Origin: Sacculina carcini
Taxonomy: Eukaryota > Arthropoda > Thecostraca > Sacculinidae
DNA: 64,000 nt
Direction of reading: 5' to 3'
NCBI GenBank assembly: GCA_916048095.2
Contig: OU696595.1
Span: 1,349,295 to 1,413,294, forward strand
The notes below the pieces were generated by a model that saw only the letters and a list, made by a program, of their open reading frames with translations, was not told the DNA's origin and searched no databases. The position numbers and the translations under genes are program-made. Below, one piece after another: positions 1 through 64,000 of this stretch (position 1 is its first letter; every line of letters begins with the position of its first letter).

Positions 1-296
1 CAGACGAACGGGTCCACGCAACTGATGGCGAACACGTGAGACATCGCAGTCGGTGCGGTAGTACAGCCGTGTTAAAACGGAGTGTGGGTCCATTGGCATG
101 TAGCTCTCGTGTGTTTTATCCTGCGGGGACAAAATAATGCACAGGCGACAAAAAACTATTGGCTATGAAAATGTTTCGTCACATGCTTGAGGGTCGCCCA
201 GGCCTGCATGTACTAACCGACCACACGCCGTCAATATACGCCTTTACTAGCAGCATCGAAAAATCGTCACGTGTGCAGCGGCATGTGACGCGATAT

Positions 297-476
297 ATGT
301 GGTTACATGTGGTTACATGTGGTTACATGTGGTTACATGTGGTTACATGTGGTTACATGTGGTTACATGTGGTTACATGTGGTTACATGTGGTTACATGT
401 GTTCACATGTGGTTACATGTGGTTACATGTGGTTACATGTGGTTACATGTGGTTACATGTGGTTACATGTTGTCAC
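297..476. repeat. Minisatellite, 10-bp unit
   Basis: About 18 head-to-tail copies of a decamer reading ATGTGGTTAC, with one variant copy (gttc) near 400. All three forward frames stay open through it only because the unit contains no stop codon, so the cysteine/valine-rich frames here are not evidence of a protein. Confidence 0.97.
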
Positions 477-750
477 ATACTCTTATGAGCAGCCATACAT
501 ACACTTATGAGCAACCATACATACTCTTATGAGCAACCATACATACTATTATGAGTAAGCATACATACTCTTATGAGCAACCATACATACTCTTATGAGC
601 AACCATACATACTATTATGAGCAACCATACATACTCTTATGAGCAGCCATACATACTATTATGAGCAACCATACATACTATTATGAGCAGCCATACATAC
701 TCTTATGAGCAAACATACTTGCACTTATGAGCCACACATACACACATACC
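477..750. repeat. Minisatellite, roughly 21-25-bp unit
   Basis: Some twelve imperfect copies of a unit built on CATACTCTTATGAGCAACCA. Variants alternate tctt/tatt and aacc/agcc. The array directly abuts the decamer array and ends where the decayed hAT-like element starts. Confidence 0.93.
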
Positions 751-950
751 CTTATGAGTAGAGCTATCAAAAATGTAATCTAAAAATATAAAAATTAACC
801 TCATTTTCAGGAAAAAGTTACCTGAAAAAGTAACCTAAAATTATTCATGTGCTCCTTCGAAAAACTCTTGTTAATGCCCACAAAGCTTATTTTCTCCTCA
901 TAGGTTTTGGTGACATTTCTACAACAAAACACCAAAAACATCCCAATACG

Positions 951-1126
951 TGTAGTGTGTGCCTACACCGCCAGAGGGCGCGAGGGTACTAGGCGTGGGT
1001 GACGCTAACGGCCGTCAGCCAGTGTGTGTACAGCAGTGGTGGTGTGTGTGTCGTGGCCTTGTATCATTCTATTGTTGTTGTATTGTTATTGTTATTGTTG
1101 TGTTGAGTGCTATAATATATCGTACA
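951..1126 (+). repeat. 5' LTR of element 1
   Basis: 176 bp, matching 5508-5683 with a constant offset of 4557 and no difference that I could see. It starts TGTAGTGTG and ends ATATATCGTACA. The last base is also the A of the gag-pol start codon. Confidence 0.96.
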
Positions 1127-4100
1127 TGGCGCAGCCGCTGCGAGACGAACAACAGCAGAAGCTGGACCAGCTCACAGAGTTGGTGACTCAGCTCGCTCGC
1201 CAGCAGCTTGTAATGGCAGCCCCCGCCAGCTCGCCTGCAGTCGCCCCACACACCATGGCTCATTGTCAGCCACCAGCCCGTCTGGCCTACGCCGCATCGG
1301 CAGCCGACTTCACCTCCTGGAAGGAGCGCGTGCTGGCGTACACCACACTGTCAGGCAGTGATAGCCTGAGCCCTGCCCAGCAGCAAGCGCTGCTCACGAC
1401 ACTGCTGGACGACGAGTGGTGCCGCGTCATCCGCCACTCACTGACGCTGCCGGCGACGGCTGATTTGCCCGCCTGTATCCGCCTATTGGAGGAGCATCAG
1501 CAGTCGCGGCAGAATGTGCTTGTGGAACGCCGGCGATTTTTCACCCGCCGTCAGCGGGACGGCGAGAATGTGGGCGAATGTCTGCGCTCTCTGCGAGAAA
1601 TTGCCGCCAGCTGCGATTTTTGCCCTGCCTGCCGCGACGAGCGTCTTCGCGATCAGTTAGTGATGGGGACAGCCGACTCTGCTGCCCTGCACCAACTCCT
1701 GCAGGTCGCACACAAAGACCTGACGCTGAAAAAGGCAACGCAGGTATGTCAAACGGCTGAGTCGGCCCGCCAGGACGCTGCAGCCATGCGGAACACCGGA
1801 CCCGATGTGGCTGATTCTTCTGCTCCCCGCGCAGAGGTCGCCGCTGTAAGCCATCTGCAACCGCGCATGTGCGACGCGCATGCGCACAGCAATGACTCCG
1901 TCCCGTGTGTCCGCTGTGGTGGGCACCACCAGACAGTACCGTGCCGCGCTGCGGAGAGCATGTGTCGTCGCTGTGGAAAACGCGGGCATTACTCGCGCGT
2001 CTGTCGCTCATCGCAGCTCGGTACCCGCCGTCGTAGAGATAATTTTCTCCGCGACGTCGCCGATGTTGCCGATGAAGTTGATGATGAGAACACACTAGAT
2101 ATGTGCCCGTATATCGGTGATGTAGTTGATGGCCAAAAACACACGCGCTTAACCGCCGTTCACATTGCCGTTTCCGCAGAGGGCCGCGCGCCGCGCGAGA
2201 TCAAGTGGCGATGCGACTCTGGCGCCGATGTGTCTGTAATTGACGCTGGGGTTGCGAAGCAGCTCGGAGTGGCCGCCAGTAGCTTGCGCCCACCGTCGTC
2301 GCGCCTGCGTGTTGCCAACGGTCAGTTGCTGCTGTGTCTGGGCACGTGCGAGGCAGTCTTGCGACTCGGTGATGCATCCTGCCGCTCCACTCTGTACGTG
2401 GTGCCGTCAGTGCGCTGTGCTCTGCTCTGCTGGCGAGACGCAGTGGAGCTGCGTCTACTGCACCGGGCGTTCCCTCGGCAGATGTCTCGCGAACAGCACC
2501 TGCAGCAGGTGGCCGCTGGACCAGCAGCCGTTCAACAATGCCCGCGCTGGACCAACACAACTCAGCCAACAGCGGCGGACCGTCGTGCGCACAGCGAGCA
2601 GCTTATAGCGGCCTTCCCTCGTGTGTTCTCCACGGACGGTCCTCTGCGGGAGATGAAAGGCGGGGCAATGCGGATCGATCTGCGCGATGAAGCGGTGCCG
2701 TACAACGTGACGGCTCCTCGCTCCGTGCCGTTCTGTCATCGCGCCCAGGCACAACAGCAGCTGGAGCTGCTTCAGCAGCAGGGCGTAATCGAGCCGGTCT
2801 CCCACCCGACAGATTGGTGCTCACCCATCGTCGTTGTCGGCAAGCGCAAGGCAGACGGCACGCCAAACGGCTGTCGGCTCACGGTGGACTTCACACGCCT
2901 CAACCGCTTCGTTCGCCGGCCTACACATCCGGTTCGCTCGCCTGTGGAGGCTGTCAGCAGTATGGGCCTCGGCAATCGGTGGTTCACCCAGGTGGACGCA
3001 TTACAAGGGTACTTTCAGGTGCCCTTGCGGCGCGAGCACCGAGACCTCACCACCTTCATCACCCCGTGGGGCCGATTCAGGTTCTGTCGCGCGCCTATGG
3101 GCCTGGTCTCCAGCGGCGACGAGTTCAACCGACGCGGCGACGTCGCCTTGTCTGGCCTACCCGACTCCTGCAAGATCGTGGACGACGTGCTGGTGTATAC
3201 CGCCAGCTACGACGAGCATCTGCAGCGAGTCTGGCAGCTGCTACAACGCTTTGACGACGCCGGCGTTACGTTGAACCTGCAAAAATTTATGTTCGCCGCC
3301 ACTTCCGCCAATTTCTGTGGATTCCACATCAACGCCTCTGGATTCACCGTCGACCACAAGAAAATTCGAGCCCTCGCAGAATTTCCCGCACCGACGGACC
3401 TTACATCCCTGCGGTCCTTTCTCGGTTTGGCGAACCAGTTCGGTGACTTCTCGGACTCCATCGCCTCCGCTGCTGAGCCCCTGCGCCAGCTGCTTCGCAA
3501 AGGCGTTGAGTGGCAGTGGACAACACAGCACGATGCGGCTTTCACGGCGGTCAAGCGCGCGTTGGCCAGCCCTCCTGTGCTTGGTCACTTCGACCCAACG
3601 CGGCCCACAATGCTGGAGACGGATGCAGCACGTGAGAAAGGTCTCGGATTCGTTCTTCGCCAGCGGGATGATCAAGGCCGTTGGCAGCTGATCCAGTGTG
3701 GGTCGCGATTTGTGTCCGACACCGAAAGCAGGTATGCTGTGTGTGAGCTGGAGATGCTGGCAGTTGTGTGGGCATGTCAGAAATGCCATCAGTATCTGGC
3801 TGGCCTCCCCACGTTCAGTGTGGTCACCGATCACAAGCCTCTCGTTCCGATACTGAACGAGAAGGCACTCGGAGACATCTCCAACCCGCGCCTGCAACGT
3901 ATGCGACAGCGTCTGCTGCACTTGACTTTTGTCGCTAGCTGGAGACCGGGTGCAAAGCACAACATCGCCGACGCTCTGTCGCGCGCACCTTCCCAGCCTG
4001 CTGATGCTGACGCTGACGTTGACGAGTGCTCGTCTGGATTCTTCGTCCAGACGCTGGACGCGTTCACAGACGCAGACGACCTGGGTCATCGCACGTCACC

Positions 4101-5499
4101 GATTGACACCACCCTGGAGGCGGTGCGAGCTGCATCTCTGGCCGACGATGAGTGTCGCCAATTGATGACGTACGTGCTGGGCGGTTTCCCTCAGCACAAA
4201 CATCTGCTGCCCGCCAGTCTCCACCCATTCTGGGGCGTGCGCGACCAGCTCACTGCGGACCATGGGCTGATCCTGGTCGGCTGCCGCCTGCTTGTGCCCA
4301 GGTGTTTGCGGAAGGACACCCTCCGTCGGCTCCACGACGGTCACCAGGGGCAGGCCAGGACTGTGCAACGCGCACGGCAAACTGTCTTCTGGCCGGGCCT
4401 GAACAACGAAATCGCCACTGCCGTAGCATCGTGCCGAAAATGTCTGCAGTACAAAGACAGCCAGCAAAAAGAGCCATACCTGACGGAACCGCACCCGACA
4501 CGTCCTTTCGAATCGGTGTCCGCGGATTTTTTCCAACACGCAGGGAAGACCTACCTCGTGTACGCGGACCGGTTCTCCAACTGGCCACTGGTGTTCGACT
4601 GTGGCCGTGACACCTCGGCTCATCAGCTGGTGAAGCTGCTACGACATGTGTTCGCCATGACGGGGGTTCCGACCATACTGTCGTCAGACGGCGGTCCACA
4701 GTTCACGGCGCGCCACACGGCCGAATTTCTGCGACTTTGGCACATACGCCATCGTGTCTCCAGTCCGCACTTCCCGTCTTCTAATGGGCACGCTGAGTCC
4801 GCCGTGAAACGGGTGAAGCGGCTCATTCAGAAGGCGGCGCACGACGGGAACATCGACACAGACGCCTTTGTCGCCGGTCTGTTGGAGCTGTGCAACGCGC
4901 CGGGTGCCGATGGTCGCTCCCCCGCGCAGCTTTTGTACGGCCGCCCCGTGTCGTCCGCCGTTCCCGCGCATCCACGCTCGTTTCTGCCGGAGTGGCAGCC
5001 GCCCACCGCTGAGTGCGACCGGCGAGCGGCGAGCTTGCACAACAAGCAGGTCGCCCAATACAACCGGTCGGCTAAGGTGTTGCCGCCGTTGCTGCCCGGC
5101 ACTACGGTGGCTCTCCAGGACCCGACATCCGGTCGCTGGGACCGGACTGGCGTGGTCGCCATGACTGGCCGTCGCCGCCAGTACGCGGTGCGCCTGCCAC
5201 ACGGCGGTCTCTACTGGCGCAACCGTAGACACCTGCGACCAGCAGCCAACACACCCTCGCCCGTGGTACAGCCGCCGCTCGAAGTGCAGCCGCCGCCATC
5301 TGTTGGCACGGCGCCGCTACCGTCGCAGGAGACCAGAAGCAGACCCGCATCACCGCCGCCGCCGCCGGGGGAGAATGTGGGCGGTACATCGGAGGCCTCA
5401 CGAACCCCGCAATTCCGCCGGAGCGCCCGAACACGCAGACCACCGTCGCATCTGAGCGATTACGTCTGCAGAGCCGACAGCGCCCCCTCCACCACTTGA
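1126..5499 (+). CDS. gag-pol: gag-pol polyprotein of element 1
   Basis: 1457 residues from the ATG at 1126, which spans the LTR/primer-site junction; an earlier in-frame ATG at 1024 lies inside the LTR and is less likely. The gag part has two zinc knuckles (about residues 260-295): CX2CX3HX4C and the canonical CX2CX4HX4C. The aspartic protease has DSGA near residue 363. In RT the YxDD box reads IVDD near 684. RNase H starts at the LETDAA block (about 829). The integrase has an HHCC finger (about 1068-1106) and a D,D-35-E core with the last two residues near 1187 and 1223, followed by a basic C-terminal domain and a proline-rich tail. Gag and pol are fused without a frameshift. No nonsense change is visible, so the protein could be active. 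The stop TGA lies 8 bases before the 3' LTR. Confidence 0.96.
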   Translation: MAQPLRDEQQQKLDQLTELVTQLARQQLVMAAPASSPAVAPHTMAHCQPPARLAYAASAADFTSWKERVLAYTTLSGSDSLSPAQQQALLTTLLDDEWCRVIRHSLTLPATADLPACIRLLEEHQQSRQNVLVERRRFFTRRQRDGENVGECLRSLREIAASCDFCPACRDERLRDQLVMGTADSAALHQLLQVAHKDLTLKKATQVCQTAESARQDAAAMRNTGPDVADSSAPRAEVAAVSHLQPRMCDAHAHSNDSVPCVRCGGHHQTVPCRAAESMCRRCGKRGHYSRVCRSSQLGTRRRRDNFLRDVADVADEVDDENTLDMCPYIGDVVDGQKHTRLTAVHIAVSAEGRAPREIKWRCDSGADVSVIDAGVAKQLGVAASSLRPPSSRLRVANGQLLLCLGTCEAVLRLGDASCRSTLYVVPSVRCALLCWRDAVELRLLHRAFPRQMSREQHLQQVAAGPAAVQQCPRWTNTTQPTAADRRAHSEQLIAAFPRVFSTDGPLREMKGGAMRIDLRDEAVPYNVTAPRSVPFCHRAQAQQQLELLQQQGVIEPVSHPTDWCSPIVVVGKRKADGTPNGCRLTVDFTRLNRFVRRPTHPVRSPVEAVSSMGLGNRWFTQVDALQGYFQVPLRREHRDLTTFITPWGRFRFCRAPMGLVSSGDEFNRRGDVALSGLPDSCKIVDDVLVYTASYDEHLQRVWQLLQRFDDAGVTLNLQKFMFAATSANFCGFHINASGFTVDHKKIRALAEFPAPTDLTSLRSFLGLANQFGDFSDSIASAAEPLRQLLRKGVEWQWTTQHDAAFTAVKRALASPPVLGHFDPTRPTMLETDAAREKGLGFVLRQRDDQGRWQLIQCGSRFVSDTESRYAVCELEMLAVVWACQKCHQYLAGLPTFSVVTDHKPLVPILNEKALGDISNPRLQRMRQRLLHLTFVASWRPGAKHNIADALSRAPSQPADADADVDECSSGFFVQTLDAFTDADDLGHRTSPIDTTLEAVRAASLADDECRQLMTYVLGGFPQHKHLLPASLHPFWGVRDQLTADHGLILVGCRLLVPRCLRKDTLRRLHDGHQGQARTVQRARQTVFWPGLNNEIATAVASCRKCLQYKDSQQKEPYLTEPHPTRPFESVSADFFQHAGKTYLVYADRFSNWPLVFDCGRDTSAHQLVKLLRHVFAMTGVPTILSSDGGPQFTARHTAEFLRLWHIRHRVSSPHFPSSNGHAESAVKRVKRLIQKAAHDGNIDTDAFVAGLLELCNAPGADGRSPAQLLYGRPVSSAVPAHPRSFLPEWQPPTAECDRRAASLHNKQVAQYNRSAKVLPPLLPGTTVALQDPTSGRWDRTGVVAMTGRRRQYAVRLPHGGLYWRNRRHLRPAANTPSPVVQPPLEVQPPPSVGTAPLPSQETRSRPASPPPPPGENVGGTSEASRTPQFRRSARTRRPPSHLSDYVCRADSAPSTT
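1127..1144 (+). promoter_or_regulatory. Primer-binding site of element 1
   Basis: The sequence right after the 5' LTR begins TGGCGCAGCC, the TGG typical of a tRNA 3' CCA complement. The following C-GCAGC fits a serine tRNA (discriminator G), as used by some insect Ty3-like elements; the tRNA identity is inference. The same ten bases follow the 5' LTR of element 3. Confidence 0.8.
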
Positions 5500-5507
5500 A
5501 GGGGAGA
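5497..5507 (+). promoter_or_regulatory. Polypurine tract of element 1
   Basis: The run GAAGGGGAGA ends exactly at the 3' LTR boundary and overlaps the gag-pol stop codon. This is the expected plus-strand primer position. Confidence 0.85.
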
Positions 5508-5683
5508 TGTAGTGTGTGCCTACACCGCCAGAGGGCGCGAGGGTACTAGGCGTGGGTGACGCTAACGGCCGTCAGCCAGTGTGTGTACAGCAGTGGTGGT
5601 GTGTGTGTCGTGGCCTTGTATCATTCTATTGTTGTTGTATTGTTATTGTTATTGTTGTGTTGAGTGCTATAATATATCGTACA
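5508..5683 (+). repeat. 3' LTR of element 1
   Basis: Second copy of the 176-bp LTR, followed by the ATACG target duplication at 5684-5688. Confidence 0.96.
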
Positions 5684-6120
5684 ATACGGACAGAAAACAA
5701 AGCTAATGCATTAATTTATATTCATCAAGACACTCAAATTTATGAACTGCATAATTATTTCATATGACTGTGCGGTACCTTTGTCGAGTTGTCACGTAAT
5801 TCAGCTTGTTTCTGCGAGTCAATATGTATGTCTGTGTGTGCGTGAACATTGTTCGTGTGTTTGTGCTCACGTCTGCATGTGAGAATAATTTGCTGAATAT
5901 TATTATAAGGGGTACTGATTTGACTCTTGAGCTTAACCTTGGGAAAATGACACAGTCTCACGCTGCAAACATCCCATGATATTTCCCGTCTCGTGCATAT
6001 TGATAAGTGTTACTGTGTAGTATCGAGTATAAAGAGCTCATACATTGTACTATCCCACACTCCAAACATGTACTCTGGCTCATGTCAATTTCTTAATATG
6101 AAGAGAATCAATCCAGCGTA

Positions 6121-6670
6121 TCTGTAGTGTCTATGGTGATCCATTATTGTCTCTCATATTGTGTTAGTTGCGTTTATGCGCTCATTGAGACGATGAAGTG
6201 TAACTGGTCAGCCAATCGTGTAATCGCAATGTAAAATCGTGTAAATCGTAAATCGTGTAAATCGAGCCTCACGCTCTTATGCGACAATTATTCTGCATAT
6301 AGATTGTCTGATGTGTATTGGCTTATTATTATGCATAGTGAATGTTGGTGCCGTTAAAACTATACTGTCATCACTATCTAATGCGTGTGTGTTTGTGTTT
6401 ATCACTCTGTTTGAGTAGCAAAGGACCTAATGGCCCAGCTCGGTGAGTAATTGTTCTATACAACCAATGATCATACACATTTTGTCATTAAAATGACGGT
6501 TTCAGCCCGGGCGACATGTTTGAGGGCATCATCTACGACATAAACACACAGACACACATACACATACTCGTGTTACGCGAAGCTCGTTCAGACCGCGCAC
6601 ATAACAAAGAGCGGTGTAGCACATCAGATATATTATAAATACACAGTAACAATAGTACAAAGAATATCAC
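6121..6670. other. No gene recognised
   Basis: AT-rich unique-looking sequence. It holds a few short internal repeats (AATCGTGTAAATCGTAAATCG around 6232-6265) and no frame with recognisable protein similarity. Confidence 0.5.
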
Positions 6671-6909
6671 AAGGCCGGAGACGAGCAAAACCTCGGCACG
6701 AAGGCCGCGGCACAGAATTCCGTAACAGTGGTGTAGCGAGTCCTCCACTGAAACAGCTACTGCACCGTTACAAATAATACAGATAATAATCGCGCAATAA
6801 ATATCAAAGGCCGGAGACCAGCAAAACCTCGGCACGAAGGCCGCGGCACAGAATTCCGTAACAGTGGTGTAGCGAGTCCTCCACTGAAACAGCTACTGCA
6901 CCGTTACAA
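6671..6909. repeat. Direct repeat, 103-bp unit twice
   Basis: Copies at 6671-6773 and 6807-6909 (period 136 bp) differ by about one base (acgag versus accag). The sequences just after each copy are also related. The unit is GC-richer than its surroundings, includes GGCCGGAGAC and has no clear coding frame. Confidence 0.93.
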
Positions 6910-7269
6910 GAAATACAGGTAATATCCTAGGCCAATGCGCGGCAATCGCAACGAGCACGTTGTCCAACACAATGTGTCGGACGATGCTCGGGTCGAACTG
7001 ACACAAGGCGAGCGAGACACAGAGAGTAGCCCTGTCAGTCAAGCTATTTCCAAAGTCCCAGTCAAACTGCCCGCGCACCGAGGCGACGGGACTTGAATAA
7101 ACTTGGCCGTGCGTGTGCATCGACCCGACCGCCTATGAACATTGGAACACAATTGGCCAGGCAATAGCAAAAGACAAATGTAGCCACCCGATTGGTAGCT
7201 ATGTGATCACGCCAGCACGTAGGCTAATGTGATTGGCTGAACTATTTTCGCAAGCTAACACGCACACAC

Positions 7270-7503
7270 ACGTCACCTAACCTACATGGAATATTCTAGA
7301 ACGCATGCCACACAAACATACAGACACATGCGGCACATACATAGAAACACATACGCACACGTATACACATGCAACAAGCGTGTTTGCTGGTTGTACGCAG
7401 ACACACGTCACCTAACCTACACCGAACATTCTGGAAGGCAAGCCAAACGAACATACAAACACGTGCGGCACATACATATAAACGCATACGCGCACGCATA
7501 AAC
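7270..7503. repeat. Tandem duplication, about 134-bp period
   Basis: The segment from CACGTCACCTAACCTACA to the run of ACATACGCACAC near 7365 is repeated from about 7404 with around 15% differences. It sits beside CA-rich DNA; no gene is seen. Confidence 0.8.
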
Positions 7504-7989
7504 ATTTAAATATACACACATTTATACAATAAATAAAATATGCATGACACGCCACACTCGTATAGGCTGGCATAAATACACACTAATATGCTGATATGCT
7601 CCCGTATTAATGTTTGTTGCATAATAGTGGATATTGTTTGCACGCAAACGTATAAGTAGCATGGAATTATACAAGCAAAACTTGCATTAACCATCAACAG
7701 TTGAGCTCAATTCTAAGTAAGTGAAATCAAAAATCATTTTTTACTTGAACTATTTGATGAACAGAACCCTATATATCAACGTCTTGTCGAGGGAAAAACA
7801 GTATCTAGATCGGGATGAAATCGCGTCTACGCAGCAACAATTAACAAGCTATGCTAAAACAGCCAATATAACAAATATTACGAAATAAACATTGCCAATA
7901 TTGGTTAAGCTATGCCAAACCAGCCAATATTACAATATTACAATATTACTTAATAAACCTCATAACTTCATCCACTCAATCAACGTACA

Positions 7990-8150
7990 TCCGGTGTGTG
8001 TGTTTGTGTATGCGCGTGTGTGCATGGGCATGTTTGTATGTGTATATGTTTGTATGTGTGTGTATACGCGTGTATGTATGTGTGTGTGTATGTGAATGTA
8101 TGTGTGTGTATGTGTGTCTGTGTGTGCGTGTGTGTGTGTGTGTTGAATAT
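7990..8150. repeat. TG-rich microsatellite
   Basis: Interrupted TGTGTG/TGTATG runs. The open frames through it are a by-product of the repeat. Confidence 0.9.
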
Positions 8151-9190
8151 GTTGTCATGTATAAGCTATATTCGCGGTTCGTGTGCAAGTTTGTGTATGT
8201 GTGTGTACTCTTGAAAGCATATCAGTTGAGTAGTACAGTACACAGTAGTCATTGTCAACCGCTGTCATGAGCGGGATTATTTCTATTTTTCTTCATATAT
8301 ACATGTATACGAACTAATGATATCAACCATGTTCAACTATGGATTAGCAATGCACCTGTGATTCATTTTTCACGACTGAAGCCAGTTGGCGACGAAGTGA
8401 CGAGAAACGCGCAGTGCGCATGTTCTAGCCTTCATAAACTCACCAAGTGTAGCTGATATATAGAAAATACAACAAATGAACTATTTGAAAAATATTCACT
8501 CATATTTGATCACGTTGGCTTAATGGTTGTACATTTTAATTGCAGCGTTAGGTTTCTGAGTACACTGGTTGCGCTCCTTTTACTGGTGGTTTGCTGCTGC
8601 AAACTGTGGTGAGTGAGTTAAATACAGCAATATTACACTAATTTCACGTAATTGTGTTATAAAACCTAGCAGAGTAAGAGCACCAGTCAAATCATACAGC
8701 AAATAAAACACGCAAATTAGTCACCTACCTGTGATATCATGTTCATAAAGCACATTATATGCAAAGACGTCCATTAATAAAAACTGCAGACCAAGCCAGA
8801 ACGGGCGAATCGCTTGAAAACAAACAGAAATAACACTGACAACTCATTGTGATTCATGAATTTTATTAATCTTTTCGTATTTTAATTATTATTGACAACA
8901 ACAACAAATGTATTTGCTACAGCGCACAAAGTATTCGGAGGCGTGAAATAAAACATACCAATGGGCGAGAGAAAAGGAAAATAGAATTAAGTTGCTCGGC
9001 AGGGGAGAGTCAAAATGAGATGACGAAGAAAGTAAACATACAGGGTAATAAGCACTAGGAATATTTCGTGCAGTAAGTGGACAAACATTATACAAGTACA
9101 AGTTTATATACACATACACATGCACGCTCTTATATACGGGCAGTAATGATACAAGTAAAACAGACGAGAGCAACACTGACAGATCCAGAA
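8151..9190. other. No gene recognised
   Basis: AT-rich DNA without a coherent coding frame on either strand, and no terminal repeats that I could define. Confidence 0.5.
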
Positions 9191-9199
9191 CACAATTTT

Positions 9200-9890
9200 G
9201 GAGGGACGCATCTCAAGTGGTAATTATAGAGTTAATGAGCAAAATTATCGAACAAGTTAAAGTAAGTGAGGGCACAAGAAAAAGCAAATAACAATATGAG
9301 GGCTAGTGGCGTCGAAAAGGTGGAGTAAGAGTGGACGGCAATGATAGTAAATATTTGTGCGATGAGATAGAAAAGGACACACAAGTTTTCCACTCCAATA
9401 TGTAAGGAGGTAGATAATTATATACACGAGGAGCAGAGAAAAAGAACGATTTAGCTGATCAGTTGGATGCACGGAGATCAGTAGGGGAGACGAGGGAAAC
9501 AGGCCGACGACTAGAAAGATTGTTGTTACAGGTTAGTGGCGAAGACAGGTAGGCAGGAGGAGAAGACGTGTGAAGAACTTTATATACGAGACAACATAGT
9601 TTAAAGTGGATTCTAAAGACAGCAGGCAGCCAACCTAGTTTGCGAATGTGAGCGGAGGTAAATGTTCTGGGAGGGAGACGTAACACAAATCTGCACGAGA
9701 CGTTGATGATAGACTGGAGGGAGCGAATAGACTTTTGAGGTAGATGAAAACATAAAGGGCTGCAGTAGTCAATACGTTAAAAGATATAAGAATATACAAT
9801 GAGAAGAGCGGATGTTTTGTCAATGTATGGGCGTATAGGGTAAAATTGTCCTAGGGTGACACGGCAGGAACGATTGATGTGAGAGAAAAG
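9200..9890 (-). pseudogene. 3' end of a CR1/L2-like LINE
   Basis: On the minus strand, fragments from about 9830 down to 9230 read like the C-terminal part of LINE ORF2: a leucine-rich segment, then the LRLPPRTFTSAHIRKLGWLP block, then RIHFKLCCLVYKVLHTSSPP. The same motif series is found in LINE B and in the piece at 38.6 kb. Frames shift between the blocks, so it is a dead 5'-truncated copy. No target duplication was found. Confidence 0.8.
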
Positions 9891-10123
9891 TATGCCGAAA
9901 TTTAAAAGTCATAAATTCAACTTGAAAATCCCTACTTTTTTAGAATTAACGAATTTTACACGTTTGCATTGTTAATTTGCCTATTATAATGGTTATGTCA
10001 ATTTAACAACCACCAATTTAAAGATCATTTCATGCTCTTTCTGACGATATAATTAAACTAAACGTGCTAAGTAGTATTTAACACCAGTAGAAACGAAAAA
10101 TTGAACTACGTAGAAAGATCTGC

Positions 10124-12085
10124 GTCATCAATTGACGGCTATCAATTAAGGACTGCTTTATAGAATATTTTTTTAAAATTGGTTATAAATATACTGTTTA
10201 TTATGGCTTAGACAGCGTTGAATCCAATGGTGTTAATTAAATTTAGATAAAAAGTATTTTGGGTGCCGTGAGGTCAAATGCAATATTCCACATTGAACTG
10301 TGGTGGCTCACTCTGGTTAGATCAATCTTACCACACTAAAAATAACACTAAATATATAACACAAGGTTTGGACGCACAAGAGAAGGTGTATTCGTATCCA
10401 CATACTTTTTCCACTTGACGTCTGGGAACATTCTAAAATTTTCTGCTCTGGCGTACCAATCAGCGATAGCGTCTATTGATGCAAATATATATAAACATGA
10501 CATATATATAAACATAACAACAAACTAAACAGTAAATTTACAATGAAATTAATTAGCATGAAATAAAATGTAATAAAATTAGCAATAAACCGAAAACAGT
10601 GAATGCCTTGATGAAAAAAGTAATAAATCTAAACGTCTTGATTTGAACGGCATTCATTTGCCATTAACTGAAAGCTAACAAGCTAATCAAAGTAAGATAC
10701 AAAAATTGTAATATTTATAAATATTGAATGAAGAATGAGAACGATCAAAAGATTAATTAATAAATGCATATGCAGACACTTCAGAACAAAAATCACAAAG
10801 CTTGTACATTTTAATTATTAGGTCGCGCTAAATATTATTTATGAAAATCTAACAACAACCATTGGAAATATCTTTTTGCATTCTATCAAATAATATAATT
10901 ATGTTACACTTAACTCGCTAATTTACAACAAAAAACATGATAGACCTGGAAGAACCGCAGTCGTCAATTGGTGGTTTGACCGCTAGAGTATGTAACAGTA
11001 CATATTTAGTGAATTCGCTCAGTCAATAACGGTATATCTCGCGATTATGCCCATGCATAATAGAGGTGTGTATGCAAAAAAATCACCTGCAACTTGGTGC
11101 TCAAGACATAATTTAGGCTGCACCGGGCGTACTTCAGTATTGTATATTGGTTTGTGGGCTTGATTTCATAGTGACATTGTAAATTTTCGAGATGCTCTAG
11201 TTATTAATATTGTCGTTAGTCTTGCACATTATAATAGCACTGACTTTGTGCAATAATGCGGAAAAAGAAACAAGTGGATGAGGTAGAAGTCAAGCAAGCG
11301 CTCTTTCGCTTCCAAGATGCACCATCTGATTAATCCATTCAGTCAAACAGTGATGACCGAACGCATGCTAAAACCCAATATCCATCCTGTTCTTCTGAAT
11401 AATTGTGTAATTTAGTTCTAGTATATTCGATTGATGGTGTTAAGAATGTACGTGTATAATGTATTATAAATATAATACATATTTCAAATGCTTCATGCAT
11501 TGTAGTGTCGAAAATGTAAAAAACGTGGGCAGCTGTCAGTTGACTGTACAAATTCTTCCAGAAAGTCATATTTTTGTGATCTTAATATGAATGAAATTAT
11601 AACAAATGATATACCATTACAAAGATATAAAACTAATATATTAAATTGTGTTTTTAAATTGCCATAAAAATTATCTAACAATGTAAATTGAGACAAACGT
11701 GTCATTTTTCCATGATACGGTAAACTTGTACTTTTTAATTTATATTTACGCCCCTCAAAATTACTTAGACTATAATCGTTTTAGCAACATTAGATTAACG
11801 TTGTCTAAATTATTCGAATATATGTACTGATGAACAGTTTCGGGAAAAATATTGCCAAAAAAAGCCATTCCAAATGACAGCCGTCGATTGACGGCTCTGG
11901 TCCTTCTAGTTAGTTTTGTTTCTATAGACAAAACTATTAATCTAGACAACTAATATTTTGTCAATATGTTTAATTTACCAAAACATATATGTCAGGAAAA
12001 TACAAGTATGTAACTCTAACCAGTGAAAAGTTATTTGAGACTGAGATTTGAATAGCCGTCAATTGACGGTTGCGGTCCTTCTAGT
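10124..12085. repeat. Dispersed repeats carrying a GTCAATTGAC palindrome
   Basis: The core CCGTCAATTGACGG or a close variant occurs at 10124-10140, 10955-10975, 11878-11895 and 12053-12071. In the last two it is followed by a CGGTCCTTCTAG-like string; the 10955 copy lies in the opposite direction, with the mirror string GAAGAACCGCAG. About 150-180 bp of AT-rich sequence before each site is distantly similar. This suggests ends of an old MITE or DNA transposon family. Confidence 0.55.
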
Positions 12086-12169
12086 GCTTGTAGAAAAGGA
12101 ACCCAAGGAGATATTGGAAGACGGGAAAGTCAAGGGCAGTGAAGAGCACGCAAGTTTTGATTTGGCTTT
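12086..12169 (+). other. Possible coding exon of unknown gene
   Basis: A short frame rich in Glu and Lys (VEKEPKEILEDGKVKGSEEH, then ASFDLAL) runs from a CTTGTAG acceptor-like site to a perfect GTAAGT donor at about 12170. I do not recognise the protein. The composition and donor are suggestive only; it overlaps the edge of a repeated palindrome unit, so chance is a real alternative. Confidence 0.25.
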
Positions 12170-13011
12170 GGTAAGTTCTTCTTGGAGAAATAATGAAAAG
12201 TCAGACGCCGAAATTGAAAAAGGAGTGGATTTTGAAATACCGGGAAGTAAATTTTGACTTATATCATGACAATTTGGCGGCATCAAGAGCAGAAATGAAA
12301 GAATTTCGGCAGTGCAAAACAGTGACCAGTTCAGGTCAATTGTATGTATGTTTGTGTGTCTGTCTGTTTGTGTCTGTATGTGAGCAGCTGTTGAGAATTT
12401 GACGGACGAGGCTGTTTTGCGTCAAGCGATGATCAAGGACGGTACATTTCTTCTAACTTCCTGATTTATATAGCTATCATATTCGAAATCGCAACGGGTT
12501 TATTTTGAACTGATTCTGATCAATGGCATAAGATCAATTGGGAAATTGTTAAAGTGTATGTGTTTGATATATTCATTGGTATGTAATTGGTGAAAAAATA
12601 CACACGAACAAAATTCTCGTTTCAATTTCAAGTATAATCAATTACAGGCCATATTGCTGAGAAAGTCAGTGGACAATTTCTGTGAATAAACCTAAATATC
12701 AATTGGTTAGGCAGATGAAGACATATCAAACTGGCAAGAAATAAACATGTTAAGTTAGCAATTAATATTTAAATATACGGATTCAATTCAAGATCAGAAT
12801 TGTGATTTCACATATTATTATAATTACCAGTGAAAATGTTAGTGCAGTGTTTACATGAATCTATATATACCGGTGTTATAATTGTTGGAACTGTTCAGTA
12901 ATATGATATTATATAGCATCGTATAGGATGGTATATAGGATGGTACTATATAGGTAGTATATAGGTTTTTGCATATGTATGTGTGTGTATGTCTGTGTGT
13001 GAGTGTATGTA

Positions 13012-13043
<32 letters not shown>

Positions 13044-13128
13044 CCTATGTGTGCATTATGTGTTATTACTGTTATCACATGTATATCTCCATAGATGTGT
13101 TTGCATTATTAATTTTGTCGTGCTTCTG

Positions 13129-13589
13129 TGATGAAATGTGTTGTAAGGAGAAATAACGAAGGCATAAACAACAACAATATGGTTTCACAATACACCTGCA
13201 CGCCCGTGCAGACAAGTCAGTCAATACTACCCCGAAACCCACTTCACATTAAACGCAGTAACAACCACACGACACCATCTCATGCACGACACTCCCGATT
13301 CATGATCATTTCGCTCCGCAATACGCATACACACAAGCATACATACACATACATATACACACACACTGCACGCGCCACTTCATTGACCGAACCAGGCAGC
13401 TGCATTTCACATATCGGTGCACCCGTACAACATCGACGCAGGGGGCGCAACTACTTGCAACCGCATCGCCCACACTGCCTAGTGCACTGCCACGTGCAGG
13501 CTCGCTCAAAACTACAATACTCGCATATACACAAATAATGTACAACGAAAGATACACAAATGTTTATATATACACAACACAAAACCACA
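13129..13589 (-). repeat. 3' LTR of element 2
   Basis: Matches 26526-26989 along its length, with scattered substitutions and a small length difference at the left end. In the element's direction it starts TGTGGTTTTG and is preceded by the purine tract AGGAGGGG (13590-13597, minus strand). Confidence 0.92.
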
Positions 13590-13608
13590 CCCCCTCCTGA
13601 TCTCAAGA

Positions 13609-13962
13609 TCACTCTGCAACATAGGTGTCCATCCAAATTGGAGGCCGCCGCCCTCTTCCGGATCGTCTAGGAAGTTGTTCTGTCGGTGAGTCCACTGTTG
13701 ACAGTCGAACTTCATCGGAACGCTCACCCTCCTCGTCTGGTGGGACTTGCACAGGCCGAATATCCAATATATGGCGCGGAATGCCATTCACCGAAATGTT
13801 ATTGGGTGAGTGAACATCGGTCATAACGCCCCGAGTCCACTGCGAAGTACATCGTGCATCCGCCAGCTTCACCCATACTTCTTCACCGATGCGAACGGAG
13901 CTGTCTTCACAGTGGTCAATAGCAACACCATCAACAAGTGTTGTAGTAGTAAGCCTCACCAC
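13609..13962 (-). pseudogene. Integrase C-terminal remnant of element 2
   Basis: About 115 residues from 13962 to the stop at 13609. It reads GEEVWVKLADARCTSQW, then GIPRHILDIRPVQVP, then a basic RRSGRGRRPP tail. This matches the post-integrase region of element 4 (GDAVWVR, VDGVPRHVRDLR). It is the very end of pol; the catalytic core is missing upstream because Polinton-associated DNA begins near 13975. Confidence 0.85.
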
Positions 13963-14024
13963 TTTGTCACATTTGTTTTCATTACTTAGGCTCCTCCCCC
14001 CTCTGACGTCATTTTTTTTTCTAT

Positions 14025-14335
14025 CATATACCTAACCTAACTTTTTGTGTATACCTAACCTAACTTTTTGTGTATTCCATACCTAACCTAACTTTTTTCT
14101 GTATACCTAACCTAACTTTTTTGTGTATACCTAACCTAACTTCTGTATTCCATACCTAACCTAACTTTTTTCTTTATTATATACCTAACCTAACTTTTTT
14201 CTTCATTATATACCTAACCTAACTTTTTTCTTTATTATATACACAACCCAGCCTAACCCAACTTTTATTTTTATTTCATATTCTTCCTTTCTTATTATAT
14301 TTATTCTTTATTCTATGCCCAACCTAACTTTTTTC
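14025..14335. repeat. Minisatellite with CCTAACCTAA core
   Basis: About ten imperfect units of 22-32 bp, each with ATACCTAACCTAACTTTTT followed by a variable T-rich linker. The CCTAACCTAA core resembles TTAGG-type telomeric text, but the long linkers argue against a true telomere tract. Confidence 0.9.
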
Positions 14336-14491
14336 CATTATTTCTATTTTATGTCACGATACTCATTATATCGGGATCGCCAAGTCGATGTTTGGCAGAG
14401 ACGTGAATATAATAATCTTAAATCATACTTGAATTATATATAAAAACGGTTTGACTAAATCGGTCGCAAAGACAATGTTCCAATATGACGA

Positions 14492-14760
14492 TGAATCACT
14501 CGCCACGTTTATATAAAGTGTCTGGTTTATGTCAAATACTGCGGTAGGTAATCGGATTAAAATGCCAGATGAATTCATTGGCATCAAGCCAAGTATGAAT
14601 ATTTTGAATATGTTTACCTGATACACAGGTATGGGATTAAAACATTTGCCGGTAACAAAGACCAAATTTACACGCAATTTATGTAAATGTAGCCGAAACG
14701 AATGCCTGTGAATCACTAGCTACGCTTATATAACGTGTCTGGTTTATGTCAAACACTGAC
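14492..14760. promoter_or_regulatory. Duplicated TATA-containing segment
   Basis: Two copies, at about 14492-14545 and 14707-14760, share GAATCACT, then a TTATATAA TATA-like core, then GTGTCTGGTTTATGTCAAA. They resemble promoter modules and lie upstream of the plus-strand genes from 15362. A role in transcription is inference. Confidence 0.4.
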
Positions 14761-14906
14761 TAAATCGGATTAAAACGCTATTCGACTGTGTCGGAATTGA
14801 TACAAAAATGACTTGCAACGAAATGACTTTTGTGTATTTTCACGTGATACACAACTATGGCAAATATACAAGTGGAAATCATGTAGAATCATATTGACGA
14901 CACGAT

Positions 14907-15230
14907 TCAACGAACACATCGTGAACACAAATGTTTGTTGATTTTTCGATCAATTTTGATGATGTAAATCATATCGTGTGTCTCATACACAATTTCCAGT
15001 TCAGCCGACCATGTATCAGGCACAGAAACACCTTCTTGTAGAGCGTCCGAAAGACACACGTCAAACGATGTGTACACCTTGTACGATTCGCTGATGATTT
15101 GTTTGCAATCTGACGAACTACCCCCAACATAGCGATAGTTATAATTAGGCACTAGTGTAGCAGGAGAAACACAGCTCATGGTGTTTATACAAAGAAAGAT
15201 AACCAATGACTGTAAGAACGAAATTATCAA
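14907..15230 (-). CDS. Small hypothetical protein, possible secreted protein
   Basis: A 107-residue frame on the minus strand. It opens with a hydrophobic stretch (FLQSLVIFLCI) compatible with a signal peptide or membrane anchor. Then come a Tyr/Ser-rich part, several cysteines and an acidic segment ending with a Cys-rich RCVR tail. A second start at the inner Met would remove the hydrophobic segment. I do not recognise the family. It lies left of the Polinton genes and may be one of the element's accessory genes or a chance frame. Confidence 0.35.
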   Translation of the reverse strand: MIISFLQSLVIFLCINTMSCVSPATLVPNYNYRYVGGSSSDCKQIISESYKVYTSFDVCLSDALQEGVSVPDTWSAELEIVYETHDMIYIIKIDRKINKHLCSRCVR

Positions 15231-15361
15231 ACACGGAGTGATGGCGATAATTATGACGCATGCTCCGAAAAGTAGTGCAATTTGTCTCAGCCGTGATACG
15301 CAGTTGAGCTCGAGACGTTTGCGGGTGAGGTTGTGTAGTTTATTATTGTGGAATTGTCAAC

Positions 15362-15955
15362 ATGAGTCAGGTGAATACAAACTTTGATACGGCCAAGCGG
15401 ATCCCACCATTAGAACATCATGCGGTCAAGTTTGTTGCCGACACACCATTAATCTGTGGACACCCGCTGGAGCAGAGGATTTGGATTATTTTCGGACGAC
15501 TGGAAAAACACAGTCAGACGGATTTCGAACACTTACAAAAACAGCTTACTAATATTATGCAACTGGAGCGATATTTTGACCCCTTTTGGAAACTTCGTCG
15601 CGGCGCGGTCAGAATATTCACCAACGAGGAGCGTGCACTATAGATTGTGATCGATACACTTATGAGTCGGCCAATGAGAGATGCTGTTCTTGGAGCCGTT
15701 GCAGCTGCTTTATCATTCAAAGTGTTATCGGTGGCGTTGGTGCGAAATGACGAGACTCAGATTTACCGGCCGCTCGATGAGACCCTCAAGACAATGGAGT
15801 GGATGAAGACCATTGTTATGCGCTACTACGACTCGAGAAAACAGTACTTGACCGAAACCAAGGTTTATCGTGAATTTAAAGCCGACAAAATGAAGATGAT
15901 TGTGCACAAGGAGGTTCAAGGTGAACCACAAAGTAAACGGAACAAAATTTGTTGA
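15362..15955 (+). pseudogene. Polinton accessory protein, frame broken by one TAG
   Basis: Two frames, 15362-15643 and 15647-15955, lie in the same reading frame and are separated only by the TAG at 15641-15643. The pair looks like one gene of roughly 197 codons with a nonsense change. The first half is basic and Leu-rich; the second has an Ala-rich hydrophobic segment (DAVLGAVAAALSFK) and a Lys-rich end. I do not recognise a domain. It runs in the same direction as the polymerase and on the opposite strand to the protease cluster. Confidence 0.5.
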
Positions 15956-16085
15956 ATTATTCTATGTGTACGGTATACCAATACATTTCGTAATGTGTCG
16001 CAAGAGTTTTATTATTGCGCGCGAAAAAAAACACTTTGTTATCGTTCAATTTATTAAAATGGTAGCATGCACGGTGTACACAGAT

Positions 16086-16580
16086 TCAATTTGCATACAT
16101 CAATTTAGCCAAATGTTGACAACGTAAAATACAGCAGTTTGTAGGAATGACATGTTTATATGGACACGGTCTGATGTTGGGTAGTACATGTATGTCGCGT
16201 GCGTTCATTGATAAGTAGTCGGGTAGGATGTCTTCGAGATTTTCAATGTGTAGTTCAAGTAGATGCGAAAGTCGACGAGCCTTGTCGAGTCCTTTGGCGT
16301 AGATGTGGTCGGGTGCTAGACGTTGTATGAGGGAACTTGCGTCGCGTAGCCTTTTTTCATACTTGTGCGTGTTGTAAGGATTGTAATTATATTCCAAGCC
16401 GTGTAGGGTCGCCGTCAAAAATAGAAAATGGTTGTGTCGCTCAGCGTTGAGTTTTAAATGTGGAGGCGGTAAGATGGTGTGCCACAATTACCCCGAACAC
16501 AGGTCATGCACAGCCAATTCCTTGACAACAAAAGGCGAATCCTTGTGCTGGAAACCGTCGCAGTCTACAAGTATGACCAT
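16086..16580 (-). pseudogene. Conserved Polinton-type protein with DCDGF motif, one nonsense codon
   Basis: The frame starts at the ATG at 16580-16578 and opens with ILVDCDGFQ and FVVKELAVHD. A TAA at 16490-16488 interrupts it after 30 residues, and it then continues to 16086 with blocks such as IYAKGLDKARRLSHLL. Similar proteins (an acidic D-x-D/E-GF start, then VKELA, then a KG-x-K block) occur beside Polinton genes in other animals. An RNase H-fold nuclease is one idea, but the function is not established by what I see. The start overlaps the protease gene's 3' end by 16 bases. Confidence 0.55.
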
Positions 16581-17011
16581 ATCATCGCTAAAAGCTGATT
16601 GTTGATAGCAGGATCGGTGAATAGGCACGAAACAATATCGTGCAGATCCCAGCCAGCGTCAAACAATGCAACAAACAGAGCACAGTACTGTCCACACACG
16701 TCCGAGTCCGGCGCCTGAATGACGCACGTGTTCAACATGCATGGACTGTAATTGACATGTTTGTTTATAAAATTTACAAACGAGGGATGCCAGATGGGTG
16801 AGTTGCCAGACGAGTCGAAATATTGGAGATTTTCACCGTCCCAGGCAAACACGACCCAATGCAGACCCGATTGCCAGCGTGGCTGTATATTCACAATAAT
16901 TGATGTGCGCACACCGCGAGCAAATGTGAAATGTTTTAGCCGGTCGCACGCCCAAGCCCCCCGAAATGTGACAACTGTGTCGAGCAGCCGTTCCAATTCA
17001 AGAGCGTTCAT
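16565..17011 (-). CDS. Adenain-like cysteine protease (Polinton PRO)
   Basis: 148 residues, close to full length for the Polinton/adenovirus protease family (Ulp1-like fold), which matures virion proteins. Family landmarks are in order: HWVVFAWD with the catalytic His, an Asp/Asn-position segment YFDSSG, and the Q-x5-CGQYCALF type block with the nucleophilic Cys in SDVCGQYCA. The ATG at 17011 overlaps the stop of the upstream capsid gene by ATGA. The 3' end overlaps the next gene by 16 bases. No nonsense change is seen, making it one of the few intact genes of this element. Confidence 0.88.
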   Translation of the reverse strand: MNALELERLLDTVVTFRGAWACDRLKHFTFARGVRTSIIVNIQPRWQSGLHWVVFAWDGENLQYFDSSGNSPIWHPSFVNFINKHVNYSPCMLNTCVIQAPDSDVCGQYCALFVALFDAGWDLHDIVSCLFTDPAINNQLLAMIWSYL

Positions 17012-17285
17012 AGTTGAAAATCTGTGCTGACACGTCCGGCGCTGTCAATTGTGATTTCGTTTTCAAACGTGGCGTAGATTAGAACGTTAATTGTCTCGGG
17101 TAGATCGTAGGAGAATGCCAGCTCACACCTCACATTACCTTGTTGACGCGGTTGCAAATGATCACCACCACACTGATCCGGAGTCAAATCTACAATAAAC
17201 AGAGTATAGCCGGACGCATAATCATCATGTGTGATATCCAGGCCCTGGTTTTCTGTTTCGAGGCCGGTGCCGTCAAACAGTGACG
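17008..17285 (-). pseudogene. C-terminal part of Polinton capsid protein (F54H12.2-like)
   Basis: About 92 residues before the stop at 17010-17008 match the end of the F54H12.2-like family. They run from SLFDGTGLE, through SGYTLFIVDLTPD and QGNVRCELAF, to TINVLIYATFENEI. The family is widespread in Polintons and is likely the double jelly-roll major capsid protein (assignment from general knowledge). Upstream the coding sequence stops at a long (TA)n array from 17287, so most of the protein, including the N-terminal jelly roll, is missing. The stop codon shares bases with the protease start. Confidence 0.8.
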
Positions 17286-17286
17286 T

Positions 17287-17401
<115 letters not shown>

Positions 17402-17561
17402 GCGCGCGCGTGCTGGGCCTCGCGGTAGACCAAAACATACGCACACGCATACACACTGACCCACGCGCGCGCGCGCGCATGCCGGGGCTCTCGAAAACAT
17501 GTTCGACATGCATACACACACATACACACACACACACACACACACATACACACACACACAC

Positions 17562-18140
17562 ACAACGCCGCAGTGTTTAATTCTGAATTAATACTTCAAG
17601 GTGCCAACTACACCTAGATTAGCTGATACAGATGTACTTGCGATGTTGAATCAAATTTGAATTAATGAAGACTTAACGCTCACACACACACACACACACG
17701 CACACACACACACATACACACACACACACACACACAGACACACACACACACACACCAGTTTCTATAACAACGGAAAGCTTCACCTTGATCAGATCTCGGC
17801 TGATCAGCACACACACACACACATATACACACATACACATACACACACACATACACACATACACATACACACACACACATATACACACGTTAATCGTCGC
17901 AGTAATTTTGGATGCGGTCTAGTTGAATCAGTGACTAAGATACTGACCTTATAAGGGATACACACACACACACACACACACACAACGCCGCAATGTTTAA
18001 TTCTGAATCAAGTCTTCAAGTTGTGGTTAACACCTAGTTGAGCTGATACAGATGTCCTGGCAATATTGAATACAATTTGAATTAATTCCGGATTAATTCT
18101 TCAAGTTGTGGTTAACACATCGCTACAACCACCTGACAAC
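17562..18140. repeat. CA tracts and a 110-bp direct repeat
   Basis: CA microsatellites lie at 17683-17755, 17808-17888 and 17960-17985. The segment CACAACGCCGCAGTGTTTAA, followed by CTTCAAG and GCTGATACAGATGT text, occurs at about 17562-17670 and again at 17982-18095 with around 12% differences. A third partial match follows at about 18095-18120. No gene is seen. Confidence 0.85.
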
Positions 18141-18385
18141 TAATCATCTATGCAGGCTTAGCCACAATTTTGATTACCAAATTAGGCAATAGACGACCCT
18201 GTTGACTCACAAATCAGTGTAGTCACAAGTATTAATGAAATGTTCACATTGACGCATTGAAACAAAGCATGCCCGGGTGTGTAGCATATTTTCAATATTA
18301 TCGTCACCTCTGATCCATTGGAGCAGCGCACACGTGCCTGCAAAGATAGTTTATTTTTGTGACACACCAAGTTGTACACGTCAGC

Positions 18386-18394
18386 GTGGGTATA
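18386..18394 (+). promoter_or_regulatory. TATA box upstream of the polymerase region
   Basis: GTATATAAAC at 18388-18397 lies about 70 bases before the ATG at 18463 and 250 before the polymerase start. It sits at the right distance for transcription start near the TCATTCACTCATT cluster. Promoter function is inferred. Confidence 0.5.
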
Positions 18395-18462
18395 TAAACT
18401 GCGGTTCACTTGCGCACAAATCATTCACTCATTGCTCACGCTAGTTTGTATAATTATTCAGT

Positions 18463-18723
18463 ATGGTAGGAAAGAGACAGTTGGAGGTTGAAGATGTAGT
18501 AGAGAAAATTAGGGACGTAGCTATGATAGGAAATGTTAGTATAACACTTAGAAAGATTAGTGAATATTATAGCCGTAGATATAAAACTAATGTAAAAGCC
18601 TTCATCATTCATCTTGACTTTACACGATCCGACGACATCCGACAATGCATCCGCTCGATCGAAACGACAATGGATACCCTCATCAACACCATCAAGAATG
18701 GTTGCATCCTGAGGACCTGTTAG
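18463..18723 (+). CDS. Small hypothetical protein, 86 residues
   Basis: It starts at the first ATG after a TATA box and reads as a basic, helical-looking protein (VEDVVEKIRDVAMIGNVS, then YYSRRYKTN). Its codons are AT-rich in the first two thirds. Its last third overlaps the polymerase start in another frame. I do not recognise it. It could be a real Polinton accessory gene or the leader of the polymerase transcript. Confidence 0.35.
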   Translation: MVGKRQLEVEDVVEKIRDVAMIGNVSITLRKISEYYSRRYKTNVKAFIIHLDFTRSDDIRQCIRSIETTMDTLINTIKNGCILRTC

Positions 18724-21700
18724 GCGTCACACTGTCCAACAGCAAAATCCAGCATGACGCCTACGTGGTGCCCCGACCAGCCACAGATTTCACGGCGTCA
18801 CTCTTGGCACAGAGGTGAGCAAGTTTGCATATTTGATTATATGTGAAGATTTCGCTTGACTACATCAAGTGTTTAAAAATAATTTATGTTGTATTACAAA
18901 CTGGAAAAAATAGCGCAGTCCAACGCGTGGTTTGTCACCGACAATTCCAGTCTCGTGCTCAAGGTGACGCATATTGCCAGACGTCCACCGCACGACATCC
19001 CGGACGACGAAATGGAGGGCTCGGCGCGGCTCAAGAACGCCGGCGATTTCACCACGTGGTTCTCCCGGAAGAACTGTTTCTTCCGTGTACTTGGCACACA
19101 GTGTTTGCCCCGGGCACTGGCTGCTGCCAGGTACATTGCGGAGAATCACGCCGCGTCGAGCGCCTTCCGAATGCGTGTGCAACGTCTGGCAAGGGACCCC
19201 GCAAGTTTCATGTCTGAGGCCAGGGAATTGTGTGAACGTTCCGGGGTAGACTTTTCCCTGCCAAGCATGGGCTTGCGGGAGCTCCAAAAGTTGGTGGCTG
19301 GTTGGTCGGAGTACCGGGTCCATGTCTACTCGACGGATCATTTTGGGCGACTCGGCGCAACCTTCGGTGAGTAATTAGAAGAAATATTCCACTAGCGTTA
19401 ATGATTTGCATTCATATAATTCAATTTGCATTAATTCGCATATGCGTGTGTTTCAGGCACAGGACATCATCATCTCTATCTGTATCATCATCATCATCAT
19501 TTCGACGTCATCACCAAGATCAAGGCATTCCTCGACACGAAATATTTCTGCGAGGAATGCCAAACGCGTTACACCCGTCCTGGGGAGCATACCTGTGCCG
19601 GAGGCTGCAATGACTGCGGAGCGCCTCATCGATGCCAGCGGGTAGGTGCGTTAATCCATTGTCCCGAATGTAGTTTTAATTTCATATCCCGCTCCTGCTT
19701 CGAGGCTCACAAACAATCACGCTGTAAGGTGCGGCGCAGGTGTCGCAGATGTGGCGATGTGCTTTACAAATCGTATAGCAAAAATCGCCATATCTGTGGC
19801 ACTCACATATGCCCTTACTGTCGTGAACGAGTCACGAACCACGAGCTCATAGATGCGGAAAATGCCCATCGTTGATTTCTCCAACCTTCGCATCCTTCTT
19901 CTGTCAACGAAAAACAAACCTATATCTTTTACGACTTTGAGTGTATGATTGACACCAGCACCAGCCTTCACATTCCTAATCATTGTCTCGCACACGTATG
20001 TTGTGAGTCCTGCTTTGATCGCATTGAACGGCCATGCACTGACTGTGGGACAGAGCAGCACGAACATGTGTTCTCTGGCCCGACGACAAGACAAGACTTT
20101 GGTCAGTGGCTTTTCACGCTCAAGGACGCGAAAGTCATTGCCCATTATGCCCAAGGTTATGACAACAACATTGTTGCCAATTACGCGTTGAGCCAAGGTG
20201 TGGTGCCAGACCTGATCATGAACGGCAGAAAAATCCTCTCCATGAAATTTATAAATTCCAAACTCCAATTCATTGATTCCTTCAGTTTCCTTCCTATGCC
20301 TCCAGCGAAATTTCCAAAACTTTCAACATTCCTGTCCGTAAAGGTTTCTTCCCTCACCTCCTCAACACTACGGACAATCAAAATTATGTAGGTCCTTTTC
20401 CTTCAGCCGATATGTTTGACCCGGGTCGCATGTCCACCGAACAGCGCGCCGAGTTTCTCACTTGGCATGCCTCGCAGGTGGGCCGGCAGTATGACCTGCG
20501 CCAGGAAATGGGAGCGTACTGCCGCGATGATGTCAATGTACTTCGTCTCGGTAGTATGCGTTTCCGCCAACAATTCATCGATGTGACTGAGGTGGACCCA
20601 TTTCAGAGCATCACGCTTCCATCTGCGTGTCATGAGGTGTGGCGTCAAAACTTTTTGCGCAAAGACAGCGTCGCGTTGATACCGAGCCATGAGCACTACC
20701 GACCATGTGGCAACTACGCGAAGAAATCGATCCAGTGGCTGGAACTGGAGGCGTCGTCTCGCGACATCAATATCCAGCACGCATTGAACTCTGGTGAGGT
20801 GCGTATTGGGTCGTACAAAGTGGACGGCTATGCCAAAGTGGGAGACCAACACCTGCTTTTCGAGTTTCTCGGTTGCTATTTTCATGGTCATCGGCATTCT
20901 GGGATGTGCTCAAACGGCGCCAGCAAAAACTGTCGCTATGTGATGAACAGTGGGGCTCCATCAACACGCCATCTATACGATGCTACCATGGCTCGTCTGG
21001 CGATACTGCGAGGCCGACCCGACACAACTCTCATCACCATCTGGGAGTGTGAATTTGATGCACTACTTCGAGACGATGACCACCAATGTTGTCGCGCCGA
21101 AGCAGTGCAAGTCTTGCCGCCGATGAATGTTCGGGACGCGTTCTACGGAGGGCGAACAGAGGTGTTTCGTCACTACGCCGAATGTGCTGGTGACGAGCGG
21201 ATCGAGTACGTCGATGTGTGCTCCTTGTATCCTTACATCCTTAAAAACGGCAAATTTCCCCTTGGTCATCCTTCTCACATTTTCCGTCCTCCCATCACAT
21301 ATTTTCACAAATATTTCGGCATCATTTATTGCACCATTCTCCCTCCACAGAATCTTAACGTTCCCGTCCTTCCCGCACGCATCAACGACCGCCTCATGTT
21401 CACTCTGTGTAGAACATGTGCCGAGCAGGGTATCGGTGGCAATTTCACCACGAGGTCGCCGCCGTGTCACCATTCGGACGAGGAGCGCAGTCTCACTTCC
21501 AGCTGGGTGTCGCTGGAAGTAGCAAAAGCTTTGGGGTTGGGATATCGGCTCACTTCCATCCACGAGTTCTGGCACTTTGCCAACACCACACAGCTCAACG
21601 ACGGCGAGGCAGGCGGATTATTTGCACAATATGTAAACAAGTTTTACGCCCTCAAGGTCGGCGCCGAGGGTTATCCCGCTCACGTGCAGACTGACGACGA

Positions 21701-22547
21701 CCGATACGACTACCGACAGACTCTCGAAGCGCGTGAGGGTATAACCCTGCCGACCATTGAGAGGAATCCTGGCCTGAGAGCTGTGGCCAAATTGTGCCTC
21801 AACAGCCAGTGGGGCAAGTTGGCTCAGCGCACAAACCTGGGGCAGACTGAATACGTCACTTCCATGCGTCGTGTGTACGATCTGCTGGAGGATCCCGTCA
21901 TGGAGGTCTCCGCGCGTGACCTCATATCGGTGGCTGACGATAGTGAGGGGTACAGCACAATGCACGATGTATGGAGGCTGACGTATTCCCATCGACAAGA
22001 CAAGACTGTGGCCGGTCCGCTTAAAACTAACATCATCCTTGCTGCTTTTGTCATGTGCCAAGCCCGACTTTATCTTTACTCTTTCCTGCAACTCCTTAAT
22101 CCTTTTCAGCTAATATACTGTGACACAGATTCAGTCATTTACAAAGCATCACCAGAAATGCCGCACATACACACATCACATTTTCTCGGCGACATGACTG
22201 ACGAACTGACTTGTTTCGGGGCAGGCAGCTATATTTCTCATATAGTCTGTCTGTCTCCCAAAAATTACGCTTTTACTGTACACACACCAGACGGGGGCAC
22301 CAAGACTATATTAAAAATGCGCGGTATCACACAAACACACGACACGCAGCAGCTTATTTCCTTGGACGCTTTCCGATCCCTGTTAGAGGCGCCTGGGTCC
22401 ACAATCAAATTCCCGTTTCGACAATTTAAAAAGACTGCAGATTTTAAGAAAATTACTGTGGGAGGGGAAAAAATTAATAGGTTAGTGTCCAGTAAACGCA
22501 GGGTCCTTCCCGATTATCGTACCTTCCCTTATGGCTTCATCGACTGA
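18645..22547 (+). pseudogene. Polinton DNA polymerase B (protein-primed type), spliced and disabled
   Basis: Exon 1 runs from the ATG at 18645 to 18814 (AG|GTGAGC donor), exon 2 from about 18900 to 19366 and exon 3 from 19457 to the stop at 22547. The second intron (19367-19456) has a clean GT donor and TTTCAG acceptor that keeps frame. The first has AA where the acceptor AG should be. Landmarks: a Cys/His-rich region after exon 2 (19500-19850), exonuclease motifs YDFEC (about 19936), HYAQGYDNN (about 20143) and YCRDD (about 20517), palm motif A DVCSLYP (about 21213), the NSQWGK block (about 21802) and YCDTDS (about 22125). Breaks are a TGA at 19873-19875 and a one-base loss near 20311-20320. 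The enzyme would copy the element's linear DNA; this copy cannot be made intact. Confidence 0.88.
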
Positions 22548-23119
22548 CCGACCGACCGACCGACATCATCATCATCGTTGTTTATTGCTATATATTTGTT
22601 GTGTTACCAGTGTTAGTTGTGCTAGGTGTGTTAGTTGTGCTAGATGTATTGGCTTATAATATAAAAGTGTCGGCTGTGTTAGTGTGTTAATTGTGCTAGT
22701 GTGTTAGCTGTGTTTGTGTGTACACATGTTTCGGTGTGTGTATGCCTGTTGTGTTGTCTTAATGTGTTGTATGTTGTGTTGTCTTCTGTGCTGTATGTCG
22801 GCTTTGCTATCTTATTCAATATGTATGTGTGTATGCGTGTGCATTTTTGTGTTTTTGAGTATGTAAACGTGAGTGTATGTTCGTGATTGTGCGTATATGT
22901 ACTTGTCTATATGTCTTTTATATGTCTGTTTTGTGTGTGTGTATGGGTGTATGTATGTAGGTGAGTGTGTGTGTTCGTGATTGTGTATGTGTATGACTCT
23001 TGTGCTTGTGTGTGTGTGTGTGTTGTGTGTGTGTGTGTGTGAGTGTGTGTGTGAGCGCTTTTGAGACCCTCGGGTGAAAAGCGCGATATAAATGTCTTAA
23101 TGTAATGTAATGTAATGTA

Positions 23120-23187
<68 letters not shown>

Positions 23188-23190
23188 ACA
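22548..23190. repeat. Microsatellites and a LINE/SINE-type 3' tail
   Basis: A GACC tetramer run (22545-22563) is followed by a CATCAT run, GTTAGTTGTGCTAG-type repeats and TG-rich tracts. At 23050-23120 the string GAAAAGCGCGATATAAATGT followed by (AATGT)n is the typical 3' end of a CR1/L2-type LINE or its SINE partner. It ends in a long TG run (23123-23185). This DNA occupies the place where the N-terminal half of the ATPase gene should be. Confidence 0.75.
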
Positions 23191-23258
23191 TATATTATGT
23201 ACTGTATTGCCACGGAACTGCAGCGCCCGATCATATAAATAAGGATTTATTTAACTAG

Positions 23259-23721
23259 ATGCAGTACGGAGTGCCATCGCATGAGAAAATTCAACGATTG
23301 GCAAGCAAACATAAACACGGTAATTTTTGCATGGTCATTATCGACGACTTACTGGATGCTGTGGAAGGGCCTGTTGTACGCGACATGTTTACGAAAACGT
23401 CGCGTCACGACAACATGAGTGTACTATTTGTCACCCAAAACACGTTTCTCAAGTCGCCCAACTACCGCACAATCAGTCTGATTGCTAATTATTATGTATT
23501 CTTCCGTAATTTTTGAGATCAAACACCACTGCGCGCATTTGCTCAGCAGTACATGCCAGATAATATCAGATTCATTATGGATGTTTATAGAGACGTAATG
23601 AAGAAAATGTACGGTCATTTGCTTGTGGATTTGCGTCAACAAACTGACAACAGACTACGTGTGCGTAGCAATGTGTTGGAGCAACCCATAACGGTATATC
23701 TTCCCGCTTTGAGGTATAAAT
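23259..23721 (+). pseudogene. Polinton packaging-type ATPase, C-terminal part with one stop
   Basis: The frame contains a Walker B-like block NFCMVIIDDLLD and the downstream family segment VTQNTF, then SPNYRTISLIANYYV, as in FtsK/HerA-type ATPases of Polintons that pump DNA into capsids. A TGA at 23514-23516 interrupts it. The same frame then continues with family-like residues to the TAG at 23719-23721. Walker A and everything before it are absent; an ACTAG at the start could be a splice acceptor for a lost exon, and microsatellite DNA lies upstream. Non-functional as it stands. Confidence 0.78.
23709..23719 (+). promoter_or_regulatory. TATA box overlapping the ATPase gene end
   Basis: GGTATAAATAG lies 40 bases before the ATG of the core-like gene and contains the ATPase stop codon. 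It is the most convincing promoter in the Polinton block because spacing and direction both fit. Confidence 0.55.
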
Positions 23722-23757
23722 AGCACATATAGTTGAACAAGTGAATCATTTGTCAAC

Positions 23758-24078
23758 ATGTCGTCGACGTTGCAACGCTGTTGGCCGACAATCGAATCAC
23801 TTCCGCGTCTCACACACCGTCAACAAAAAGCCGTTCTCAACACGTACGACCCTGCTCTGATACGGGCTATTTGTGAAATTTGTCATAACCTGTTGCAAGA
23901 CCGCGTCCCTTTGGAAAAAGAACAAAAGCGTCGCCTATCCAAATACAAGAAAATACTGCGTAAATTTGGTGACAAACGTCCGTCACTGAAGAAAAAACAA
24001 CGAGTGTTGGTGCAAAGCGGAAAATTTTTATCCGCCCTTATACCCGTGGTTATAAGCTGTATACTGTCTGCAAAGTAA
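23758..24078 (+). CDS. Short basic Polinton protein, core protein X-like
   Basis: 106 residues. The N-terminus is helical (CWPTIESLPRLTHRQQKAVL). The middle is very basic with many Lys/Arg around KEQKRRLSKYKKILRKFGDK. Then comes a VLVQSGKF turn followed by a hydrophobic C-terminus. This pattern fits the small genes placed next to capsid genes in Polintons and adintoviruses that are compared with adenovirus core protein X; assignment is by general resemblance. From codon 45 on, the gene lies in the left arm of a perfect palindrome, so its last 62 codons are present again in inverse at 24249-24440. Confidence 0.55.
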   Translation: MSSTLQRCWPTIESLPRLTHRQQKAVLNTYDPALIRAICEICHNLLQDRVPLEKEQKRRLSKYKKILRKFGDKRPSLKKKQRVLVQSGKFLSALIPVVISCILSAK

Positions 24079-24440
24079 TGAGCGCCTTCCAACGAATGGT
24101 TCTCATATCGCAAGCCACATATGATGAAGTGCAAGGTCGAACCATAGCCGCACCCACACCCAATAGAACAAATGGGTGCGGCTATGGTTCGACCTTGCAC
24201 TTCATCATATGTGGCTTGCGATATGAGAACCATTCGTTGGAAGGCGCTCATTACTTTGCAGACAGTATACAGCTTATAACCACGGGTATAAGGGCGGATA
24301 AAAATTTTCCGCTTTGCACCAACACTCGTTGTTTTTTCTTCAGTGACGGACGTTTGTCACCAAATTTACGCAGTATTTTCTTGTATTTGGATAGGCGACG
24401 CTTTTGTTCTTTTTCCAAAGGGACGCGGTCTTGCAACAGG
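23889..24440. repeat. Perfect inverted repeat, 268-bp arms, 16-bp loop
   Basis: Arms at 23889-24156 and 24173-24440 are exact reverse complements as far as I can read, and both encode the same residues of the core-like gene. The loop is 24157-24172. The right arm ends exactly where sequence of LTR element 2 begins (24441), and the left arm ends inside the gene with no other boundary. This is a fold-back duplication, not a pair of normal transposon ends. Confidence 0.95.
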
Positions 24441-25922
24441 CAGTGCATCCCAGTCCACTCCATCAGCTCGGCGCTTTATGTGGCTGCACGCGATCCTCAG
24501 CCACCTGGCCACAGGGTAGTGTCCGATCAGCTTCCCGCACAAAGAAAACAGCTGACGCTTGGTCAGTTGTTCGGTAACATCTGGATTACTGTTGCCTCTG
24601 CGGAACAACATACGACCACTATTTTCTTTCTGCAGTTTGAGACCCAGAACGGCACTTTCCTCTATCGACACCGGCTCTTTTGCTTCTAGGCCATATTTAC
24701 TCAGATGAGCGACAACATCTCTGCTGGACACAACCGATTCGCGTACTATAATATCATCTATGTATGAGTCCGTGTCTTTGACGATGACTTCAGATTGACT
24801 CAATACTGTACGCACGATACGCGTCATCACTCTGGGTGCCGAGCACAGTCCAAATCCCAACCGCGTCAAACAGTACACCTTACCGTTATATTCGACAAGC
24901 TGATGTTTCCACAACTTTGGAACCACATGCACCTGAAGGTACGCAGCTTTCAGATCAACCAGGGAGGCGGGCCCATCAATGCGTCTCCACTCTCTCAATT
25001 TCTCGCCACAAACATCTACGTAGTCATCGCCCGTATGGCTGCTCACAATCTCGTTCAGTTCTTGAAAATCGAGCGCTGGGCGCACCTTGTTTTTTGTTGG
25101 GTGAACCACCGCTAGCAGTGGCAACACACCCTTGCAAATCGAATTATTCCACGGAACAAGAATTCCTTCTGTGATCCAACGCTGAACCTCTGCATCAAAT
25201 TCATGGCGAATATCATCTGTCACCGTCTGTTCATAACATCCGACTGTTCTTGACAAAATAGGCTCGTCTCCTGTCACTATCCACTCAATCTCCCACTTAT
25301 TGCCATCAAAAACAGCAGTGAAATCAGGATCGGTTATTTCTAGCTTCTCATTTGTGGAGCTATCAACTTCCTCACAATGACCACAAGACACATCACTACT
25401 TGCACTCGCGACACAATTATCTACACCAAATTCCACTTTAGAACCACATACAAAAACAATTTTGTTGTTGCCAAGTTTGTCAATAATATTCATCCCAATC
25501 ACTATGTTTACGTCACCCACAATACTCTCAACAACTACAGCACGCACACTCATTTGCTTACCAGACACTTCAATATTAATCCAAGCAGTACCCCGACACT
25601 TAACTTTCCGCCCATCGAACGCCGTCATCAAACTACTGTCCTCAATATTTTCCACCAAATTAGAACGCACAACGGCCCCTGAGCAGCCCGTGTCAACCAC
25701 GGCATGCACAGTCTCACCTGACAGTCTCGCTTCGATGATCGGCAGTGTACTTGGCGCATTCAGTGAGTCGTCGGAGTGACTGCTGGCGCACCAGTCACTC
25801 CTGCACCGTTTCCCTGCCGGCACTGTCTGGAGATATGTAATCTTTGTCCGCATGTGTAGCATATAACGGACTCCCGCCTCGGACAAGCTAGTGACACTTG
25901 CGGGCCGCCGCATACGAAGCAC
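24441..25922 (-). pseudogene. Protease and reverse transcriptase of element 2, truncated
   Basis: On the minus strand the frame runs from about 25922 into RT. The protease has VVDTGCSGAVV. RT has KVRPALDFQELNE, LKAAYLQVH, LTRLGFGLCSAP and the catalytic SYIDD. It then shows the connection block WLRIACSHIKRRA. Codons after 24441 derive from the palindrome, not the element. The frame overlaps gag by about 160 bases in the -1 frame, as expected for a -1 frameshift. RNase H and integrase should follow but are lost. The same lineage as element 4 is clear from shared motifs. Confidence 0.88.
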
Positions 25923-26503
25923 CGACCCCTGGATTGCGGACTTCTCTTCTCGCTGTCCGGATCACTCAGGTCATGACATGCTGCCGGCGCGGCTGCGGCA
26001 GCCGCGACCGGTCCGTCGTTCTTAGTCAGCACACGAGCGTGATTTATTAGCACCGACATTTGCATTGTGTGCACGTTCTCCATTCTCTGCAAACTCGATC
26101 TGATATGTCTGGGGAAGCCATTCACAAATTGCAGTCGGCAAATATTGTCCAGTGCTTCTCCGTGAAAATTCGGCAACCCAGCAAGTCGTCGGATTTCGGT
26201 GGCGAAGACATGCACTGATTCACCGTGCCACCTCTTTTCGGACAACTTACCAAATGCATCAAACGAATCATCACTGTAGGCTGTTTTCAGGGCACTCTCA
26301 ATCTTCTCAGCACTCTCCTGATCACACTCGTTCATCTCCAAGAACAACGCCAGAGCATCACTTTCGAGATGCAGAGAAATAAAGCTGGCGACATCTTCCA
26401 CCTTCTTCAGTCTGGCTACGAGTCTGGCTTTCGTGAGCTACGCCACGACGTCTCCATCACCATTAAACGACCGCATTGCACAATCGTTGTTCATCGCTGA
26501 CAT
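25760..26503 (-). pseudogene. gag: gag of element 2, with one nonsense codon
   Basis: The frame begins at the ATG at 26503-26501, about 24 bases inside the LTR, and ends at 25760. A TAG at 26440-26438 stands where related gags have Trp (VVA, stop, LTKARLVARL). The rest is intact and ends in two CCHC-like knuckles (CFVCGG.., CYTCGQRLHISRQC). Gag would build the particle and bind RNA. It overlaps the protease frame at its 3' end. Confidence 0.85.
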
Positions 26504-26525
26504 GATGCTGAAGGGCCGGTTAGCT

Positions 26526-26989
26526 TGTAATGAAAATGTATTGTAAGGAGAAATAACGAAGGCACAAACAACAACAATATGGTTTCACAATACACCTACA
26601 CGCCCGTGCAGACAAGTCACTCAATACTCCCCCGAAACCCACTTCACACTAAACGCAGTAACAACCTCACGACACCATCTCATGCACGACACTCCCGATT
26701 CATGATCATATCGCTCCGCAATACGCATACACACAAACATTCATACACTTACATATACACACACACTGCACGCGCAACTTCCTTGACCGAACCAGGCAGC
26801 TGCATTTCACATATCGGTGCACCCGTACAACATTGACGCAGGGGGCGCAACTACTTGAAACCGCATCGCCCACACTGCCTAGTGCACTGCCACGTGCATG
26901 CTCGCTCAAAACTACAATACTCGCATATACACAAATAATGTACAACGAAAGATAAAGAAATGTTTATATATACACAACACAAAACCACA
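26526..26989 (-). repeat. 5' LTR of element 2
   Basis: In the element's direction it runs from 26989 (TGTGG) to about 26526 (ATTACA). The internal DNA that follows starts AAGCTAACCGGCCC, which lacks the usual TGG primer-site start and shares its AGCTA with element 4. Confidence 0.88.
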
Positions 26990-27290
26990 GCTTCTGTGCG
27001 TATTAGCGCTTTAACAAATACATTGATTGATTGATTGATCTCGAAAATATTCCGGCTCCAATAGACCACGTGACAGCTCAGCTCCGCACACCTCATGATT
27101 TTCAATTATTTTGCCAGGTACGTTGCTGGTTTATTTATATCAGTCTAGGTTTAGGCGTTTTATGATTAACTTATTCTATATTATATTTATATCCAATGCG
27201 TTGCCTCTCGCTGATTATCAATATCAAGATAATTGAGACGGGACAGCTCGAGCCATGCTAATCTCCCGTCAATTAAACTTAGTAAGAACA
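26990..27290. other. Flank of element 2, no gene
   Basis: The GCTTCTG target duplication, a short TTGA tetramer run (27027-27043) and AT-rich DNA; nothing coding is seen. Confidence 0.5.
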
Positions 27291-27680
27291 ACTCGGTGAG
27301 AACACACTGACACACACACAGTGACACACAAACACACTGACACACACACACACTGACACACACACACTGACACACACACACACACACTGACACACGTACA
27401 CACACACTGACACACGTACACACACACACTGACACACACACACACACATACACTGGCACACTGACACACTGGCACACACACACACACTGGCACACTGACA
27501 CACTGACACACAAACACACACACACTGACACACTGACACACACACCGACACACACACTGACACACACACACACTGACACACTGACACACACACACACACA
27601 CTGGCACACTGACACACTGGCACACACACACTGACACACAAACACACACACACTGACACACTGACACACTGACACACACG
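27290..27680. repeat. ACACTGACAC minisatellite
   Basis: Long array of CACACA units broken by CTGACA and CTGGCA. Several minus-strand frames (Cys/Val/Ser only) are open across it because of its composition. It directly precedes the first recognisable LINE F codons. Confidence 0.95.
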
Positions 27681-27766
27681 TCGACCAAAATACCAGAATA
27701 AGTGGAAAAGATCATCCTTCCAGTCTGGATATTGAGATCACCAAACATAATCAGCAAATAGATAGA

Positions 27767-28335
27767 TGTAGTGTGAAGTGGAGATGCTTGCGCATTAAGG
27801 CATTTGTATCAGCTGACTGTTTGCGGTGCAGTGTGTTCAGGCGTGGCTTATAGCCTGCGCGTGCGGGTAGCCTGCGTGTGCGTGTGTGCGAGCGTGCATG
27901 TATGCTTGTGTGTGAACTTGCAGGCGTTGATGACGTATTGACGTATTGTTTTCTGATTGGTTGATTATTGGATGAATGTACAAACGATCGCCTGCATCGG
28001 GCGATTCTCAACGCGTGAACTGGAGAGTGAATGTTGGGCAGTGTGTGTGAAGCGTGCGGCGGTGTTGCGTTGTGTTGAAATGGGATTTACGGCGGTCGCG
28101 GTGGTTTATTGAGTGGTTCGTTCACTCACGGGTTATTGTTACCCGGTGGTTTATTGAGTCGTTTGTTCACTCACGGGTTACTGTTATCTTTTGTTATTAT
28201 CTAAGTATTTATATTCGTTCAGTCATTCCGAGTTTATTCGAGACTGTAATTACACGTTTCCTAATTTCTGGTTGTCTACCGAGACATGACGGAGAACGAA
28301 GCAACAATGACGGTTGCGGGGAATGCGGAACCACA
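27767..28335 (+). repeat. 5' LTR of element 4
   Basis: 569 bp, TGTAGTGTG to CCACA. It includes tandem GGTTTATTGAG and TTCACTCACGGGTTA modules (about 28107-28180). The gag ATG (28286) lies 50 bases before its end. The DNA after it begins AGCTATTTCGGCC, not TGG. Confidence 0.95.
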
Positions 28336-29068
28336 AGCTATTTCGGCCGCAAGTAATGTGGCTTTCGACCTGAGGCTGGTGCCGGAGTATGACGGCAAAA
28401 AGGACCCCACAGAATGGCTCAGCAAAGTTTGGAAAATGTGTCGACTCCGAGGCGTGCGCGATGTGGCCCAAGTTGTTGGGATGAGAGTTACAGGTGATGC
28501 ATATGCTGTCGTGGACTGCCTCCCCGATGTGGAACAGCTGGACCTTGAAAAAGTGGAGCAAGCTCTTCAGACCGCGTTTGGCATGGATACTTTCGGAGCG
28601 TACGACGCTTTTGTGGGGCGAAGATTGAGCGAAGGTGAGTGTGTCGATGTGTTGCTGTCCGACCTGCGCAGACTGGGAGCCAGGTGCAATATAACCGACC
28701 CAGTCTCAATAAAATGTGCTTTCATCTCAGGGATCCCACAGACGGTGCGACATGTCCTCAGGGCGAACGCCAAACTCGACGCTATGACGCTGACCGAAGT
28801 CGTGGACAGGACAAGGGTGATTTTGTCAGAAGCGACCCACACCGTTAACACTGGACTGGCTGCTCGTTCGACAATGCGTGATCACGACCAGCAGATAAAA
28901 CCCTTCAAGTGCTTCTTGTGTAACCAAGCCGGGCATTCCGCGCGTTATTGCTCTCGCCGAAAGAATGGCCCTGGAAAAGGGAGAACTGGGCCCAAGTGTT
29001 TCAAGTGTGGTGAAATCGGGCATATCTGTTCACGCTGTCCGGAAAACGGCCAAGGAGGGGAGACGTAG
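28286..29068 (+). CDS. gag: gag of element 4
   Basis: 260 residues starting inside the 5' LTR; the first 17 codons or so are LTR-encoded and the frame crosses the presumed primer-binding site. The middle part (EYDGKKDPTEWLSKVWKMC) is the capsid-like domain. Two canonical CX2CX4HX4C knuckles close the protein (CFLCNQAGHSARYC and CFKCGEIGHICSRC). The stop is TAG at 29066-29068. The protease frame overlaps the end by about 50 bases in the -1 frame, consistent with -1 frameshifting; I could not settle on a slippery site. Confidence 0.9.
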   Translation: MTENEATMTVAGNAEPQAISAASNVAFDLRLVPEYDGKKDPTEWLSKVWKMCRLRGVRDVAQVVGMRVTGDAYAVVDCLPDVEQLDLEKVEQALQTAFGMDTFGAYDAFVGRRLSEGECVDVLLSDLRRLGARCNITDPVSIKCAFISGIPQTVRHVLRANAKLDAMTLTEVVDRTRVILSEATHTVNTGLAARSTMRDHDQQIKPFKCFLCNQAGHSARYCSRRKNGPGKGRTGPKCFKCGEIGHICSRCPENGQGGET

Positions 29069-32000
29069 GTGCCAGTCTCTTCTCCTCTACCGAAACGGCG
29101 CCGATGGTCACCACTCGTGTGTTAGTCAACGACGTTCAGTGCCTTGCGTTAGTTGACACTGGATGTACTAGGAGTATAATATCGGAGTCGTTGTGCAGAG
29201 GGCTGGCGGAATTTCATGGTGAGTCGTTGTTGACTATTAGCGGAGCTCAGATGATATGTCAGGGTAGTTGTCCAGCGCAGATCGCGGTGGACGGAGGCAA
29301 GGCATTCGAGCTCAGCGTGCTGGTGGTGAAGCACCGGCCAGCCGGTTTCGATTTCATTCTCGGACTTGACGGTATTGTGGCAATGGGTGGCATGATGTTG
29401 GACTCGAGGCGGAAACTGACGTGGGGAGTAGAAGATGCACTTGCTCAGCGGGAACTGTGTGCTGCGGCAGCAGCGAATGGGAAAGGTGTGGGTGGTGGAT
29501 GTGAGCTTGAGGGCAAAGACTTCGTGGCATATTTCGATGCAAATAAAAACTCGTGGAGAGTGAAGTGAAAGTGGTCGCAACGTCCGAGTGTGCTGACGAA
29601 CCGGACGGCTGAATATGCGATTGCTCCACATGCCCGCGATGAGTACCGGTCAGAGCTACAATCTTGGATTGACGCCGGATGGCTCGTTGAATACGATGAG
29701 CGCGCTCATGGGCCAGTAAGAGGACTCATCCCACTCATGGCAGTCAGCCAAAAGAATAAATCCAAAGTCAGGCCGGTGATGGACTTTCGCCAATTAAATC
29801 AATTCGTGGAAATACATACGGCGGATGCTGACGTCTGCCATCACAAACTCAGAGAGTGGAGGAGGCGGGGCGACCGTATAGCCTTGTTGGATCTGACGCG
29901 CGCCTATCTCCAGGTTGAAGTCGAGCCTGCACTCTGATGTTACCAAACAGTAATAATATCTAACAAGCGATATTGTCTGACTCGGTTGGGGTTCGGGCTA
30001 AGTGCGGCTCCTATCATAATGAAAGAGATCGTCAACTTCGTGTGTAAGCAAGATCCAAATGTCGACAGAGCAGCTTCATCGTACATTGACGACATTCTTG
30101 TCGATGAGTCTGTGTTGAGCGCAGATGAAGTGAGCAAGCATCTCTCCAGATATGGGCTGACCTGTAAAACCGCATTGCGGGCCGACCCCTCATGTCGTGT
30201 ACTGGGTCTGAGCGTTCGGCGACAGCAGAACGGATTGGCGTGGAGCAGGGATAATCCTATACCACCAATTAATGGGCCAATGACTCGCAGGTCGGTGTTT
30301 TCGTGGTGCGGCCGTCTGGTTGCTCATCTACCGGTGGCTGGATGGTTAAGACCTGCTGCTTCCTGGATGAAGCGGTGTGTGAATTCTGTGACTCAAGGAT
30401 GGGATGATGTCGTTGATGACCGGTCTGTGGAGAACAAAATTTCAAATGTCATTAACAGACTCAAGAATGAAGATCCAGCGCGGGGAGTATGGCGGGTGAC
30501 CGGAGAAGAGGTAACTGTGTGGACCGATGCCAGCGCGATTGCTCTCGGAGTGGTGTTGGAGACTAAGGACTCGGGAGTAATCGAGGACGCATGCTGGCTT
30601 CGTCGAGATGAAGTCACTCATATCAACATGGCCGAGCTGGACGCTGCCATCAGAGGTATCAACATGGCCGTTTCGTGGGGTATGAAGGTGATAGACCTCC
30701 GCACGGATTCTGCAACTGTTCACCATTGGATTGGTGATGCACTGAGCGGTCGTGCCAGGCTCCGGACAAAAGCGCATGGCGAAATGCTGATACGACGGAG
30801 AGTGTGCCTCATCAAACAGATGGTGGATGAACTCGGATTACGAGTGAAGGTGCGGCTGGTTCGATCTGCCGAAAATTTGGCAGATGCTCTCACGCGTGTG
30901 CCAACCAGTTGGCTTGGCAGCGAATCAACAGCTGTAGGCGCGGCAGCTGCGGCTCCAGCAGTCCGTGGCTCAGTCGCCGAGGATATTGTAAACATTCATG
31001 AGCGAGCAGGGCATCCAGGAATACGTCGAACATTATTTTTTGCCAAACGTGACCTCGCTAGACCTGTGAAGCGATCGGATGTACGCGAGGTGGTTCGTCG
31101 TTGTGATGTATGCAACGCTATCGATCCGGCACCGGTCAAATGGCGACACGGCGCGCTGAGCGTTGCTGATATCTGGAGTCGCCTGGCCATTGACGTTACT
31201 CATTACGACAATCAGTCGTACCTGACTGTCGTTGACTGTGGCCCTTCGCGGTTTAGCTTGTGGAGACAACTGCGTGCGGCCGACAGTTATCAGGTCATAC
31301 AGCACTTGGGGAGGATATTTTTTGAGAGAGGTGCACCAGCTGAACTACTTTGCGAGAACGATACAGTTTTCAGAAGTCGGTCGTTTGCGGCGCTTGCAGC
31401 ACAGTGGAGCATCAAGCTACGTTTCAGAGCGGCGTATGCTGCAAGTGGGAATGCGATTGTTGAGCGCAATCATAGGACCGTGAAAGTCATTGCTGCTAGA
31501 AAGGGTTGCAGCATTACTGAGGCTGTTCATTTATATAACGTCACGCCTCGCGACGGAGAGACTGGAGACAGTGCACCAGCCAATTGTGTCTACAACTATA
31601 GAGTACGAGACTACGCGAGACCTCGGGTTAACCAGCCAAGAGAAGGAGAGATTTCCGGTAGTGGGCGGTCTAGATTCACGACTGGTGACGCAGTATGGGT
31701 TCGTCAGCGTGGGACCAGATGCACCGAGCGGTCGGCACAAGGAGTGGTAAGTGGTGTTGTGTCTGAGCAGGTGGTCGAGGTTGACGGTGTGCCGCGTCAT
31801 GTCCGAGATCTTCGACGCAGGAACGAGTATGGTGTGGAAGCCGAGCCACCCGACGATATGTCATCAACCAACGACTCTCCGCTGTGGGTCGGTGGTCCCG
31901 TGTCCCACTCCACTTCCAATGCAGATGTGGCTGGACGAGCTTCATCGTCAGTACAGGAGCGAGTCGACGCTGCTGGAGTTCATGATGATGCAGCACGTCC

Positions 32001-32127
32001 AGAAGTTGATGCTGATAGACGGGAACCGACGACCGTGCCAGCCGAAGGCGTTCGGAGAGGGGCGCGGGTACGGCGACCACCTCCCCGGTGTTTATGTCGT
32101 GATCTTGGAGATCAGGGTGGGGTGTAG
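29016..32127 (+). pseudogene. pol: pol (protease-RT-RNase H-integrase) of element 4
   Basis: One reading frame interrupted by TGA at 29566-29568 and 29935-29937, both where relatives have Trp. Protease: ALVDTGCTRSI (about 29150). RT: KVRPVMDFRQLNQF, LLDLTRAYLQV, LTRLGFGLSAAP, SYIDD (about 30080). RNase H: VWTDASAIALG and AELDAAI. Integrase: HX4H and CX2C finger (about 31000-31115), first Asp in LAIDVTHY, Glu in NAIVERNHR. The second catalytic Asp appears to be Glu (LLCENDTVF, where relatives have DN), with 35 residues to the last Glu. A basic linker and post-integrase domain end at the TAG at 32125-32127, just inside the 3' LTR. Confidence 0.9.
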
Positions 32128-32691
32128 TGTGAAGTGGAGATGCTTGCGCATTAAGGCATTTGTATCAGCTGACTGTTTGCGGTGCAGTGTGTTTAGGCGT
32201 GGCTTATAGCCTGCGCGTGCGGGTAGCCTGCGTGTGCGTGTGTGCGAGCGTGCATGTATGCTTGTGTGTGAACTTGCAGGCGTTGATGACGTATTGGCGT
32301 ATTGTTTTCTGATTGGTTGATTATTGGATGAATGTACAAACGATCGCCTGCATCGGACGATTCTCAGCGCGTGAACTGGAGAGTGAATGTTGGGCAGTGT
32401 GTGTGAAGCGTGCGGCGGTGTTGCGTTGTGTTGAAATGGGATTTACGGCGGTCGCGGTGGTTTATTGAGTGGTTCGTTCACTCACGGGTTATTGTTACCC
32501 GGTGGTTTATTGAGTCGTTTGTTCACTCACGGGTTACTGTTATCTTTTGTTATTATCTAAGTATTTATATTCGTTCAGTCATTCCGAGTTTATTCGAGAC
32601 TGTAATTACACGTTTCCTAATTTCTGGTTGTCTACCGAGACATGACGGAGAACGAAGCAACAATGACGGTTGCGGGGAATGCGGAACTACA
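32123..32691 (+). repeat. 3' LTR of element 4
   Basis: Second 569-bp LTR, followed by the ATAGA duplication. The purine tract GGGTGGGG (about 32115-32122) precedes it. Confidence 0.95.
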
Positions 32692-33245
32692 ATAGAATAT
32701 GCTATTTCCCCCCAGTGGGAAAAGCGATCATTGCTGCATTGAATTCGACTTTCTTATCAGAAGAGATGTGATAAAGGACAAATCTGCACCTTTAAAAGTG
32801 CACGATTTCAAAAGAGAAAAATTTCAAGAAATGAAGAGATACTTTACAAATGTCGAATGGAGCACGGCTTTCAAAAGTGATGATGTAGACATTCAATATG
32901 ATATGTTCTGCGACATTTACAATGAGGCAGTGAGACGATTTGTGCCATATAGGAAAATGCATACGAAAAAGCAGCAATGGTTCAATAGAAAATGCATGAT
33001 AATTCGAGACAAAATAGACAAGCTTTTGAAAAAAAATACGGGAGAAATGGCACCGGGCACACTCATGAAATGTATAGAAAATGAGAAACAAGTACATGAG
33101 TATTCTGCGAGACTCGAAAATCAAATATGAGAATGACCTAAATGCTAATGCCAAAATCAGACCTCTGCTAGAATACGCTGCACCGGTATGGAGCTTCAAA
33201 AGCACGTGACGGCGATTGAGAGAGTACAAAGGTCGTTCACAAAAT

Positions 33246-33655
33246 GTATTGCCGAACTGAAACCACTGAATTATGAGCATATATGAGAATTTAATGATGT
33301 GTTTTTGACCTCACCTGAATTCCGAAATTGTGTTGTCTCGGGGAAACAGCGATGTTATGTCGCACCACTAATTCACTCAGGTGAAGCTTCTGGACACGAA
33401 CGACACGACGACACAAAAAGCTAAAAGGATGAAAGGAGTGGGACGTATAATACGAGCAAGCCAAATGAAACCAGGGAAGTAAAAATAAAGCTGAGAAAAT
33501 GAGGAAGAAAAGAAAAGGAAACGAGTGAAAACCGACGAAAACCCCGATTGCCGAATACTGCCAATTGACGAAGAAAAACTAACTGAAGCGAACGATCCAA
33601 CACGAACTGACCGAATACTCATAACCGAAAAATGGCTACTTACACACTTGTAATT
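33246..33655. other. No gene recognised
   Basis: Purine-rich DNA with GAAACGA-like words. The Ser/Phe-rich minus-strand frame looks compositional. Confidence 0.4.
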
Positions 33656-33659
33656 CGCT

Positions 33660-36610
33660 TGATTCACATTTCATTTCATTTCATTTCATTTATTGAAACA
33701 TTTATATTGCGCAATCTCTACACAATGTCTCAGATGCGCAGACAGTACAATATTTACAAGGCGGCATTGTACAGACACATACATGTACAAATATTCACAA
33801 GGGTACAAACACACACACATACATTCAGCGGAAGTGCGGATATATCACTGTCACCGACAGGTCAGCTCGCATTCTTCGGCAATCCGGCAGGTGAACATGA
33901 TGCATGGGCAAAAGGACCACACGCACATATATACAGGTATAAGCGGACAGACCGGTGGAAAAACATCGCTGACAGCCACTAATCCTTCTTCGTTTCAAAA
34001 CAGGTGTTATTCACACCATGCATGACCAAAACATCACACCAACACACCCATACACACACACAAGCATAAAACCAACCCTCACATACACACACGCACACAT
34101 ACACATACATACATACACACACACTGGTAGCACATGCACAAAGGCCAGTGACAGCGGCGATACAACGTGATAACATGTTGACGCGCGAAATTAAACGACA
34201 TTTAGAAATTTAAAGCGAAATAAATAAACATTGGTCAAAGTAAAAGCAAGACAATACACATGCATCGAATCCGACAATTTTACTATATGGAATGATAGTA
34301 ATTATTTACAACAATTGTAGCATACACATTCAAAATGATTTCATTCACAGCGAATACTCCGGCTTTATGCAGGAATTTACACGATCATAAGATTGTTGAA
34401 GCAAGTGTTTTTTCAACCTGTTCTTGAAGATATCCACAGATCGGGACGATCGTATGGAGAGTGGTAATTTGTTATATAATCTGGGAGCCATGAAACTAAA
34501 ACATCGATTATAATGGGTGTGGCGGGTGGGAAACGCTGGCTCATGAAGTAGATGCTGATGGTTTCGACGAAAATCATAATCTACAGAAACTTGTTTATAA
34601 GACAACATATTTCTTAGATAAAGCGGTGATTCATATACAAGGACAGAATGTACCATACACAGTAGGTTGTATTCAATGTCAGCCTTGACCGGTAGCCAGG
34701 CTAGTGTGATAAGATATTCCACTACAGAAGTTCGTCTAGGGACATTGAATATAAGGCGACAGGATTTATTTACAATGCTCTGAAGTTTCCGTAGAATACG
34801 GTGATTGATATTGAAGAACAAAACAGAACAATATTGCAGTCTAGATATGATAAGAGAATCTACAAGTTTTTTAGTGGCTCCAATAGTTAAATTCTTCCTT
34901 ATAAAATACACACGGCGCAGATGATAATTACAGGTTCTCACAAGTTCAGACACATGAGCCTCAAACGTTAGGCGAATATCAATTGTAACACCCAGAAGTC
35001 TGCTTTTATGTACACCATCAAAGTCATTACTAGCGGGGATTGCCAGAGCGTTTTTTGTTAAAACCATGAATTTAGTCTTTTCCTTGTTCAATTTCAGGCA
35101 TTTGGTCGCTGCCCAGGTTGTTATGTCATGCAGTATTTTGCTGACACCTGAATGAGCTTGTTGAAGATCGTCAAACTCAAAATATACAAGGATATCATCA
35201 GCGAAAATCTGGTATTGCACATTATATCTGTCGAGAACTTGTTTTATTGATAATATATACACATTATAGAGAAGGGGACCAAGAACTGAGCCCTGCGGAA
35301 CACCAGACATCAGAGGGAAACTCTGGCTCTGGGCTGCATTCACAATAACTGTTTGCGAGCGATCTTTGAGGTAATCTCGAAGAAGCGAGAGTGCACCTCC
35401 AGATATACCGCAGTTTGATAAATCTTGCAGCAATATTTCGTGGCTCACAGTATCAAAAGCCGACGAAAAATCAAGCTGCATAAGAATAACATTCTGGCCA
35501 CGTAGGAGCGCAGACAGGGAGTAATTGTATGTACACAACAACGAGGTGGCACACGAGTGATGTTTTCTGAACCCTGATTGCTGAGGTAGAAACAGATGAT
35601 TTTCTTCCAGGAAGGAAGACAACTGCTCATACATAGCCGATTCAAGGAGCTTTGATACCCATGGAATTTGCGACACAGGCCTATAATTGTTCAGACACTT
35701 CGCGTCCAGTCCAGTTCTTTTCAAAATAGGAGTAATAATTGCTTCTTTCGATGCTAAAAACTTATTATGAACAAAGCTGGTATTTACAAGATAGACAATA
35801 AACGGCACAATGAGCACTACGAACGATTTGATACGGCTATATTTAATCGGATCCAAGAGATTGACCTTCATACTAGTGTTGTTGACTAGCTGCAGACAGG
35901 AGTTGTAATCAATTGGCTGGAAACAAGTGAGGCTCTGAGAGCAGTCAGGTGTAATACTTGCATATCTTTTGTTGTCCGTAACCTGGATAGAACCATGCAA
36001 TCTAATGATTTTTTCTTGAAGAAAAATACAGAAACTATCCGGCATGTGAGCTTCATTCTCGGGATGCGCATTTGGACTGGGCCTATTACCAAGTAGATTG
36101 TTCAGTACTTTCCAGAGTGTATCCGGCTACGAATCTAAGATTTTTTTGTTGTAGTACGCCTGTTTGGTCTCAGTGATCTTATGAGTGTAGCTGGACCTAG
36201 CGCTGCAAAACTCGGCCCAGTGTTCAAGTGAACGAGAGCGGTGCCAGCGGCGTTCACATTGCCGTTTCACTCTCTTCAATTGGTTTAGTGAGCCATTAAA
36301 CCAGGGAGCAGATTCATGTAGTTTAAAATGTTTTGAGATATATGGAACACATCGATCACGAATTTCACGAATGTTTTGATAGAAGTATGTGTACAATGTA
36401 TCTATTGGGAGGAAGCAGTAGTTGATAAGGTGAAATTTTTCACAGAGTCCGTGTGTTAAATTTTCAGTGTCAATGTGGTCGTAGTCATAGAAAGATATTG
36501 TTTTTCGTATTTTCTGAGGAATAGGAATAGCTAAATTAAATCTGATGAGGCTGTGGTCCGATGAATTTCTATCAATTGGACTCACCATTACTTCACGAAT
36601 TGCGTTATTA
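33660..36610 (-). mobile_element. LINE E, 5'-truncated
   Basis: Minus-strand LINE whose 3' end is the (TGAAA)n tail at 33664-33692, preceded by a GCGCAATATAAATGT motif. The 3' UTR (to 34344) includes CA-rich runs. Coding runs from 36609 to 34345. At the 5' side a CA microsatellite (36633-36670) abuts the codons just before the endonuclease SDH motif. It is inserted between two pieces of LINE F. Confidence 0.85.
34345..36609 (-). pseudogene. LINE E ORF2: endonuclease end and reverse transcriptase
   Basis: The upper part (36609-36127) has the last APE endonuclease motif SSDHSLIRFN and the linker block APWFNGSLNQLKRVKRQC. A TAG at about 36127-36129 interrupts it, after which the same frame continues through the rest of ORF2 to 34345. 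RT landmarks: [42 protein letters not shown] (about 35200), LNKEKTKFMV. The C-terminal region ends with [20 protein letters not shown]. Only one stop damages the part after the microsatellite. CR1/L2-like by motif style. Confidence 0.88.
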
Positions 36611-36779
36611 CGAGTGGTGGACGAGATAAGCAAACACACACGCACACACACACACACACACACACACGCACTGTTTTGCTCGATGCGAATTTCAAACCAA
36701 AGATGAGGAATGCGTGATGTGCACAAGCGCACTCAGTTTATACGATGAAGAGCATAGCGATACAACGTTGATAATTTCT

Positions 36780-37085
36780 TATTGAGACTCCAAAAATTGA
36801 CTTGCCAACGCAAAATTCACTTGTCATAATGACATACAAATGTTTAAGTAGAAAACACACAATCCAACATGAGGGAATGTTTAAAATATCAAAATCTAAC
36901 AGGGGACATGCCACAAAACTATTGCAAAAAACAATAAGACGGGATCTGAAAAAATATAGTTTTCCATATAGAGCTATAACACATTGAAACAAGTTACCGG
37001 CCAATATCACAAACACAGACACACGCGCACACATACACATACATATAAGCGAATACGTACACAAATTCACACGGGAACTACTTTT
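36780..37085 (+). pseudogene. LINE F 3' coding end
   Basis: Plus-strand codons read RGHATKLLQKTIRRDLKKYS and FPYRAITH, then a stop, then NKLPANI, the typical close of LINE ORF2 (RxDxRKYSF, then WN-LP). The stop stands where Trp is usual (TGA). It probably belongs to the same LINE as 27.7-33.2 kb, with LINE E inserted between. Confidence 0.65.
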
Positions 37086-37370
37086 CGAGACGAGCCAAAG
37101 ACATCAGAAATCAGAAATGTATTGCCACTTTATACCACAAAGTATTGGCATGGATGAAATTATACATACAAATCAGACAATGTACATACAAATGAAAATG
37201 CATCATGAAAAACTTGGGCCCACAGCGGAATAAGACACACAAGAGTCACACAAAAACACGTATACTACAGAAAAACGATTAATATCGGTGTGGGCTCAAA
37301 AAAATATGTGTCCAAATCCAAAAGATTAACGTGATTTGAGGCGATGATTAATGATTAATGATAATTATTA
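37086..37370. other. No gene recognised
   Basis: AT-rich DNA with TTAATGAT repeats at 37346-37388 and no recognisable frame. Confidence 0.4.
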
Positions 37371-38200
37371 ATGATAGTGATTAATGATCTATGTGACAAC
37401 GCGCCTGTGTTTCGGAGTGCAGTATTTGAACGTCTCTTAGAAGGCTGGTGTGTTGAACTGGTGCTATGCTGTGCTTATCGACATCAAGGGAACGGCTTGT
37501 GTGAAAGAGTACACCGCAATGTAAAACGAATGGCCGAAAAGTCCAAATATGATGTTGAGACAGCTGTGTTCTGGTACAAAGCCACTACCAGTACGGCAAC
37601 CAGCGAGCAGCCATTTGTGAGTGTTTTTGGAGCTGTCCCAGCACTGCCAGGAGTGCGGCACCGACGGAAGCTGAGAGTTCTCGACTTGAAGGAACTTGGA
37701 TGAATAGTGCAGAAAATAAGGTTTCAAGTATGCCGTATAACGTGGGTGACCTAGTGTATCTGCGGCCTCATGATAATCGCTGCACATCCGAATGGAGTGG
37801 GCCTCACCGAGTTTGTCGTGTTGGACCGTGGCACGTGACACTTGAAGACGGGGTAAAGCGGCATGTCTCGCACGTCAGAAAGGCGGATAGTGGAGCGTCA
37901 ATTATGAGACCGGATGAACAATCGCAGAGACCCTTCTTACCGGCGGTGGCAACCACTGCGTATCAACTTGAGCGATCTGCTGAACTGGCGGTGCAGATCC
38001 CAGAAACGTTAGAGGAAACGGTGGAAGACGACGGTGCGGAATCGCCCAATAGTACTTCGGTGGAAGGCGACAGAGTGCAGTCTTCTGATAGACTTCTGCG
38101 AGACCGATCGACACTTAGACATCCTCAAAGATACTGTTGTCAGGATGGATGTTGTACTGCCTGGGGGATATGTGAGCGGAGGATAGGCAGTACACGATAG
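37371..38200 (+). pseudogene. Integrase remnant of a third element-2/4-family copy
   Basis: The frame 37371-37703 has the integrase block CDNAPVF with the second Asp and, 35 residues on, the Glu in GNGLCERVHRNVKRM. A frame change near 37700 leads to 37700-38200, the post-integrase domain (VGDLVYLRPHDNRC, then HVTLEDGVKRHVSHVRK). Everything upstream of the integrase core is absent. Confidence 0.85.
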
Positions 38201-38583
38201 AGTTGAATGTGTCATATTTCAGTGTGAGAGGAGAGGGCGCTAGTTGGCTGTGCGTCCATGCGTGTATGTCTGTCTGTTGTATTAGCACGAGCGGTTTGTG
38301 CCTAGAGGCGTCGAGGCGTGTATGTCGGTATGTGGAGTATACAGGGAGTCGCGAGGGGTGTTCGTTCGTGTGTGGTCGTTGTTGTGCGTAGTGCTTGAGT
38401 CTGCGATGTCTGATTGTATTGTGAACGTGTCAGTGGAGTAGTCTGCGTGTGAGAAGTGTACGTTCGTGTAAGGAAGAAATTATGACTGGTTAGTGCTTCA
38501 ACTCATTTATCTATTTCTACTGTTTGCTTTCCTATTATAAATATATCGCTTGTGTTTTGGCCTGCGTCTTGATTCTCCAACAG
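38171..38583 (+). repeat. Probable 3' LTR of the remnant
   Basis: It starts TGTGAGCGGAGG directly after the purine tract TGGGGGATA, contains a TATAAATATA box near 38540 and may end CCAACA at 38583. No second LTR is in the window, so the right end is a guess. Confidence 0.55.
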
Positions 38584-39018
38584 AATACGCTGATACCGCA
38601 ATCGCTGATAGAGTTCTGAGACTTCCTCCAAGAACGCCGACCTCCTCTTACATCCGTCAACTTGGCTGGCTCCTTGCTCCCCTCAGAATTCGCTACAAAA
38701 TTTGCTGTTTAGTTTTCAAAATTATCAAGTCTCTCTCTTCCCCATCTCACCTACGTGAACTCCTGTTATCTCAAGTACGATCCTCATCTCGACACCCTGT
38801 CCCACTCTTCTGCCCTCCCGCCATCCACGAGCCCACCTGGTCGGCCAGGTCCATCTACTTTTCTGCCCCTCTCCTCTACAACTCTCTACCTCCTCAGTTT
38901 CATCAAATTAGTTCCTTTGCTTCCTTTTCATCTGCTCTCCACAAACATTTTCTTGCTTCTTCTTCTGAATATATGCGTTTCTTGTACACTTTGTTGATTT
39001 TTATGTTGTTACCTCTGA
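38584..39018 (+). pseudogene. LINE 3' coding fragment
   Basis: The frame from about 38600 reads RVLRLPPRTPTSSYIRQLGW, RIRYKICCLVFKII and then STWSARSIYF-type end blocks. It is closely related to the piece at 9.2-9.9 kb and more distantly to LINE B. 5'-truncated. Confidence 0.8.
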
Positions 39019-39150
39019 TTGCTCTTGCTCTCTGATAAACATGCTACAATCTACCCTATCCTTAAAAAACCCACGTTAGATCCAACTGTTATTAAAAATT
39101 ATCGGCCTATTTCTCTTCTCAGCTTCCCTTCCAAACTTCTTGAATCTTCT
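39019..39150 (+). pseudogene. LINE RT fragment (LINE A/B family)
   Basis: Reads DKHATIYPILKKPTLDP and NYRPISLLSFPSKLLES, near-identical to LINE B ORF2, then stops abruptly at the border of the 1-kb duplication (39151). Confidence 0.85.
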
Positions 39151-39169
39151 AGTGAGAGGAGACGGCAGT

Positions 39170-39354
39170 TTATCGCAGAGGTTGCAGGACAGAGTGACGA
39201 AATACAGCTTCGAGACGTCGACCGCTCACAGCAAGACGACTGCCCACCGCGTTAAAGTAGCGACAATTCTCGAGAATTAGCAGAACATCGCTGGTGAAAT
39301 CACACAATCTCCGGTAATAGCCCTCACGCATGCGACCACGCACCGTACTCAACT
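39170..39354 (-). pseudogene. Duplicated terminal exon of the BPTF/NURF301-like gene
   Basis: Copy of the bromodomain exon at 51694-51899. The acceptor CAG (39357-39355) and the frame are kept. The stop is earlier: CGA-TAA here versus CGA-CAA in the other copy, removing 7 residues. One substitution gives GRMREG instead of GRVREG. It lies 12.5 kb downstream of the other copy and could serve as an alternative last exon, but it may be simply dead. Confidence 0.8.
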
Positions 39355-39469
39355 CTGCAGCAAAACACAAACACAATAACTGACAATATACAACACCGAC
39401 AATAAACAAACAACTATGATCTAACTACCAGCTAACTGTGCATGAAACCCTGCTGCATATATTGTCAAT

Positions 39470-39650
39470 ATGTGTCAGTGTGTCAGTGGCAGTATGTGTC
39501 AGTATGTGAGTGTGTCAGTGTCAGTATATGTTAGTATGAGTCAGTATCAGTGTGTGACAGTATATCATTATGTGCGATTATGTGTCAGTGTGTTAGTATG
39601 TCATAATTGTGTCAGTGTGTTAGTATGTGTCACTGTGTCAGTACGAAATT
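39470..39650. repeat. TGTCAGTG minisatellite
   Basis: Short imperfect units of TGTCAGTGTG/TGTCAGTATG, part of the duplicated block; the Cys/Val/Ser frame is compositional. Confidence 0.9.
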
Positions 39651-40165
39651 TTGTAATTGTAATTTCAAATATATTGCCATCATCACCAACGAACAACAGT
39701 AACATAGCAGTGGTGAGAGACATCAATTCGTCGAGCCACAGCTCCCTGACCAATCAATATCAAATACAATTTCCACATGAAATTATGAACAGTACTGGCA
39801 AGTTTGGCAAAAATACAAAACGAAGGCAGGAATTAAACACTCATATATAGCAAGCTCATAGTTGAAAACACGGTTATACACGACAAAGAGAACAGTAACT
39901 GCAGGAAGAGTTACAAGCTCGAAACCGTACAGAGTGCTTGCTGACTTCAACGTTGCTTTTGCAAATTCAGGTAATGTTTCTTAATTTTGATTTTAAATGT
40001 AGCATATGTAGTTCTAGTGAGATCGGATTTAAGTTCAATAAGTTGGTTAAAAATTCAGGCCCATTGCAAAATATACTGTTTTTGAAAAGAGTTGTTCGAA
40101 ATCCGGGGCAACTGATATTAACAGCATTACTCCTGGTCGGACGGTTGCTATTGACAAATATAAAT

Positions 40166-41012
40166 GCTCAACAAGAGCCTTAATGGGAAGTAACCTAAGT
40201 TTTTGTAAAGAAGAAGATACATGAGAACCCGAAGGAAGATTAAATATCATAAGACAAGCATTATTAATAATAGATTGAAGTTTCCTAAGCTGGCGTTGGT
40301 TGAGAGATAGTAGAAGAGAACAGCAGTACTGAGTTTTACTAAAGATGAATGAATTAGCTAACTTAAAGGCAGCAGAGATGGTTATATATCTACGAATGGA
40401 ATAGATACGCCTAAGTTGATAGTTACAGCACCTGATGTCAGATATGTGTGGATCCAAAGAAAGACAGCTATCGAGAATGATACCAAGACTATGTACAGAG
40501 CAGGATAGAGGTATACTAAGAGAAGTAGTACTATTAGAAGATGGAAAGAGAATATACTTAGTCTTATCAGGATTAAGTTTGAGATGACGAGTGAACGCCC
40601 ATCTTTCTATATCAGATAGGATGGTACTGACTGAAGAGTGAGAAATAGACTCAGACGATAGAAGGATTTGAATGTCGTCAGCGAATATTTGGAAGGACAA
40701 ATCGTGACGACGAAGAACTTTCCCTACAGAGGCAAGATACATATTGCAGAGGAGATGGCCAAAGACAGAGCCTTGAGGTACACCACAAGTTAGTGGGCAA
40801 GCCTCACTACAAGAATCAGCAGAGGTAGAAACAAACTGAAGTCTATCAGAAAGATAAGAGCGAAAGAAAGAGAGTTCTGCCGCTAATGCCTAAATCTAAC
40901 AGAGTATCAATAAGAAGCAGGTGATTAACAGTGTCAAATGCAGCAGAGAAGTCTAGTTGTATAAGTAAAACATCACTACCAGAGAGAGTAAATTTGAGAA
41001 TAGAATCATAGA
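40166..41012 (-). pseudogene. LINE C ORF2, 3' half (split by element 3)
   Basis: Minus-strand RT codons. SFQIFADD marks the catalytic motif near 40690, followed by [14 protein letters not shown] and LGIILDSCLSLDPHISD. The other half resumes at 50100 after element 3. Frames are broken above 40742. Near-identical in sequence to the open LINE at the right edge (62.2-64 kb). Confidence 0.88.
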
Positions 41013-41041
41013 TGTGCGAGTGCTAAGCTGTAGTAGCCAAT

Positions 41042-42353
41042 TCTGGTGTTCCCCAAGGTTCCGTCCTTGGCCCACTATTATTTAATCTTTATATGTCTTC
41101 TCTTTGCCCTGTTCTTCGAAAACATTCCATTACTTTCAAAATCTATGCCGATGACATCCAATTCCTCATTCCTATCACTCCTGTTACTCCCTCCTTTCTC
41201 TCTGATATACTTTCTGAAATTTCCTCATGGGCCGCCTCTCGGCAGTTGTACTTGAATACTTCTAAGTCTGAGTTCATCGTCCTCCATCCACCTCGTATTT
41301 CACCTCCTCTTCTCCCATTTCCTATCTCAACTGCTGTTCGCAATCTCGGCTCTATCTTTGTCTCTTCGCTCTCCTGCTTTGACAATATCGTTTCTGTCGC
41401 CCGCACTTGTCGTCTTATTCTGCGCTCTCTCTACCCTATACGTCCCTATCTTGATAAAAATTCCGCCATCACTCTTGTTCATACTCTCATTTTCACCAGG
41501 TTAGACTACTGCAACTCGCTTTACTTTAGTGCTCCTCGTTCTCATCTCTTAATCCTTCAGCGTGTGATTAACCAATCTTGTCGATTTGTCTTTCATCCTA
41601 CCTTTTCTCGCCACACGTCTCACCTACTTTTTCAACTCCACTGGCTTCCTATCATCCCACGAATTCATTTTCGCCTTTGCTGTCTCATTTACAAGCTTCT
41701 GCATGATCCTCACCAACCTTCTTATCTTGCTAATCTTTTGTCTCCCACTGACTCACACTCCTCTCGTCGCCCTCTTCCTCTCGCTTGTCCTCGTGCATCT
41801 AATGAATCTTCCTGGTCCTCTAAATCGTTCTTCTTTTACGCTCCTCGCTTGTATAATTCTCTTCCCTCTCATATCACCCGCGCCTCTTCATTTCGGTCAT
41901 TCCGCCATCGGCTTCGCCTGTACCTTTTTGACATTTCATTTGATCCGGTCTCGCACTCTCTCTCTCCTTTCGCCTCTCTGTGATATTGTTTGAACTATTT
42001 CTCCGTTTTATGATTGTTTCAATTCTGGTTGTCTTATTTTTCCCTGTCTTGAGCACAGTTACTGCTTCCTTTCCTTCCTTGCTGCTTTATTTATTCTATT
42101 GTGAATGTTCTCTGTAATAATTCTCTGTCGATTTTATTGTTCAAACATACCACTTGATTTTTTGGAACTGTGCCCTTTGTGCTTGTGCTTGCTATTTACC
42201 AATTTTGGTTGTTTTGTGACTTCTCTTTCTTTTACTTGCTCATTTCTCCCATATTCTTTAAATTGTCGTTTTATCTCAATTGATGTTTTCCGTTTTTCGC
42301 GCTTGTGTTTTACCGGCGCTATAGCAAATACACGTTGTTGTTGTTGTTGTTGT
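41042..42353 (+). mobile_element. LINE A, 5'-truncated copy of the LINE B family
   Basis: Starts inside RT at the [14 protein letters not shown] block and runs to the 3' tail (GTT)n at 42333-42353. The ORF continues to a TGA at 41981-41983; its codons include the catalytic YADD (about 41145) and the end blocks [15 protein letters not shown] and [10 protein letters not shown]. The 3' UTR ends in GGCGCTATAGCAAATACAC before the tail. It is inserted in the 5' LTR of element 3. Confidence 0.93.
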
Positions 42354-42720
42354 AATCCTGCCAAGAGATGGCGCCCGCAGTCTATTCTATGCGCTGGCGT
42401 CGCCATGGGAACGGATGATGAATCAGTGTGCGCACAGCAGTGGCCTTGAGTGCAGTGACGTTATTTCGGTTCGAGTGAGAGGTGTGTGTATTGTGTCGCA
42501 GGTGTTCATGTGTTATCGTGTTTACAACAACAACAATGTATTTTTATAGCGCTCACACAGAAACAAGCGCGAAAGAGACAACAATTAGAATCAACAGTAC
42601 ACGACATCAAGATGTGAGAAAAGAAGTAGAAAATTCACAGAAAGGAAATTTTTTTTCTCAATAATAATGGAGATAAATAAAATGAAAATAAGTAAAAACA
42701 TAAGTAATTGTAAATTAGAG

Positions 42721-45633
42721 TCATAGGGAAGCGTAAGGTGTAATAGTGCGAGAAGTGGGATCAAAAGATTTAGCAAAAAGATATTTACGAAGTGAGGAGG
42801 AAAACCTACTAAAGGATGAAGAGGAAGTGATTGAGGAAGGAAGATCATTGTAGACCCGAGGCGCATAGAAAGAAAAGGATTTTGCGGACCAAGGTGACTC
42901 GTTGATAGCGCGAGGACAGGATAAAGGACGATGAACACGAGAATTAAAGTCATTAGAAGAAACTAGAAGATCAGAAAGATAGGACGGGGAAGAGCTATTG
43001 TGCAGAATTTTATATATGAGACAACACAGCCGAAAATGAATCCTAGGAATGATGGGAAGCCAGTGGAATTGGAACAAGAATTGAGAGGTATGGCGGCAAG
43101 GTGTAGGATGGAGCACAAAACGACAGGATTGATTAATAATTTTTTGAAGGATTTTCAGGGATTTGTTGGTAAGAATGTAGTGGAGTGAGCTGCAATAATC
43201 AAGACGAGAGAGAACAAGAGACTGTATTAATTTAATAGAAGAAGGCTGGTCTAAACAGGATCGAATAGGGTATAGACTGCGTAAAATCAAACGACAGGTG
43301 CGCGAAATAGAGACAACATTGTTTGAAAAGGACAAGTTGGAATCGAAGATAGCACCCAAGTTTCGAACAGAGGAAGATACAGCGATTGGGAGTAATGGAG
43401 GAGAAATGCGCGGAGGGTGAAGGATAAGAAATTCAGACTTAGAAGTGTTGAGAATGAGGCGACGAGAGGTGGTCCAGGACGTAATATCAGAGAGAATATC
43501 ATTGAGAAGAGTGGCATGAGAGAAAGGACAAGGAATTAGGAGTTGTATATCATCGGCATAAATATGGAAAGGAATGTTGTATTTACAAAGGACAGGACAG
43601 AGAGAAGACATGTAAAGATTGAAAAGAGTAGGACCCAAGATAGAACCTTGAGGGACACCAGAAATAAGAGAAGCAGATTTTGAAACAGTTGAATTGAAGT
43701 TTACTGAAAAAGTGCGACCAGAGAGATAGGATTTGAGGAGAGACAATGCTGACGAGGATAGACCCAGAGAAGAAAGATCATTGATGAGAATGGCATGATT
43801 GACAAGATCGAAGGCTAGAGACATATCGAGAAGAACAAGGAGAACTGATTGACGATAGGAAAATTTAGATAAGATTTCATGAGTAACTGAAATAAGGACG
43901 GATTCCGTAGAGTGACAGGAGCGAAACCCAGATTGGAAAGGATGAAGGACCTGGGAAATAAGGGGAGACAACTGGGAAAAAATAGCTGATTCAAGGAGTT
44001 TTGAAGGAAAGCTGAGAAGAGATATAGGACGGTAATTAGCGCATTCAGACGGATTTAATGTAGGTTTTTTAAGGATAGGATGGACGATGGCATGTTTATC
44101 AGATAGGAATTGGCCATGAAGAAATGATGAATTAATGAGATGTAATAGATAAGGAACAAGAGAAAATATTGAAGGGGAGATAGCTCTAAAATTAATAGGA
44201 TCAGCCGGAGAGGAGGAAATTTTGAGGGAAGATATCATGGTAAGAATATCTGAAAGATGTATTTGCGAGAATGAAGTGAATTGTAGAGACACACGAGTAT
44301 GTGTAACAGGGATATTGGAAGAGGGGAGTTTAGACTGAACAGTTAGGACTTTATTAGTGAAATGAGAAGATAATTGAGAGGCAGTTAGATTAGATAAAGA
44401 GGAGTTAGATCGAGAACCAGTGAGAGAGTTTAGAGTTGTCCAAAGAGACTTAGGGGATCGGGAGAGCGAAGAGAGACGGGAGGAGAAGTAATTTTGTTTA
44501 GCTGCAGACAAGGCCGAGATATAAGAAGAGCGGGAAACAGAGAAGGAAGACCAATCAGATGGATGAGATGTACGTTTCCAGATTCGTAGAAGTGAACGTT
44601 GATGTCTTTTCAATAGACGAAGTTGAGAGTTAAACCAAGGAGGAGAAGAATTAGTTGTATTGCGCCGGATAAGTAAAGGAAACAAAGAGTCACTGATTTT
44701 AGATAAAGCAGAAGATAGGTGGGGATAGATGTCCGAAGGATTCAGGAAATAAAGCGTTTGCAAAGGTAATAAGGAATCAAGTAATAGGTAAAACTGCATC
44801 GGATCGAATTCTTTAAAGTTACGATAGGCAATCAAAGCAGGAGTATGAGGAGGCAGCGAGGCGAGACAAGGAAGAGTGGTAAGAAGAAGACTATGGTCAG
44901 ACAAAGAAAGATCGGAAGGAAAGACAGTTACATTGGAGGGGGAATTGTCGGTAGAAAGGACAGGCGATGGGAAAAGGATAAGATCTAAGGAATGACCGGA
45001 TATATGAGTAGGCGAGGAAACAGGAGAGAACAAACCATGAGAGTCTAAGATAGTTAGAAATTGAGAAGCAAGGACATTAGAGCTAGGCGAATCCACCCAA
45101 AAGTTGAAATCGCCTAGGATAATAAAGCGACTAGAGAAAGAGGATATGATGCAGTCGAGGAGAGTAGGAAATTCAGTGAAAAAAGAAGAGCAAGTGCCAG
45201 GATGATTATGGCGATAAATAATGGTGATACAGAACTTTGGAGAAGAAGGCGGTGAAAGTTGTAGAGCAAGGAATTCAAAGGATGAGAAAGAACAAAGAGA
45301 CGGAAAGGATAAGACTGAAACATGTAGAGATTTAGAGAAAATGCAGCCCACTCCACCACCGGAAGACTTGGTATTTGACCTAGATTTGTGTAGGAAGGAG
45401 TAACCTATGGGAATGTTAGAGGAGAAAGAAGGAATGTCGGAGTCAAAGAGCCAGGTTTCAACAAGACACAAAATTGCGAGAGAGTGGAGGGATAGGATAT
45501 GGCAGAGATGAGTAGTTTTATTGCGACAGGAACGAATGTTAATAAATCCAATAGGAATATTAGACCAAAGAGAGGAACTAGACAAGGAAGAGCGATTAGA
45601 GGAATGCTTAGGAGAGGATGCTTGGGAGGCTAG
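42721..45633 (-). CDS. LINE B ORF2: APE endonuclease and reverse transcriptase
   Basis: About 970 codons open from the codon after the ORF1 stop. Endonuclease landmarks: GFINIRSCRNK, CLVETWLF (catalytic Glu), ILGDFNFW and SLSDHSLL. RT landmarks: ANYRPISLLSFPSKLLES, LVLLDMSLAFDLVNH, SGVPQGSILGPTLF, IYADD (about 43560), [14 protein letters not shown], and the C-terminal [19 protein letters not shown]. There is no Met before the end of the endonuclease domain, so AUG initiation could not yield a complete enzyme. The first in-frame start-like codon is TTG at 45585. Translation through the ORF1 UGA is the simplest reading. Confidence 0.93.
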   Translation of the reverse strand, partial: LASQASSPKHSSNRSSLSSSSLWSNIPIGFINIRSCRNKTTHLCHILSLHSLAILCLVETWLFDSDIPSFSSNIPIGYSFLHKSRSNTKSSGGGVGCIFSKSLHVSVLSFPSLCSFSSFEFLALQLSPPSSPKFCITIIYRHNHPGTCSSFFTEFPTLLDCIISSFSSRFIILGDFNFWVDSPSSNVLASQFLTILDSHGLFSPVSSPTHISGHSLDLILFPSPVLSTDNSPSNVTVFPSDLSLSDHSLLLTTLPCLASLPPHTPALIAYRNFKEFDPMQFYLLLDSLLPLQTLYFLNPSDIYPHLSSALSKISDSLFPLLIRRNTTNSSPPWFNSQLRLLKRHQRSLLRIWKRTSHPSDWSSFSVSRSSYISALSAAKQNYFSSRLSSLSRSPKSLWTTLNSLTGSRSNSSLSNLTASQLSSHFTNKVLTVQSKLPSSNIPVTHTRVSLQFTSFSQIHLSDILTMISSLKISSSPADPINFRAISPSIFSLVPYLLHLINSSFLHGQFLSDKHAIVHPILKKPTLNPSECANYRPISLLSFPSKLLESAIFSQLSPLISQVLHPFQSGFRSCHSTESVLISVTHEILSKFSYRQSVLLVLLDMSLAFDLVNHAILINDLSSLGLSSSALSLLKSYLSGRTFSVNFNSTVSKSASLISGVPQGSILGPTLFNLYMSSLCPVLCKYNIPFHIYADDIQLLIPCPFSHATLLNDILSDITSWTTSRRLILNTSKSEFLILHPPRISPPLLPIAVSSSVRNLGAIFDSNLSFSNNVVSISRTCRLILRSLYPIRSCLDQPSSIKLIQSLVLSRLDYCSSLHYILTNKSLKILQKIINQSCRFVLHPTPCRHTSQFLFQFHWLPIIPRIHFRLCCLIYKILHNSSSPSYLSDLLVSSNDFNSRVHRPLSCPRAINESPWSAKSFSFYAPRVYNDLPSSITSSSSFSRFSSSLRKYLFAKSFDPTSRTITPYASL

Positions 45634-45636
45634 TCA
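45628..45636 (-). promoter_or_regulatory. Candidate stop-codon readthrough site
   Basis: On the minus strand ORF1 ends ACC-TGA-CTA-GCC. UGA followed by CUAG is an established leaky stop context used by some viral and animal genes. ORF2 continues directly in the same frame. Confidence 0.65.
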
Positions 45637-46800
45637 GGTGGAAGAAGGAGAGACGGACGGACCGGAGGACATAGTGCGGAGCCGGATAGAATTTCTTACA
45701 GCCAAGAAAGAAGGACAGGAAGAGCTGAAAGATGAATGATTATGTGGACGCAAGGACGAAGCACAATTGTTGCACCATTCAGGTGCTGAGCGGTCGGAGG
45801 ACATAGTGCGGAGCCGGATAGAATTTCTTACAGCCAAGAAAGAAGGACAGGAAGAGCTGAAAGATGAATGATTATGTGGACGCAAGGACGAAGCACAATT
45901 GTTGCACCATTCAGGTACTGAGCGGTCACAGTCACCAGACCTATGAGGGCCTGCACAATGACCACACATCACCGGACGTGTGCAGTGTGTTTCTTTGTGG
46001 CCGAGACCAGCACATCGACCACAGTGAGCTACCCAGTAACGATCGTAAACTGGGCATGAGCGCAGTTCGATGAAGAGACGGTCACCGGCATTTTTGATGA
46101 CTGAACGCACAGCTGGTGAAACAGACAAAACAGCATGTGATATATTATTACGAGGAGTGGTGAAAAATAAAAGTTTGATCTCCGAGTCAGGCACAGATGA
46201 CAGACAGTAATTTTTTTGCTTTAGTGAAGAAACGAAAGAATCAGAAGAAAAGTTGGGAGAAATGTTAGCCATAGTAATCTTCGGGCGAAGCTGCGTGGCA
46301 GTCGGCAGTGAGACTTCAGCGTCCGGCATGGCCATGCGAACACGATCAGCAGCCTTTTTGGCTGTAGCGGCGGAATCGCAGCGCAGCACCAGTCCGCCAT
46401 TGACAGCAGGGCGCGAGGCAGACACCGGAATATCGCGCAGAGCCGGAGCAACAGACGATGTCGAAATGGGCGAGCTAGTCTTCGACTTTAAAACCACAGC
46501 ATGTGACTGTTTCGGTTGAGGAGACGGTCCTGTGGTGTCCTGTGGTGGCTGACGTAGTTCATTTAGAGTGCCCTCAATGGTCTGCAGGCGCTGGCCAAAC
46601 GAAGAGAAATCTCCAGCCAACTGGATCGCGAACTTAGCTCGACCAAGACAGGGAGAACACACCCAATTGACCATCTTCAGTAGGTCCGTCCTGATACCAG
46701 TTAGAGAGGCACATTTGACGTGGGCCCGCGAATCACATAAGTTGCATCCAACCCATTTGGAAGTCTCACCGGGAGATTTACAAATACAACATTGACACAT
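45634..46800 (-). CDS. LINE B ORF1: PHD finger and zinc-knuckle protein
   Basis: 388 codons from the ATG at 46800. It starts with a PHD-type C4HC3 finger (CQCCICK, then WVGCNLCDSRAHVKC, then WVCSPC). A low-complexity Ser/Thr/Pro stretch follows. Next is an RRM-like gag segment around KITMANISPNF and LSVSPAVRSVIK, then knuckles CGRCAGLGHKETHC and CGHCAGPHRSGDC. A 135-bp tandem duplication (about 45660-45929) repeats a further Cys/His block, EWCNNCASSLRPHNHSSFSS, almost exactly. ORF1 proteins of such LINEs bind the element RNA. The stop is TGA at 45636-45634. Confidence 0.9.
   Translation of the reverse strand: MCQCCICKSPGETSKWVGCNLCDSRAHVKCASLTGIRTDLLKMVNWVCSPCLGRAKFAIQLAGDFSSFGQRLQTIEGTLNELRQPPQDTTGPSPQPKQSHAVVLKSKTSSPISTSSVAPALRDIPVSASRPAVNGGLVLRCDSAATAKKAADRVRMAMPDAEVSLPTATQLRPKITMANISPNFSSDSFVSSLKQKNYCLSSVPDSEIKLLFFTTPRNNISHAVLSVSPAVRSVIKNAGDRLFIELRSCPVYDRYWVAHCGRCAGLGHKETHCTRPVMCGHCAGPHRSGDCDRSVPEWCNNCASSLRPHNHSSFSSSCPSFLAVRNSIRLRTMSSDRSAPEWCNNCASSLRPHNHSSFSSSCPSFLAVRNSIRLRTMSSGPSVSPSST
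45660..45930. repeat. Tandem duplication within LINE B ORF1, 135-bp unit
   Basis: The two units (about 45660-45794 and 45795-45929) differ at a few bases. 135 bp equals 45 codons, so the reading frame is kept and a Cys/His motif is doubled. Confidence 0.95.
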
Positions 46801-47026
46801 TGCGCAACGTGAGAATTCAGGTGAGAAACAACCAAACAATTCCAAACAATTAAAAAACAAACTGAATACTCACCCAGCGACAAGAAGTATCAGGTAAGAA
46901 AGAACTACAGAATCATAAATTTGAGCAGCGCGCGAAAGCAACCATACACCACAACTGTCGCTGGGAGAGTGTTAATGTATTTTTGTATAGACAAGTGTTC
47001 TCGTCAATAAAGATCCAGACCAAAAC

Positions 47027-49936
47027 ATGGCGCAGCCTACATCAGCCGAAACCAGTGCGCAGCCTACATCAGCCGAAACCAGTGCGCAGCCTACATCAGC
47101 CGAAACCAGTGCGCAGCCTACATCAGCCGAAACCAGTGCGCAGCCTACATCAGAGCTGAACGAAGCGGTCAATCGATTCGCGTGGAGTGGGTAAATTGTT
47201 CCTCCAACAAAACTGGACTTATCTGTCGATCGAAGGGAGTCATTCAGCATATGGCGAGAACGCTGGAGCGATTACGTTCTGCTTTCAGGACTCAGAAGCC
47301 AAAGTCGTGCAATTCAAATGGCGGTCTTACGGTCGTGTCTAAGCGACGAATCTCTGCGAATTGTCAAAAGTCTCGACATTCCAGAGGCCGGCCGGGACAA
47401 AATCGACACAATTCTGCAACACCTGGACATCTACGCCAAAGGGCAAGTAAATGAGGTGATCGAGAGGAAAAATTTTAACTCTCGAAAACAAAACGCCGGT
47501 GAAACTTTTGATGATTTTCTCATTAGCCTGCGAGAACTGAGTACCTCGTGCAACTTCTGTGACACCTGCAAGGACAGCCTCGTTCGAGATAGAATCGTCA
47601 TGGGCATACAAGACTCGTGCACGATCAAGAAGCTGTGCAGCGTCAATAATTTGAAGCTGTCTATGGCTGTGGACATCTGTCGCGCAGAAGAAGCTGCCTG
47701 TCGTGACACCGAACGTATAGAGACCGACAGAGTCAACCGCGTACACGGCGTCGGAGGACACCGACCCAGACATCAAAGGTATGGAACCACCTCAGAGCAA
47801 CGTGAGTGCAGCCGCTGTGGGAGGCAACACACGCCTGAAAACAAATGTCCGGCACGTGATCAAGAATGCAGACGATGTGGGAAACTTGGACACTTCGCCA
47901 AGAAATGTCGCACTGCGATGGGGAAAAACAGTGACAACAGACGGAGAAACAAGTCGCCAGACGACAAACCCGTGTCAGCTGCGATAGTGTCGAGCGTCAC
48001 GTCGCTCAGGGCACCACGTGTGGACGTCGTAGTTAACGGGTGTATCACCGTTTCGGCTCTTACAGACACTGGAGCAGACATAACTGTCGCCGGTCTGGAC
48101 GTGCTCAACAAATTCGAGGACGAGAACAATCTGCTGCCAAGCACCGATCAGCCAGTGTCAGCTGACGGATTCCGCATGGAGCCAGTTGGAGTCTGCCCGA
48201 CTACAATCGCCATCGGCGGGACAGAAGTGACTGTGGACATCCACGTCATCAAAGGAGTGACTGAGTTGCTGCTCTCTTGGCACGTTTGTCGGGCTTTGAA
48301 ACTGATTCCGAGCGATTATCCTTCGCAAATGCAGACGCCGGTCGTAAGAAGCGTCGCCGAGCGCAAATCCCAACGGGAATCGCCATCGTCAGTGGACAAC
48401 CTATTCGACGAAATTCCAGACGTCTTCAGGGAGCGTCTTCTATCACGTTTCCCGACATCATCACTACAAGAGTCTGAAGACGCCGAGGAAGAGACGACCA
48501 TCGTGGCATGTGTAGCCGCTGAACCTGACATGTCAGACACCAACTTGCAGCAGGTTCGGAGTGCAAGTTCTTCCGACTCGGAAATGCAGATACTTCGAAA
48601 AGTCATCTTGGATGGTTTTCCGGATCGCAAAGGCGATGTGGACCCCATGATCCAGCCATATTGGACTGTGCGTGAACGCCTATCAGTGGAGGATGATCTT
48701 GTCTTCTACGGTCGACGACTTGTGATTCCGAAGGCGTTACGACGGGGAATCCTGAACGAGCTACACGCAAGTCATGCGGGTAAAGAGAAGACGAAACAGA
48801 GAGCTCGCCAGGTTGTGTATTGGCCAGGAGTGGACAATGACATCGACAACATGACGAAGCAATGCACGACATGCCAAAAGTACTTACCATCGCAAGCCGC
48901 CGAGACTATCAGACATCACAAACAAGCCTCTCGACCTTTTGAGTTCGTTTCCATCGACTTCTGCGAGTATGGAGGGCACAAATTCGTTGTGTTGGTCGAC
49001 CACCTCTCTGGATGGCAGTTTGTTAATGACCTGGGCTCATCTTCAGTGACGGGGAAGCTGCTCGACACATTACGAACCGTGTACTGCATGGTGGGTGTGC
49101 CGGTAACCATATACTGCGATGGAGGCACCCAGTTCACGTCAGGAGAGTTCGTCCGATTCGCTGAACGTTGGAAATTCGAACACGTGCGTTCCTCACCACA
49201 CTATCCGCAATCCAATGGGAGGGCGGAGGCAGCGATCAAGACGGCGAAAGCACTCATCAAAAAGTGCTGGAAGGCGGAAAGAGGAGGATTTGATCCTGAT
49301 GAATGGTCAAAGGGAATTATCCAACAAAGAAACACTCCAGGACCGGACGGAAGATCTCCAGCCGAGATACTCTATGGACGACCAGTGCGGGACATGATTC
49401 CTGCACATAGACGCCAGTTCTCTGCGGAATGGCAGAAATCGAGGGAGGAAGCTGAGCATACAAGGCGCGAACAACAGACAAACGTGGACGAGAGGTACGA
49501 CGGACGTGCCAAAGACCTGCCAGACCTGAGCCCGGGAAATCATGTGGCGGTGCAGTGTCATATCACAAAGGAATGGAGCAGGTACGGTGTTGTCGTCGAA
49601 AGCCTGGCGCACAGGCGCTACCTCATCAAGTTGTCGAGCGGACGTGTGGTCTCTCGAAACCGACGACACATTCGCCGCCGGTACGGCCATGTGATGAAAC
49701 GAGATCCGGAGCATCCGACACTCCAGTCGACCGACGAGGCGCCGAGTCCAGAACCGTGTTCAACGCATCCACAACTGCGGAGGTCTACCAGAGAACGAAG
49801 ACGTCCTCAAAGACTCATCGAAGTGATGCGGACGTCTAGGGGGCGTGTGCGAGTGCTAAGCTCTAGTAGCCAATCCTGCCAAGAGATGGCGCCCGCAGTC
49901 TATTCCATGCGCTGGCGTCGCCATGGGAACGGATGA
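47027..49936 (+). pseudogene. gag-protease-integrase polyprotein of element 3, RT and RNase H missing
   Basis: The ATG at 47027 spans the LTR end and the TGG primer site. Five 9-residue units of AQPTSAETS type (27-bp repeats) follow. A TAA at 47192-47194 interrupts the frame, and from 47195 it is open to 49934-49936, inside the 3' LTR. Gag ends with knuckles CSRCGRQHTPENKC and CRRCGKLGHFAKKC; the protease has LTDTGADITV. Near 48430-48440 the text goes from DEIPDVFRE straight to LSRFPTSS, the end of RNase H in relatives, so about 450 codons are lost in frame. The integrase is complete: HX3H/CX2C finger, D in SIDFCEY, D,35,E in CDGGTQF to GRAEAA. Cannot reverse-transcribe by itself. Confidence 0.92.
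47028..47040 (+). promoter_or_regulatory. Primer-binding site of element 3
   Basis: TGGCGCAGCC directly after the 5' LTR, identical to element 1 over ten bases. Confidence 0.78.
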
Positions 49937-50094
49937 TGAATCAGTGTGCGCACAGCAGTGGCCTTGATTGCAGTGACGTTATTACGGTTCGAGTGAGAGG
50001 TGTGTGTATTGTGTCGCAGGTGTTCATGTGTCATCGTGTTAATGTGTTTTTATATAGTCAAGTGTTCTCGCCAATAAAGATCCAGACCAAAACA
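49846..50094 (+). repeat. 3' LTR of element 3
   Basis: 249 bp, TGTGCGAGTG to CAAAACA, preceded by the purine tract AGGGGGCG. It carries an AATAAA signal near 50075. The ATAGA duplication follows. Confidence 0.95.
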
Positions 50095-50099
50095 ATAGA

Positions 50100-50905
50100 G
50101 AAAAATTATAGAAGTTTCTGTAGAGTGAAAGTGACGGAAGCTAGACTGCTCAGGAAGAAACAAATTGTTAGATTCAAGATATTCAGATATCCGTATGTAG
50201 GCAGCCATTTCAAGAACCTTAGACAGCCAAGGAATTCTAGAGATTGGTCGATAGTTAGAAAGCGTGTTAGCATCCAGATCATATTTCTTAAGTATAGGGA
50301 GAATACTGGCAGTTTTAGATGCAAGAAATTCCCCAAGAGTGAAAGAAGCATTGATGAAATTATATAAGAAAGGAAGGAGCACTTCAATGGAGTGAGGAAT
50401 CCTGGAAAGATCAATGGGATCGAGAGATGAAGAATGGATTTTAACATGCCTTAAAATAATTCTACAGTCAGAAAGGGTAACTAAAGTAAAAGAGTGAATA
50501 ACAGAGGAGGGTGAGGGCGGAGAGTATAATGGTAGAGCAGCAGGGAACAAGCAGCGAATCTTATCGATTTTAGACTGGAAGAAATTCATAAATATAGAAG
50601 GTAACTGATCAGAAGCAGAATCTGGGAAAACAAGACTACGGGAATCACCTAAAAGACTGTCAAAAAGCTTCCAAAGTTACCTAGAGTTAAGACATGAAGA
50701 AATTTTAGAATCATAGTAAGATTTTTTGGCGGAGTCGCAAAGAAGATGATGATAACGACGAGCAGAACAAAAAGATTGCCACGAAGAGTCAGTCTTGAGA
50801 CGACGCCATTGGCGCTTAAGACGACAAAGGGAGGTTTTTGAATTTTTAATATCAGAGTTAAACCAAGGACAGCGAGTATTAGTGGAACGGAAAACTTTAT
50901 GATGA
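50100..50905 (-). pseudogene. LINE C ORF2, 5' half
   Basis: Continuation of 40166-41012 on the other side of element 3. In translation order from 50905: a linker block with Cys/Trp codons ([11 protein letters not shown]-like), then [56 protein letters not shown] and the HSTETSIIFLY segment. The endonuclease is absent (5' truncated at about 50905). A frame change occurs near the upstream part. Confidence 0.87.
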
Positions 50906-50945
50906 CGACTTGACTAACTTACTTAACGATGACTAACTTAACGAT

Positions 50946-51254
50946 GTGTCACTCTTCCGACTCCGATCTGGACCTACCAAACTCAACCAACATATGACGC
51001 GCCTTAAGCTCATCACGAATGCAGCATGCCCGCACTGCACAGAAGACGAGACTGTCGATCACGTACTTCTTCAGTGTTGCAAGTACGCTGACAGCCGGCA
51101 GCTGCTCATGAACAAACTTCAAAGACGTGGTATACAAAATATCACTACTCCAATTCTGCTTGGTGGCACCAATATGAGCCCTGGCATGCATCTCTTCGTG
51201 CGACGACATGTGTGCATTTTTCTTCAAGAAACTGGTCTGATCAACCGCATCTGA
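50946..51254 (+). pseudogene. C-terminal LINE fragment with HCH zinc motif
   Basis: The frame reads LRSGPTKLNQHMTRLKLI then CPHCTEDETVDHVLLQC, the post-RT/RNase H cysteine-histidine motif of I/Jockey/R1-type LINEs. Only about 100 residues are present; a different clade from LINE A-G. Confidence 0.75.
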
Positions 51255-51693
51255 TACATTCTACATAGAATACTCAAAAGCCGATCGATTTCCGAGTGAA
51301 AATCGTGTTGCCTTCATCAAGAAACAACAAAACACGCACACACACGACTCGAAAACAAACCAGTGTATTTCAAGCACATGCACAAACACACAGACATACA
51401 AACACATGGTAGTAAGCAGAAAATGAGTGTGACGCAAAATTGTATAAAATATGAGCATGTATTCATGAACGTGCAACATTAGCAAACATGTATGTAACAC
51501 ACACACACACATTGTGAGTGTGTCAGCTGGCCACAGCAAAGTTGAATGTGAAAAAAACAGCATTTTATTGGCTCAAGAAAAAATTCGCTATTCTACTGGA
51601 CAACACAGCAATAGCTGCATCCACGCATACAAGCACACTAACGATGACCACACTGAGTATCAGTGAGTCACTATAAGTACTGATATCAGTGAG
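51255..51693. other. Downstream region of the BPTF-like gene
   Basis: No coding frame is recognised; CA-rich runs lie at 51325-51400 and 51497-51520. It probably includes the gene's 3' UTR (minus strand), but no clear poly(A) signal stands out. Confidence 0.4.
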
Positions 51694-51899
51694 TCAGTGA
51701 GAGGAGACGGCAGTTTGTCGCAGAGGTTGCAGGACAGAGTGACGAAATACAGCTTCGAGACGTCGACCGCTCACAGCAAGACGACTGCCCACCGCGTTAA
51801 AGTAGCGACAATTCTCGAGAATTAGCAGAACATCGCTGGTGAAATCACACAATCTCCGGTAATAGCCCTCACGCACGCGACCACGCACCGTACTCAACT
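51694..51899 (-). CDS. BPTF/NURF301-like gene, terminal exon (bromodomain second half)
   Basis: Minus-strand exon after the acceptor TTTTGTTGCAG (51900-51902 is the CAG). It begins with two bases completing a Glu codon, then LSTVRGRVREGYYRRLCDF, DVLLILENCRYFN and RRLEAVFRHSVLQPLR, ending at TGA 51696-51694. This is the second half of a bromodomain, an acetyl-lysine reader. Best match from memory is BPTF/NURF301, the large subunit of the ISWI-type NURF remodeller, which also ends soon after its bromodomain. A near-identical copy lies at 39.2 kb. Confidence 0.85.
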
Positions 51900-52504
51900 C
51901 TGCAACAAAACACACACACAATAACTGACAATATACAACACCGACAATAAACAAACAACTATGATCAAACTACCAGCTAACTGTACATGAAACCCTGCTG
52001 TATATATTGTCAATATGTGTCAGTGGCAGTATGTGTCAGTATGTGAGTGTGTCAGTGTCAGTATATGTTAGTATGAGTCAGTATCAGTGTGTGACAGTAT
52101 ATCATTATGTGCCATTATGTGTCAGTGTGTTAGTATGTCATAGTTGTGTCAGTGTGTTAGTATGTGTCAGTGTGTTAGTATGTGTCAGTGTGTTAGTACG
52201 TAATTTTGTAATTGTAATTTCAAATATATTGTCATCATCACCAACGAACAACAGTAACATAGCAGTGGTGAGAGGCATTAATTCGTCGAGCCACAGCTCT
52301 CTGACCAACCAATATCAAATACAATTTCCACATGAAATTATGAACAGTACTGGCAAATTTGGCAAAAATACAAAACGAAGGCAGGAATTAAACACTCATA
52401 TATAGCAAGCTCATAGTTGAAAACACGGTTATACACGACAACGAGAACAGTAACTGCAGGAAGAGTTACAACAAGCTCGAAACCGTACAGAGTGCTTGCT
52501 GACT

Positions 52505-52760
52505 TCAACGTTGCTTTTGCAAATTCAGGTAATGTTTCTTAACTTTGATTTTAAATGTAGCATATGTAGTTCTAGTGAGATCGGATTTAAGTTCAATAGG
52601 AAGCTGGTTAAAAATTTCAGGTCCATTGCAAAATATACTGTTTTTGAAAAGAGTTGTTCGAAATCCGGGGCAACTAATATTAACAGCATTACTCCTAGTC
52701 GGACGATTGCTATTAACATATTTAAATGCGTCTCCATGTTTCATGTTTTTATAAATGTAT
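52505..52760 (-). pseudogene. LINE C-terminal fragment in a BPTF intron
   Basis: Minus-strand codons include NSNRPTRSNAVNI, CPGFRTTLFKNSIFCNGPEI and FNQLPIELK, the usual tail of a LINE ORF2. The same text is duplicated at about 39945-40165. Confidence 0.78.
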
Positions 52761-53030
52761 ATGTATATATCATGTTTATGTATATGTCATGTTTATGTAT
52801 ATGTCATGTTTATGTATATGTCATGTTTATGTATATGCCATGTTTATGTCATGTTTATGTATGTGTCAGTGTCAGTATGTGTCAGTGTGTCATAGTTGTG
52901 TCAGTATGTCAGTATATCAGTATGTTTCATAGTTGTGTCAGTGTGTCATAGTTATGTCAGTGTGTCATAGTTATGTCAGTGTGTCAGTATATCAGTATGT
53001 GTCAGTGTCAGTATGTGTCAGTGTGTCATA
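52745..53030. repeat. Minisatellites in a BPTF intron
   Basis: A 17-bp TTTATGTATATGTCATG array (52762-52850) is followed by TGTCAGTATG/TCATAGTTG units up to the solo LTR. Confidence 0.9.
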
Positions 53031-53035
53031 GTTGT

Positions 53036-53879
53036 TGAAGCAATGTTTATATTTCATGCGGTGCTGTATATAACTTTTATTCTTATATCTCAATTTAGTA
53101 ATCGCTTATTTATTTGTACATTGTGTATTGCATGTTGTGCATTAAATATGGCATAGGATAGGATAGAAGTTAGGATAGAAAGTAGCGCGTAAACACATAC
53201 ATCACTGTCAACACAGTAGGCAACAAGGAAGCATTACTTACACACACACACACACTTTACACATTTACGATTAATGTGTACACTTTATCGATGATATTTA
53301 TTTACACAATGATTTACACTTTACGTTACTGCAAGACATTAAGAGAAAGCAGAGCAGCACGCGCACACGTATATATCATTCACACCAGTGTGTAAGGCTA
53401 TGTGCGTGTTGCCGGGCGTGTTGCATTGTGGCGACCTTGTGGTCCGTAACTAATGAGGCCGTGCACAACTTGGAGCTGGAGAATGAAGTAGGCGGCGCTA
53501 GCTAGCACTATATAAGCATAGTGTTTTCACCATTCGGGGGAATAGATAGATAGAAGCGGCAGCGGGAGGAGATTTGAGCAGCAGCAGCAGTAGAGGATAT
53601 TCAGTAGAGAAGTGGAGTGGTTCAGAGAGAGAATGGAACGGAACAGAGTATAGCAACACCAGAGGATAGAACGGGAGAGCAGATAGGATAGAACACTGGA
53701 TATAACGTTAGGACAGATAGAGTTAGGAACAGCAACATTAGATATAATATCACAACGCAATACATTGTTTCTTCAACAATCAACTGTGTTTGGAATCGGC
53801 ACAACAAGCGTTATCGCGGCACACAACGTCAAGAGGCCTGCTCCACTATACTATCACGACAACAGACAACACTGTTACA
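53036..53879. mobile_element. Solo LTR, 844 bp
   Basis: Begins TGAAGCAATG and ends ACTGTTACA, flanked by the 5-bp duplication GTTGT (53031-53035 and 53880-53884) inside a TCATAGTTGTG minisatellite. It contains a CTATATAAG TATA box near 53508 and GC-rich promoter-like DNA before it. No internal region is present, so it is a recombination remnant. No related full element is in the window. Confidence 0.8.
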
Positions 53880-53954
53880 GTTGTGTCAGAGTGTATTAGT
53901 TGTGTCAGTGTCATAGTTGTGTCATTGTGTCATAGTTGTGTCAGAGTGGCTCAC

Positions 53955-54039
53955 CCATGGGTTGTTTGATGACTGAGTAATAATGAGGCACAAGTTTGGC
54001 GTTGACAGGCTTAATAAAAGGAGCCGCGTGACGATTCAA
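53955..54039 (-). CDS. BPTF/NURF301-like gene, exon with bromodomain first half
   Basis: An 85-bp exon on the minus strand between the acceptor TTTTGCAG (54042-54040) and the donor GTGAGC (53954-53949). It reads LNRHAAPFIKPVNAKLVPHY then YSVIKQPM. The HxxAxPF, then P-x-YY-x-VIKxPM pattern is the bromodomain ZA-loop signature. Phases fit: it starts in phase 0 after the PHD exon and ends with one base that joins the next exon to make Glu. Too short for ordinary ORF calling. Confidence 0.87.
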
Positions 54040-54169
54040 CTGCAAAACAAACAATTAATTAATAAGCCAGAATTCATAAACAGTTAATAGATAGTAGATT
54101 GGTGGAGAAAACCATTAGTTGTTCATCATGTTGCTGTACTCGTGCATAATATCATTACTCAATGATCAC

Positions 54170-55875
54170 TAGGGCTGTTGTAATTTAATAAATTTACTTT
54201 TCACCTGAATGTCACTTTTTCATAAGCTACCAAAAACTGCATGAAAATGTTTTGTAGGATAATTATTTAAAAAATTTATTAGTAGGGCTGTCAAAAAATT
54301 AACCTGAAAATCAGAAAAAATAACTATATTTTCGAGAAAAAGTAACCTAAAAACCTGTGTTTTAATGTTATTATCACTTTTGTATCGCTTTATCATATGT
54401 TTATCACCCCTTTGATGATTAGTGCGCTATATGAAATACACGGTTTGTTTTATGTTTGTTTTTTAACATAACAAGTAACCTAATAATCAATAAAGTAACC
54501 TAAAAATCACCTCCTTCAAAAAAGGTCAAATTCTATTTGCAGTTCTGGAGGAAGAAAATACACCAGCCCTTCTCTTCTATCCTCTTTCCGAGTTGGTACT
54601 ATTTTTCCAGTACTATTATCTGTACGTACGTACGTACGTCCTATAAGTACTATTATCTGGTACCATTTTTACAACAAACCACCAAAAGTGACTTAATATG
54701 ATTTGGCTAACATCGCAAAAAGGAGCATAACCATCAAAATGCAATTTAAAGTGGAAAGCGAATACAAAAGTGAAACACACTAATTACAAATGTGAATATT
54801 TTAGTAATGGTCGCAATAATGTTCTATATATTGTTTCAATGGAAAAGTTTATCAAATAGCACGTGCTACAGCTTTTATATTAGTGTGAGCGTAAACACTG
54901 CATGAGTGAATGCCCCAGTCCTCCCATATGTAGCACCCTGTGCTCACAGTCTTATAAATGTCAAACGTGGGAAAATGGCGCTATCTCACGCCCTGAAAAT
55001 CACGTGCATTAGCACGCGAATGGTCCTGTTCAAGTAAATACGTACTGTCAAGTGCTACAGTGCAGTATCTGGTATAGAGAGCTCACATATCGTACTATAC
55101 CACGCTCCAAACATCTCACGACATCCTCCGGTTCGTGGACATTTCCTAAAATGGAACAACGCTGTCCTGTGTACCCAAAAACGTATAAATATCGAGTAGC
55201 ACGGATATTAAGATGAAGATCAATTGCTAAATCCTAACAGCAGAAATTTTGACATTTCTTTTTGTTTTCTTGACATCGTAACAAGATATAAATAATTACA
55301 ACCAATATAGGCACACTGCTGAATCAGTGGATCGTCTCTCGACACGTCGAAGCATCACTGATTATTTACATTGATCTTGATTCATCTCTTCAATGAATTT
55401 CTTTGTAAATGTCTTCAATGTCCTACTTTGTTTGACGCATTTTTGTATTCCATTCCACACGGTTACTCCTCTAACGCTCAAGCTTTGTTGTCTAGCTCGA
55501 GTTCTCGGGAACCTCTGTGCAAATTTGTCCGGGTGTCTCTTGTTTATTTGTCCGGGTGTCTCTTGATCTTCAGACCTAATATTCCATATGTTTTTCTATA
55601 TTATCCTCATATATACCGTTTTTGTGCCTCTTATCTGCAAAAAGTCACCAAACTTCGTGGTAAACTTACCTAAAAACAAGAAAAATAACCAAAGGTAACC
55701 CGACGATAAAAGTAACATAAAAGCAAAAAAGTAACCTAACGATGAAAAAGTACCTGTTGGTAACCTAATAACTTTTTTAATAATTATCGTAAACAACTTT
55801 TTCATGCAGTTTTAGGTAGCTTATGAAAAAGTGACCCTTAGGTGAAAAAGTAACTATTAACTTTTGACAGCCCTA
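54170..55875. mobile_element. hAT-like non-autonomous element with doubled end, in a BPTF intron
   Basis: It starts TAGGGCTGT at 54170 and ends ACAGCCCTA at 55875, with imperfect 8-bp flanks (ATGATCAC/GTTATCAC). A second TAGGGCTGTCAAAA start lies at 54283, so the first 113 bp are an extra copy of one terminus. The body is the reverse of the copy at 59980-61191 plus about 300 bp of unrelated DNA (about 55300-55600). No transposase is encoded. Confidence 0.82.
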
Positions 55876-55936
55876 GTTATCACCATGAGTTTGTCACTGT
55901 TATATTCAGTGTGTCAGTGTGTCAGTGTGTTGTCAC

Positions 55937-56132
55937 CATGAGTTTGTCAACGGCTGCCACCAGATGTCGTTGCAATCGGTCATCAATGACGGCCAGGTTC
56001 GCCTGGTTCAGTTGACAGTCGGGATCACAATTGACACACACATAGTCTGCCATTGTTTCGGCCTCGCACGGTAATACACCGATACATCGGCCATGAAACC
56101 AGTCGTCACAACGATCACAACCAATGTAAAAC
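55937..56132 (-). CDS. BPTF/NURF301-like gene, exon with PHD finger second half
   Basis: A 196-bp minus-strand exon after the acceptor TGTGTCAG (56135-56133), ending at the donor GTGACA (55936-55931). One base completes a codon, then FYIGCDRCDDWFHGRCIGVL, the Cys/His pattern of a PHD finger, then DYVCVNC and a helical linker to the bromodomain. In BPTF this finger reads methylated histone H3 Lys4. The PHD-linker-bromodomain order and spacing are those of BPTF. The upstream half of the finger must be on an exon to the right (minus strand), which I did not find. Confidence 0.87.
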
Positions 56133-56219
56133 CTGACACACACACATGCATAAAGTATCAGGTGAAAGCTGCTCCAATTCCAAATGCAGTAACAAGTGTT
56201 GGTGTAATAAAAATCAATA

Positions 56220-56485
56220 CTGAATCAGTACAGTATTGAATCAGTGACACAAACACTGACTGACACTGACTCATAATGACACACACACTGACTGACACTG
56301 ACTCATAATGACACACACACTGACTGACACTGACTCATAATGACAATGAAGTACAGTACAATACAATACAGTATTACATTTATATGGCGATTTACACCAA
56401 ATGTCTCTAAAGCGCGCGCACGCACACACACACACACACACACAGAGAGAGAGACAAACACAACATACACACAGATAGACACACC

Positions 56486-56555
<70 letters not shown>

Positions 56556-56565
56556 GGAACATTCA
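56220..56565. repeat. Minisatellite, CA tract and (TA)n
   Basis: Three units of about 47 bp carrying ACTGACTGACACTGACTCAT (56255-56345), a CA/GA tract (56420-56485) and a TA run of about 65 bp (56489-56553). Confidence 0.93.
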
Positions 56566-56699
56566 CATGAAAACACACTCGTAAACACAACTTGAATATC
56601 GCACAAACACGAACCTTACTGCCTATGAGCTTATATATCAAATTGTTGCTGAGTACATGCTAATATGTGTATATTGATGTTATGTTATTGTTTGTATAC

Positions 56700-56845
56700 A
56701 TGAATAGATATACGTGATTGTGTGTGTGTGTGAGTGTGTGTTTATATGTATATATTGTACTGAAAAGCCTCAAATCAATATTCTTGATGGATGTGCAACA
56801 AATGCAATTTACTTACTTTACTTTGCACACAGGGACAAACAAAAG

Positions 56846-56876
<31 letters not shown>

Positions 56877-57040
56877 TAAACACAAAGACACACACTCACA
56901 CACACACACCCAGAGACAAAAAGACACGAGAACATAAAAACATCTCAAGGCAACATACAAATATACACACACATAGATACGTAGACATACATAAGCATAG
57001 ACACACACATACGTATACAGATACGTATGTAGATACTCTA
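56700..57040. repeat. TG and CA-rich tracts
   Basis: TG run at 56718-56750 and a long interrupted CA tract (56845-57025). It forms the 3' UTR side of LINE G; open frames through it are compositional. Confidence 0.85.
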
Positions 57041-58283
57041 AAACCAAGAACGGGAAAAACGTTAAAGAGCACAGACAATAAGGCAAAATACGATACTTAT
57101 CAGAGATGGAGACAGAATTACTGTGGCCTGATGAAGAATAAGAGCTGTTAAGGAAGTATTTTTTACAGTGTCGTTTATATGAATCAAGCGATCGAATGGG
57201 ACGAAGGGAAGACGGGAGCTTGATATAAATACGAGTGTCGTGAATAGAAAAACAACTATCATAATGAGAAAGGCGAGAAGGAAATTGAGGCTCAGATAGA
57301 ATTTGAATTTGAGAATTTGAATTTAAGAATTTGTTGTCAGACCTAAGGTGAACAGAGTTAAGTGGAACCTTATACGAGAACATTTTGAATATATAATCAG
57401 GTTTGTGAAGGATTAAAGCAGAATGGACAAGTTCACAGATGCGAAAGCATAGCTTTAATAGGAAGCCAACCTAACTTGTGAAGATAAGAGGTAATGTGAG
57501 AGTCATAAGGGAGGAAGAATATAAGGCGGCAAGCTTTGTTCAGGATGAATTGAATTAACCTAAGTTGGCGATGATTCAAGGATAAAAAGTGAGCAACAAT
57601 AGATTACCCTATAAAATACAAGATCATTAACTAATTTCCGAGAAACAGGAACATCAATAAACTTACGTATAAAGCAGATACGGCGAATTTGAAAATTATA
57701 CTAGCGGCTAATCTCAGAGATATAAGGATCAAATGATAACTTGTCGAAAAGTACACCTAAATTCTTAACAGTGGCAGAGAAATAAAAGGGAAGCGTAGTA
57801 GAGAGGGGAAGAATTAAAGAGCACATATCTGGTTTTGTCAGGATTTAGTTTCAACTGACGAGAGGCAGACCAGTCATTAACAGCATTCATAATAGAACAA
57901 AAAGGCATGGAAGACAAATAATCAGATATCAACAGTATTTGAACATCGTCGGCGAATATTTGGAACGAAGAAACGGTTGAGCGAATTAAATTGCCTAAAG
58001 GAGTAAGATAAACAAAAAACAAAAGAGGACCCAGAACAGAACCCTGTGGCACCCCAGACAAGAGCGGACGAAGCTCACTAGGAGAGGAACCAGGAAGCTC
58101 AACATACTGCTGTCTACCAGATGAATATGATTGGAAAAAGGAAAGTACTTTTCCACCTATACCCAAATCGCGTAAGGTTTGGATGAGGATTGAGTGATTG
58201 ACGTATCGAAAGCAGCTGAGAAGTCAAGCTGAATCAAAACCGCATACTGACCAGAAAGTGCGGCTTTCAGAACAGAGTTGTAA
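57041..58283 (-). pseudogene. LINE G ORF2, 5'-truncated and frameshifted
   Basis: Minus strand. From about 58240 down: the [11 protein letters not shown]-like region, then [30 protein letters not shown] and FQIFADDVQILL (about 57955), then [13 protein letters not shown]. Frame changes follow, and the end block is FPSRLSHYDSCFSIHDTRIY (about 57265). Relative of LINE C/D. It does not reach an intact 3' end. Confidence 0.82.
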
Positions 58284-58996
58284 ACATCGTTTTAGTTTTA
58301 TTTGAGTTATAGTTTTAGTCCAGTTGTGTACGCGCTGGATATTATTGTGCAATGAAATCGGTGAATACACACAAAATGAGATGGAAAAAACTCATACACT
58401 GACACGCATACACACGCACACACACACACTGACACTGACAACCTCATATACTTACATACACACACACTGACTGACACTGACAAACTCATATACTTACATG
58501 GACACACATATACTGAAACACACACAGCACAAGCCTGATGACTTCCACACATTACGATAACTATGAAAACATTATTTTCTCAGCATTTCCGTGATGAAAA
58601 CAAACACATATAAACAAAACATAAAAATTAAACATTAAAAGGCATAGCATACAGTTATACATTATATTACACACAAACACAATGGGTTTAATATATAGTT
58701 GGAAGAGCAGAATTCACGCATTGTAATATAAACAAGCATGATATGAAACCAAACACATAATACGCAGCAAACACGCACACAATACGCAGTTGATTGTAGC
58801 AAAATGATGTCACATTAATGTTCCACTCGTCTGCTAATATTTATTAGTTCTTCAATTGTGTCATTAACACATCAAATTCTTTAATTGTGCCATTAACACC
58901 TCGAAAAACCAACATGCTTGCATGTGTGTGTGAGCGTGTATGAGCGTGTGACTGTGCTTGCATGCGTGTATGTGAGTGTGTATGTGTGTCGTCTTT
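58284..58996. other. Intergenic with CA/TG repeats
   Basis: CA tracts with CTGACACTGAC units (58395-58530), then AT-rich DNA, then a TG-rich tract (58918-58995) that touches the first LINE D codons. No gene is seen. Confidence 0.5.
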
Positions 58997-61620
58997 CTCT
59001 CTCGGTGAATTCCTTGCGTCTAAAAGCGCAAGTATTCTCCCTATCCTGAAAAAAACCTAACCTTGATCCAAATTGTTTGTCTAACCATCGTCCCATCTCT
59101 AGAATTCCTTGGCTATCCAAATCTCTTGAAATGGCTGCTTATGTCCAGATTTCGGACTACCTTGAGCGCCATGATATATTTCTCCCTGAACAATCAGGCT
59201 TCCGTAGCTTTCACTCAACAGAAACCTCGCTTCTCTTCCTCTATGACTCTATTCTCAAGTCTACTCTTGCTTGTAAGGATGTTCTTCTCATTCAACTGGA
59301 CTTCTCTGCGGCTTTTGACACTGTTGATCATCCAATTCTACTCAATACTCTATCCAACCTAGGTATTTGTGGTGCTGCACTATCATTCTTCCGCTCTTCT
59401 TTCACGATCTCAGTTTGCTTGTACCACTGTGAGTGAGTCTTTCCCACTCTCATACGGTGTACCACAGGGGTCCATTCTAGGCCCTCTCCTCTTCAATATT
59501 TAGTTAACTTCCATAGGTGAAATCCTCCATCGTCATGATATCACTTTCCAAATCTTTGCGGATGACATCCAAATTATTCTCTCGTCTGATACTATTTCCC
59601 AATCTTCTGTTTCTTCTCTCTTGGATGACATTGAAACCTGGTCTTTTTCCCACCATCTCAAGCTCAATCCTGATGAGACTAAATATATCCTTTTTCGATC
59701 TTCTAGAAGTTTAAGTTCTCTATCTGGTCCTCTCTCTAAATCTGTTCGTAGCTTAGGTGTTTAACTAAATGATTCTCTTTCTTTTGAACTATACATCTCT
59801 GATATCATTAGGGTATGTAACTTTCACATTAGGCGAATCTATTCTATCCGTAGATATTTAACTGTCTCTGCTGCTTTCAAACTAGCTAATTCTTTCATTC
59901 TCAGTAGGGTACAATACTGTTGCTCGCTCTTTCTTTCTCCGAACCAGCGCCAGCTACGCAAACTCCAATCTGTTATTAGTAGGGCTGTCAAAAGTTAATA
60001 AAGTTACTTTTTCACCTAAAGGTCACTTTTTCATAAGCTACCTAAAACTGCATGAAAAAGTTGTGTACGATAATTATTAAAAAAGTTATTAGGTTACCAA
60101 AAGTTACTTTTTCATCGTTAGGTTACTTTTTTGCTTTTAAGGTTACTTTTTTATCGTCAGGTTACCTTTTGTTATTTTTCTTGTTATTAGGTAAGTTAAC
60201 CACGAAGTTTGGTGACTTTTTGCAGATAAGAGGCACAAATACGGTATATATGAGGATAAAATAGGAAAAGAGATGGAATATTAGGTCTGAAGATCAAGAA
60301 ATGTCAACATTTCTGCTGTTAGGATTTAGCAATTGATATTCATCTTGATATCCGTGCTACTTGATATTTATACGTTTTTGGGTACGCAGGAAAGTGTAAT
60401 TCCAATTTAGTAAATGTCCACGAACCGGAGGGTGTCGTGAGATGTTTGGAGCGTGATATAGTACGATGTGTGAGCTCTCTGTACCAGATACTGCACTTTA
60501 GCACTTGACAGTACGTATTTACTTTAACAGGAATTTGCAAGTGATTTTCAGGTCGTGAGATAGCGCCATTATCCCACGTTTGACATATGGGAGGACGGGG
60601 GGCATTCACACATGCAGTGTTTACGCTACTGTAGTACGTGCTATTTGATAAAAAGTCCATTGAAAAAATATAAAGAACATTATTAAGACCATTACTAAAA
60701 AATATTTACATTTGCAATTAGTGTATTTCGCATTTGTATGAGCTTTCCACTTAAAATTATATTTTGATGGTCATGCTCCTTTTTTCGATGTTAGCTAAAT
60801 TATGTTAAGTCACTTTTGGTTGTTTGTCGTAAAAATGGTACCAGATCGGAGAGGGGATGGGAAAATAGTACCAACTCGGAAAGATGATAGAAAAGAAGGA
60901 CTAGTGTATTTTCTTCCTTCAGAACTGCAAACAGAAATTGACCTTTTTTGAAGGAGGTAATTTTTAGGTTACCTTTTTATTGGTTATTAGGTTACTTTAT
61001 ATGTTCATAAACAAACATCAAACAAACCGTGTATTCCATATAGCGCACTAATCAGCAAAGGCGTGATAAACATGTGATAAAACGATACAAAAGTGATAAT
61101 AACTTTAAAACTCAGGTTATTTTTAGGTTACTTTTTCTCGAAAATAAAGTTACTTTTTTCTGATTTTTAGGTTACTTTTTTGACAGCCCTAGTTATTAGT
61201 AAAGCTTGTCGTCTAATCTACAATATCCCTGCTGGCTCTCATGTCTCTCCCTATCTAAAAAAATTGGGATTTCTTCCTATTAAGGCGCTTATTGACTACC
61301 GCATCTGTTTGATCATCCATTCCAGTCTTATTCTCCGTAAGCCCTCGTACTTATTTGAACTTCTATCCTTCAAGAAATCTGCTCGTTCACTGAGGTCAAC
61401 TGATGATTCTCGTCTCTTACTGGAACCTGCTTTTCCTTCTAGACATACTCACTATAATCGTTGTCTCTCTATCTTAGGGCCCCGTATTTACAACAAGCTC
61501 TCCCCAACACTACGTTCTATCAATCCTATCCCTGTTTTCAAAAAACACCTGAAGAAATTCTTCATGGTGAAATCGTATTATACTCTAGAGAACATTGTCT
61601 ATATTAGTGATGATTATAAG
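58997..61620 (+). pseudogene. LINE D ORF2, split by a hAT-like element
   Basis: Plus strand. [17 protein letters not shown] starts right after a TG tract; then [38 protein letters not shown], a shifted SYGVPQGSILGPLLF and IFADD (about 59560). Coding stops at 59971 and resumes at 61200 ([20 protein letters not shown], then [20 protein letters not shown]). It has several stops and shifts. It runs into the TG array at 61661. Confidence 0.85.
59980..61191. mobile_element. hAT-like non-autonomous element, 1212 bp
   Basis: Ends TAGGGCTGTCAAAA and its inverse, with a perfect 8-bp target duplication GTTATTAG (59972-59979 and 61192-61199) inside LINE D codons. The sub-terminal DNA is rich in AGGTTACTTTTT repeats on both sides. 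No transposase frame. 8-bp duplications and short ends starting with TAG/CAG are typical of hAT elements. Confidence 0.9.
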
Positions 61621-61660
61621 GTGTACATTTTCTCTCTTCTTTCTTTATCTTTCCTTTTCT

Positions 61661-61682
61661 GTGTGTGTGTGGCTGTGTGTGG

Positions 61683-61765
<83 letters not shown>

Positions 61766-62197
61766 TATGTGTGTGTTTGTATGTGTGTGTTTGTATGTGT
61801 GTGTTTGTATGTGTGTGTTTGTATGTGTGTGTTTGTATGTGTGTGTTTGTATGTGTGTGTTTGCATGTGTGTGTTTGCATGTGTGTGTTTGTATGTGTGT
61901 GTTTGTATGTGTGTGTTTGTATGTGTGTGTTTGTATGTGTGTGTTTGTATGTGTGTGTTTGTATGTGTGTGTGTTTGTATGTGTGTGTTTGTATGTGTGT
62001 GTTTGTATGTGTGTGTTTGTATATGTGTGTTTGTATATGTGTGTTTGTATATGTGTGTTTGTATGTGTGTGTTTGTATGTGTGTGTTTGTATGTGTGTGT
62101 TTGTATGTGTGTGTTTGTATGTGTGTGTTTGTATGTGTGTGTTTGTATGTGTGTGTTTGTATGTGTGTGTTTGTATGTGTGTGTTTGTGTTTGTGTT

Positions 62198-62235
<38 letters not shown>
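61661..62235. repeat. (TG)n and GTATGTGTGTGTTT array
   Basis: About 100 bp of pure TG is followed by some 35 units of 12-14 bp (TTTGTATGTGTG). It separates LINE D from the next LINE. Long open frames on both strands follow from the composition. Confidence 0.97.
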
Positions 62236-64000
62236 TCCTTGTCAGATTCTTCTGTTCTGATTAAAAATCTTACTGTTTTTCCTATTGATTCCTCCATATC
62301 TGACCATTCATTAATAGAATTTTCTGCTTCCCTCCCTATCACTTGCAAATCTCCTAAAATTATTAGTTTCTCGGATTATCGTAATGCTGATTTAGATTCT
62401 CTTTATATCAATATGTACTTGTGTTTTGCTACTGAATGTTTCGTTCATATACCGCCTGCTTCTCTCTTAGTGTATTTCAACACATCCCTTGATTCTCTTA
62501 AGTCCACCTTTATTCCTGTTAAAGTCTTCCGCTCCACTAATACTCGCTGTCCTTGGTTTAACTCTGATATTAAAAACTCTAAAATCTCCCTTCGTCGTCT
62601 TGAGCGTCAATGGCGTCGTCTCAAGACTGACTCTTCTTGGCAAACTTTCTGTTCTGCTCGTCGGCATCATCATCTTCTCTGTGATTCCGCAAAAAAATCT
62701 TACTATAATTCTAAAATCTCTTCATGTCTCCATTCTAAGAAACTTTGGAAGCTTTTTAACAGTCTTTTAGGTAATTCCCGTAGTCTCATCCTTCCTGATT
62801 TGGCATCTAACCAATTACCTTCTTTATTCATGAATTTTTTTCAGTCCAAAATCGATAAGATTCGTTGCTTGTTCCCTTCTGTTCTGACATTGTCCTCTCC
62901 GTGCTCAACCTCATCTGTTTTTCACTCTTTTGCTTTAGTAACCATCTCTGACTGTAGAGCTATTTTAAGGCATGTTAAAATTCATTCTTCATCTCTCGAC
63001 CCCATTGATCTTTCCAGGATTCCTCACTCTATTGAGCTACTTCTTCCTTTCTTATCTAACTTCATCAATGCTTCTTTCACTCATGGGCAATTTCTGGCAT
63101 GTAAAACTGCCAGTATTCTCCCTATACTTAAGAAATCTGATCTGGACGCTAACACGCTTTCTAACTATAGACCTATCTCTAGAATTCCTTGGCTGTCTAA
63201 AGTTCTTGAAATGGCTGCCTATATACAGCTATCTGACTACCTTGAGTCTGACAATTTGTTTCTTCCTGAGCAGTCTGGCTTCCGTCACTATCACTCTACA
63301 GAAACTTCTCTAATATATCTCTATGATTCTATTCTCAAATCTACTCTCTCTGGCAAGGATGTTCTACTTATACAACTAGACTTTTCTGCTGCTTTTGACA
63401 CTGTTAATCATCTGCTTCTTATTGATACTCTGTTAGACTTAGGCATTAGCGACACAGCTCTTTCTTTCTTTCGCTCTTATCTTTCTGATAGATCTCAATA
63501 CGTATCTACCTCTGCTGATTCTTGTAGTGAGGCTTTCCCACTAACTTGCGGTGTCCCTCAAGGCTCTGTCTTAGGCCCTCTCCTCTTCAATATCTATCTA
63601 ACCTCTGTAGGGAAAGTACTTCGACGTCACGATGTGTCATTTCAAATATTCGCTGATGACATTCAAATCCTTCTCTCGTCCGTGTCTATTTCTCGCTCTT
63701 CAGTCAGTTCTATTCTATCTGATATTGAAAGTTGGGCGTTCACTCGTCATCTCAAACTTAATCCTGATAAGACTAAGTATATTCTCTTTCCATCTTCTAA
63801 TAGTACTACTTCTCTTAGTATACCGCTATCCTGCTCTGTACGTAGTCTTGGTATCATTTTTGATAGCTCTCTTTCTTTTGATCCACACATCTCTGACATT
63901 ATTAGGTGCTGTAACTTTCAGCTCAGGCGTATCTATTCCATTCGTAGATATATAACTATTTCTGCTGCTTTCAAGTTAGCTAACTCATTCATCTTTAGCA
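62236..64000 (+). CDS. LINE ORF2 with open RT frame running off the window (LINE C family)
   Basis: A frame with no stop for at least 588 codons, to the last base. It starts in the TG array. Then come [15 protein letters not shown] (last endonuclease motif), [87 protein letters not shown] (about 63650) and [14 protein letters not shown]. The RT is intact as far as visible. The endonuclease N-terminal part is replaced by the microsatellite, so as an insertion it is 5'-truncated. It is the uninterrupted relative of LINE C at 40-51 kb. Confidence 0.92.

Follow-up and report, generated by a model that had tools for sequence, protein, structure and literature searches.

How a LINE with two open reading frames (ORFs) obtains its second protein, when one stop codon is all that separates the two frames, is the question raised by a copy, called family B, in the genome of Sacculina carcini. 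It lies in a window of 64,000 nucleotides, the whole stretch of DNA analysed, and positions are counted from the first letter of this window. A preliminary description had proposed that ORF2 is made as a readthrough fusion with ORF1 in a leaky stop context; it gave no strand, and the junction is on the minus strand.

The bounds of the copy follow full-length BLASTN alignments, which span about q130 to q4577, and a short TTG repeat, read from the letters, terminates it at the 3' end (Table 1). ORF1 contains a PHD finger (PF00628, E 7.7e-06) and three Cys/His clusters which by eye resemble zinc knuckles; the 132-base unit duplicated in it aligns as a single unit in the other fetched copies reaching that place. 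The best solved-structure matches of the ORF2 reverse transcriptase include chains named LINE-1 ORF2 protein. By domain content, with a PHD finger in ORF1 and an endonuclease and a reverse transcriptase in ORF2, family B is a CR1-like LINE, an arrangement shared with the elements of this group, in whose putative ORF1 the PHD finger is known (PMC8392823). Unlike the known CR1-like LINEs it has an in-frame UGA CUA junction. The other LINE pieces examined, in the window and at further loci, are 5'-truncated or unrelated. Five long ORFs were scanned and all matched domains of mobile-element type, with no clear host gene noticed among long ORFs.

Table 1. Features of the family B LINE copy, in window positions.
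Feature	Position	Strand	Basis
LINE copy, family B	42524..46971	minus	ends common to other genomic copies (BLASTN against 40 fetched stretches)
ORF1, first Met to UGA	45634..46800	minus	open reading frame and Pfam
ORF1 tandem duplication, 2 x 132 bases, in frame, near ORF1 end	45664..45927	minus	131/132 identical
Stop UGA, sole stop between ORF1 and ORF2, in frame	45634..45636	minus	letters
UGA CUA, conserved candidate readthrough hexamer	45631..45636	minus	anchored family comparison and published consensus (PMC4359377, available parts)
ORF2, 970 codons closed by a TGA, in ORF1 frame	42721..45633	minus	open reading frame
Endonuclease domain, ORF2 residues 32-247	44893..45540	minus	PF03372, E 3.2e-09
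Reverse transcriptase domain (RVT_1), ORF2 residues 523-761	43351..44067	minus	PF00078, E 7.1e-31

The letters bear out the description of ORF1 as ending in UGA and of ORF2 as continuing in the same frame without a further stop. TGA (45636-45634, minus strand) is followed by CTAGCC; 411 codons upstream of it and 970 downstream are open, which makes it the sole stop among 1,382 codons. UGA as a general sense codon was rejected, ORF1 and ORF2 together holding 15 TGG and zero internal TGA. Selenocysteine was also rejected: the region 42000-47100 gave no such Rfam match, and with E allowed up to 1 it gave nothing but a snoRNA below threshold. Counting both strands, CTA comes after 20 of the window's 2526 TGAs, compared with 9 of the 11 LINE family junctions considered below, where the combination exceeds chance.

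Forty family B stretches were fetched, of which 37 align across the junction. All 37 have TGA there, and 36 continue with CTAG (L047 has CTCG); of the remaining three, L045 reads TGACTAG, the decayed L048 reads TCA CTAG and L046 is without junction coverage. The single UGA is kept in 38 of the 39 readable copies, and the 970-codon ORF2 is intact in 11 of the 37. As many of these copies are mutually 97-99% alike, their agreement alone says little.

Ten more LINE families from this genome were compared with family B at the junction. UGA is the stop in the letters of all 11 families and C is the base after it in all 11; nine have UGA CUA, one (G6) UGA CUU in 3/3 copies read, and one (G4) UGA CAA with an in-frame AUG 11 codons after the stop in 2/2 copies read. 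The context had been described as CUAG. Its CUA part stood, but G comes next only in B and G5 among the nine CUA families, and CUAG as a conserved unit was rejected: the conserved core, as judged from these alignments, is UGA CUA. Pairwise identity over the 11 families is 1, 1, 1, 1, 0.82 and 0.82 at the six hexamer bases and on average 0.33, near chance, over 67 flanking positions (1, 1, 1, 1, 1 and 0.8 against 0.34 for the ten families left when G4 is excluded), families and copies not being independent trials because ancestry is common and each family consists of near-identical copies. At the endonuclease start of six families, 16 of 95 comparisons of conserved leucines show an identical codon, and third bases at four-fold sites match in 131 of 390. 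Across six family pairs tested (five families) pS is 0.65-0.82 and pN 0.19-0.40, pN being smaller than pS in every pair. The hexamer is kept while synonymous sites are saturated in the families tested; the stop context is conserved beyond neutral expectation, and both ORFs are under purifying selection in these families.

The frame relation was followed in the same way. Among 71 adjoining ORF1-endonuclease pairs, chosen by eye among the matches listed for four families, 69 lie in one frame, and an ORF2 placed in another frame, as in ribosomal frameshifting, was not the arrangement found in these matches. Two protein searches spanning the junction were read in their best candidates (150 of 1359 and 150 of 1702). 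Exactly one stop, TGA, is present in 129 of the 144 rows of the first that start before the join and in 126 of 149 rows of the second. Read-through frames of at least 1300 codons number 77 in the best rows of both searches; 75 have one TGA, two no stop and none TAA or TAG. Rows with only TAA or TAG amount to 4/144 in the best of the first search, all below 1300 codons, and 0/149 in the best of the second. Two long copies (C9:631250 and C31:3289863) have no junction stop and three short rows of the first search, starting exactly at the join, show none either, so that a lost stop does occur in single copies. Six rows of the second search are stop-less, and four of the six belong to a relative with 54-56% identity which may not span the join, since it starts only about 20 residues before it. 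Viral contigs searched for relatives gave two weak loci, left out of the counts, and the protein set contains five ORF1 relatives without DNA context.

ORF2 could be reached by the termination and reinitiation described for SART1 and LINE-1, or by internal entry, at an AUG or non-AUG codon after the stop. Other LINEs with two ORFs are reported or proposed to use reinitiation (PMC5972666), and the AUG 11 codons past the UGA would suit it in G4, a family which may use it. In family B the absence of an ORF2 Met before the end of the endonuclease holds, because the endonuclease match (residues 32-247) ends before the first Met at residue 279 (the next are 466, 604 and 675), and between -64 and +312 around the stop the sole AUG in any frame is at -36, within ORF1. 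In nine families the codons read from the stop to where the endonuclease match begins, 33-60 in number, include no Met (the frame-broken G1 is left out of this count); a conserved AUG ahead of the endonuclease is absent from these nine and present in G4. A nine-residue likeness had hinted at a G4 ORF1 in another frame with reinitiation, which was rejected, as 20 of 20 pairs among the matches listed are in one frame. Reinitiation needs no common frame, yet nearly all of the 71 pairs have one, and it leaves the conserved CUA unexplained; as a general route it is very improbable.

Very improbable, too, is the reading in which the hexamer is kept because it serves in splicing, as a branch point (CUGAC) ahead of a pyrimidine-rich tract, or because it binds a protein or RNA, with ORF2 coming from a spliced RNA. 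UGAC can form part of a branch point, and the linker is rich in C (0.42) and T (0.32). However, ten families have C, A, C, C, C, T, A, T, A and G in front of UGAC, so that the form of a branch point is not conserved; the CUA after the stop goes unexplained, and the motif stands exactly at the end of ORF1, in phase. That the UGA is a mutation or functionless shared ancestry, conserved only through recent copies of one master, is hardly credible: it would fit the close likeness of many family B copies, but families with 60-67% likeness to B at the start of the endonuclease, and one at 41%, keep the hexamer with flanks near chance and, where tested, with saturated synonymous sites. Recombination would have brought the flanks too.

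The readthrough fusion put forward in the preliminary description is supported by UGA in all 11 families, the single stop and shared frame, the absent AUG in nine families, the conserved hexamer with its CUA and the purifying selection. The comparative support for UGA CUA readthrough in these LINEs is strong, and we give a probability of roughly 0.87 to programmed readthrough of the UGA as the source of ORF2, in the form of an ORF1-ORF2 fusion. ORF1 protein would come from ordinary translation terminating at UGA. For a minority of ribosomes a near-cognate tRNA would decode the UGA, aided by the downstream CUA, and translation would continue in frame to give a fusion bearing endonuclease and reverse transcriptase. 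The hexamer would be conserved for readthrough, the fusion would be the source of ORF2 protein, and its rate would presumably set the ORF1 excess and the ORF1:ORF2 ratio. A stable local fold (pseudoknots and distant pairings apart) was not found in the 100 bases downstream in eight of nine families, with z above -0.5, only F5 reaching -3.3 (G1 and G4 left out). The wider reading has an even chance: a whole clade of LINEs, rather than a single family, would have relied on UGA CUA readthrough as the usual polymerase route since before its families diverged, the readthrough rate itself being selected, and G4 would be a switch to another stop context with an AUG.

Comparisons with published systems, here and above, draw on the available parts of the sources. 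UGA CUA is a published high-readthrough consensus (PMC4359377) and alone gives about 1.5-2.9% readthrough in other systems (PMC11166343). In animal genes and in ilarvirus CP-RT an in-frame UGA CUA is likewise followed by a coding frame, and for CP-RT the missing-AUG argument was also used (PMC4359377, PMC12233894, PMC11166343); there it is host enzymes, receptors or a coat protein that are extended, whereas here the extension would be a 970-residue LINE polymerase. For Group 3 of the Paramecium non-LTR retrotransposons ORF1-ORF2 readthrough was suggested earlier; ORF1 and ORF2 are in one frame there too, but this is a ciliate LINE clade, for which the parts available give no conserved stop context or test. 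SART1 and LINE-1 are two-ORF LINEs with ORF2 translated from the same RNA, but use an AUG overlapping or following the stop (PMC5972666), absent here in the nine families readable in frame. In murine leukaemia virus Gag-Pol an in-frame stop similarly gives one protein and a rarer polymerase fusion, though with UAG and a pseudoknot in place of UGA CUA without a local fold, and the LINE is not a member of that system (PMC5009743). Readthrough of premature stops reported in human LINE-1 ORF2 constructs (PMC4176336) is a related but different case, as is SIRE1, known from a cited title; for the LTR element Tca2 a test of suppression failed (PMC7175516). The available parts of a review of ORF1 (PMC4120745) make no mention of stop codons, readthrough, or fused, in-frame or same-frame ORFs, and in the literature searched, to which subscription papers and Repbase reports did not belong, LINE ORF1-ORF2 readthrough is suggested only for Paramecium.

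ORF2 translation is understood for few LINEs, mostly as reinitiation. A fixed hexamer in a linker otherwise drifted to near chance is strong evidence that, like some retroviruses, a group of LINE families uses readthrough of a stop codon to control its polymerase. The genome offers many natural replicas of one candidate readthrough site together with variants (CUU, CAA and lost stops), material on how the rate is tuned and on whether retrotransposition depends on readthrough. If the clade-wide reading is true, these LINEs would have a true Gag/Gag-Pol-like output, and the same arrangement would be expected in related LINEs of other organisms.

The two-ORF LINE of the window (family B) carries a PHD finger in ORF1, with Cys/His clusters recognised by eye downstream of it, and an endonuclease and a reverse transcriptase in ORF2. 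CTAGCC lies directly 3' of the ORF1 stop. The letters of the window agree with the preliminary description in that ORF1 ends in UGA and ORF2 continues in the same frame with no further stop, and in that no Met precedes the end of the endonuclease (match at residues 32-247), the first ORF2 Met being residue 279. UGA as a general sense codon was ruled out, because the two ORFs contain 15 TGG codons but lack an internal TGA. The window copy also shows an in-frame tandem duplication (131/132 bases identical) which doubles the last ORF1 Cys/His cluster; every other fetched copy with an alignment extending this far aligns as a single copy. Among the further mobile elements of the window, the 1496-residue frame is, by its domains, an LTR-type retroelement, and the DNA polymerase frame may belong to a Maverick-like element.

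Features of the window, and genomic loci (L0xx, fetched stretches) at which the ORF1-ORF2 junction of ten other LINE families was read
Feature	Position or loci	Strand	Match
ORF1 (family B)	Met at 46800 to UGA 45636-45634	minus	PF00628, E 7.7e-06 (Pfam)
ORF2 (family B)	45633-42721	minus	PF03372, PF00078
132-base tandem duplication	45664-45927	minus	
1496-residue frame	1009-5496	plus	reverse transcriptase, RNase H, integrase
756-residue frame	20277-22544	plus	DNA polymerase type B, organellar and viral (PF03175, E 4.2e-36)
913-residue frame, LTR-type by eye	47195-49936	plus	zinc knuckles, protease, integrase-like stretches (by eye)
LINE-like reverse transcriptase piece	34348-36126	minus	PF00078
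LINE-like reverse transcriptase piece	40047-40889	minus	by eye
LINE-like reverse transcriptase piece	50050-50676	minus	tblastn
LINE-like reverse transcriptase piece	61171-63999	plus	PF00078
F1 junction	L049, L050, L058		
F2 junction	L051, L052, L057, L059-L061		
F3 junction	L053, L054		
F4 junction	L055		
F5 junction	L056		
G1 junction	L018		
G2 junction	L064		
G4 junction	L065 with L068, and L070		
G5 junction	L066		
G6 junction	L067, L069, L071		

The 264 Mb assembly (43 contigs) was searched with family B DNA; 40 of 119 candidates were scored, at least 41 matches were listed and 40 stretches were fetched, the window copy included. Twenty-two of the 39 others are 97-99.5% identical to the window element over about 3.3 kb, the rest being shorter or 90-96% identical. 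The single UGA is kept across the copies: all 37 stretches whose alignment covers the junction have TGA, followed by CTAG in 36 and CTCG in one (L047). L045 likewise reads TGACTAG, the decayed copy L048 reads TCA CTAG and L046 ends short of the junction. The 970-codon ORF2 is intact in 11 of the 37, seven of which also have an upstream frame of at least 370 codons. Several pairs resemble duplicated segments (e.g. L020 and L021), so the copies are not independent cases.

With the ORF2 N-terminus as query, the best 150 of 2877 candidates include further families at 60-67% identity, and with a piece 41% identical to B the best 150 of 1871 include more; we grouped the families ourselves, from identity in the search lists. 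In all eleven families, B included, UGA is followed by C, and nine have UGA CUA; G6 has UGA CUU (3/3 copies) and G4 UGA CAA CCC (2/2 copies). Of the CUAG context first proposed, CUA is widely shared and the trailing G is found in B and G5 only. A common frame through the stop was read letter by letter in B and F1-F5, while F5, G2, G4 and G6 show it by their coordinates; for G5 the evidence is 15 codons before the stop. The ORF1 tail of F2 is open and in frame to the stop in 4/6 loci, the exceptions being a frame-breaking deletion (L051) and an upstream rearrangement (L057). G1 is a decayed copy, with a stop after an ORF1-like tail and the ORF2 frame broken beyond it.

Genome-wide, the best 150 of 1859 ORF1 matches were paired by eye with adjoining endonuclease matches. 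The spacing is a multiple of three in 69 of the 71 listed pairs (F5 16/17, G6 14/14, G2 19/20, G4 20/20). Protein queries that cross the junction, taken from F5 and F3 with the stop written as X, were used to count stops inside each match, irrespective of their place. In the first search, 144 of the 150 listed matches start before the join, and 129 of these have exactly one stop, a TGA; six have TGA and another stop, five none and four only TAA or TAG. Three more start at the join and have no stop. In the second, 149 of 150 start before the join: 126 with exactly one stop, a TGA, 17 with TGA and another stop, and six with none; four of these six start about 20 residues ahead of the join and perhaps do not cross it. 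Among the listed matches 77 (43 + 34) lie in read-through frames of at least 1300 codons, where the stop counted is the sole one; 75 have one TGA, none has TAA or TAG, and two have no stop. In the letters read, UGA is the stop in 11/11 families. Single copies lacking the junction stop exist: at C9:631250-631645 and C31:3289863-3290261 (contigs of the assembly) ORF1-ORF2 is one open frame of 1380 and 1368 codons, the junction match showing no stop.

With the stop as anchor, pairwise identity across the eleven families is 1, 1, 1, 1, 0.82 and 0.82 at the six positions of UGA CUA, against a mean of 0.33 (maximum 0.65) at 67 flanking positions, where composition alone (C 0.42, T 0.32, A 0.15, G 0.11) gives about 0.31. 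Leaving out G4, the values are 1, 1, 1, 1, 1 and 0.8, with a flank mean of 0.34. Judged from these identities, the hexamer is a conserved island in a linker otherwise without remaining likeness. At the endonuclease start, compared in six families, conserved Leu residues share their codon in 16/95 comparisons, and agreement at four-fold third bases is 131/390. The hexamer is kept while synonymous sites diverge: in six pairs among B, F1, F3, F4 and F5 (both ORFs), pS is saturated at 0.65-0.82 and pN unsaturated at 0.19-0.40. On this evidence the hexamer is not accounted for by common descent in the absence of selection, since recombination between families would drag the flanks along with it. 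A splice branch point is unlikely, because the base preceding UGAC varies between families.

Alternatively ORF2 could be made by termination-reinitiation, the mechanism that has been reported in SART1 and proposed in LINE-1 (PMC5972666). Reinitiation requires neither a common frame nor CUA, and its AUG is missing after the stop in nine families (frame-broken G1 uncounted). G4, however, combines UGA CAA with an in-frame AUG at codon 11, so that the lack of an AUG upstream of the endonuclease holds for the nine and not for G4. With the AUG and no CUA, G4 may rely on reinitiation or may work by an altered mechanism; a change from readthrough to reinitiation is possible. The CUU of G6 and the single copies that lack the stop likewise count against readthrough.

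Readthrough at UGA CUA is the most likely fit to the two-ORF arrangement as read from sequence. UGA CUA was the best-predictor consensus in a regression on human readthrough, to which G as the next base perhaps adds (PMC4359377), and neighbouring bases on both sides shift the rate several-fold (PMC12233894). For an ilarvirus, a readthrough product was argued from the same signs, namely an extension in frame, the lack of a conserved AUG, and leaky contexts like UGA CUA (PMC11166343). The ORF1 protein, ending at UGA, would be the main product and an ORF1-ORF2 fusion the rarer one; a readthrough rate and an ORF1:ORF2 ratio are what we infer. The proposed system would work like Gag-Pol readthrough without the LINE being a member of that family; Gag-Pol uses UAG with a pseudoknot (PMC5009743), whereas the LINE junction has UGA CUA without a local fold. 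Folding of nine families gave no local fold that readthrough would require, eight having z above -0.5 and F5 alone -3.3. The literature searched, with few subscription papers or Repbase reports, showed no further proposal of LINE ORF1-ORF2 readthrough beyond that for Group 3 of the Paramecium non-LTR retrotransposons. What appears to be new is that, within one genome, a group of LINE families has kept UGA CUA between ORF1 and ORF2 in the course of evolution.
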